This document shows positions 1 through 35,239 of a stretch of 35,239 nucleotides of DNA, piece by piece. The stretch spans positions 1 through 35,239 of the forward strand of contig CAIPYV010000057.1 in assembly GCA_903869365.1 (NCBI GenBank), written 5' to 3'. Origin of the DNA: an uncultured Chlorobiaceae bacterium (lineage in GTDB: Bacteria; Bacteroidota; Chlorobiia; Chlorobiales; Chlorobiaceae). The first letter of the stretch is position 1. Each line of letters opens with the position of its first letter. A program made the position numbers and the translations under genes. The notes under the pieces are model-generated. The model had not been told where the DNA came from. It saw only the letters and a list, made by a program, of their open reading frames with translations, and made no database searches.

Positions 1-231
1 AAGTCACTGCTGAAATTTTTTCGTGTCCTTTTTGTCATTACCTGCTCCTTTTTGGGGCAAGTTAACAACTTAAACCGCTGTCTAAAAATCGGGGTCCACC
101 ATAGAATGCCAACCGTCAGAATACACATGACACGACACTAATTCAAATCTCTTGCCTATATTTAAATTCACGCATATTTTTCTTATTCCTTGAATGCCAT
201 TTACTTCGCTGTTTCCGCTAAACAACATTTC
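1..231. other. Upstream region of the hsd operon
   Basis: No convincing gene is visible here. A frame opening with TTG at 190 joins in-frame to the hsdM start at 232, but the 14 residues it would add do not look like the N-terminus of the HsdM family. The region is moderately AT-rich and probably carries the hsd promoter. I could not pick a convincing -35/-10 pair. Confidence 0.4.
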
Positions 232-2535
232 ATGAACGAAGTCACCCACAACAAAATTGTATCCTTTATCTGGGGCATAGCCGACGATGTCCTCCGCGAC
301 CTCTTCAAGCGGGGCAAATACCCAGACGTCATTCTCCCCATGTGCGTCATCCGCCGCATGGACGCCGTGCTTGAACCGACCAAACAAGCCGTGCTCGATA
401 TAAAAAAAATGCTCGACGATGCAGGAATCACCGAACAGCGTGCAGCACTCTGCGAAGCGGCTGGGCAGGCATTCTACAACACCTCGCAATTTACCCTGCG
501 TGACCTCAAATCGCGCGGCAGCCAGCAGCATCTCCTTGCTGATTTCGAAGACTACCTCAACGGCTATTCACCCAACGTTCAGGACATTCTCGAAAACTTC
601 AAGTTCCGCAACCAGCTCTCCACACTCTCTAAAGCTGACGCCCTCGGTACACTTATCAACAAGTTTCTCGACCCTGAAATCGACCTCACTCCCGCAGGTA
701 TCGACAACCACGCAATGGGCACGGTCTTCGAAGAACTTGTCCGCAAATTCAATGAGGATAACAACGAAGAGGCTGGTGAACACTGGACGCCCCGCGACGC
801 CGTGCGTCTGATGGCCAACCTTGTCTTTTTGCCGATTGAGGATAAACTCAAGTCAGGCACCTACCTGCTCTGCGACTGCACCTGCGGAACCGGCGGCATG
901 CTCACCGTTGCCGAAGAGACCGTTTTATCCATAGCCGCAAAGCATCAACAGGATATCCAATGTCTGCTCTATGGGCAGGAAATCAACCCCGAAACCTACG
1001 CCATTTGCAAGGCCGACATGCTGCTCAAAGGCGAGGGCGAAAACGCCGACCACATTGTTGGTGGCGCGGAATGGTCCACCCTCTCACACGACGCCTTTCC
1101 CTCTCATCTTTTCGACTTCATGCTCTCCAATCCCCCCTACGGCAAGAGCTGGAAAAAAGATCTCGAAGCAATGGGCGGCAAAGAGGGGATGCGCGATCCC
1201 CGCTTCAGGGTGATGCATCAGGGTGAAGAGCTCTCACTCGTCACCCGCTCCAGCGACGGGCAGTTGCTTTTTCTGGCCAATCTGGCCTCCAAAATGAACC
1301 AGACCTCCGCGCTCGGCAGCCGCATCGCCGAAGTCCACAACGGCAGTTCGCTCTTTACTGGCGATGCTGGACAGGGCGAAAGCAACATCCGCCGCTGGCT
1401 CATCGAAAACGATTGGGTCGAAGCCATCGTTGCCCTACCGCTCAACCTCTTTTACAATACCGGCATTGCCACCTACATCTGGGTGCTCACCAACCGTAAA
1501 CCTGCACACCGTGAGGGTTTTCTCCAGCTTATCGACGCCACCCAGTGGTTCAAGCCACTCCGCAAAAATCTTGGCAAAAAGAACTGTGAGCTCTCCCAGG
1601 AAGATATTGACCGCATCCTCAACACCTTTCTTGAGTTCGAAGAGACACCCGAATCAAGAATTTTTCCCAATGAGGAGTTCGGCTACTGGAAAGTAACGGT
1701 TGAACGTCCCCTCCGGCTTCACAGCCAGCTCACCATAAAGGCCATAGAGAGCCTGCGCTTTGCCTCCGGTGATGAAGAGATCCGTTCCACCCTCTACGAA
1801 GAGTTAGGCGACGACCTCTTCACCAATTTCAGCATCATTGCTCCAGCGCTCGAAAAGCGCCTTGCCGAGTGGGGGAGCGACGAAGAGGAGAGTGACGATG
1901 AAGAGGGTGGCAGCAAAAAAGGGCTCCCAGAAAAAAAGAAAAAGAAGCTGCTTGACCCCAAGACATGGGAGCGCGACGGCAGGCTTGTTGAATCCGCTTA
2001 TGCCTTGCGTACCATTCTTGGTGAACAGCTTTTCGAAGACCACAATATCTTCCGCCAGAATGTCATCGCAGCACTCATGCAGGGAAGTATCAAGCTGCCC
2101 GCAGCCGATCTGAACAAAATTCTGAAAGCAGTAAGCTGGCGGGTAGAAACCGCCCCCCCTGTCATTGCCAAAATGCACAAGCCAGGCAAGAACGAAGCTC
2201 AACCGCTTTACGGTCTTTACGATACGGTGACCCCTACAGGAAAGCCCGTGATTGTCGAATACGAACCCGATCCCGATCTGCGCGACACAGAGCAGGTGCC
2301 CCTCCTCGAAGAGGGAGGAATTGACGCCTTCATCCGTCGCGAAGTGCTGCCCTACACACCTGACGCATGGATAAAGGAGAGCGCCACCAAAATCGGCTAC
2401 GAAGTCAGCTTCACCCGTCACTTTTACAAACCACAGCCGCTCCGCACGCTCGAAGAGATCACCGCAGACATTTTTGCCATTGAGCAGGAAGCCGAAGGGC
2501 TGCTCGATGGTCTGCTGAAGGGAGGTGCCAAATGA
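232..2535 (+). CDS. hsdM: Type I restriction-modification system DNA methyltransferase subunit HsdM
   Basis: This is the modification subunit of a type I restriction enzyme. It transfers a methyl group from S-adenosylmethionine to adenine N6 and pairs with HsdS for site choice. From the ATG at 232 the protein is 767 aa. I prefer this start to the in-frame TTG at 190 because the family N-terminus begins at MNEVTHNK. An N-terminal helical HsdM region is followed by the SAM-binding motif I (DCTCGTGG, about residue 215) and the catalytic NPPY motif (about residue 300). Both are intact, so the enzyme is probably active. Residues about 545-580 form a strongly acidic run followed by a lysine run, an unusual low-complexity linker before the C-terminal domain. 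The stop overlaps the next start as ATGA, which implies translational coupling. Confidence 0.93.
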   Translation: MNEVTHNKIVSFIWGIADDVLRDLFKRGKYPDVILPMCVIRRMDAVLEPTKQAVLDIKKMLDDAGITEQRAALCEAAGQAFYNTSQFTLRDLKSRGSQQHLLADFEDYLNGYSPNVQDILENFKFRNQLSTLSKADALGTLINKFLDPEIDLTPAGIDNHAMGTVFEELVRKFNEDNNEEAGEHWTPRDAVRLMANLVFLPIEDKLKSGTYLLCDCTCGTGGMLTVAEETVLSIAAKHQQDIQCLLYGQEINPETYAICKADMLLKGEGENADHIVGGAEWSTLSHDAFPSHLFDFMLSNPPYGKSWKKDLEAMGGKEGMRDPRFRVMHQGEELSLVTRSSDGQLLFLANLASKMNQTSALGSRIAEVHNGSSLFTGDAGQGESNIRRWLIENDWVEAIVALPLNLFYNTGIATYIWVLTNRKPAHREGFLQLIDATQWFKPLRKNLGKKNCELSQEDIDRILNTFLEFEETPESRIFPNEEFGYWKVTVERPLRLHSQLTIKAIESLRFASGDEEIRSTLYEELGDDLFTNFSIIAPALEKRLAEWGSDEEESDDEEGGSKKGLPEKKKKKLLDPKTWERDGRLVESAYALRTILGEQLFEDHNIFRQNVIAALMQGSIKLPAADLNKILKAVSWRVETAPPVIAKMHKPGKNEAQPLYGLYDTVTPTGKPVIVEYEPDPDLRDTEQVPLLEEGGIDAFIRREVLPYTPDAWIKESATKIGYEVSFTRHFYKPQPLRTLEEITADIFAIEQEAEGLLDGLLKGGAK

Positions 2536-3569
2536 GCGATCAGCCGCAACAATCCCGTTTCCTTATCTATCAGGCCGAAAACGGCGTCATCAAAATCGAC
2601 GTCCGCTTTGAGGAAGAAACCGTCTGGTTGACCCAGCAGCACTTGGCCGAGCTGTTTCAGACTACGGTGCCTAATATCAGTATGCACCTGCGCAATATCT
2701 TCGAGGAAGGAGAACTGCGGCAGGAAGCAACTGTTAAGAATTTCTTAACAGTTCGCCAGGAAGGTACCCGGCAGGTCAATCGAACCATCGACTTCTATAA
2801 CCTTGATGCCATTATTTCTGTAGGTTACCGTATCAAATCTGTTATTGCTACAAGGTTTCGCATCTGGGCAACCCAGCGTTTGCACGAATATATCGTTAAA
2901 GGCTTTGTGCTCGACGATGAACGGCTCAAAAACCCTGATCAGCCCTTCGATTATTTCGAAGAGCTTGCGCGGCGGATTCAGGATATCCGCACCTCCGAGC
3001 GTCGCTTTTACAAAAAGATCACCGACATCTACGCTACCAGTATTGACTACGATCCGACGACTGAAACCAGCCTTGCCTTTTTCAAGACCGTGCAGAACAA
3101 GGTGCACTGGGCCATCACCGGCCAGACCGCTGCTGAAATCATCCATACCCGAGCCGATCGAAATCAGCCTAATATGGGGCTAACCAACTGGCGAGGCGCG
3201 AAGCCGCGCAAAGAAGACGTTGCTATTGCCAAAAACTACCTGAACGAAGAGGAACTGGCCGTTTTGAACAATCTGGTTGAGCAATATCTTGTTTTTGCTG
3301 AAGGCCAGGCCATGCGGCGCATACCCATGCGCATGGTTGACTGGGTAATCAAGCTTGACGGCTTCCTGCAACTCAATGAGCGCGACATTCTCACGCACGC
3401 CGGGCACCTCTCCCATGATGCTGCAGCGACCCATGCCGAAAACGAGTACGACGCATTCCACCGCCAGCGTCTGGCTGAGCAGGCACAGCAGCCGGACGAC
3501 TTTGATCAGGTCATGCAGCATTTGCCTGAAGCCCAGCCTGTTCGCAAAAAGAAGGGAGGCCAGCCATGA
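2532..3569 (+). CDS. RhuM family protein (virulence RhuM-like) inside the hsd operon
   Basis: This 345 aa protein matches the RhuM family, named after a Salmonella pathogenicity-island gene. The recognisable core runs from about residue 20 to 270 and includes a winged-helix-like N-terminal part (TVPNISMHLRNI) and the block VNRTIDFYNLDAIISVGYR. The biochemical role of the family is not established. Members are often found between hsdM and hsdS in type I restriction operons, as here. The start overlaps the hsdM stop and the stop overlaps the hsdS start, each as ATGA, so the gene is translated as part of the operon. No truncation is seen. The family call is good; the function is unknown. Confidence 0.82.
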   Translation: MSDQPQQSRFLIYQAENGVIKIDVRFEEETVWLTQQHLAELFQTTVPNISMHLRNIFEEGELRQEATVKNFLTVRQEGTRQVNRTIDFYNLDAIISVGYRIKSVIATRFRIWATQRLHEYIVKGFVLDDERLKNPDQPFDYFEELARRIQDIRTSERRFYKKITDIYATSIDYDPTTETSLAFFKTVQNKVHWAITGQTAAEIIHTRADRNQPNMGLTNWRGAKPRKEDVAIAKNYLNEEELAVLNNLVEQYLVFAEGQAMRRIPMRMVDWVIKLDGFLQLNERDILTHAGHLSHDAAATHAENEYDAFHRQRLAEQAQQPDDFDQVMQHLPEAQPVRKKKGGQP

Positions 3570-4960
3570 TTGCCGATCTCAAACCATATCCGGCATACAG
3601 AGAATCCGGTTCACTTTGGTTGGGTGCTGTTCCATCTCATTGGGAGGTTCAAAATCTCCGCACACTGATTCGACCATATAACGAACGGAATCGCACTGAT
3701 CTACCATTGCTTTCAGTTGCTCGCGAAAAGGGCGTATTTGTTCGCTCGCTTACAGATGCAGGTGAGAACCATAATGTTATTCCGGAAGACCTGAGCAATT
3801 ATAAAGTTGCTCGTGCAGGAAATCTCGTTATCAACAAGATGAAGGCATGGCAGGGTTCAATGGGTATTGCGCCATGTGATGGGATTGTTAGCCCCGCATA
3901 TTTTGTTTTCAATTTTACCATAGCAAACCGATCATTTGGACAGGCCCTTCTTAGGAGCAAACCCTATGTTGCGCACTTCGGTCAGGCTTCCGATGGCGTT
4001 CGGGTAGGTCAGTGGGATCTTACGATTAGAGGAATGCGTCAGATTCCAATTCTCCTGCCCCCGCCCGACGAACAGGCGGCGATTGTGCGCTTTCTCGGCT
4101 GGGCGAATGGGCAACTGGAAAAAGCCATCCGGGCAAAGCGCAGGGTGATTACGTTGCTCAACGAACAGAAGCAGGTCATCATCCACCGTGCCGTTACCCG
4201 TGGCCTTGACCCCTCCGTGCTCTTCAAGCCATCCGGTATTCCCTGGCTTGGCGATATTCCAGAGCATTGGGAGGTGCGGAAACTCAGAACACTGTTTCAT
4301 ACGCAAGGTAGTGGCACTACTCCAAGTGGAGACCACTATTACGGAGGCTCAATTAATTGGGTTATGAGCGGTGATTTGAACGATTCAGTTATTAAGAAGA
4401 CTAAACGTACAGTGCATGGGAAAGCGTTGATTGCATACAGTACTTTGAAACTCTATCCTGAAAATTCAATTGTCGTTGCAATGTATGGAGCAACTATTGG
4501 TAAAACTGGCATTCTTGGGGTTGCTGCATGTACAAATCAAGCCTGTTGTGTTTTTGCTCAAGCAATGCCAACGGTAAACGTCTTCCTTATCCAATTGATT
4601 ATTCAGACTGCAAAGCCACATTTACTTCGCGCGGCGTATGGCGGTGGCCAGCCGAATATAAATGCAGACGTTGTTCGGTCATTGCGCATCCCTTTTCCAC
4701 CAATTAAGGAACAGGACGCCATTCTTGCTCATGTTGAGTTGGAGACTTCAAGACTTACAACAGCCATCTCCCGCCTCGAACGTGAAATCGAACTCCTCCG
4801 GGAGTATCGCACCCGCCTTGTTGCCGATGTAGTAACAGGCAAGCTCGATGTGCGTGAAGCGGCAGCAAAACTGCCCGATGAAGCCTTGATTGACCTGCCA
4901 GACAACGACAGTGTTGAAGCTCTTGAGGACGAACCCTTTGAGGAGGAGGCTCTTGTATGA
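3566..4960 (+). CDS. hsdS: Type I restriction-modification specificity subunit HsdS
   Basis: HsdS chooses the bipartite DNA target for methylation and cleavage. The 464 aa protein has the expected two-fold layout. A conserved WLGxxPxHWEVxxLRTL block occurs at about residue 18 and again at about residue 227, and each copy opens a target recognition domain (roughly 35-165 and 245-390). Each domain is followed by a helical spacer rich in Glu, Arg and Leu (for example LEREIELLREYRTRL near residue 415). The two recognition domains differ clearly, so the target halves should be different. The last 40 residues are acidic. A strong GGGAGG ribosome site lies about 6 bases before the ATG, and the start overlaps the RhuM gene stop. 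Confidence 0.92.
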   Translation: MIADLKPYPAYRESGSLWLGAVPSHWEVQNLRTLIRPYNERNRTDLPLLSVAREKGVFVRSLTDAGENHNVIPEDLSNYKVARAGNLVINKMKAWQGSMGIAPCDGIVSPAYFVFNFTIANRSFGQALLRSKPYVAHFGQASDGVRVGQWDLTIRGMRQIPILLPPPDEQAAIVRFLGWANGQLEKAIRAKRRVITLLNEQKQVIIHRAVTRGLDPSVLFKPSGIPWLGDIPEHWEVRKLRTLFHTQGSGTTPSGDHYYGGSINWVMSGDLNDSVIKKTKRTVHGKALIAYSTLKLYPENSIVVAMYGATIGKTGILGVAACTNQACCVFAQAMPTVNVFLIQLIIQTAKPHLLRAAYGGGQPNINADVVRSLRIPFPPIKEQDAILAHVELETSRLTTAISRLEREIELLREYRTRLVADVVTGKLDVREAAAKLPDEALIDLPDNDSVEALEDEPFEEEALV

Positions 4961-7900
4961 CCACCGATATCACGGAAAAAGGGCTTGAAACCCTCATCAT
5001 GCGCCATACTACCGGTACAGACGGTTTTGTTTCATCCTCCGGTCAGGTTGAGCAGTCATCACCACCGTATGGCGGAACCGGATATATCGCGGGTACTCCA
5101 AAAGAGTATGACCGTGCATACTCGCTTGATGTTTCGCAGCTCTTCTCCTTTCTGCGTGCCACACAGCCAGAGCAATTCGCAAAGCTTGCCATGGCAGAGG
5201 CGAACAAACCGGGGGATATCAATCGCCTCAAGTTTCTTGCCCGCCTCTCCACCGAAATCGGCAAACGAGGCGTGATTGATGTGCTGCGCAAGGGCATTGA
5301 GCATGGGGCCCTTCACTTCGACCTTTTCTACGGCACACCCTCTGAAGGCAACGCAAAGGCATCCGGACTGCACGCGCTGAACCGCTTCTCCATCACGCGC
5401 CAACTGGCCTACAGCACGGATGAGACCCGCCGTTCTCTCGACCTCTGCCTTTTCATCAACGGTCTTCCCATTGCCACCTTTGAGCTGAAGAACAGCCTCA
5501 CCAAACAGACCGTAGCCGATGCGGTTGAGCAGTACCGGCGCGACCGCGACCGGCATGAGCGTCTCTTCGAGTTTGGCCGCTGTGTGGTGCACTTTGCCGT
5601 GGACGACAGTGAGGTGCAGATGTGCACGGAGTTGCGCGGCAAGGGCTCATGGTTCCTGCCCTTCAATAAGGGCTATCATGATGGTGCGGGCAACCCTCCC
5701 AACCCGAACGGTATCAAGAGCGATTATCTCTGGAAAGAGCTGCTTACTCCGGCAGGGCTCACCAACATCCTTGAGAACTACGCACAGATTGTTGAGGAAA
5801 AAGATGAGCGGAGAGGGAGAAAAAAACGTCGTCAGGTCTGGCCCCGTTACCATCAGCTCGGCGTGGTGCGTCAGGCTCTGGCTGATGTGCAGCAGTTTGG
5901 GGCAGGGAAGCGTTATCTCATCCAGCACTCCGCCGGGAGCGGCAAATCAAACTCCATTGCCTGGCTTGCGCACCAGCTTATCGACCTGAAGCGGGAGGGA
6001 AGGGAGCTGTTCGACTCCGTGATTGTGGTTACCGACCGCCGGATTCTCGATGATCAGCTCCAGAAAACCATTCGCCAGTTTATGCAGGTTGGTGCTACGG
6101 TAGGCCATGCCCGGCAATCCGGTGACCTCCGCCGCTTCATTCAGGAGGGAAAGAAGATCATTGTCTCCACGGTGCAGAAGTTCCCCTTCATTCTCGACGA
6201 AATCGCCATGGAGGCAGGTCGCACCTTTGCCATTATCATCGACGAAGCGCATTCAAGCCAGGGAGGCAAGACCTCGGCAGCAATGAGTCAGGCGCTTTCC
6301 GGCAAGAATACCTCTGACGCTGAAGAGCCTGATCCTGAAGACACGGTGAACGAAGCGCTCGAAAAACGTATGGCTGCCCGCAAAATGCTGACCAACGCCA
6401 GCTACTTCGCTTTCACGGCAACACCCAAAAACAAAACCCTCGAAATGTTTGGTGAAGCGCTGCCGCCCGACGTTGAAGGCAAGGTGAAGCACCGCCCCTT
6501 CCACAGCTACACCATGAAGCAGGCGGTCGATGAGGGGTTTATCCTTGATGTGCTCAAGAGCTACACCCCCGTCGAGAGCTACTACAAACTGATCAAGAAG
6601 ATTGAGAATGATCCGGAATTCGATACCAAAAAAGCAAAAAAGAAACTGCATCGGTACGTCGAAAGTCACGACCACGCCATCCGGCTCAAGAGCGAGATTA
6701 TGGTGGATCACTTTCACGAGCAGGTGCTGGCCGCCAACAAAATAGGGGGGCAGGCGCGTGCCATGGTAATTACAAGTGGCATCGAAAGGGCGATCCAGTA
6801 CTTTCATGCCTTCCAGAACTATCTCACTGAACGCAAGAGCCCCTATAAGGCGATCGTAGCATTTTCAGGAGTGCACGATTATGATGGAACGCAGGTCAGT
6901 GAAGCGTCGCTTAACGGTTTCCCGGGCAGTGATATCGCCGACAAGATCAAAAACGACCCCTACCGATTCCTCATCTGTGCCGACAAGTTCCAGACCGGTT
7001 ACGATGAGCCCTTGATGCATACCATGTATGTCGATAAACTGCTCTCAGGCATCAAGGCGGTGCAGGCCCTCTCACGCCTCAACCGCTCACATCCGCTGAA
7101 GTACGACTGCTTTGTCCTCGACTTCCAGAACAATTTTGAAACCATTGCCTGCGCTTTTCAGGACTACTACCGTACCACGCTGCTTGCCGAAGAAACCGAC
7201 CCGAACAAACTGAACGACCTCAAGAGAGATCTCGACAACGCGCAACTCTATACACCCGATCAGGTGCAGCAGCTTGTTTCACTCTTTCTTGGCGGTGCCG
7301 ACCGTGACCAGCTCGACCCGATTCTTGATACCTGTGTTGCACTCTATACCAGCTTGCTTGACGAGGATGGGCAGGTGAAATTCAAGGGCAATGCCAAAGC
7401 CTTCTGCCGCTCATACAGCTTCCTCTCCTCTATTCTGCCCTACAGTAACGCCGCATGGGAAAAGCTCTCAATCTTTCTGAACCTCCTCACGCCCAAGCTC
7501 CCGGCTCCAGTGGAGGAGGATCTCTCGAAAGGTATCCTTGACGCTATCGACATGGACAGCTACCGCGTCGAGAAGAGAGCGATGCAGAAAATTGTACTCC
7601 AGGACAGCGACGCCGAAATAGAGCCCATACCGATGGAAGGCGGCGGGCACAAACCCGAACCGGAGCTTGACCGATTAAGCAACATCCTCAAGAGTTTCAA
7701 CGAACATTGGAGAGAACAACTGCAAGACCCCGAACGCCAGACCAAACGCATCATTGACGACATTGCGCCAAAAGTAGCCGATAACACTGCCTACCGGAAC
7801 GCCAGAGAAAACACCCCGCACACCGCCCGCATGGTACACGACGAAGCACTCGGCAAAGTGATGCAACTTATCTTGAAAGACGATACCCAGTTCTACAAAC

Positions 7901-7968
7901 TCTTCGTCGAAAACGAATCCTTCCGCCGCGAACTCGGCGATGTAGTCTACGCAATGACAAACGGCTGA
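4957..7968 (+). CDS. hsdR: Type I restriction endonuclease subunit HsdR
   Basis: This is the ATP-dependent translocase and nuclease subunit of the type I enzyme. It is 1003 aa, normal for HsdR. The N-terminal nuclease domain shows the PD-(D/E)xK pattern with D162, E176 and K178 (in FELKN). The superfamily 2 helicase part has Walker A (AGSGKS, residues 326-331), Walker B (DEAH, residues 429-432) and a TATPKNK motif III. The second RecA lobe contains DKFQTGYDEP and QALSRLNR. All key residues are present and the frame is open, so the nuclease looks functional. The ATG overlaps the hsdS stop and is preceded by GAGGAGG. Confidence 0.94.
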   Translation: MTTDITEKGLETLIMRHTTGTDGFVSSSGQVEQSSPPYGGTGYIAGTPKEYDRAYSLDVSQLFSFLRATQPEQFAKLAMAEANKPGDINRLKFLARLSTEIGKRGVIDVLRKGIEHGALHFDLFYGTPSEGNAKASGLHALNRFSITRQLAYSTDETRRSLDLCLFINGLPIATFELKNSLTKQTVADAVEQYRRDRDRHERLFEFGRCVVHFAVDDSEVQMCTELRGKGSWFLPFNKGYHDGAGNPPNPNGIKSDYLWKELLTPAGLTNILENYAQIVEEKDERRGRKKRRQVWPRYHQLGVVRQALADVQQFGAGKRYLIQHSAGSGKSNSIAWLAHQLIDLKREGRELFDSVIVVTDRRILDDQLQKTIRQFMQVGATVGHARQSGDLRRFIQEGKKIIVSTVQKFPFILDEIAMEAGRTFAIIIDEAHSSQGGKTSAAMSQALSGKNTSDAEEPDPEDTVNEALEKRMAARKMLTNASYFAFTATPKNKTLEMFGEALPPDVEGKVKHRPFHSYTMKQAVDEGFILDVLKSYTPVESYYKLIKKIENDPEFDTKKAKKKLHRYVESHDHAIRLKSEIMVDHFHEQVLAANKIGGQARAMVITSGIERAIQYFHAFQNYLTERKSPYKAIVAFSGVHDYDGTQVSEASLNGFPGSDIADKIKNDPYRFLICADKFQTGYDEPLMHTMYVDKLLSGIKAVQALSRLNRSHPLKYDCFVLDFQNNFETIACAFQDYYRTTLLAEETDPNKLNDLKRDLDNAQLYTPDQVQQLVSLFLGGADRDQLDPILDTCVALYTSLLDEDGQVKFKGNAKAFCRSYSFLSSILPYSNAAWEKLSIFLNLLTPKLPAPVEEDLSKGILDAIDMDSYRVEKRAMQKIVLQDSDAEIEPIPMEGGGHKPEPELDRLSNILKSFNEHWREQLQDPERQTKRIIDDIAPKVADNTAYRNARENTPHTARMVHDEALGKVMQLILKDDTQFYKLFVENESFRRELGDVVYAMTNG

Positions 7969-7977
7969 CCATCCACC

Positions 7978-8223
7978 GTGGTGCAGGGACACACGTTAAG
8001 AACGTTCGATAGAAACAAGTTGGCCCTCCTCACCAACGCAAACGCCATCATGGTCGTCCACAACCACCCATCCGGCAACCCCGACCCCAGCCGAGCCGAC
8101 AAAGAAGTAACCACCAAACTCATCCAAGCCAGCAACATCCTCAACATCAACCACCTCAATCACCTCATTATTGGCAACAACCAACACTACAGCTTCTTTG
8201 CCCACGGCCTCATCCCCAAATAA
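7978..8223 (+). pseudogene. RadC-like JAB/MPN domain fragment
   Basis: This short frame, in the same phase as hsdR and starting just after its stop, encodes about 81 aa resembling the C-terminal JAB (JAMM) domain of RadC-family proteins. The metal-site pattern HNHPSGNPDPSRAD is present (H28, H30, S38, D41), followed by LNHLIIGNN. The family is normally over 150 aa, with a helix-hairpin-helix part and a catalytic Glu upstream; both are missing. The only starts are GTG codons at 7978 and 7981. I read it as the remaining 3' end of a radC-like gene whose 5' part was lost at the hsdR junction. A stand-alone short JAB protein is possible but less likely. Confidence 0.6.
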
Positions 8224-8239
8224 CCCCCACCACCAAAAA

Positions 8240-8261
8240 GGGCACGGAACCACCCGTGCCC
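8240..8261 (-). terminator. Rho-independent terminator for the minus strand
   Basis: A perfect 8-bp stem (GGGCACGG with CCGTGCCC) has a 6-base loop. Read on the minus strand, it is followed immediately by a run of five T. It lies 24 bases beyond the stop of the small minus-strand frame ending at 8286, so it could end that transcript. On the plus strand no T-run follows, so it is not an obvious terminator for the hsd operon. Confidence 0.6.
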
Positions 8262-8285
8262 AAACCATCCGTTTCAGCCAATGAC

Positions 8286-8447
8286 CTATACCTGCAGACC
8301 ACTGAGAAGCCCATAAAGCACTCCGCTCCGTCCTCGTTCATCAATTCCATATAGTCGCCAATAGATAAAAAACACGTCATCAACAGCGTAATACTCCGAT
8401 TTTCTGAGTACATTATCCTCTAAAGCACCTCGCAACAGCGGCAGAAA
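8286..8447 (-). CDS. Small minus-strand reading frame or gene remnant, unknown function
   Basis: On the minus strand an open frame of about 50 codons (from after a TGA at 8448-8450 to a TAG at 8286-8288) reads as a protein-like sequence rich in aromatic and charged residues, including SEYYAVDDVFFIYWRLYGID and ending GLLSGLQV. No ATG opens it. A TTG at 8433-8435 is the best start, giving 49 aa; otherwise it is the 3' end of a larger lost gene. A clear terminator follows on the same strand, which supports past or present transcription. I do not recognise the family. Confidence 0.3.
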   Translation of the reverse strand, partial: FLPLLRGALEDNVLRKSEYYAVDDVFFIYWRLYGIDERGRSGVLYGLLSGLQV

Positions 8448-8450
8448 TCA

Positions 8451-8802
8451 GTGTTGTCAAGCGGTCAATAGGAATACCAAATTCTTTTTATAATTAGAAA
8501 GAAATATCTATAAAAAAGGCGTAAAAAAATGCAGACAGGGGAGTCCCAACCATAAAAAAATCAACCGCAAAACTGCTGTAAGTTAAAGCACTTGTGTATA
8601 GTAATACTCTGTTGTCTCACTTTCTGGTTTCTATAAAAAAAGTAAAGGGCTATGCTCAGGCAAGAGCGATTGTTCAGCCATAGAAGAAAAGAGAGTTGAT
8701 AAAGGCAGGGTATAAAAAAGAAACGCTCCCAACCAAAGTCGAGAGCGTCAGACCGGAGATGCTATCTCTGGTGATGTTATGCTTCCAATATAAGCGATAG
8801 TG
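8451..8802. other. Non-coding AT-rich stretch with hairpins before the NYN gene
   Basis: No gene is seen in about 350 bases. The stretch is AT-rich with several A-runs. Near its right end are two possible hairpins: ACGCTC with GAGCGT (about 8722-8748), and CCGGAGAT with ATCTCTGG around a 3-base loop (8753-8771), the latter about 30 bases before the next start. These may belong to the 5' leader of the NYN gene. Confidence 0.35.
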
Positions 8803-9438
8803 ATGAATAAAGAAAACACTCACCATGCAAAAGAAGGGGTTCAGGTCTATGTTGATGGATTTAACCTCTATTTTGGCATGCTTGAAGCAGGGTTTGAATA
8901 CTGTAAATGGTTAAACCTGAAACTGTTGGCAACAAACCTGCTGAAGCCGAATCAGGAACTGGTTTGCGTAAAATATTTTACCAGTAGAGTCAGTGACAAC
9001 CCTGACAAGCAAAAACGGCAAACAACATATATCGAAGCGCTTGAGTCAGAAGGAGTACATATCTTATACGGTCACTACCAGAGAAACGCCATAGAATGCA
9101 AACGTTGCGGGAATATTTGGGCCTCCTACAATGAAAAAATGACCGATGTCAATATTGCCACTCAGATGCTGATAGGGGCCTATCAGAATCAGTACGATAT
9201 GGCCATGCTGATTTCAGGCGATAGTGATCTGGTTCCTCCCATTCGTCAAATTCATGAACTATTTCCCTCGAAAAGGCTCTTTGTAGCATTTCCGCCAAAA
9301 CGGCATAATCAATCTGTCGCATTGGTTGCAAAAGGTTCAATGACGATAGGAAGAAAAAAACTGGTTGAGAGCCAGTTCAGCGAATCGGTGAAAAAACGAG
9401 ATGGTTTTCTTCTGCGAAAGCCAACCGATTGGCAGTAA
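8803..9438 (+). CDS. NYN-domain protein (LabA/DUF88-like, PIN-fold ribonuclease family)
   Basis: This 211 aa protein carries an NYN domain, a PIN-like fold found in metal-dependent ribonucleases. The acidic residues expected at the active site are visible: D18 in VYVDGFN, D115 in EKMTDVNIATQML, and D140 and D142 in SGDSDLVPPI. A single CxxC pair (ECKRCG) lies between the first and second motif. A GTG at 8800 sits directly before the ATG at 8803; I prefer the ATG. The gene is intact among broken neighbours. NYN proteins have been linked to RNA processing and to defence islands, but nothing in the sequence shows its substrate. Confidence 0.85.
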   Translation: MNKENTHHAKEGVQVYVDGFNLYFGMLEAGFEYCKWLNLKLLATNLLKPNQELVCVKYFTSRVSDNPDKQKRQTTYIEALESEGVHILYGHYQRNAIECKRCGNIWASYNEKMTDVNIATQMLIGAYQNQYDMAMLISGDSDLVPPIRQIHELFPSKRLFVAFPPKRHNQSVALVAKGSMTIGRKKLVESQFSESVKKRDGFLLRKPTDWQ

Positions 9439-9508
9439 ACGCTTCTCAACGATCATCTTCCTTGTCGAAGACTTAAAATTATGTGGTTCTCAATATAAAG
9501 TCAAGGTA

Positions 9509-9869
9509 ATGTCATCTTCATATACGGCTCAACAGGTTGTCTCAAAAAAAAGGGTAGCCGACCACGGCGAAGTTTACACCAGCAAGCGTGAAGTCAATGC
9601 AATGCTCGATCTCGTAAAAAAATAAAACAGAGCGGATTGAGTCACGGTTTCTGGAACCCGCCTATGGAACGGGCAATTTCCTGGCTGAAATCCTTGACCG
9701 GAAACTCACGGTCGTGCAATCACGATACGGTAAAAACCAGCTTGAATACGAACGGTACGCCGTCCTTGCTGTATCCTCTCTCTACGGAATTGACATTCTT
9801 GAAGACAATATCAAAGAGTACCAAACACGGCTTTATAACAGTTTTGAGCAAAGAATGCTGGAGTCGTAG
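9509..9869 (+). pseudogene. Adenine-specific DNA methyltransferase, frameshifted N-terminal remnant
   Basis: Two adjoining frames encode the start of an N6-adenine methyltransferase. The first (9509-9625) gives KKRVADHGEVYT and REVNAMLDLV, typical of the opening of these enzymes. The second (about 9621-9869) continues with TERIESRFLEPAYGTGNF, LEYERYAVLAVSSLYGIDI and LEDNIKEY. The frame changes in a run of seven A at 9616-9622; removing one A joins the two parts. Motif I reads EPAYGTG where EPACGTG is usual. The rest of the enzyme, including the NPPY motif, is missing and a DinD-like sequence follows directly. The gene is broken three ways: frameshift, motif change and 3' loss. Confidence 0.75.
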
Positions 9870-10309
9870 AGCCTCTGGATTATGCCATTTTTCAGAATCA
9901 TGGATACATGGGCCTGTACGGAGGATTAAGACAAGATGATATTCACAGATTAAAAGGATTGAAAAAGAGCCAGAAAATCCTGGATTACATGGGAAGTACG
10001 GAATTGGCAGCCAACCTGTTTCGAGCAACACAGGCAGAAGAAAAACTCTGCAGAGACAAGGTCAAAGGCAAAAAAGCAGCAAATCATACACACCAGGAAG
10101 TCGGCGCAAAAGTAAGGAAAACCATTCAGGAATTGGGTGGCACTATGCCAGAGAATTTGCCAGCAGTTGAAAGCATCAAGAAAATCGAAACCAAACAGCG
10201 CAAGAAACTTGGTGGATCAACTCATCCGCCAAAAAAAAACAACCGAAGAATGATACGCGGTATCACAATCTATTCGGATCTTTTGTTCACTTTTTTTATG
10301 AACACATAA
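9848..10309 (+). pseudogene. DinD-like DNA-damage-inducible protein, 5'-truncated
   Basis: The frame open from 9848 to the TAA at 10307 encodes the C-terminal part of a DinD-family protein. It has KNAGVVEPLDYAIFQNHGYM, LKKSQKILDYMGSTELAANL, then FRATQAEEKL and TIQELGGTMPENLP. The family is usually near 270-300 aa; only about 150 residues remain and the N-terminal BRO/KilA-like region is gone. The first in-frame ATG is at 9908, inside the conserved part. Its upstream end runs directly into the methyltransferase remnant in another frame, so a deletion probably fused the two. The last 25 residues look unlike the family. Confidence 0.72.
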
Positions 10310-10370
10310 TCAACTACTCGTTGTTCGATAACATAAAAAGCCCATATCAACATATAACCCCATCCAGCAG

Positions 10371-10406
10371 GGCGCCGCACTCCGCTTCGCTCCGTTTGCG
10401 CAACCC
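10371..10406. repeat. 36-base GC-rich direct repeat, copy 1
   Basis: This element (begins GGCGCCGCACTCCGC, ends TTTGCGCAACCC) recurs in the same orientation at 11471-11506 with 34 of 36 bases identical. The two copies are exactly 1,100 bases apart and enclose the toxin-antitoxin-like pair. The GC-rich composition contrasts with the AT-rich DNA on its left. Confidence 0.75.
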
Positions 10407-10497
10407 CGAAGATCTTCTCGACATCATCGAAACCAAAGGCCGTGAAATCGCCGAAGCATTAGCCGTACTGAGAATCCAGAGAGAGCTGCTGCAATGA
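10399..10497 (+). pseudogene. C-terminal fragment of an unknown protein, possibly a DNA methylase tail
   Basis: Thirty-two codons from 10399 to a TGA at 10495 read as NPEDLLDIIETKGREIAEAL and then AVLRIQRELLQ. This looks like the helical tail of a larger protein and is reminiscent of type I methylase C-termini, which I cannot confirm. It has no start codon and begins inside the 36-base repeat, so recombination at that repeat probably removed the rest. Confidence 0.35.
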
Positions 10498-10683
10498 AGG
10501 TGAGTCACCGCTTTTTACTTGTAGAGCAGCCGGTATCAAATGTGGTTTTCGTGTCAATATCGTTCTATAAAAAAAGCCGTTATAATGATAACCATTTCTC
10601 ATTTTAATGGTAGTGAGGTCATAAATGACTTTAATAGAGTTTAAAAAAGTGTCTATTTATTTTATTTATCACACAAAAGTTTA

Positions 10684-10693
10684 ACTTATAAGT
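10684..10693. promoter_or_regulatory. Palindrome at the start of the toxin-antitoxin pair
   Basis: A perfect 10-base palindrome, ACTTATAAGT, overlaps the GTG start of the toxin-like gene. A second inverted repeat (ACCATT and AATGGT, 10591-10611) lies upstream in very AT-rich DNA. Antitoxins with an HTH commonly repress their own operon from such sites, so these are candidate operators. No binding evidence exists in the sequence. Confidence 0.35.
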
Positions 10694-11177
10694 GAAGAAA
10701 AGAGCTGAAATAGTACTTGTCGATCAAGGTTCAGGCGGTACGCTCTATTCGGTCCGTTTTGCCCGGGAGAAAGAAACGGAGCTCGAAAAGTTTCTTCACA
10801 ACGAGCTATTGTATAAGGAAAAAGGTTTTAACGAAATTGTTCAGCGTCTTTCCAGCATGACCGATAGTTTGGGGTTCAGAGAGCAATTTTTTGAAATGAA
10901 TGAAGGGTTGCGGACAGATTCTGTAGCCGCCCTGAAGAGAGGACGCATTCGATTGTACTGCTTGCGTTGGTCTTCGAGTTTGTTGATTGTTGGCACTGGA
11001 GGCCTTAAAACAGCTCAAACGTATCAGAAAGATATGGCCCTTCGCCATATTGTTCCTGAACTCCAGGAGCTTGATAAGCTGATTATGATGCGCCAGAGGT
11101 CAGGTGACATCGAAATAGATCACAATAACGGGAGCATGAGGGGTAACCTTATATTTTCATTGGATGATAGACTATGA
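10692..11177 (+). CDS. Putative RelE/HigB-superfamily toxin of a type II toxin-antitoxin pair
   Basis: The gene starts with GTG and encodes 161 aa. The block LKRGRIRLYCLRWSSSLLIV followed by GTGGLK resembles the central strands of Gp49/HigB-like mRNA-interferase toxins, where a similar RxxY/F stretch is followed by a hydrophobic strand. It is longer than classical HigB (about 100 aa), with a C-terminal extension. The immediate downstream partner, an HTH protein whose ATG overlaps this stop as ATGA, supports the toxin-first HigBA order. The pair is bracketed by direct repeats, fitting a mobile cassette. The toxin call rests on a weak motif plus context. Confidence 0.6.
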   Translation: MKKRAEIVLVDQGSGGTLYSVRFAREKETELEKFLHNELLYKEKGFNEIVQRLSSMTDSLGFREQFFEMNEGLRTDSVAALKRGRIRLYCLRWSSSLLIVGTGGLKTAQTYQKDMALRHIVPELQELDKLIMMRQRSGDIEIDHNNGSMRGNLIFSLDDRL

Positions 11178-11770
11178 ATACATCATTTTTTCAAAAGGTT
11201 GTTGAGCAGATACCGCCCTTTACAAAAAAATATGTAGAAAGGCAGGGTGAATTTGCTGTCAAGCTTAGTGAGTTACTTGAATCAACAGGTATGACTCAGC
11301 GTGAGCTTGCTGAAAAACTGGGTAAAAAAGAGTCCTATGTCAGCAGGATTTTGGCTGGTTGGTCGAATCCAACCTTGAAAACTATTGTTGAATTTGAAGT
11401 GGCATTGGGGAAAGATATTCTTGATTTTAATCTGGATATAAAGAGAGATCAATCTGAAAAAACCCTCAGAGGCGCTGCACTCCGCTCCGCTCCGTTTGCG
11501 CAACCCACCGGTCAGGATGCTTCCGCTCCAGGAACCACGCCGATGCAAACCAGCTCTTCGATGAAGCAGTCTCAATATTCTTCAGGTGAAACACCTCCGA
11601 CTTCGCCTCCGCCTGCTCAACCGCCAGGTACAACTCCCGATACACCCCCGACCGCTCCCGTTCGCCCCGCTTCAGCCAGTTCAACAAGGTCTTCCGGTCA
11701 ATCCCCGCAAGTTTGCAAGCCACCTCCCGGTAATGACCCGCACCCAGCGCATCCACAATGCACCCGGTAA
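11174..11770 (+). CDS. XRE-family HTH antitoxin-like protein with a chimeric C-terminal tail
   Basis: The first 95 or so residues are a normal XRE/HigA-like antitoxin. The helix-turn-helix lies at about residues 36-66 (MTQRELAEKLGKKESYVSRI, then LAGWSNPTLKTI). From about residue 97 the frame enters the 36-base repeat and then reads antisense through the neighbouring minus-strand gene. This gives a Pro/Ser/Thr-rich tail of about 100 residues (for example SPPPAQPPGTTPDTPPTAPV) that has no protein-like character. The natural C-terminus was therefore probably replaced by recombination at the repeat. The DNA-binding part should still fold; the tail may be harmless or destabilising. Confidence 0.65.
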   Translation: MNTSFFQKVVEQIPPFTKKYVERQGEFAVKLSELLESTGMTQRELAEKLGKKESYVSRILAGWSNPTLKTIVEFEVALGKDILDFNLDIKRDQSEKTLRGAALRSAPFAQPTGQDASAPGTTPMQTSSSMKQSQYSSGETPPTSPPPAQPPGTTPDTPPTAPVRPASASSTRSSGQSPQVCKPPPGNDPHPAHPQCTR

Positions 11771-11801
11771 TCTCCTCCGTAATCTTCGCCGCAGGCATCA
11801 C
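11466..11801 (-). CDS. Phage terminase small-subunit-like DNA-binding protein
   Basis: This 111 aa minus-strand protein resembles small proteins at phage packaging loci. It has an HTH region (REVACKLAGIDRKTLLNWLK) followed by a helical part ending SSKSWFASAWFLERKHPDRW. The pattern of a helix-turn-helix, then a tract of A, E and K, then an ERKxPDRW motif is typical of terminase small-subunit-like sequences. Its last 12 codons (VAQTERSGVQRL) lie inside the 36-base repeat, so the C-terminus is probably altered. It may begin at either of two adjacent Met codons. No other phage genes are near, so it is likely a prophage remnant or a stand-alone DNA-binding protein. Confidence 0.55.
   Translation of the reverse strand: MMPAAKITEEITGCIVDALGAGHYREVACKLAGIDRKTLLNWLKRGERERSGVYRELYLAVEQAEAKSEVFHLKNIETASSKSWFASAWFLERKHPDRWVAQTERSGVQRL
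11471..11506. repeat. 36-base GC-rich direct repeat, copy 2
   Basis: The second copy of the element at 10371-10406 differs at two positions. It lies at the point where the antitoxin frame stops looking like a protein and where the minus-strand terminase-like gene ends. This makes it a likely recombination boundary. A 13-base piece of the same sequence (GCACTCCGCTCCG) also occurs at 8318-8330. Confidence 0.75.
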
Positions 11802-11984
11802 AACCCCCTTTTTATACGGGGAAATGGGGAAATAGAGAAAGAACTATCCATTTTTCCCGCCCCTCCATCCTCTTCTTTATCCTTATCATTTCCTATCTTT
11901 CCTGCTCTTCGTTTGCTTTTATCCCTGTTTTTAGGTATAATTATCCATTGAATGTACGCAAAATATTGAAAAAAATATAAATAT
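11802..11984. promoter_or_regulatory. AT-rich divergent region between the terminase-like and HTH genes
   Basis: This 183-base gap lies between genes pointing away from each other. It contains CT-rich and AT-rich tracts. Divergent promoters are expected here, but I could not fix -35/-10 boxes with confidence. Confidence 0.3.
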
Positions 11985-12368
11985 ATGCCTATATCAGGAG
12001 CGTACACCGACGAAGCAAAACGCCTCAAAGCAGAGATCAAAAAGAAATTCAAAACCCAGGTAGCCCTCTGCCAGGCAATCGGCGCCAAAGACGCTTCCTA
12101 CATCACCGCTTACGTCACTGGCAAAAACCGCATCGGCAACATCCTTCGCGAAAAACTCGAAGCCGTCGGCATCGACGTCAACTACATCATCTACGGCAAA
12201 AAAGGCACCCCACAGCTCCCGCCACCGCCGCCCGACCCCACCCTGACCCTCATCCTCACCGACTGCACCCAAAAAATCCAGCAGCTCCAAAACGCCGCGC
12301 TCGACATGAACAAACAACTTCTCGAACTCAACAAACTCCTCGACACCCTCAAAAAAAGACTAACCTGA
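11985..12368 (+). CDS. Small HTH protein with a C-terminal coiled-coil-like segment
   Basis: This 127 aa protein has a predicted helix-turn-helix in its first 70 residues (TQVALCQAIGAKDASYITAY, then VTGKNRIGNILREKLEAVGI). A proline run follows (QLPPPPPDP, about residues 77-85). The C-terminal helix has Leu at heptad-like spacing (LLELNKLLDTLKKRL), suggesting self-association. It looks like a small regulator of phage or mobile-element type, and it is divergent from the terminase-like gene. The specific family is not recognised. Confidence 0.65.
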   Translation: MPISGAYTDEAKRLKAEIKKKFKTQVALCQAIGAKDASYITAYVTGKNRIGNILREKLEAVGIDVNYIIYGKKGTPQLPPPPPDPTLTLILTDCTQKIQQLQNAALDMNKQLLELNKLLDTLKKRLT

Positions 12369-12698
12369 TGTGTCATTCTAACTGAAAACGCACAATTCGC
12401 CATAGTCAGTCGATCCGGTTAAAGTGCCCGTCATGGTTCCGGTTTATTCGTGCAGGGTTGTGTATGGTGATTTTCTAAACTACACCCCGTAAAGGCTCGC
12501 CACCATCAGCAAATGCCATAAATACACCTGTTCCAAAAGAGAAAAATATTTACACATCAAAAGTTTGCTCTCTCTTTTTCGTTATCTTTAGTAGCTTTGC
12601 AGAATATTTCTCAAGTGTACGGAAGGCTCAAAAAAAGGAAAAATTGAACGGTTGGTATAGTGCTTTAAAATAATCAGATATAGATCTTTCTTGAAAAA
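12369..12698. other. Intergenic region upstream of the nucleotide-sugar genes
   Basis: No gene is seen in 330 bases. It marks the change from the accessory region to core genes. It is AT-rich towards the right, where a promoter candidate lies (12644-12671). No terminator hairpin is obvious after the HTH gene. Confidence 0.5.
12644..12671 (+). promoter_or_regulatory. Candidate sigma-70-type promoter for rfbD and following genes
   Basis: TTGAAC and TAAAAT are separated by 16 bases, with TAAAAT ending 28 bases before the rfbD ATG. The spacing and sequences fit a housekeeping promoter. This is a visual match only. Confidence 0.35.
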
Positions 12699-13580
12699 AT
12701 GGACATGAATATTCTTGTTACCGGCAGCAAAGGGCAACTGGGGTCTGAACTGCAGGAGTTGTCGGCCAACAGTGGCAAACAGCACTTTTTTTTCTATGAC
12801 CTTCCTGAACTTGATATAACAAACCAAGATCTCGTCGATCGAGTATGTCGCGAACATGACATAAATGTTATGGTGAATTGTGCGGCATACACTGCAGTGG
12901 ACAAGGCGGAAGCTGATGTTGAAACAGCTTTCCGGGTCAACAGGGATGGTTCGGCTGTGCTTGCTTCATGCGCTAAAGAGCGAAATGCACTGCTGGTGCA
13001 TATTTCCACGGATTATGTTTTTAATGGAGAGTCATGCACTCCTTATCGTGTAAACGCTCCGGCCACTCCGCTTGGTGTTTATGGAAAGTCGAAATGGGAG
13101 GGTGAGGAGCGTGTTCGTCAGATTGCACCCTCATACATGATTATCAGAACATCATGGCTTTATTCTGCTTATGGAGCTAACTTTGTGAAAACCATGCTTC
13201 GGCTTGGTGCAGAACGTCAAATGCTGAATGTGGTGGATGACCAGATCGGAACACCGACCTATGCGGGCGATCTTGCTGCGGCTATCGTTACGATTCTTGA
13301 GCACTATGATTGCAGTAAACAGTATAGAGAGACCTATCATTATTCCAATGAAGGTGTCTGTTCCTGGTATGATTTTGCTGTAGCCATTATGGATCTTTCC
13401 GGATTATCCTGTAAAGTATTGCCAGTGTCAAGCGCCCACTATCCCCAGATTGCCCCAAGACCGAGCTTCAGCGTTCTTGACAAGTCGGCCATCAAGCAGG
13501 AGTGGGGAGTGGAAATTCCTTACTGGAGGGTATCACTTGCTTCTTTGCTGGAAAAGATCCAGCCGCGAGCAACAGAATAA
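12699..13580 (+). CDS. rfbD: dTDP-4-dehydrorhamnose reductase
   Basis: RfbD (RmlD) performs the last step of dTDP-L-rhamnose synthesis, reducing dTDP-4-dehydrorhamnose with NAD(P)H. The 293 aa protein is full length. It shows the N-terminal nucleotide-binding motif TGSKGQLG, the STDYVFNG block, and the catalytic Y128-xxx-K132 pair in YGKSKWEGE. The C-terminal part has the substrate-binding PRPSFSVLDKS block. A second ATG at 12705 could also serve as start. The gene opens a co-directional sugar-nucleotide run; rfbA and rfbC are not in the window. Confidence 0.93.
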   Translation: MDMNILVTGSKGQLGSELQELSANSGKQHFFFYDLPELDITNQDLVDRVCREHDINVMVNCAAYTAVDKAEADVETAFRVNRDGSAVLASCAKERNALLVHISTDYVFNGESCTPYRVNAPATPLGVYGKSKWEGEERVRQIAPSYMIIRTSWLYSAYGANFVKTMLRLGAERQMLNVVDDQIGTPTYAGDLAAAIVTILEHYDCSKQYRETYHYSNEGVCSWYDFAVAIMDLSGLSCKVLPVSSAHYPQIAPRPSFSVLDKSAIKQEWGVEIPYWRVSLASLLEKIQPRATE

Positions 13581-13639
13581 CACAACCCGGCAGGGGATAT
13601 TGGGTAGAGAGAGGTCAACCATTAACCATCGGAACACCA

Positions 13640-14689
13640 ATGCATATTCTGATCACCGGAGGAGCCGGGTTTATAGGGTCGCATGTTGTCAGGCATTTTT
13701 TGAAGAGCTATCCGACGTACACGATAACCAATCTTGACAATCTGACGTATGCAGGCAACCTTGCCAACCTCAAGGATGTTGATGCTCTGCCGAACTACCG
13801 TTTTGTCAAAGGGGATATAACTGATGGAGTTTTTCTACAGCGTTTGTTTCAGGAGTCACACTTTGATGGAGTCATTCATCTTGCTGCTGAATCGCACGTT
13901 GACCGATCAATTTCAAACCCGACGGAGTTTGTCGTTACCAATGTGCTTGGTACAGTGACTCTGCTCAATGCCGCAAAAGCTTGCTGGCAGTCAGATCTTG
14001 AAGGAAAGAGGTTTTATCATATTTCAACTGATGAGGTGTACGGTTCACTTGGCAGGGAAGGGCTGTTTACTGAACAAACTGCTTACGATCCCCATAGCCC
14101 TTATTCGGCCTCAAAGGCCTCTTCGGATCATTTTGTCAGGGCTTATCATGATACCTATAATTTGCCGGTTGTGATCAGCAACTGTTCTAATAATTATGGT
14201 TCATTCCAGTTTCCTGAAAAGCTTATTCCGCTTTTTATCAATAATATTGTGCACAACAAACCTCTGCCGGTCTATGGCAAGGGTGAGAATATTCGTGACT
14301 GGCTCTGGGTTGTTGACCATGCGCAAGCGATCGATGTGATTTATCATCAGGGCAGCAATGGAGAAACTTACAATATCGGCGGTCATAATGAATGGAGCAA
14401 CATTGATCTGATCAGGCTTCTTTGTCGGATTATGGACACAAAGCTTGGGCGCGCGGCTGGTGTGTCGGAAAAACTCGTCACCTATGTTACCGACCGGGCT
14501 GGTCACGACCTTCGTTATGCCATTGATTCATCGAAATTGCAGCGGGAGCTTGGCTGGGTACCGTCAATATCGTTTGAAAAAGGGCTTGAGTTGACCGTCG
14601 ACTGGTATCTTACAAATGCGGAGTGGCTTGACAATGTTACTTCCGGCGGATATCAGCATTATTACGAAGAGATGTACGGTGGAAGATGA
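13640..14689 (+). CDS. rfbB: dTDP-glucose 4,6-dehydratase
   Basis: RfbB (RmlB) converts dTDP-glucose to dTDP-4-keto-6-deoxyglucose with bound NAD. From the ATG at 13640 it is 349 aa, the family's usual size, and begins directly with the Rossmann motif (MHILITGGAGFIGSH). The frame is open further upstream to 13502, but that extension overlaps rfbD and has no family character. Catalytic D131 and E132 lie in STDEVYGSLG, and Y155-xxx-K159 in YSASK. The NCSNNYG and RDWLWVVDHA blocks are present. It follows rfbD by 59 bases. Confidence 0.94.
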   Translation: MHILITGGAGFIGSHVVRHFLKSYPTYTITNLDNLTYAGNLANLKDVDALPNYRFVKGDITDGVFLQRLFQESHFDGVIHLAAESHVDRSISNPTEFVVTNVLGTVTLLNAAKACWQSDLEGKRFYHISTDEVYGSLGREGLFTEQTAYDPHSPYSASKASSDHFVRAYHDTYNLPVVISNCSNNYGSFQFPEKLIPLFINNIVHNKPLPVYGKGENIRDWLWVVDHAQAIDVIYHQGSNGETYNIGGHNEWSNIDLIRLLCRIMDTKLGRAAGVSEKLVTYVTDRAGHDLRYAIDSSKLQRELGWVPSISFEKGLELTVDWYLTNAEWLDNVTSGGYQHYYEEMYGGR

Positions 14690-14734
14690 AAAAAGCGTGA
14701 CTTGATCTATAAACGTTGAACTCAAAGCTTTTTT

Positions 14735-15715
14735 ATGCGAATTCTGGTGATCGGTGGAGCTGGCTATATCGGCAGTCATGTTGCAAGAGCTTTTCTTGAC
14801 CGTGGCTATGCGGTGACCGTGTTTGACAATTTTCAGACCGGGTTAAGAGAAAATCTTTTTGATGAAGCTGCGTTCGTGCATGGTGATATCATGCGTCCGG
14901 AACAGCTGAGGGCAGTCATGACGGGAGGAGGGTTTGATGGGTGTGTTCACCTTGCAGCCATGAAAGCTGCCGGTCAGTCAATGCTGAAGCCTGAAATCTA
15001 CGCTGAAGCAAATATTGCCGGAACCATTAACATTCTCAATCAGGCATCGGCAGCAGGAATAGCAAGGGTTATCTTTTCATCTTCAGCTGCAGTGTATGGC
15101 ACTCCTCAATACCTTCCAATCGATGAGGAACATCCAAAGGAGCCTGAAAACTTTTACGGGTTTACCAAGCTTGAAATAGAGCGCTTACTTGAGTGGTATG
15201 ATAAGCTCAAAGGGATGCGGTATGCTGCAATCCGCTATTTTAACGCTGCGGGCTATGATGTTCGGGGTAGAATCAAGGGGCTTGAGCTGAATCCTGAAAA
15301 CCTTTTGCCGATAGTCATGGAAACTGCAGCCGGTATTCGTCCGAAACTCTCCATATTTGGTGATGATTATCCGACGCGTGACGGAAGCTGCATACGCGAT
15401 TATGTTCATGTCAGCGATCTGGCAGAAGCGCATGTCACTGCTTTTGAATATATTCTGCAGAAGGAGCAGAGCATTACGGTCAATCTCGGCAGTCAGACCG
15501 GCGTCACTGTTTTTGAAATGGTCGAACGTGCTCGGGCAATCACCGGCAGGTCAGTATCTGCTGAGGTTTCTGGCAGGCGCGCTGGAGATCCTTCTGAACT
15601 TGTGGCATCATCTGCCAAGGCTCGTGAGCTGCTTGGCTGGGTACCGAAGTACAGCGATGTTGACACCCTTATCGGATCGACCTGGAAGATGTACGAGAAA
15701 TTTGTAACCTTTTAA
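14735..15715 (+). CDS. galE: UDP-glucose 4-epimerase
   Basis: GalE interconverts UDP-glucose and UDP-galactose using NAD. The 326 aa protein has GGAGYIGSH at the N-terminus, the SSSAAVYG block holding the catalytic serine, and the catalytic Y141-xxx-K145 pair in NFYGFTK. YFNAAG and RDGSCIRDYVHVSDLA, typical of GalE, follow. It sits 45 bases after rfbB and 16 bases before manC, consistent with co-transcription. A related 4-epimerase acting on another UDP-sugar cannot be excluded by eye. Confidence 0.88.
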   Translation: MRILVIGGAGYIGSHVARAFLDRGYAVTVFDNFQTGLRENLFDEAAFVHGDIMRPEQLRAVMTGGGFDGCVHLAAMKAAGQSMLKPEIYAEANIAGTINILNQASAAGIARVIFSSSAAVYGTPQYLPIDEEHPKEPENFYGFTKLEIERLLEWYDKLKGMRYAAIRYFNAAGYDVRGRIKGLELNPENLLPIVMETAAGIRPKLSIFGDDYPTRDGSCIRDYVHVSDLAEAHVTAFEYILQKEQSITVNLGSQTGVTVFEMVERARAITGRSVSAEVSGRRAGDPSELVASSAKARELLGWVPKYSDVDTLIGSTWKMYEKFVTF

Positions 15716-15731
15716 CAAACCACTTTCGTTC

Positions 15732-17147
15732 ATGATTATTCCTGTCATACTCAGTGGCGGTTCGGGAACCAGGCTGTGGCCGCTCTCCCGTGCATTGTAC
15801 CCTAAACAGCTGCTTTCGCTGATCGGCGAAAAAACCATGCTGCAGGATACGGTACTTCGTCTTGTTTCAACCGCTGATACCGGGCCGGTCTATTGTGTCT
15901 GCAATGAGAGTCACCGGTTTCTGGTGGCTGAGCAGCTTCACGAGATCAATACGGACATCGGGGAGATTATTCTTGAACCACAGGGGCGCAATACTGCACC
16001 GGCCGCCGCTGTAGCAGCGATACTCATCGCTGAAAAGTATCCGGGCGCTACCATGTTGATTCTGCCGGCTGATCATGTTATTTTTGATCCGGCAGCTTTT
16101 GGTCGCGCTGTTGCGACCGGAAAGTCTGCGGCTGAAGAGGGTGGTCTTGTTACCTTCGGAATAGTTCCGGCTACTCCTGAAACCGGATATGGCTATATCA
16201 GGGCTTCAGTCGAACGTGACGGTAAGCTGGCGGCTTATCCGGTGCTTGAATTTGTCGAGAAGCCCGACAAACTAACAGCCGAACTCTATCTTGCCTCGGG
16301 GGAGTATTTCTGGAATAGCGGCATTTTTCTTTTCAAGGCTGAGGCATATCTTCAGGAGCTTGAAGCCCATGTGCCGGAAATAGTTACGGCATGCAGGGAG
16401 TCGGTGAGGAAAGCGCATAAGGATCTTGATTTCTTAAGGCTTGATGTCGATGCTTTTTGTGCATCTCCTTCTGATTCCATTGACTATGCCGTGATGGAAA
16501 AAACTGCCAAAGCAGCTCTTGTTCCTCTCGATGCCGGATGGAATGATGTTGGTGCCTGGTCTGCCCTCTGGGATGTTCATGAGCGGGATGATGCGGGCAA
16601 TGTAAAAAAGGGTGACGTGATGGTGCAGGATGTGAAAAACTGCTATATCCACGCTACCAGTCGTCTTGTTACAGCTGTTGGTCTTGATAATCTCATTATT
16701 GTTGAAACTGTCGATGCTGTGCTGGTTGCGTCGAGGGAGTCTGTTCAGGATGTCAAGACGCTTGTTGAAGAGCTGAAAAGGAAAGAACGGGATGAAACTG
16801 AGATTCATCGGCGGGTCTACAGGCCTTGGGGTTCTTATGAAACCGTTGATTTTTCAGAGCGCTTCAAGGTCAAGCGCATTACGGTAAAACCTGGTGAGGC
16901 GCTGTCGTTGCAAAAACATCATCATCGTGCGGAACACTGGATTGTGGTCAAGGGAACAGCCCTTGTCCGGGTGGAAGACAAGGAGAGCACGTTGTATGAA
17001 GATCAGTCAACCTATATTCCTGTCGGCGCTGTGCATCGTCTTGAGAATGCCGGAGAAACTCCGCTTGAATTGATTGAAGTACAGTCTGGCAGTTATCTGG
17101 GAGAGGATGATATTGTTCGTCTGGAAGACCGGTATGGACGTCAGTAA
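15732..17147 (+). CDS. manC: Mannose-1-phosphate guanylyltransferase / mannose-6-phosphate isomerase
   Basis: This two-domain enzyme makes GDP-mannose. The 471 aa protein opens with the nucleotidyltransferase signature LSGGSGTRLWPLSR and continues with LILPADHVI, FVEKP and WNSGIF. After about residue 350 comes a type II phosphomannose isomerase cupin domain, with RPWGSYE, VKPGEALSLQKHHHRAEHWI and a C-terminal IPVGAVHRLEN block. Both domains are complete. It is the last gene of the sugar run; the next gene starts 113 bases later. Confidence 0.93.
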   Translation: MIIPVILSGGSGTRLWPLSRALYPKQLLSLIGEKTMLQDTVLRLVSTADTGPVYCVCNESHRFLVAEQLHEINTDIGEIILEPQGRNTAPAAAVAAILIAEKYPGATMLILPADHVIFDPAAFGRAVATGKSAAEEGGLVTFGIVPATPETGYGYIRASVERDGKLAAYPVLEFVEKPDKLTAELYLASGEYFWNSGIFLFKAEAYLQELEAHVPEIVTACRESVRKAHKDLDFLRLDVDAFCASPSDSIDYAVMEKTAKAALVPLDAGWNDVGAWSALWDVHERDDAGNVKKGDVMVQDVKNCYIHATSRLVTAVGLDNLIIVETVDAVLVASRESVQDVKTLVEELKRKERDETEIHRRVYRPWGSYETVDFSERFKVKRITVKPGEALSLQKHHHRAEHWIVVKGTALVRVEDKESTLYEDQSTYIPVGAVHRLENAGETPLELIEVQSGSYLGEDDIVRLEDRYGRQ

Positions 17148-17260
17148 AATGGAGGTCCAGGATTTGTTCCTTTTTACCGATTTGCTTTGATGGCATTATT
17201 AAGTATATTACATTTAAACTGTATTGTTTAGTCGGCGATAAACCTAAATCTCAGTGTGAT

Positions 17261-17476
17261 ATGGCTGAAGACATTAAACCTACCGGTCAGGATAAGCGGA
17301 ACCAGAGTGATGTTATTAAGGGGGATTTTTCAACGATCCTGACTGGCGTCGGCACTCTTCTTGACAGTACGATGGCTCCATTAAGCAAAATAGTTGCCCA
17401 GGCGCTTGATTCCCTGACGGTAGTTGCAAAACAGATCCTTGAAGGTGTCAGTTCCTCTCTTGGCGGCAAAAAGTAA
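17261..17476 (+). CDS. Small helical protein, faintly chlorosome-envelope-like
   Basis: This 71 aa protein has a polar N-terminal third and then a long run of small and hydrophobic residues (FSTILTGVGTLLDSTMAPLS, then VAQALDSLTVVAKQILEGV), ending in GGKK. The composition is amphipathic and helical, with no signal peptide. The size, alternating aliphatic and Ser/Thr/Ala pattern and lysine end recall the CsmB/CsmF group of chlorosome envelope proteins of green sulfur bacteria. I cannot establish real homology by eye. It is a single-gene unit between manC and ileS, closed by a strong terminator, which supports its being a true gene. Confidence 0.7.
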   Translation: MAEDIKPTGQDKRNQSDVIKGDFSTILTGVGTLLDSTMAPLSKIVAQALDSLTVVAKQILEGVSSSLGGKK

Positions 17477-17526
17477 GAGCTTGGGGTTTTACGGGCATTG
17501 AATGCCGGTGTTGTTATAAAAAAATT

Positions 17527-17561
17527 CAGGCAAGCTTTTCAGTTATTGAAAAGCTTGCCTG
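17527..17561 (+). terminator. Strong rho-independent terminator
   Basis: A perfect 15-bp stem (CAGGCAAGCTTTTCA with TGAAAAGCTTGCCTG) has a 5-base loop, GTTAT. It is followed within a few bases by a T-run (TGCTGTTTT). It lies 50 bases after the stop of the small 71 aa gene and separates it from ileS. Confidence 0.85.
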
Positions 17562-17647
17562 TGCTGTTTTAATGCCGGGTTCAACGTTATTGATTTTTTT
17601 ATAATCACAGGCAGACTGCCTTTTTTATTGAATGATTCTTAAGAACA

Positions 17648-20600
17648 ATGGACGATAAATTTGTTGAGTATCCATCGAATATACCATACAGCGCTGTAGA
17701 AGCAGAAGTTCTGGCATACTGGAATGACCACGGGATTTTTCTCAAGAGTCTTGAAGAAAGACCGGCGGACAGGATATACTCCTTTTATGAAGGGCCACCT
17801 ACCGTTAATGGCAAACCTGGTGTTCACCATGTATTCAGCCGTACGATAAAAGATGTAGTGTGTCGTTACAAGACTATGCAGGGCTACCGTGTGCCTCGCA
17901 AGGCCGGATGGGATACGCATGGATTACCCGTAGAGATTTCGGTTGAAAAAAAACTTGGTCTTAAAAATAAGGCACAGGTGGTTGAGTATGGCGACGGAGA
18001 GTTCAATGCCGAGGCAAGGGCACTTGTCTATCATCATATTGACGATAATCGCGAAGGGTGGGGAAAGCTGACCGAGCGGATGGGATACTGGGTTGATATG
18101 GATAATCCATACATAACCTGTACCAATGACTATATCGAGTCGGTCTGGTGGGCTCTGAAAACCATTTTCGACAAGGGACTGATCTACAAGGATTATAAAA
18201 TTGTACCGCAGGATCCGAAATCCGAAACGGTGCTGAGTTCGCATGAGCTTGCCTTGGGTTACAAAGAGGTTAAAGATCCCAGCATTTATGTCAAGTTCAA
18301 AGTAAAGGGCTCCGAGGAGTCTCTGCTTGTGTGGACGACGACACCGTGGACACTGATTTCAAATGTGGCGCTTTGTGTCGGTTCGGATATTGATTATGTC
18401 AAGGTTTCACATGCAGAGAGTGGCGAAGTGATGATTCTTGCCAAGTCGCGTCTGCAGGTGCTTCTTGAGAAAAACGAGGAGGGGGAGTCGTTGTGGAAGG
18501 TTATTTCCGAACTCAAGGGACGTGATCTTGAAGGGCTCGACTATGAACCTCTTTTCAGTTATCTGTATCCTGAAAAAAAGTGCTGGTATGTTACTGCCGG
18601 CTCCTTTGTTTCAACTGAGGACGGCACCGGTATTGTGCATATTGCACCGGCTTTTGGCGCTGATGACTATGAGATTGCAAAGAAATACGATTTGCCGATG
18701 CTGCAGCCGGTGGCGCGGAACGGATGTTTTACTGCCGAGGTTAGCGATTATGACGGTATGTTTTTCAAGGATACCGATCCGCTGATTATCCGTCAGCTCA
18801 AGGAGGCAGGGAAGTTGTATCGCAAGGAGATCATCACTCATACCTACCCTTTTTCATGGCGTTATGATGTGCCGGTGATCTATTATGCAAGAGAGTCATG
18901 GTATATCAGGACTACAGCTATAGCTGATCGTATGGTGGAACTCAATAAAACCATTAACTGGTGCCCTCCAGAGATTGGTACCGGGCGTTTCGGCAACTGG
19001 CTCGAGGAGAACAAGGACTGGGCGCTTTCACGTGAGCGATTCTGGGGCTCACCGCTTCCTTTATGGGTTTCGGAGCATTTTGTTATTGGCGATGATGCCG
19101 CTTCGGGAAAGATGTTCGCGATCGGTTCCGTTGCTGAATTGCGTGAAGGATTCATCGATATTGAAGGAGAGAGGCTTCTCCTGGGAGATGCGCTCGACAG
19201 AGGGTTGGCAGTACTTGATCTGCACAAACCTTTTGTTGATAAAATTTATTTTATCAGGGAGGGTATACGCTTCAACCGCACACCGGAGCTGGTTGATGTT
19301 TGGTTCGACAGTGGCTCGATGCCGTTTGCCCAGCTGCACTACCCGTTTGAACATCGTGATCTGTTTGATCAGACCTTTCCGGCCGACTTCATTGCCGAGG
19401 GTGTTGATCAGACCAGAGGCTGGTTCTATACCATGCATGCCATTGCCACTTTGATTTTCGATAAGCCGGCCTACAAAAACCTGATTGTGAACGGTCACAT
19501 TCTTGATAAACAGGGCCACAAAATGTCGAAGTCAAAAGGCAATATGGTCGATCCGTTTGAGACTATGGAGCGTTACGGTGCCGATGCGCTTCGCTGGTAT
19601 CTTATGGTGACCAGTCCTCCCTGGAGGCCGAAATCGTTCAATGCTGATGAGATTGAGGAAGAACAGCGAAAGTTTTTCCGCGCCTTCATTAACAGCTATA
19701 ACTTCTTTGTGCTCTACGCCAATGTTGATGGCTTTACTTTTGCCGAGCCGAACATTGCACTACAGGAGCGTTCCGAGCTTGACCGCTGGGTTTTGTCGTG
19801 TCTGAACACGTTGGTTGGGGCCGTTTATATGCGTATGGAGCAGTATGATCTTACCGGTGCAGTAAGGCTGATCAACGACTTTACCGTTGATGATCTTTCA
19901 AACTGGTATATCCGCCGGTCACGTAAACGCTTCTGGAAAAGCGAGATGGGACCAGACAAGATTGCGGCCTATCAGACGCTCTACAGCGCTCTTGAGACGC
20001 TGGCAAAACTGCTTGCTCCTTTTACTCCATTTCTTGCCGACCGGATCTACCTGAATCTGAATGGAGTCAGCGGACTCGAATCTTGTGAGTCAGTTCACCT
20101 GGCGGATTTTCCTCTGCTTGACGTGTCGGCTATCGACCGTCCGCTTGAGCAACGCATGAAAAAGGCACAGATTATTACCTCGCTTGTCCGAACCATGCGC
20201 GAAAAAGCTTCCATCAAGGTTCGTCAGCCGCTCAAACGTATTCTGCTCGCTGTCAGTGATGCTGAAGCAAGGGAAGAGTATCGATTGGTTGATGATATTA
20301 TTATGGAAGAGATCAATGTCCAGAAGATTGAGTACATAGAGGAGGAGGGCTCAGTCATCAGCAAAAAGGTAAAGCCGAATTTCAAAACCCTCGGCCCGCG
20401 TTTCGGCAAGGATATGAAAGCGCTTGCTGAAGCCATAAGGATCATGAGCCACAAACAGATTGCGCTTCTGGAACATCAGGGACATCTGTCGCTTGAACTC
20501 GATGGTAAAGTGTTTGCTATTATGCGTGAAGATGTAGAGATCATGCATGAGGATATCGAGGGCTGGCTTGTTGCATCCGATGAAGCCAATGGTATTATGG

Positions 20601-20905
20601 TTGCACTTGATACTGAGATGAATGAGGAGCTTGAAATGCTCGGACTTTCCCGTGAGCTGGTAAGTCGTATCCAGGCGCTCCGCAAGGAGAGCGGCTTTGA
20701 TATTACTGACCGTATTGCTCTTGGTATCCAGGGATCGGAAAAACTTCTGGATGCTGTGAAGAAAAATGATGCGTATATTAAAGCAGAAACTTTAGCCACA
20801 TCTCTTGTCACAACAGCATTCGATCCTTCATCAGCAATCAAGGGCAGGGAGGAGAGGGTCAATGGTGAAATTTGCTGGTTATCACTTGAAAAATATGCAG
20901 GTTAA
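17648..20905 (+). CDS. ileS: Isoleucyl-tRNA synthetase, long form
   Basis: IleRS charges tRNA-Ile with isoleucine. The 1085 aa protein is longer than the E. coli type (about 940 aa) and matches the second, eukaryote-like group of bacterial IleRS. The class I HIGH motif appears as PGVHH (residues 57-61), and the KMSKS motif is exact at residues 625-629. The editing domain contains TTTPWTL and [12 protein letters not shown]; the C-terminal anticodon-binding domain has [16 protein letters not shown]. All parts are present. Long-form IleRS has been linked to mupirocin insensitivity in some bacteria, which is family knowledge and not tested here. Confidence 0.96.
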
Positions 20906-20966
20906 TAGTATTTTTCGCGTCGGTGTTATTATAGCCTTTCTTGAGATTAAGAAAATGTGATCTATC

Positions 20967-21401
20967 ATGGCCAAAAAGAATAGCAGTGCGTCCAAAAAGG
21001 AAAATGAGGTTATTGAGGAACCTGTCCTTACTAAGACTTATTTAACCGACGAAGAGCTCGAGCATTTCAAGCAGTTGCTGCTTAAACGACGGGAAGAGGT
21101 GCTTCGTGATCTGGATATTCTGCGCTCTTCGATTTCGGATGAGAATGTGGAAGATTCCATTAATTCAAACTACTCCATGCACATGGCTGACCATGGTACT
21201 GATACCATGGACCGTGAGCAGCGTTTCATGTTTATCGCCCGTGATGAAAAATATATCGGATACATTGATCAGGCTCTCGACAGGATCAGGAACAAGGTTT
21301 ACGGTATCTGTATCAAGTCCGGAAAACCTATTCCAAAAAAGAGACTTGAAGCAGTACCGCATACCTCGGTAAGAATTGAATTCAAACAGGGGAAAAAGTA
21401 A
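20967..21401 (+). CDS. dksA: DksA/TraR family transcription factor without zinc-finger cysteines
   Basis: DksA-family proteins bind RNA polymerase through its secondary channel and adjust transcription with ppGpp. The 144 aa protein has a charged N-terminus, the coiled coil (LTDEELEHFKQLLLKRREEV), an acidic tip region and the C-terminal YGIC-xxSGKPIPKKRLEAVP block. The zinc finger normally has four cysteines; here only the first remains and the others are replaced (KSGKP and SVRIEFK). Cys-poor variants are common in the Bacteroidetes/Chlorobi group, so this may be normal. It converges with purF, with 15 bases between the stops and no terminator seen. Confidence 0.85.
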   Translation: MAKKNSSASKKENEVIEEPVLTKTYLTDEELEHFKQLLLKRREEVLRDLDILRSSISDENVEDSINSNYSMHMADHGTDTMDREQRFMFIARDEKYIGYIDQALDRIRNKVYGICIKSGKPIPKKRLEAVPHTSVRIEFKQGKK

Positions 21402-21416
21402 GAGCCAGAGAATTGC

Positions 21417-22910
21417 TCAGTCGTTTTCCTCTTTGTCGGTTGTAACATCACTCACCTGGATTGGGTAGTCACCGCTGAAACAGGCAGTACAGTAGCTGCC
21501 TTCTTCATCTTCAAACGCAGGGACACTGTTCATCAATCCCTTCATGGAGAGGTACTTCAATGAGTCCACGCCAATATATTCCCTTATTTTTTCGATTTCC
21601 TCTAAGTCATTATCCAGGCTCTCAAACATGTGAGTGAGCAACTGTCGTTTGGTAGGAAAATCCATGCCGTAAAAACAGGGGTTGGTGATAGGTGGTGAAC
21701 TGATGTGAAGGTTAATTGACTTCGGGTCTGCCTCACGGATCAGTTTAATCAGCATTTTTGCGGTTGTGCCGCGGACAATGGAGTCGTCAATGAGAATGAT
21801 CGGCCTGCCCTGAAGTACTCCCCGCACAATATTGTATTTTGAGCGAACCTTGATGTCCCTGCTGTGAATACCAGGTTGAATGAAGGTTCTTCCAACATAA
21901 TGGTTGCGGATAAGGCCATGTTCGAATCTTGCCGGCCTCTCCATTTTCAAGCTTTCCCGGACAAAACCGAGCGCGGCGGTATTTGATGAATCGGGAACGC
22001 TGACGACGGTCAGTTCTTTCTCACCGGGTTGATGGACTATATTAGACTCTCTTGCAAGGTTTTTGCCGAGATTTCTCCTGATTTTGTCTACAGAGTGCTT
22101 GAAAATAAAACTGTCGGGGCGGGCAAAGTAGACATATTCGAAAATGCAGCGGGCCTTGCGTTTTGAGGAGGGCAGAAAGAGTGAGGTGGGCTTTTCATTC
22201 GTTACCGCAAGATGGTCGATCAGAAGAATTTCACCGGGCTCGATATCGCGAATGTACTCTGCCTGGATAATATCAAATGCACAGGTTTCACTTGCAACGA
22301 TATAGGCAAGTTCTCCGGTGAGTGGATCCACCTTCTTTCCGAGAGCGAGGGGTCTGAACCCGTAAGGATCTCGGGCTGCGATCAACTGGTTGTTGGCCAG
22401 AATGACTATTGAGTATGCTCCCTGAACCTGCATCAATGCTTCGTAGATCTGGTGTAGAGGCTCTTTTTCACGGCTTCGCGCTGCCAGATGCGGGATAATT
22501 TCAGTATCTGAAGAGGCCTGAAAGATAACACCGAGCTCTGTCAGTTCGCGCCGTAACGCACGGGAGTTGGTAAGATTTCCGTTATGGGCTATCGCCAAAC
22601 TGCCTGAGCGGTAGGTCAGGGAAAAGGGTTGAATATTGCTGACAGATTTTGATGAGCCAGTGGTCGAGTACCGGTTATGACCAATTGCCGCATAACCGCC
22701 AAGGGTTTCAAAAATTGTTTCATCTCTGAACACTTCAGAGACTAATCCCATGCCTTTGTGCTGCTTGAAGAGGGTTCTTTTTTTAACCTTGTTGTAATCA
22801 GCTACAACAATGCCTGCGGCTTCCTGTCCTCTGTGTTGAAGGGAGTAAAGTCCATAGAAGGTATCTTCCGCGGGAGTTTTTGAATTAAAAACGCCGAAAA
22901 CTCCACACAT
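21417..22910 (-). CDS. purF: Amidophosphoribosyltransferase
   Basis: PurF makes phosphoribosylamine from PRPP and glutamine, the first step of de novo purine synthesis. I start it at 22910, where MCGVFGVF puts the catalytic Cys directly after Met, as needed for the Ntn-type glutaminase. The open frame extends 12 residues upstream but that would bury the Cys. The protein is 497 aa. It has the glutaminase block GHNRYSTTGSS, the PRPP-binding ILIDDSIVRGTT, and cysteines in ARCIFEYVYF, NPCFYG and YCTACFSGDYP that fit the iron-sulfur form of PurF known from Bacillus. Confidence 0.94.
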   Translation of the reverse strand: MCGVFGVFNSKTPAEDTFYGLYSLQHRGQEAAGIVVADYNKVKKRTLFKQHKGMGLVSEVFRDETIFETLGGYAAIGHNRYSTTGSSKSVSNIQPFSLTYRSGSLAIAHNGNLTNSRALRRELTELGVIFQASSDTEIIPHLAARSREKEPLHQIYEALMQVQGAYSIVILANNQLIAARDPYGFRPLALGKKVDPLTGELAYIVASETCAFDIIQAEYIRDIEPGEILLIDHLAVTNEKPTSLFLPSSKRKARCIFEYVYFARPDSFIFKHSVDKIRRNLGKNLARESNIVHQPGEKELTVVSVPDSSNTAALGFVRESLKMERPARFEHGLIRNHYVGRTFIQPGIHSRDIKVRSKYNIVRGVLQGRPIILIDDSIVRGTTAKMLIKLIREADPKSINLHISSPPITNPCFYGMDFPTKRQLLTHMFESLDNDLEEIEKIREYIGVDSLKYLSMKGLMNSVPAFEDEEGSYCTACFSGDYPIQVSDVTTDKEEND

Positions 22911-23167
22911 GGGCAATAATATCTTAAAGTTGAGTAAAACCAGCAACTGACCTCAATAATGACGAATGAACATAACTATTCAAACGGTAAATTGAAAATA
23001 ATCGTTGCAACAGTTCCGCATGACTGTTATTCACCTTTTTTTGTGCTTCCGTACTCTTTTTTCAGCATAAAAAGGAATTGACTGTTCATGATGGCGGTTA
23101 TATTCTACTCTATCATCAATCAGATTGATCACTGTTCTCTCTCTTCCGTTAACTTTCTCTAAAGCTC
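22911..23167. promoter_or_regulatory. Divergent promoter region between purF and a membrane protein gene
   Basis: This 257-base AT-rich gap separates genes transcribed in opposite directions. An inverted repeat, ATCAAT-CAG-ATTGAT (23115-23129), lies 39 bases before the plus-strand start and could be an operator. I see no riboswitch-like structure. Confidence 0.3.
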
Positions 23168-23692
23168 ATGTATTCAACGACAAATAAAAATCCTGAACCG
23201 CCTGGTGTGGTGATTTGGGTTCTGGTAACCCTGTTGTGGGGAACACTATTTTTTTGTACCTCGGTGTTCATGCTGAACTATGCCACTCTTCTTCTTGCTC
23301 AAGGGGTGTTCAATCCTTCAAGAAGCGAGCTTTTCCAGGTGTATGGTATTCATGTCGTCGTGCTGGTTCTCTTTGCGATTATCGCCATGCTGGTTAAAAA
23401 TATGGTTGAACCGGGAAGTCATAAACAGATCCAAAGGTGGCAGAATATTTCGGAAGGCAAGGGAGAGAAGCTGTTTATCTCTTTTGCAGGAAGTATTGCA
23501 ACCAGTTTTTTCTTTACCGCTCTTACCGCCTTGACCTTTCTGGGAAGTGCAGGTATGCTTGGCTTTGCCGTGAGTTTGTCTCTTACGGTCATTTTGACTG
23601 CCGCCCTGCTCAATATCGGTGCGGGTCTTGCGGCATCACTGCTTGTCGGGTTAGTTTTTTTGATCGCGAAGGTGGGCAGGAAAAGGAGGTGA
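23168..23692 (+). CDS. Hypothetical integral membrane protein
   Basis: This 174 aa protein is not a family I recognise. Four hydrophobic segments are visible: about 14-45 (VIWVLVTLLWGTLFFCTSVF), 60-80 (IHVVVLVLFAIIAMLV), 104-127 (FAGSIATSFFFTALTALTFL) and 133-167 (GFAVSLSLTVILTAALLNIG onward). A charged cytoplasmic loop lies between the second and third (KNMVEPGSHKQIQRWQNISE). The end is basic (GRKRR). It stands alone, followed by a strong terminator. Confidence 0.75.
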   Translation: MYSTTNKNPEPPGVVIWVLVTLLWGTLFFCTSVFMLNYATLLLAQGVFNPSRSELFQVYGIHVVVLVLFAIIAMLVKNMVEPGSHKQIQRWQNISEGKGEKLFISFAGSIATSFFFTALTALTFLGSAGMLGFAVSLSLTVILTAALLNIGAGLAASLLVGLVFLIAKVGRKRR

Positions 23693-23726
23693 AAGGTGCC
23701 GGTTGGAGTGAGTAATGCTTTAAAAC

Positions 23727-23760
23727 AAAAAAAAGCGCAGGGTAACCTGTGCTTTTTTTT
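23727..23760. terminator. Bidirectional rho-independent terminator
   Basis: A stem of GCGCAGG with CCTGTGC (one G-U pair) and a GTAA loop is flanked by eight A on the left and eight T on the right. It can therefore end the plus-strand membrane protein transcript and the minus-strand tRNA transcript. Confidence 0.85.
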
Positions 23761-23772
23761 GTTTTTTCTCTG

Positions 23773-23845
23773 TGGAGCTAAGGAGACTCGAACTCCTGAC
23801 CCTTTGCATGCCATGCAAATGCTCTACCAACTGAGCTATAGCCCC
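23773..23845 (-). tRNA. tRNA-Ala (anticodon GGC)
   Basis: The 73-base minus-strand sequence folds as a full cloverleaf. The acceptor stem is GGGGCTA with TAGCTCC (one G-U pair) and discriminator A. The D arm is GCTC-AGTTGGTA-GAGC. The anticodon stem TTTGC/GCAAA carries the loop ATGGCAT, anticodon GGC, reading GCC alanine codons. The T arm is AGGAG-TTCGAGT-CTCCT. The 3' CCA is not encoded. Confidence 0.95.
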
Positions 23846-23943
23846 ATCAATCAGTTCTAAGTAAAAGAAAAAAAACTTGTTTTTGCAACTTGTTTTGTTG
23901 ATTCTTTGTGTTGGAAGCTGTTATTAATGCAAAATAAGCCGTT

Positions 23944-24825
23944 ATGTCACTGTCGTTTGTCATCAAGGAAGGATTTTCAAGTATGGGAAGGGCAAAAATC
24001 CCGGCCGTCATTACTGTTATCATAAGTTTTTTTGCTCTTGTAATGCTTGGGCTGTTCAGTACCGTGTCCCTGAGTTTTTTTGATGTTATCCAGGAGCTGC
24101 GGAGCAGGGTGGAGCTTGAGGTTTTTCTCGGAGATTCCATGAGTGATTCTCAGGCAATTGATACGGTCGGACAGATTAAGATGCTCAAAGGAGTGAAGGA
24201 GGCATCCTATGTTTCGAAGGAGGATGCCGCACAAATGTTTAATCATGATTTTGGAGAGGATATCGTCAAGATTCTTGGTTCAAATCCACTTCCTCGTTCG
24301 ATCAGGCTGAAGTTTCTTCCAGATTACGCAACGCCCGAAAGCATAGGGCGGATTGTGCCTGAAATTCGTAACATCGCTCCGGATGGTGATATACGCTATA
24401 ATCAGTCATTTCTTGGGCAGATCGAGAAGAATGCACGGTTGTTTACCTTACTGACCGGAGGCCTGGGGGTATTGATTTCATTGGCAACGATTGTGCTGAT
24501 CGGTTATACGATCAGGCTGGCAATGTATTCAAGAAAGGAAAAAATCAGGACAATGCGTCTTGTTGGTGCTACCGGCTGGTTTATCGGTGCTCCCTATGTT
24601 ATCGAAGGGGCACTGCAGGGCCTGCTTTCGGGAGCGTTTGCTGCCGGGGCGGTCTATCTGCTTTTTGATCAGCTGCTTTTCCGTTACGAGCCGGGTATCT
24701 ATAAGGCACTGCACTCCTCTGTCGTGCTGATTTATCCTGCCACAGTTCTCCTTGGGCTGATTCTCGGCATTCTTGGCAGCGCGCTCTCCGTAAGCAAATA
24801 TCTCAGGATTGTGTCGAAACGGTAG
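23944..24825 (+). CDS. ftsX: Cell-division ABC transporter permease-like protein FtsX
   Basis: FtsX pairs with the ATPase FtsE to control peptidoglycan hydrolysis at the septum. The 293 aa protein has the usual FtsX layout: a short cytoplasmic start, a first membrane helix (about 18-45), an extracytoplasmic domain (to about 165) with VELEVFLGDSM and LGSNPLPRSIRL, and then three more helices in the conserved permease region (SRKEKIRTMRLVGATGWFI). ftsE is not adjacent, unlike in many bacteria. The start ATG lies 98 bases from the divergent tRNA. Confidence 0.88.
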   Translation: MSLSFVIKEGFSSMGRAKIPAVITVIISFFALVMLGLFSTVSLSFFDVIQELRSRVELEVFLGDSMSDSQAIDTVGQIKMLKGVKEASYVSKEDAAQMFNHDFGEDIVKILGSNPLPRSIRLKFLPDYATPESIGRIVPEIRNIAPDGDIRYNQSFLGQIEKNARLFTLLTGGLGVLISLATIVLIGYTIRLAMYSRKEKIRTMRLVGATGWFIGAPYVIEGALQGLLSGAFAAGAVYLLFDQLLFRYEPGIYKALHSSVVLIYPATVLLGLILGILGSALSVSKYLRIVSKR

Positions 24826-24830
24826 CCACT

Positions 24831-25673
24831 TTATTGTCCAAGAGAGTAGAGAAGGCTGATCTCTTTACTCCAGAGATCGGAGTCTGGTGTTTCAAGAATC
24901 AGTGGTATTTCTTCACAGGCCGGATGTGCCATGATGAAAGAGAATGCCTCCATGCCTATTGTTCCTTTACCGATGCTCGCGTGGCGGTCAATCCGGCTGC
25001 CCAGCGGGCGGAGCGCATCATTGAGGTGCATCCCCCGGAGGTAGCCGAGCCCGACTATCCGGTCGAACTCTCTGAAGGTGCTTTCTATTGCTGCCGTCGT
25101 CTGCAGGTCATAACCGCTTGCAAACAGATGGCAGGTGTCGAGGCATACGCCTACCCTTGTTTTATCTTCGACCTGATCAACAAGAGAGGCTAATTGTTCA
25201 AACCGGTATCCGAGATTGGTTCCCTGTCCGGCAGTGTTTTCAATTACGGCAGTCACGGTTGTTGTCGCATTGAGTGCCATGTTGATGGATTCGGCTATAA
25301 GCTGCAGACAATGCTCCTCACTGACACCGTTCAGATGGCTTCCGGGATGAAAGTTCAGCAGTCGAAGACCAAGGCTTTCCACTCGCTGCATTTCGTCAAT
25401 AAAGGCTTCCCGTGCATTCCTGAGCTTATCGGGGTCGGGAGTGCCAAGGTTGATAAGATAGCTGTCATGAGGCAGAATGTGCTCGGGTTTGAAACCACCC
25501 TCATTGCAGTTTTTACGGAATGCATCAATTGAGGATGAGATTAGTTTCGGTGCACTCCACTGTCGCTGGTTTTTGGTAAACATGGCAAATGCTTTTGCTC
25601 CGATACTGCTGGCCTGCAGTGGTGCATTTTCAACTCCGCCGGCTATACTGACATGTGCTCCTACGCGTTTCAT
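24831..25673 (-). CDS. nfo: Deoxyribonuclease IV (endonuclease IV)
   Basis: Endonuclease IV cuts DNA at abasic sites and uses three zinc ions. The 280 aa protein matches the family in length and motifs: [17 protein letters not shown] at the start, [56 protein letters not shown] and ILETP near the end. These carry the His, Glu and Asp metal ligands. Its stop and the convergent ftsX stop are only 5 bases apart. The glycosyltransferase gene lies 22 bases upstream on the same strand, so co-transcription is possible. Confidence 0.95.
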
Positions 25674-25695
25674 AACTATAAGTGAAGAGTGATGG

Positions 25696-26688
25696 TTAAT
25701 CGGAACTGCCGAATTTTCCGGCTTGTGCGTCAGTGAGATTCAACGTTTCGCGGACGGCGAATGAACTCTCTCTGGATGATGATGTTGAAAGCATTTCACC
25801 AAGCAGGCCGGTCGAAAAAAGCTGGACTCCGAGAATAAGCAGCAGAATTCCGAGAAAAAGAATGGGTCGGTTACTGACTGGTTTGTGGAGCAGAATTTTA
25901 TCGAGTGTGACGTAGAGACTGATGGTAAATCCCAGGATAAAACTGATAAGACCGGCCATACCGAAAAAATGCATGGGACGACGGAGATATCGTGTAATGA
26001 ACAGTACCGAGAGAAAATCAAACAACCCTGAAAAAAATCTTGACGAATCGTATTTGGTGCTACCGAATTGTCGTGCCTGGTGTTTGACAGGGAGTTCGGC
26101 AATTTTAAATCCCATCCACTCCGCGAGCACAGGAATATAGCGATGCATATCTCCTCGCAGTTCAAGTCGTCTGGTCACCTCTCTGCGGTAGAGCTTCAAA
26201 CCGCAGTTGAAATCGTGAATGGTAATGCCGGTAAAGAGTCGTGTTACCAGATTGAAAAGTTTTGACGGCAGTGTTTTGGATATCGGATCCTTGCGTTGCT
26301 GCTTCCACCCGCTCACCAGATCATAGCCTTCCTGTATCTTTTGCATCATCTCCTTGATTGCAAAGGGATCATCCTGCAAATCAGCATCAAGAGTGCATAC
26401 GTAGTCGCCGGTTGCAGCCATGAATCCTGCCGAAAGCGCGGCTGTTTTTCCAAAGTTCCGCTGAAACGAGATCAGGCGAAGCTCCGGTCTTGCAGGGATC
26501 AGGTTTCTGATGACCGAGGCCGAGTGGTCGGTTGAGCCGTCATCAACCATAATGATTTCAAAACCGAACGCTCCCTTGAAGAGGTGGTGAAGCTCTTTTT
26601 CCTGCATGGCCAGATAGAGCTGCTCAAGCAGATCAGGCAGTGATTCCTGTTCATTGAAGAGCGGGACGACGATGGAAAGTGAGGTCAA
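25696..26688 (-). CDS. Membrane-anchored family 2 glycosyltransferase (DPM/ArnC/GtrB-like)
   Basis: This enzyme probably transfers a sugar from a nucleotide donor to a polyprenyl phosphate. The GT-A core runs from [14 protein letters not shown] through [13 protein letters not shown] and [11 protein letters not shown] (the DxD-type metal site). [17 protein letters not shown] block follows, then two membrane helices ([20 protein letters not shown], and [20 protein letters not shown]). The frame is open to 26745, but those 19 residues come from a simple tract repeating GTAGAAA. I prefer a TTG start at 26688, giving 330 aa and a normal N-terminus. Confidence 0.85.
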
Positions 26689-26756
26689 CTGTACAATAGA
26701 TAAAAGGTAAAAGTAGAAAGTAGAAAGTAAAGAGGGCAAAGCCAAACGCCCTCGTT

Positions 26757-27428
26757 TTAGACACCTCTCATCTCGGGTGGCCAGATGTATTTGTGAAGCT
26801 GCAGCTGCATTCTGACCTTAAGCTGGTCGCTGAGAATCCACCCTGCAAGTTCTTTCGGCTCCAGCTTTCCGAACATGACGCCCATCATGATGGTAAAAGA
26901 GTTGGTCAGCCGGTGCTCAAGCAGCAGCGATTTTGCCCACTCATAGTCACTTCTGCTTCCAAGCACCATTTTAAATTCGAATTTTTGCCGGTATGCAGGT
27001 GCTGCTTCAAGAGCGAGCCGAATGTTTTCAGGATCGTTTTGATCGCAGACACCCGATGATGGCGCTTTGATGTCGATGATTTTATGGACACGATGGTCAA
27101 CTTTTTCAATAGAAAGAAATCCCCCTGTTTCAAGCAGCACGTTATGACCAAGGTCAGCGAGCTGCTCCATGAGTGAATAAACACCAGACTGCAGGAGCGG
27201 CTCTCCACCGGTGACCTCAATCAATGGAGCCTGAAAAGAGAGTGCCTGTTGTATGATAACATCGGTATCAAGGAGCATTGTCCCGCTTTCAGCGTAGGCG
27301 GTATCGCAGCCTATGCATCCATGGCCGCATCCTGCAAGACGGATAAAGGCGCAGGGCCAACCGGCAAAAGAGGACTCTCCCTGGATCGAGTGAAAGATCT
27401 CGCTGATGTTGAGTAGTCCCGCGCTCAT
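26757..27428 (-). CDS. queE: 7-carboxy-7-deazaguanine synthase
   Basis: QueE is a radical SAM enzyme making the deazaguanine core of queuosine and preQ0. The 223 aa protein carries SIQGESSFAGWPCAFIRLAG followed by the iron-sulfur ligands C34, C38 and C41 (CGHGCIGC, CxxxCxxC). EVTGGEPLLQ (SAM binding), LLETGG and DIKAPSSG follow, all typical of QueE. The ATG overlaps the purN stop as ATGA, so the two are translated together although their pathways differ. Other que genes are not in the window. Confidence 0.92.
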   Translation of the reverse strand: MSAGLLNISEIFHSIQGESSFAGWPCAFIRLAGCGHGCIGCDTAYAESGTMLLDTDVIIQQALSFQAPLIEVTGGEPLLQSGVYSLMEQLADLGHNVLLETGGFLSIEKVDHRVHKIIDIKAPSSGVCDQNDPENIRLALEAAPAYRQKFEFKMVLGSRSDYEWAKSLLLEHRLTNSFTIMMGVMFGKLEPKELAGWILSDQLKVRMQLQLHKYIWPPEMRGV

Positions 27429-28027
27429 GACTGCTGTTCGGCAAGCAGTTTTTCCAGCGAATCAGGGTAGAGGGTATGCTCACAGGCAAGCACTCTGGCA
27501 GCCAATGTTTCCGGTGTATCGTCAGATAAAACAGGGACATGCCGCTGCATCAGAATACCTCCCTGGTCGTACTCCTCATTGACAAGATGAACCGTCGCAC
27601 CGCTCTGTGTTTCACCAGCAGCCAGTACCGCGGTATGAACATGAATGCCGTACATCCCCTCTCCACCGAATTTCGGCAGAAGGGCTGGATGGATATTGAT
27701 GATCTTGTCTCGAAATGCCGCCACAACCGCGTCAGGCACCTTGCGCATATATCCAGCCAGCAGGATCATCTCGATACCATGTTCCCTGAGGCATCTGAGC
27801 ATGGCATCGGCAAATTCATCAAAGGAAGTGAACTGTTTTTCCGTCAGATGAACGGTCGTAATACCGTTGTTGCGCGCGAACTCCATAGCTCCACACTGTT
27901 CGCGGTTCGAAAGGCAGAGGACAATTTCTGCATTGAGCTGTTTATCCTCTATTGTCCGATGAATCGACTTGAAGTTGCTACCATCGCCGGAGCAGAAGAC
28001 GGCCAAGCGTGATTTGTGGTTCCTCAT
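27425..28027 (-). CDS. purN: Phosphoribosylglycinamide formyltransferase
   Basis: PurN formylates glycinamide ribonucleotide using 10-formyl-tetrahydrofolate, the third step of purine synthesis. The 200 aa protein has the phosphate-binding start FCSGDGSNFKSI, the folate site LLAGYMRKVP, the catalytic NIHPALLPKFGG and HVHTAVL (Asn and His), and the GATVHLVNEEYDQGGIL block with the catalytic Asp. Full length, first gene of a two-gene unit with queE. Confidence 0.94.
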   Translation of the reverse strand: MRNHKSRLAVFCSGDGSNFKSIHRTIEDKQLNAEIVLCLSNREQCGAMEFARNNGITTVHLTEKQFTSFDEFADAMLRCLREHGIEMILLAGYMRKVPDAVVAAFRDKIINIHPALLPKFGGEGMYGIHVHTAVLAAGETQSGATVHLVNEEYDQGGILMQRHVPVLSDDTPETLAARVLACEHTLYPDSLEKLLAEQQS

Positions 28028-28352
28028 TTGGAGATAATCTTATTCGTCAATTTTATAATAACTTCGTTCCATTTCCAAGTTTTTCTGTTTTTCCGGGCTT
28101 CCTTTGAGGAGCTTCTTTCGATGCTCCCTTTTCCTTTCCCATTCTTCTCATTTTTGTGAAAATATCCGTACCTTTACCGTAAGTTTACTCTTCTGCTCAT
28201 TACTTTTAATGGCCTGTATGAGGCTATTCAGTTTTGGATAGAAACGGCAAAAGAGTTCGGTGACCCAATTCCTGAACCCAAGGGTCGCCGTCTCATCTAC
28301 GCATAAAGTTAATGCCGACAATCTCAATACGTTGTCAATAACGACAAGAAAC
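28028..28352. other. Intergenic region between purN and the hydrolase gene
   Basis: This 325-base region between divergent genes is AT-rich with pyrimidine-rich tracts near purN. A minus-strand open frame (28148-28354) includes the peptide WVTELFCRFYPKLNSLIQAI, which could be a fragment of a lost gene, but it has no confirmed family. Promoters for both neighbours should lie here; none is clear. Confidence 0.4.
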
Positions 28353-29297
28353 ATGGACTACAGAACTCAAGCCAATTGGCGCGAAATTCAGGCCTTTCTT
28401 CCCAAAGAATTTCAGCTTGATCGGGCTCATGAACCCTCAGAAGAGTGGTGGCAATGGAAGGGACATCAGATTCATCTTGACTGTTTTCGTCATCCCAAGG
28501 CCAAGATAAAAGTGATTTTGTTTCACGGAGTCGGCACCAACGGACGGCAAATGTCAACTATTTTGGGCACTCCCCTCTTCAGACGCGGTTTTGAAACCAT
28601 TGCCATCGACATGCCCGAGTATGGCATGACCAAGGTAGCTCCAGGTGTGCTTGTGACCTATGACGATTGGGTTCAGGCGGGCAGTGCCCTTATTGATGCG
28701 GAACTTGAAAAAGATCGCCGTCCCATCGTGCTCTACGGCCTCAGTGCAGGCGGAATGCTGGCCTATCATACGGCGGCACTCAGCAAAAAGGTCAAAGGCA
28801 TTGTTGGCATGACCTTCCTCGACCAGCAGGTGCAGCAGGTTCGCGATGAAACTGCGTTGAATTTTCTCATGAGCCGTATCGGTGTGCCATTGACCCATCT
28901 CGCAGCCAAAACGCCACTGGCAGCTCTTCGGATGCCGATGAGTCTGGCCAGCAAAATGTCGGCGCTGGTCAACAATAAAGCAGCGCTCAAGGCTTGCCTG
29001 AACGACAGGACGTCTGCGGGCAAATGGGTTACCATGAAGTTCCTCAGTTCGCTCACGACCTACAAACCGGTGGTTGAACCCGAAGCTTTTGCTGTATGTC
29101 CGATGTTACTGACCCAACCAGAAAAAGATAGCTGGACACCCTTGCATCTCAGTACGATTTTCCTCAAGCGCGTCAATTGTGTGCCGACAACGGTGGTGAT
29201 GCTTAACAATGCAGGCCACTATCCACTTGAGCAACCAGGGTTGTCACAGATGTGCGATGCCGTGGTTGACTTCGCCAATTCGTGCTGTCTCAAATAA
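28353..29297 (+). CDS. Alpha/beta hydrolase
   Basis: I start this gene at the ATG at 28353 (314 aa). The open frame continues 31 residues upstream without hydrolase character. The fold is seen from VILFHGVGTNGRQM (oxyanion region) through YGLSAGGM, the GxSxG nucleophile elbow with S131. A likely acid is in PEKDSWTPLHLS and the catalytic His in NAGHYPLEQPG near the C-terminus. The substrate cannot be told from the sequence; small ester or lactone hydrolysis is typical of the family. No signal peptide is visible. It stands alone upstream of purH. Confidence 0.85.
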   Translation: MDYRTQANWREIQAFLPKEFQLDRAHEPSEEWWQWKGHQIHLDCFRHPKAKIKVILFHGVGTNGRQMSTILGTPLFRRGFETIAIDMPEYGMTKVAPGVLVTYDDWVQAGSALIDAELEKDRRPIVLYGLSAGGMLAYHTAALSKKVKGIVGMTFLDQQVQQVRDETALNFLMSRIGVPLTHLAAKTPLAALRMPMSLASKMSALVNNKAALKACLNDRTSAGKWVTMKFLSSLTTYKPVVEPEAFAVCPMLLTQPEKDSWTPLHLSTIFLKRVNCVPTTVVMLNNAGHYPLEQPGLSQMCDAVVDFANSCCLK

Positions 29298-29364
29298 TTG
29301 GTTTTTTTTCTTACATTCCGGCGTCAAAAAGCACTGAAATGATCAATAAATAAATTTTCTTCAA

Positions 29365-30942
29365 ATGTCTGATCCTGTCATCAAGCGGGTGTTGGTCTCT
29401 GTATCTGATAAAACCGGTATTGTTGATTTCTGCCGGGAGTTGATTACCATGGGCGTTGAGATTTTTTCAACCGGTGGCACCTTGAAAACATTACAGGATT
29501 CAGCTATCAGCGCATCTTCTATCTCAACAATAACAGGATTCCCCGAAATTATGGATGGACGGGTAAAAACCCTGCATCCGAAAATACACGGCGCTCTTCT
29601 TGCGGTCCGGGAGAATGCTGACCACAGGAGGCAGGCGAAGGAGAACGGGATTGATTTTATTGATCTGGTTGTGGTGAATCTCTATCCCTTCGAAGCAACC
29701 GTGGCAAAACCCGACGTAACCTTCGAGGATGCCATAGAAAATATTGATATTGGCGGTCCCTCTATGCTTCGCAGTGCAGCCAAGAACAACGAGTCGGTAA
29801 CGGTTGTCACCGACAGCGCCGACTACGAGCTTGTTCTGCAGGAGATGAAGGAGAATAATGGAGCAACAAGACGGGCAACTCGTCTCCGGCTTGCACTGAA
29901 AGTTTTTGAACTCACCTCCCGTTATGATCAAGCCATTGCGTCCTACCTGACTGGTGCTCTCCGGGGAACACAGCAGGATGCTGCCGCAGCAATGACGGTA
30001 AAGCTTGAAAGGGAACTCGATATGCGTTACGGTGAAAACCCGCATCAGAGAGCCGGATTATATCGACTTACCGATGACAATGGATCACGCTCCTTTGGCG
30101 ACTTTTTTGAGAAACTGCACGGCAAAGAGCTTTCCTACAACAACATGCTCGATATTGCCGCAGCAACAACCTTGATCGAAGAGTTTCGCGGTGAAGAGCC
30201 GACAGTGGTTATCATCAAGCACACCAACCCGTGTGGAGTCGCGCAGGCCCCGACGCTGGTCGAAGCGTACCGCAGGGCATTTTCAACCGATACCCAGGCT
30301 CCTTTCGGAGGTATTATCGTCTTTAATCGTCCCCTTGATATGGAGACTGCCAAAGCGGTCAATGAGATTTTTACCGAGATTCTTATTGCGCCGGCTTTTG
30401 AGGATGGAGTGCTCGATATGCTGATGAAGAAAAAAGATCGTCGCCTTGTGCAGCAGAACCATGTCTTGCCGAAGGGCGGTTGGGAGTTCAAATCCACACC
30501 GTTCGGGATGCTCGTTCAGGAACGTGACAGCAAAATAGTTGCAAAAGAGGAGTTGACCGTCGTAACAAAACGGCAGCCTACCGATGAGGAAGTGGCTGAT
30601 CTGATGTTTGCCTGGAAAATCTGCAAGCACATCAAGTCAAACACCATCCTCTATGTGAAAAACCGTCAGACCTTCGGTGTCGGAGCCGGTCAGATGTCGC
30701 GTGTTGACTCTTCAAAAATTGCTCGATGGAAAGCCTCTGAAGTCGGTCTTGACCTGCAAGGATCTGTTGTCGCTTCCGACGCATTCTTCCCGTTTGCCGA
30801 TGGTCTGCTCGCCGCAGCTGAGGCTGGAGTTACGGCGGTTATACAACCGGGAGGTTCAATCAGGGATAATGAGGTGATCGAAGCAGCCGATGCCAATAAC
30901 CTTGCCATGGTCTTTACCGGCATGCGGCATTTCAAGCACTGA
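29365..30942 (+). CDS. purH: Bifunctional AICAR formyltransferase / IMP cyclohydrolase
   Basis: PurH catalyses the last two steps of IMP synthesis. The 525 aa protein has the N-terminal cyclohydrolase domain ([18 protein letters not shown], then [10 protein letters not shown] and [15 protein letters not shown]). The C-terminal formyltransferase domain has [23 protein letters not shown], the catalytic [11 protein letters not shown], and [11 protein letters not shown]. The end ([22 protein letters not shown]) is intact. It stands alone on the plus strand after the hydrolase, 67 bases apart. Confidence 0.96.
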
Positions 30943-30978
30943 TCCAGAAGTGAAATCTGCTCTTCCCAAGAAACGCAG

Positions 30979-31176
30979 CTATTTTTTAACTGGTAGAGGC
31001 CACTTTACCGGTTCACTGCTGCGTTTTGGTGGTTCGACGGCCGCTTTCTTTACCGGAGGGGTGGTCATTTCCTTTTCAATATCACTTGCCAACGTTTTGT
31101 AAAATAAGTGCATACCTTTTTCGTAGGCCCAGTTGAGCATTTTAGCAACTTTTGGTTCTGTCGGTTCAATAGCCAT
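30979..31176 (-). CDS. Small hypothetical protein
   Basis: The minus-strand gene encodes 65 aa from the ATG at 31176 (MAIEPTEPKVAKMLNWAYEK). The frame extends 11 residues further upstream, but those look less protein-like. The first half is helical; the second is rich in Pro and Lys (PPVKKAAVEPPKRSSEPVKW). It points towards purH and converges with it. No known family. The even codon pattern supports a real gene. Confidence 0.5.
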   Translation of the reverse strand: MAIEPTEPKVAKMLNWAYEKGMHLFYKTLASDIEKEMTTPPVKKAAVEPPKRSSEPVKWPLPVKK

Positions 31177-31328
31177 GATTTTTTTATTTAAATTTATCCA
31201 CAATTTCACTTCGACTTCCGCTTTTCAACGCATCTCATTTTCTTATTCACGGTATGAGCGAACCACCTCAAGAGGAAGTATAGGTTAAAAATCACTGATT
31301 ATTTAACATTTTAACAGAGGAGACAAAT

Positions 31329-31907
31329 ATGAGCGCCAGCCAGCCACAATCCATCTTTCAGCTGAAGGTCACTCTTTGCGGTTCAAAGCCTCCGATTTGG
31401 CGGCGCATCCTGGTACCGGACAATATCACGCTCGGGCGTCTCCATGTTGTCCTGCAAGTGGTTATGGGATGGTCAGACTGTCATCTCCATCAATTTTCAG
31501 TCAAAGGTGAGCGCTATAGTCCCAGAGATAAGGATGAAGAGGTCAATTTGTTTGGAAAACCTGTCAAGGATGAAAAAAAGGCAAGGTTATCCAGCCTGTT
31601 CGTGTCGGAACATGATTTCATGATCTACGATTATGATTTTGGAGACAGTTGGGAACACCATATAATTCTCGAAAAATTCCTTCCTTTTGACAGTTCAATA
31701 AAACTGCCGCTTTGTCTCACGGGCAAAGGAGCCTGTCCACCAGAAGATTGCGGAGGTGTATGGGGTTATCATGATTTGCTGGAGATCGTAGCCGACAAGT
31801 CTCATCCAGATTATGTAGATACCATGGATTGGCTGGGCGAAGATTTTTCACCTGAAACATTTGATAAAACCAAGGCAAACGATATACTGTTTAAATACTG
31901 TAAATAA
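31329..31907 (+). CDS. Plasmid pRiA4b ORF-3 family protein
   Basis: This 192 aa protein matches the pRiA4b ORF-3 family, found on plasmids and in mobile regions. Visible hallmarks are PPIWRRILVPDNITLGRLH near the start, VVMGWSDCHLHQF, the central YDYDFGDSWEHHIILEK and the CPPEDCGGVWGYHDLLE block. The function of the family is not established. A good GAGGAG ribosome site lies 6 bases before the ATG. It borders the degraded restriction cassette that follows. Confidence 0.85.
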   Translation: MSASQPQSIFQLKVTLCGSKPPIWRRILVPDNITLGRLHVVLQVVMGWSDCHLHQFSVKGERYSPRDKDEEVNLFGKPVKDEKKARLSSLFVSEHDFMIYDYDFGDSWEHHIILEKFLPFDSSIKLPLCLTGKGACPPEDCGGVWGYHDLLEIVADKSHPDYVDTMDWLGEDFSPETFDKTKANDILFKYCK

Positions 31908-31986
31908 ATGTTTTGCATTACCTTGCGGTTTATTTTTTCTCAAGCACGGTGAACATGGAACAGGTATTTGCCACTATGGCTACATC

Positions 31987-32199
31987 ATGAAAGAAAAAAC
32001 GATGTCTATCTGGTTGAAGAAGTGGGCAAATTTAGTTTCTATTTTCGAGATTCCCCGCGTTCCGCAGCATGGAGAGGCGCAGAAGTCCATGTTTCGCAGA
32101 GAGGTGGTAAGGCAGACAGCAGATGGTAATGTCCTTTTACAGCTTGGATATTACCTGACTGAAGAGGACATTGATAGGCTGAAAACAACATTATTATGA
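31987..32199 (+). CDS. Small protein at the head of a degraded restriction-modification cassette
   Basis: This frame encodes 70 aa (or 65 from the ATG at 32002), including SIWLKKWANLVSIFEIP and ending with GYYLTEEDIDRLKTTLL. I do not recognise a family. Its TGA overlaps the next ATG as ATGA, the same coupling seen between the methyltransferase and the fragment at 33064. This suggests an operon of small genes and a methyltransferase. Confidence 0.45.
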   Translation: MKEKTMSIWLKKWANLVSIFEIPRVPQHGEAQKSMFRREVVRQTADGNVLLQLGYYLTEEDIDRLKTTLL

Positions 32200-32342
32200 C
32201 TCATACCCATATGAGGGAAATGGAAGAGTTGGTTATTTGAAAAGATCTGCCATGGATGCTTAGGTTTCATGAACCAGCGGATGATCTTTCTCTTGAACGG
32301 TTTGTCAAAATTCTTATGGGTCATATTGGTACATTTTCATGA
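32196..32342 (+). pseudogene. Small gene with a premature TGA, related to the fragment at 33064
   Basis: From 32196 to the TGA at 32340 the frame has 48 codons with one internal TGA at codon 15, where the related fragment at 33064 has GGA (Gly). The first part reads MTHTHMREMEELVI-stop-KDLPWM, against MTNTHNREMDELVVGKDLSW at 33064. After that come FHEPADDLSLERFV and KILMGHIGTFS. Its stop overlaps the methyltransferase ATG. I read it as an inactivated copy of an unrecognised gene tied to this restriction cassette. Confidence 0.55.
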
Positions 32343-33067
32343 ACAACAACCACAACACGCTGCACAGGCTTATTAACGGAGATGCCCGCGACCTCTCTTT
32401 CGTTGATGACGAATCTGTGCATCTTGTTTTTCCACTTCATGCTGATATTTGTGTTTCCTGTCGCCATATTGGTTTTGACAATCTGAACCCGATCATCTGG
32501 CATAAAATTGCTAATGCATCATACGAGGTTACAAACGGTTCCAAGTTTCTTGGCAAGCCATACGAGCCGAATGCCATTATCAAAAATGATATGGAGTTTA
32601 TTCTTATGCAGCGAAAGCCGGGAGGATATCGCAAGCCAAGTGAAGAACAACGGGATGCAAGCCGAATCAGCAAAGATGATTTTAACCGTTGGTTTCAGCA
32701 AATCTGGACTATTCCCGGTGCTTCAACAAAACAGCATCCTGCGCCGTTTCCTCTTGAACTTGCATTACGGATTGTGCGGATGTTCTCGTTTGAAGGCGAT
32801 TCTGTGCTGGATCCGTTCTGTGGTTCAGGTACCTCCATGATTGCGGCACTTAAAACTGGGCGCAACAGCATTGGAGTAGAAATTGATCCTGATTATTGCC
32901 TTATGGCGGCACGCTATCTGAAAGCCGAAGCCAGTGATTTTTTTTCTTCAGCAAAGCTCGTTTTTGAAAAAGCTACTGTTCACGATGGTATCAGCATCAA
33001 TGAAGATCAGGGGTTGTACAATGTTCGCCCGGCCAAAAAGAAACTGGAGCAGGGCTTATTCCCATGA
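32339..33067 (+). pseudogene. DNA methyltransferase (beta-class) lacking its catalytic motif
   Basis: The 242-codon frame encodes a site-specific DNA methyltransferase with motif IV missing. The N-terminus LINGDARDLSFVDDESVHLV normally leads into a TSPPY-type catalytic motif and about 60-80 further residues. Here it jumps, near 32428, directly to PLHADICVSCRHIGFDNLNP. The rest is intact: WTIPGAS, PAPFPLELALRIVRMFS and the SAM-binding motif VLDPFCGSGTS followed by GVEIDPDYCLMAARYL. Without SPPY the protein cannot methylate. The deletion is in frame. It starts and ends in ATGA overlaps with related small frames. Confidence 0.75.
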
Positions 33068-33195
33068 CCAATACCCATAACAGGGAGATGGACGAGCTGG
33101 TTGTTGGAAAGGATTTATCGTGGATGGATAGTTACACCGCTGTGCGTGAACCGGGTGTGGCATTCCAATATCGTCAGTTACCGTTTATCTCTTGA
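33064..33195 (+). pseudogene. Truncated gene start downstream of the methyltransferase
   Basis: The ATG overlaps the methyltransferase stop as ATGA. The 43 codons begin MTNTHNREMDELVVGKDLSW, closely matching the broken small gene at 32196, and then differ. The frame ends in a TGA at 33193 inside the 3' end of the opposing Csx15-like gene. It is probably the first part of the cassette's partner gene, cut when the CRISPR-side DNA was joined. Confidence 0.5.
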
Positions 33196-33750
33196 AGAGT
33201 GGCGTACCTGACGAAGGTTCATAATTTCGGCTACTTCAAACTTTTCTCCCGTCACAGCAGAGGATGGTCGTAAGTGAACAACATCCGGAAAATAACCAAG
33301 ACGTCCGTGAATTTCCGCTAATACAACAGACCAGATCGCAGAATATCCCGCCGGAATAGCAACAATGCTTGATGTTTGCCATTGTATGGGTGACAGGTCG
33401 ATTTTCTCAATGGCTTTAATAATATTGGCAATAAAATATTTATCCTCCGCTATAGTGCCTACCTGCACATCTATTACCCGGGTTGCAGGCCATTGCAATA
33501 GCTTCTCTATTGTTTTCAGCTGACCGGGCAAAACTGGATGACCGGAAAAGTTTAATACAATAGGTTGTGCGCTATCAGGGTTTTTTCCCTTCAGAGTGCG
33601 TATCAACTTTTTCCAGAGAGCTTGCAGCAATCGTATCAGCCACGGAATATTTTTTGTCACTAAATATTCTAATAGCTGAATAATAGAAACCACTCCTCCC
33701 GTAATAGCAAAGAATGTTAACAGGTTAAGATGAGTTAATAAATCATTCAT
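33178..33750 (-). CDS. csx15: Csx15-like CRISPR-associated protein with an N-terminal membrane anchor
   Basis: This 190 aa protein sits beside the CRISPR array and is transcribed away from it. From about residue 62 it resembles Csx15: PIVLNFSGHPVLPGQLKTIE, RVIDVQVG, a central PAGYSAIWSVVLAEIHGRLG, YFPDVVHLRP and the closing FEVAEIMNLRQVR. Csx15 proteins are accessories of type III CRISPR systems and have been proposed to act as ring nucleases on cyclic oligoadenylate. Before this core is an extra hydrophobic helix (about 9-31, FFAITGGVVSIIQLLEYLV) and a basic amphipathic stretch (LIRLLQALWKKLIRTLKGKN), suggesting attachment to the membrane with the core in the cytoplasm. The family call is by eye. 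Confidence 0.6.
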   Translation of the reverse strand: MNDLLTHLNLLTFFAITGGVVSIIQLLEYLVTKNIPWLIRLLQALWKKLIRTLKGKNPDSAQPIVLNFSGHPVLPGQLKTIEKLLQWPATRVIDVQVGTIAEDKYFIANIIKAIEKIDLSPIQWQTSSIVAIPAGYSAIWSVVLAEIHGRLGYFPDVVHLRPSSAVTGEKFEVAEIMNLRQVRHSSRDKR

Positions 33751-34019
33751 AGCATGTGATAATAGATGTATTGAAAAAAATTAATAAAAAATCCGCAGTA
33801 ATAAAGCCACAAGACAAATCCTACCTCTAATCCTCCTAATTATTAAATCAAAAAGTAAGTCTGTAGTAACCGCAAGTACTCTGAAATATCAAAATGGGTG
33901 TAATCCCTCTATTAAAGCAACAGGGCAATAATTTGTAAGTGCAATCAGATATGAGGTACAGTGTCATTTTATGAATTTTTGTGTCATTTCGAACAACGTG
34001 AGAAATCTGATATAGCAAA
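33751..34019. other. AT-rich CRISPR flank with degenerate repeat copies
   Basis: No gene is present. The 269 bases between the Csx15-like gene and the first repeat are very AT-rich. An ungapped 35-base segment at 33922-33956 matches the CRISPR repeat at 25 of 35 positions, including AGTGCAAT and AGATA in register. A second partial match (CGCAAGTACTCT, 33871-33882) matches the repeat's first half with one extra base. A 9-base direct repeat (GTGTCATTT) occurs at 33961 and 33981. The region may be the leader, or the decayed distal end of the array. Confidence 0.6.
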
Positions 34020-35239
34020 GTCGCAATACTCTATGAGTGCAATTAGATAAGAAGTGGTCTCAACTGGAATAGGAGTAGTTTTTGTGCTTGTCGCAATACT
34101 CTATGAGTGCAATTAGATAAGAAGTGGTCTCAACTGGAATAGGAGTAGTTTTTGTGCTTGTCGCAATACTCTATGAGTGCAATTAGATAAGAAGTTGCTG
34201 ATAGGTGACTTGATGAGGAAAAGGCTTCATTGTCGCAATACTCTATGAGTGCAATTAGATAAGAAGACTGTGATTACCGCAACGGGCAGGTGTACGATGA
34301 GTAGTCGCAATACTCTATGAGTGCAATTAGATAAGAAGTCAATAATAACTGACCGGCGCATGGTGCGCTGGCATGGTCGCAATACTCTATGAGTGCAATT
34401 AGATAAGAAGTAACAATAAACGAAATAAAGGACCTCATTCTTCCAGTCGCAATACTCTATGAGTGCAATTAGATAAGAAGTACATGGTCAAGGACATGGT
34501 TGATACTGCCATTCTGATGTCGCAATACTCTATGAGTGCAATTAGATAAGAAGTAATTCAAAAACTTATCCTGGATTTCTTGGTTTGCGTCGCAATACTC
34601 TATGAGTGCAATTAGATAAGAAGCCATAACGAAAACGAAATAGTCTTATTACGATTAAAGGGTCGCAATACTCTATGAGTGCAATAAGATAAGAAGCTTC
34701 GACACGGATCCTTTTTATTGGGAAATTGAGATCGGTCGCAATACTCTATGAGTGCAATTAGATAAGAAGCTTGACCAGAATGGTCAGGCTATAAGGGATA
34801 TAAAAGTCGCAATACTCTATGAGTGCAATTAGATAAGAAGAGCCTGACTAAACATTATGAAGAGTTGATTTCTGATAGTCGCAATACTCTATGAGTGCAA
34901 TTAGATAAGAAGATTTGAATGCTGGTAGAATTGTCCAACTTGAAATGGCGTCGCAATACTCTATGAGTGCAATTAGATAAGAAGCAAATCGGTCTCTGCC
35001 ATGGAGACCATGAGACATGGTGTCGCAATACTCTATGAGTGCAATTAGATAAGAAGTCAAGAAAACCCTTATGATAGTCATCATCACAGGAAAAGTCGCA
35101 ATACTCTATGAGTGCAATTAGATAAGAAGTTTTTTCAATGGCTTAAAAAAAAGAAAAGTTTTTAAGTCGCAATACTCTATGAGTGCAATTAGATAAGAAG
35201 GCAGTGATTAGAATTGCAGTAGTTATGTCATTTTCAGTC
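34020..35239 (+). CRISPR. CRISPR array, 17 repeats of 35 bases, continuing past the window edge
   Basis: Seventeen repeats (starting GTCGCAATAC, ending AGATAAGAAG) occur from 34020 to 35200, separated by 16 complete spacers of 35-38 bases. A further 39 bases follow to the end of the window. Sixteen repeats are identical; the tenth (34662-34696) has one change, TTAGAT to TAAGAT. The centre holds a short ACTC-TAT-GAGT stem. Spacers 1 and 2 are identical (34055-34089 and 34125-34159). No cas gene is in the window apart from the Csx15-like gene. The subtype cannot be fixed from the repeat alone; the neighbour favours type III. Strand is given as the repeat is written, since array orientation is uncertain. 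Confidence 0.97.

Follow-up and report, generated by a model that had tools for sequence, protein, structure and literature searches.

The question raised by this locus is whether a pair of toxin-antitoxin-like genes moves by means of the short repeat that brackets it, or whether the repeat and the genes came to lie together in some other way. The window (the whole stretch of DNA analysed, 35,239 nucleotides from an uncultured Chlorobiaceae bacterium) comes from a draft, metagenome-derived assembly of 2.93 Mb in 136 contigs. An earlier note had described two same-direction copies of a 36-base sequence, with gene fragments meeting both and the gene pair filling the space between them, and had suggested that the block could be a cassette which recombination at the repeat adds or removes. 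The two copies (10371-10406 and 11471-11506, both on the plus strand) are indeed identical at 34 of 36 positions, start 1,100 bases apart and are not expected by chance: with up to three mismatches allowed, the 36-base element has exactly two matches in the window compared with none in 100 shuffles. Its core occurs four times in the assembly, twice in the window and once on each of two small contigs, and our literature search turned up no description of the repeat. We call the 36-mer the head, after its place in the arrays of relatives described below. The features concerned are these:

4957-7968, plus strand: type I restriction endonuclease subunit HsdR, defence cargo (Pfam HSDR_N, 1.6e-19; PADLOC REase_I, 8.9e-43).
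7978-8223, plus strand: C-terminal fragment of radC (Pfam RadC, 5.3e-22, covering just positions 57-120 of the profile; 93% identity with that of locus L117).
8800-9438, plus strand: NYN-domain protein, PADLOC candidate HEC-09 (Pfam NYN, 1e-12; HEC-09, 6.1e-94).
9847-10309, plus strand: C-terminal fragment of the candidate defence gene PDC-S13 (PADLOC, 9.8e-45, the match starting at profile position 106; four genomes show DNA homology from 9847).
10310-10370, plus strand: leader-like stretch before head 1 (by eye, similar stretches precede the first heads of several relatives).
10371-10406, plus strand: head 1, repeat copy 1 (repeat comparison; mismatch search against shuffles).
10399-10497, plus strand: C-terminal fragment of hsdM, type I methyltransferase (homologous to locus L009, whose ORF matches PADLOC MTase_I, 5.1e-16).
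10692-11177, plus strand: toxin-like protein of predicted RelE/HigB fold, PDC-M64B (PADLOC, 5.8e-32; AlphaFold2 pLDDT 86; Z 9.8 to 6af4_A).
11174-11463, plus strand: HTH antitoxin-like protein, own sequence (Pfam HTH_3, 4e-11; the ORF continues through head 2 to 11770).
11471-11506, plus strand: head 2, repeat copy 2 (homology to array units starts at ~11457).
11504-11801, minus strand: small HTH-like gene c6, C-terminus lost (relatives' homology from 11504; weak HTH_29 match, 0.0027).
11985-12368, plus strand: small gene c1 (no family match; partners c6 in relatives).

Gene fragments do meet both copies, as had been noticed. The 3' end of copy 1 (~10399-10407) is where the hsdM fragment begins; what belongs to the antitoxin itself stops at ~11461-11463, just short of copy 2, and a minus-strand gene (11466-11801) ceases to resemble its relatives at 11504, where copy 2 has its 3' end. 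The account of the intervening space held in part: it contains the RelE/HigB-fold ORF and the HTH_3 ORF, but these do not fill it entirely, as it also includes the hsdM fragment (10407-10497) followed by ~190 bases of non-coding DNA. Elsewhere in the window, a further junction lies at 9847-9851, where the fragment on the upstream side (9600-9851) has its matches in one set of genomes and the PDC-S13 fragment in another, and positions 34020-35228 hold a CRISPR-like array of 17 repeats of ~35 bases (GTCGCAATACTCTATGAGTGCAATTAGATAAGAAG), units 1 and 2 of which are identical over 63 bases including the spacer.

The label toxin-antitoxin-like is a fair one, judged by predicted fold and gene order. 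Searches of the toxin-like ORF against Pfam and NCBIfam gave no match, and its profile found nothing among the sequences of solved structures. Its AlphaFold2 model (17 relatives; pLDDT 86, pTM 0.84) is closest among solved structures to 6af4_A (Z 9.8, rmsd 3.3 over 111 residues), the top matches being RelE/HigB toxins, although identity to the nearest solved toxin is ~12% and the best Foldseek E-value is 0.01. The toxin and antitoxin ORFs overlap by a few bases and form one operon, and the relatives' records retrieved via the toxin gene are from Chlorobiaceae. Intact relatives have a third gene of ~154 codons, the full operon being present in L124-L127; PADLOC assigns both the intact antitoxin (9.5e-19) and the third protein (6.9e-09) to PDC-M64C. 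On these sequence matches the window pair is what remains of a candidate defence system of three genes, PDC-M64 (PDC for phage defence candidate, PMC11514479), made up of a predicted HigB-fold toxin, an HTH antitoxin and the third protein. Compared with an intact antitoxin of 129 residues, that of the window matches residues 1-99 only and that of a related contig, G064:C130, residues 1-97 only, and the third gene was found in neither. PDC-M64 thereby acquires a predicted RelE/HigB toxin fold.

In relatives, the head is the best-conserved portion of a tandem noncoding array with units of ~110-290 bases, in a single orientation per array; heads were collected by pattern search, so that their conservation is inflated. 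By eye, the array bodies comprise two main types and one terminal type, a leader of ~60 bases stands ahead of several first heads, and the head itself has no evident self-complementarity or inverted repeat. The pattern occurs in 20 of 86 genomes of the family, all 20 among the 65 belonging to one Chlorobiaceae genus, and in none of 21 sister-genus genomes, while the reversed pattern is absent from all 86; in a phylum-wide sample it was found in 17 of 394 genomes, confined to the same single genus of 170. The best-preserved loci share one order, namely defence cargo, leader and head array, fold-rich noncoding tail, radC, and then c6 and c1, and this island anatomy is restricted to one genus of the sample. 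The cargo beside or upstream of arrays includes type IIG, type III and type I restriction genes, PDC-M02, AbiGi, an AbiP-like protein, a DUF3800 protein, PDC-M66, AbiD, Shedu and a BrxH/HmaA-like helicase. In many loci, not in all, a same-strand gene stops 40-210 bases ahead of the first head. A noncoding repeat array, so far seen in one genus only, borders a slot for antiviral genes.

The noncoding tail ahead of radC is ~1.5-2.7 kb long and 80-94% conserved (L117, which is G054:C50, oriented ~3760-6130, and L111, L112, L113, L119 and L122). On both strands its folds are more stable than those of shuffles, an excess that is smaller for array windows. At gathering score, Rfam gave no family in five islands except the tRNA of the window, and below gathering nothing convincing in L117; the idea that the tail consists of tetraloop hairpins was dropped, each locus having no more than 2-4 perfect stems of 6 bp that close a 4-base loop. 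Among the islands, that on G038:C28 carries a PriCT primase, a DUF3987 gene and a P4-type integrase, and that on G028:C4 an AlpA gene and a P4-type integrase. The c6-c1 pair is also present at loci where no integrase was seen, and an integrase may therefore not belong to every such locus; of the features of the islands with P4-type integrases, the window keeps only c6, c1 and the radC fragment. That fragment lies right behind hsdR, as if an earlier unit of cargo, array and radC had collapsed there too. Both c6 and c1 are found at differing chromosomal places among genomes, including places away from heads or integrases (L134, G035:C3; L135, G060:C31). A plasmid origin of the array found no match in PLSDB. 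A viral origin was likewise set aside, with heads (two) on just one IMG/VR contig, read in part; this 25-kb contig (L131, IMGVR_UViG_3300037878_000365) may be an island of bacterial origin that the collection lists as viral.

If the pair were a mobile block inserted and excised by recombination between the two direct repeats, pair and heads should keep company. They occur independently of one another. The pair lacks a nearby head in G083:C7 (L126), in G038:C36 (L127) and in the distant loci L099-L110, so relatives with the supposed cassette and no repeats exist; in G031:C107, G085:C22 and G064:C130 heads lie only downstream of it, and heads on both sides were seen only in the window. Conversely, the repeat adjoins many other defence genes. 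In G064:C130, 93% identical to the window over 1.1 kb, the methyltransferase gene whose tail follows head 1 in the window continues upstream through the place of that head. The nearest comparison to an empty site is given by G068, G081 and G079, which have in common the end of one type III restriction gene and an array. In G068 the array follows that gene directly, with nothing between; in G081 an ~800-base block with AbiGi intervenes, homology resuming on both sides and AbiGi lying ~160 bases from the head; in G079 the intervening gene is Shedu, and the leader has for the most part been replaced. Neither insert was found to have a head on its array-distal side, which speaks against exchange between heads as the route of entry. 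The geometry of the window and the single orientation of heads in multi-head loci, by which head-head recombination could in principle delete a block, are what favours the cassette, and given these comparisons we regard it as scarcely credible. Loci with one restriction gene that differ by a single defence gene (none, AbiGi or Shedu) are natural material on the entry of defence genes into islands.

Other movers fared no better. An integron reading was rejected, as the arrays L112, L118 and L119 contain no attC-like pair (RYYYAAC ... GTTRRRY) and the only such pairs in the window (8859-8916 and 17579-17669) lie away from the heads; the integron integrase model TIGR02249 reached at best 81.5 bits in the window's draft assembly, against a cut-off of 265. 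The two Y1 transposases of the genome are on other contigs and have no tie to heads.

We consider it likely instead that the window locus is an eroded defence region of the type found in the genus, where what is left of the array lies on both sides of a broken PDC-M64 operon without moving it. Homology at the three junctions ends at the edges of the heads (10399, 11461-11463 and 11504). By eye, head 1 and the hsdM tail have 3-4 C in common at junction 1; at junction 2 the antitoxin has 3 bases in exact agreement with the end of the array, or ~8 if one mismatch is allowed; and head 2 and c6 share 3-6 bases at junction 3, according to the array unit taken as parent. Deletions or rearrangements at these 3-8 shared bases would have created all three junctions. 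In one step the leader and head 1 would have been joined to the hsdM tail; in another the antitoxin would have been joined to the internal head 2, with loss of its C-terminus and of the third gene; and in a third head 2 would have been joined to c6, with loss of the tail and radC. Of these events, the one at junction 2 probably preceded that at junction 3, because G064:C130 also has the antitoxin joined to head 2 and then continues, after the head, with normal array sequence in place of c6. Horizontal transfer of the block carrying junction 2 is a possible alternative to this order of events.

Because the junctions share 3-8 bases, illegitimate recombination suffices to explain them, and such short matches fit that process, for which they are weak evidence by themselves. 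The shared stretches are short and fall where the sequence is rich in C or A, and junctions 1 and 3 have been seen only in the draft assembly of the window. This last point is also one reason to ask whether the junctions are errors made where a metagenome-derived genome was broken at repeats. The draft is fragmented, one of its contigs (C26) starts inside radC, and other small pieces have short tail matches close to their ends. However, junction 2 occurs independently in G064:C130, and matches of 3-8 bases, or even the whole 36-base head, do not force the mis-joining of unrelated flanks; assembly error is therefore very unlikely in our estimation. Pieces of radC and the tail are found elsewhere in the window's assembly (G000) on C26 (1-78), C2 (507-569) and C107 (1286-1345), one of them at a contig end, which suggests that assemblies break at these repeats.

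A further point that could be held against chance breakage is that two junctions fall at the same position, the 3' end of the head, which could mean more than coincidence. The earlier note had allowed for breaks being drawn to a short repeat, and this stands to the extent that two window junctions are at the 3' end and one at the 5' edge of a head, and that the sequences adjoining heads in relatives, on the one side as on the other, are several and unrelated. On this account the head would be a site recognised by a recombinase of the island or another DNA-binding protein, with breaks or exchanges made at its edges on purpose, and the greater conservation of heads than of adjoining sequence would agree with it. 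Yet that conservation is inflated by the pattern-based collection, AbiGi stands ~160 bases from its nearest head, the window junctions have shared bases that make a dedicated enzyme unnecessary, and no recombinase is tied to the head, nor is an inverted repeat obvious in it. We therefore think a recognised site improbable. It is similarly doubtful that head and array together form a putative functional site of a mobile island, bound by an island protein and marking the downstream edge of an antiviral exchange slot; should the head be such a boundary, it would, equally tentatively, belong with neither integron sites nor transposon ends. The cassette story gives way, in our preferred reading, to a testable history of an eroded defence island.

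Several known systems resemble parts of this locus. Integron cassette arrays likewise consist of genes followed by a repeated site in single orientation, but the heads have no attC-like pair and no integron integrase exceeded the cut-off. REP and BIME palindromes would be recognised by a repeat that itself folds into a hairpin; by eye the head is not self-complementary, and the better-than-shuffled folding seen near it is that of the tail and, to a smaller degree, of array windows. Type II toxin-antitoxin systems of the HigBA type share the RelE/HigB-fold first gene, the HTH_3 second gene and the overlapping ORFs, but here the toxin, known by its predicted fold, has no Pfam or NCBIfam match and intact relatives add a third gene. 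All three proteins of those relatives match PADLOC models of PDC-M64, from which the window differs in its shortened antitoxin and missing third gene. The pair adjoins hsdM in L127, where that gene is immediately upstream of the PDC-M64 operon, and in L009, and lies near hsdR in L125. Defences embedded within restriction systems are reported in PMC12255303, which cites the original preprint; there DarTG2 lies inside a type I restriction system of enteropathogenic E. coli, much as the pair here adjoins type I restriction genes, although the toxin family is another one and the neighbouring restriction genes of the window are broken. In P4-like satellites and P2-like prophages, defence genes gather in hotspots (PMC9122126) that likewise offer a variable slot for antiviral genes, there within an integrative element; judged by gene content, two of our relatives have a P4-type integrase together with primase-type genes in one and AlpA in the other. 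The genus and the flanking genes are different, and the slot described here borders a repeat array and radC.

Follow-up and report, generated by a model that had tools for sequence, protein, structure and literature searches.

How did an antitoxin come to end in about a hundred residues that are read antisense through a phage-like gene, and what did those residues replace? We addressed this question in a 35,239-nucleotide stretch of DNA (the window) from an uncultured Chlorobiaceae bacterium. Its plus strand holds an open reading frame of 198 amino acids (11174-11770) with no internal stop; if translated, it would meet its first stop codon at 11768. The start of this frame overlaps the stop of an upstream toxin gene (10692-11177). 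A Pfam profile search placed an HTH_3 domain of the XRE/HTH_3 type at residues 32-84 (E 4e-11), and about 102 Pro/Ser/Thr-rich residues run from about residue 96 to the C-terminus, so that the frame does stay open well past the HTH, as the original prediction had it. We consider it likely that this two-gene pair descends from a three-gene toxin-antitoxin-chaperone (TAC) module, whose antitoxin extension and chaperone gene were deleted and replaced by a random tail, and that the antitoxin now works without a chaperone.

Joins and origin of the antitoxin tail

The cassette and its flanks are made up of the following features.

10371-10406, plus strand: upstream copy of a dispersed repeat (36 bp, 94% identical), which borders the toxin-antitoxin cassette on the left
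10399-10497, plus strand: remnant of the 3' end of a gene that lies before the toxin in genome G064 (PEDLLDIIETKGREIAEAL..), with similarity to G064 from 10399
10692-11177, plus strand: toxin gene, 161 aa, GTG start, predicted RelE/HigB-like fold
11174-11463, plus strand: antitoxin core, residues 1-96, defined by HTH_3 and by the end of similarity to relatives that have an extension
11464-11503, plus strand: repeat-encoded tail stretch, about 14 residues (whole repeat match about 11457-11511)
11504-11770, plus strand: antisense-encoded tail, 88 residues and stop, antisense to the terminase relic (codon-position analysis)
11466-11801, minus strand: terminase-small-subunit-like relic (phrog_4102, E 4.5e-27; intact in L080, L082 and L083)
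11985-12368, plus strand: 127-aa phage-regulator-like ORF beside the terminase relic (phrog_8, E 2.3e-5)

To map the joins, we compared the window with 20 segments taken from other family genomes. DNA similarity to five antitoxin relatives with an extension stops at 11461-11463, before that extension, and similarity to two more distant relatives that have no chaperone gene stops at 11430 and 11436. Similarity to G064 runs on to 11511, and similarity to relatives of the terminase region sets in at 11504. The first 14 or so tail residues are thus a dispersed Chlorobium repeat, and only the last 88 are antisense to the terminase-like relic. The earlier claim that the tail is purely the reverse strand of the terminase gene therefore holds for those 88 residues and fails for the 40 bases at 11464-11503; its companion, that recombination fitted the antitoxin with an arbitrary tail, is supported by the junctions and by the antisense and repeat origin of the sequence.

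The repeat, about 35-50 bp long, has 53 matches in 23 of the 86 family genomes, four of them in the window's own genome, where the other copies are 90-94% identical over 36-40 bp. On one strand it gives about 14 residues of the antitoxin tail and on the other roughly the last 12 residues of the terminase relic. Its core, seen in the window and in L085-L114, is approximately AGGCGCTGCACTCCGCTTCGCTCCGTTTGCGCAACC, at times embedded in longer composite repeats, and its minus strand looks like a terminator at 11467-11484. We found no description of this Chlorobium repeat in the accessible portions of the open-licence literature.

The relic, a minus-strand ORF of 111 aa, matches phrog_4102 over positions 12-117 of 166, short of the full-length profile. 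Intact terminases are 119-134 aa long, and their last 20 or so residues are replaced in the relic by the repeat-encoded ones. Four other genomes (L078-L081) share the DNA at 11504-12359 at about 92% identity, a conserved block to which the phage-regulator-like ORF also belongs, and 11504-28017 is largely collinear with G068 (L115) in three blocks of 74-79% identity. In G064, G066 and G079 (L082, L080, L083), about 0.9-1.1 kb separate the counterpart of window 8023-8448, or of part of it, from that of 11504, and an intact terminase C-terminus lies in between. Most simply, the terminase block would be the older chromosome, and the DNA from about 8450 to 11503, including the toxin-antitoxin cassette, would have arrived later.

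An antisense frame of this length is in itself unremarkable. When the terminase protein was kept and its codons were shuffled among synonymous sites, the frame stayed open over 88 codons in 52% of simulations, and in 42% when the codon usage of orthologues was applied; among eight terminase orthologues the same stretch contains a stop in six and is open in two (L083, L084). Since an open frame is expected by chance, it is the junction that stands out. Between the window and each of the eight orthologues, 16-22 of 21-31 differences in the tail stretch fall on the second position of the tail's codons, where the terminase has its third (wobble) position. The stretch thus evolved as terminase and not as antitoxin tail, and the tail bears no sign of selection as a protein. 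Four terminator-like sites occur in 10300-12600 (2.4 expected, sd 1.8), the one within the repeat included, and all lie on the minus strand; no plus-strand terminator is therefore predicted within the tail.

A search of the other 85 genomes of the family found no fused antitoxin with this tail, as befits an arbitrary rather than a conserved sequence. In that search G064 aligned over window residues 1-168 with an internal stop; its own antitoxin frame ends at 130 aa and, of the tail, has only about 16 repeat-encoded residues in common with the window. Where the antisense part had matches in other genomes, these lay in terminase genes without a fusion, read in reverse and usually interrupted by stops. 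The antitoxin-terminase junction had no match among viral contigs, which likewise gave no fused copy of the tail, and a DNA search of plasmids with 10692-11770 did not find the same tail. Chance opening of the frame was also considered as a full account of the locus and was rejected: the antisense opening is expected, yet the junction is real sequence history.

Relatives with an extension and a chaperone gene

The model TAC with a HigBA-type pair is Rv1955-Rv1956-Rv1957 of Mycobacterium tuberculosis (HigB1-HigA1-SecB-TA). The closest relatives of the window's pair that have an extension (L136/G085, L137/G083, L138/G031 and L140/G038) share with it the order toxin, HTH antitoxin, chaperone, as well as the C-terminal extension. 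Their antitoxins are 129-134 aa long, and in all four loci a third gene, of 153-154 aa, overlaps the antitoxin gene. The extension is short, aromatic and C-terminal, and from its place, its aromatics and the gene order we infer that it is of the chaperone addiction (ChAD) kind. These relatives are Chlorobiaceae by their named records and are mostly metagenome-assembled genomes, a caveat that applies to every junction described here.

The third protein has no Pfam match, the SecB model PF02556 included, and no PDB sequence match; in escaping the Pfam SecB model it differs from the M. tuberculosis chaperone. Its AlphaFold2 model (L138; best pLDDT 79, five models 56-79) had as its top Foldseek match 5mtw (E 2e-6, TM about 0.5), which is the M. 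tuberculosis SecB-like chaperone Rv1957 with a ChAD peptide, followed by the SecB structures 1fx3, 1ozb and 1qyn. VIA Z scores against 5mtw and the SecB structures ranged from 10.4 to 8.7. Judged by this one predicted model, the protein has a SecB fold. By gene order and predicted fold the four loci thus look like TAC modules, and by analogy their antitoxins probably depend on the helper chaperone. The third gene occurs in 18 of the 86 family genomes and adjoins the antitoxin in all 18. It has no match in the window's genome, which is 99.99% complete, nor in G064; PF02556 likewise has no match in the window's genome, but this model also misses the relatives' chaperone. A probable TAC module was also seen in Chryseotalea sanaruensis (Bacteroidota; L152, 4492-5848), where the toxin, the HTH antitoxin and the third gene are related to the chlorobial ones.

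The window's toxin and antitoxin core are homologous to those of the TAC modules. Unlike the M. tuberculosis system, the window has neither a ChAD-type extension at the antitoxin's C-terminus nor a chaperone gene beside it, and its 161-aa toxin is not in Pfam (no family at E 1). The toxin also has no PDB sequence match of note, and its AlphaFold2 model (pLDDT 88) has no Foldseek match at E 0.001 or better (best E 0.015). Its nearest VIA neighbours included 6af4, a Streptococcus pneumoniae toxin-antitoxin module (Z 9.7, rmsd 3.4, 111 aligned), and 7awk, the M. tuberculosis TAC toxin HigB1 (Z 8.2, rmsd 4.2, 114 aligned). On this predicted fold the toxin is HigB/RelE-like, not a proven member of that family. 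The gene order, toxin first and XRE/HTH antitoxin second, is that of HigBA-like type II systems; the antitoxin scores 18.8 bits with the HigA equivalog TIGR02607, below the curated cut-off of 47.7.

The consequence of losing an extension can be gauged from M. tuberculosis. The extension of HigA1 leads to aggregation, and aromatic motifs within it bind the chaperone (PMC5105189). Once its last 42 residues are removed, HigA1 needs no chaperone to neutralise the toxin; neutralisation is then full in M. smegmatis and somewhat less efficient in E. coli (Bordes 2016, PMC5105189), and this variant is a soluble dimer (Guillet 2019, PMC6377645). The window presents the same anatomical change, removal of the extension behind the HTH core; here it is natural, the chaperone gene was lost too, probably through the one deletion, and about 100 residues of arbitrary tail were added. 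By this analogy the window's antitoxin is most likely chaperone-independent now, like the engineered ChAD deletion. In E. coli, CmdTAC follows the same toxin-antitoxin-chaperone logic with a SecB-like chaperone; its toxin CmdT is described as an ADP-ribosyltransferase (PMC11618068), whereas the toxin studied here is RelE/HigB-like in look.

The tails differ in composition as well. In a comparison of tails behind the core, that of the window had 115 residues with three aromatics, no Trp and 9.6% hydrophobic residues, and 19 TAC tails had 30-62 residues with 3-8 aromatics, 25-37% hydrophobic residues and, in 12 of the 19, Trp. Two loci without a chaperone gene (L141, L142) have short tails that are 30% and 22% hydrophobic. 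Composition alone is thus no marker of dependence, and the classes are incompletely separated. The table was compiled without L154, L155 and L156, which its search pattern missed and whose tails come from another comparison.

Probable deletion history and phylogeny

In G064 (L139, a contig of 4.4 kb) the antitoxin meets the repeat at the same point as in the window (window CTGAAAAAACCCTCAGAGG, G064 CTGAAAAAACCCACAGAGG). The 103 bases that follow, among them the repeat, align with G031 (L138) at 82%, and farther along 93 bp align at 86% with a mazF-like gene, located in G031 downstream of the repeat. In G031 itself the extension, the chaperone gene and more stand between antitoxin and repeat, with 767 bp between two GAAAA tracts. 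A deletion between these tracts would explain the G064 junction in one step. G064 is thus likely an intermediate: extension and chaperone gene were probably lost at once, in a deletion of about 0.77 kb with its end in the repeat. The G031 contig cuts its toxin gene; the MazF/PemK-like toxin gene downstream of its TAC module spans 1501-1893 (L138/L070; PF02452, E 5.8e-10).

The sequence that immediately follows the repeat in G064 and G031 is also present in G068 (L116), and two more short matches between G064 and G031 are out of order; the region downstream of the repeat is therefore repetitive and rearranged. The first junction is common to the window and G064. Past the repeat they differ; a short match there, CCCACCG, could have been used by both sides of a second join. 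On the tree they are not sisters; both stand next to G031 with weak support (92/52 and 85/0), which leaves a deletion common to both likely without proving it.

From these comparisons the following course of events can be proposed. In the ancestor, as in M. tuberculosis HigA1, the extension would have made the antitoxin unstable unless bound by the SecB-like chaperone from the next gene. A deletion would have run from the GAAAA tract within the antitoxin gene to a similar tract heading the downstream repeat, taking extension and chaperone gene with it. At the far edge of the repeat, a second join would have set the cassette against the chromosomal terminase-like gene in opposite orientation, and the reading frame, as can be read directly, continues from there through 88 antisense codons to 11770. 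The resulting tail, hydrophilic and presumably disordered, would neither aggregate nor call for a chaperone, so that the core would still fold and neutralise the toxin unaided. The part of this history that concerns the deletion and the joins is well supported by genome comparison.

G054 has no chaperone match, yet keeps a Trp-containing part of the extension (..SSWKSIVRKSDTPICTG), which shows that the two are not always lost together. Judged by eye, it may hold a scrap of the chaperone gene (L065 1-407 and L066, the same as L146 and L143). In the same genome the antitoxin adjoins a remnant of the terminase seen in the window, broken at a different point (window 11715), which can be read as another TAC module having collapsed against that gene; two contig ends of G054 overlap exactly by 86 bases.

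In the phylogeny of 29 loci the window nests within a TAC-rich clade (support 100/99 and 97/97), with L138 as its nearest TAC. The seven Chlorobiaceae rows without a chaperone gene do not form one clade (p-AU 2e-8). The fewest changes needed are five among Chlorobiaceae and six over all rows, four of the latter forced by well-supported branches; if the window and G064 shared one event, the Chlorobiaceae minimum would fall from five to four, and some of the changes could be gains of the chaperone rather than losses. The root was placed solely at the midpoint, and the branch that leads to L152 is very long. Left out were G036 (a stop-broken antitoxin, with no toxin found), the second contig of G054 (L146), L153 (26 residues of core) and L144, L145, L147, L148 and L149, taken as copies of loci already in the tree; L143, whose contig ends inside the antitoxin, was entered without a state.

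Like the window, the two-gene relatives (L141, L142, L154, L155 and L156 in Chlorobiaceae; L150 and L151 in Bacteroidales) have the toxin first and the HTH antitoxin second, and no SecB-like gene was found beside them. Their antitoxins, unlike that of the window, are short (87 to about 112 aa) and have no long tail. The five from Chlorobiaceae, with antitoxins of about 101-112 residues, are scattered among the TAC modules and are thus also without a long extension.

Competing explanations and significance

The pair might instead be decaying: a fragment in a degrading island, with toxin or tailed antitoxin inactive and the frame simply not yet closed. The surroundings are indeed fragmentary (a DinD-like piece at 9908-10309, the upstream-gene scrap at 10399-10497, the truncated terminase), the window's genome has no chaperone match, and the toxin's dN/dS against G064 is 0.69 (dN 0.027, dS 0.039; few sites), a value compatible with relaxed constraint. 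Against four other relatives this ratio is 0.21-0.28. The toxin is full length and, in an alignment with 16 relatives, keeps all 25 columns that are at least 90% conserved in the others; the antitoxin core keeps 23 of 23. The core's dN/dS against five relatives is 0.04-0.22, and an active toxin presumably would not last beside a dead antitoxin. This conservation of core and toxin supports activity but may predate the fusion. We therefore regard decay as unlikely, though it deserves to be kept in mind.

That the fusion is an assembly error, the repeat having joined two unrelated contigs, seems very improbable to us. The genome is in 136 contigs, the contigs of G054 and G066 end inside this antitoxin, and the absence of the fusion from the other family genomes and of the junction from viral contigs would fit an artefact; but G064, a separate assembly, shows the antitoxin/repeat junction too, the other repeat copies are too divergent and short to be a good basis for a false join, and in G054 the antitoxin meets the same terminase at its own breakpoint. 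We give hardly any credence to the idea that the tail is a functional, selected domain, such as a new tag for proteases or an extension that binds the toxin. Its frame is open where most terminase orthologues have a stop, but such openness is expected in about half of the simulations, the differences sit on terminase wobble positions, and none of the other 85 family genomes yielded a fused homologue with the antisense part. The preferred reading, a TAC module reduced to a pair, also alters the earlier view that new coding sequence had been made here: a random tail was gained, but because it replaces a chaperone-addiction-like extension and a SecB-like chaperone gene, the event is loss more than gain, and probably an escape from dependence on a chaperone.

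Chaperone addiction has been built and broken in laboratory work (PMC5105189), and how toxin-antitoxin systems acquired it is named as an open issue in a 2014 review (PMC4257090). Within the portions of the open-licence literature available to us, we found no description of its natural loss. The window offers a natural counterpart of the laboratory ChAD deletion and a test case for loss of chaperone dependence, in which an antitoxin core acquired, at least in sequence, a randomly derived tail. As G031, with extension and chaperone, stands side by side with G064 and the window, all from green sulfur bacteria and with closely related cores, the step is directly testable. More tentatively, and with somewhat less confidence than doubt, we suggest a general route: dispersed repeats that serve as deletion end points could strip chaperone and addiction tail in one step, TAC modules would revert in this way to ordinary, chaperone-independent toxin-antitoxin pairs, several times in Chlorobiaceae, and nearly any tail that is not prone to aggregation would be tolerated.

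The wider neighbourhood includes a Type I restriction-modification operon (hsdM, hsdS, hsdR; window 190-7968) with a RhuM-family gene (2532-3569) between hsdM and hsdS. Downstream lies an NYN-domain gene (8800-9438; PF01936, E 1e-12), followed by the DinD-like fragment, which matches PRK11525 at E 5e-40 but under the cut-off; together, 8800-10309 is perhaps a broken defence or SOS island. The G064 ORF that precedes the toxin has no Pfam match, and its scrap in the window, at a guess as to the name, is perhaps the end of an hsdM gene.
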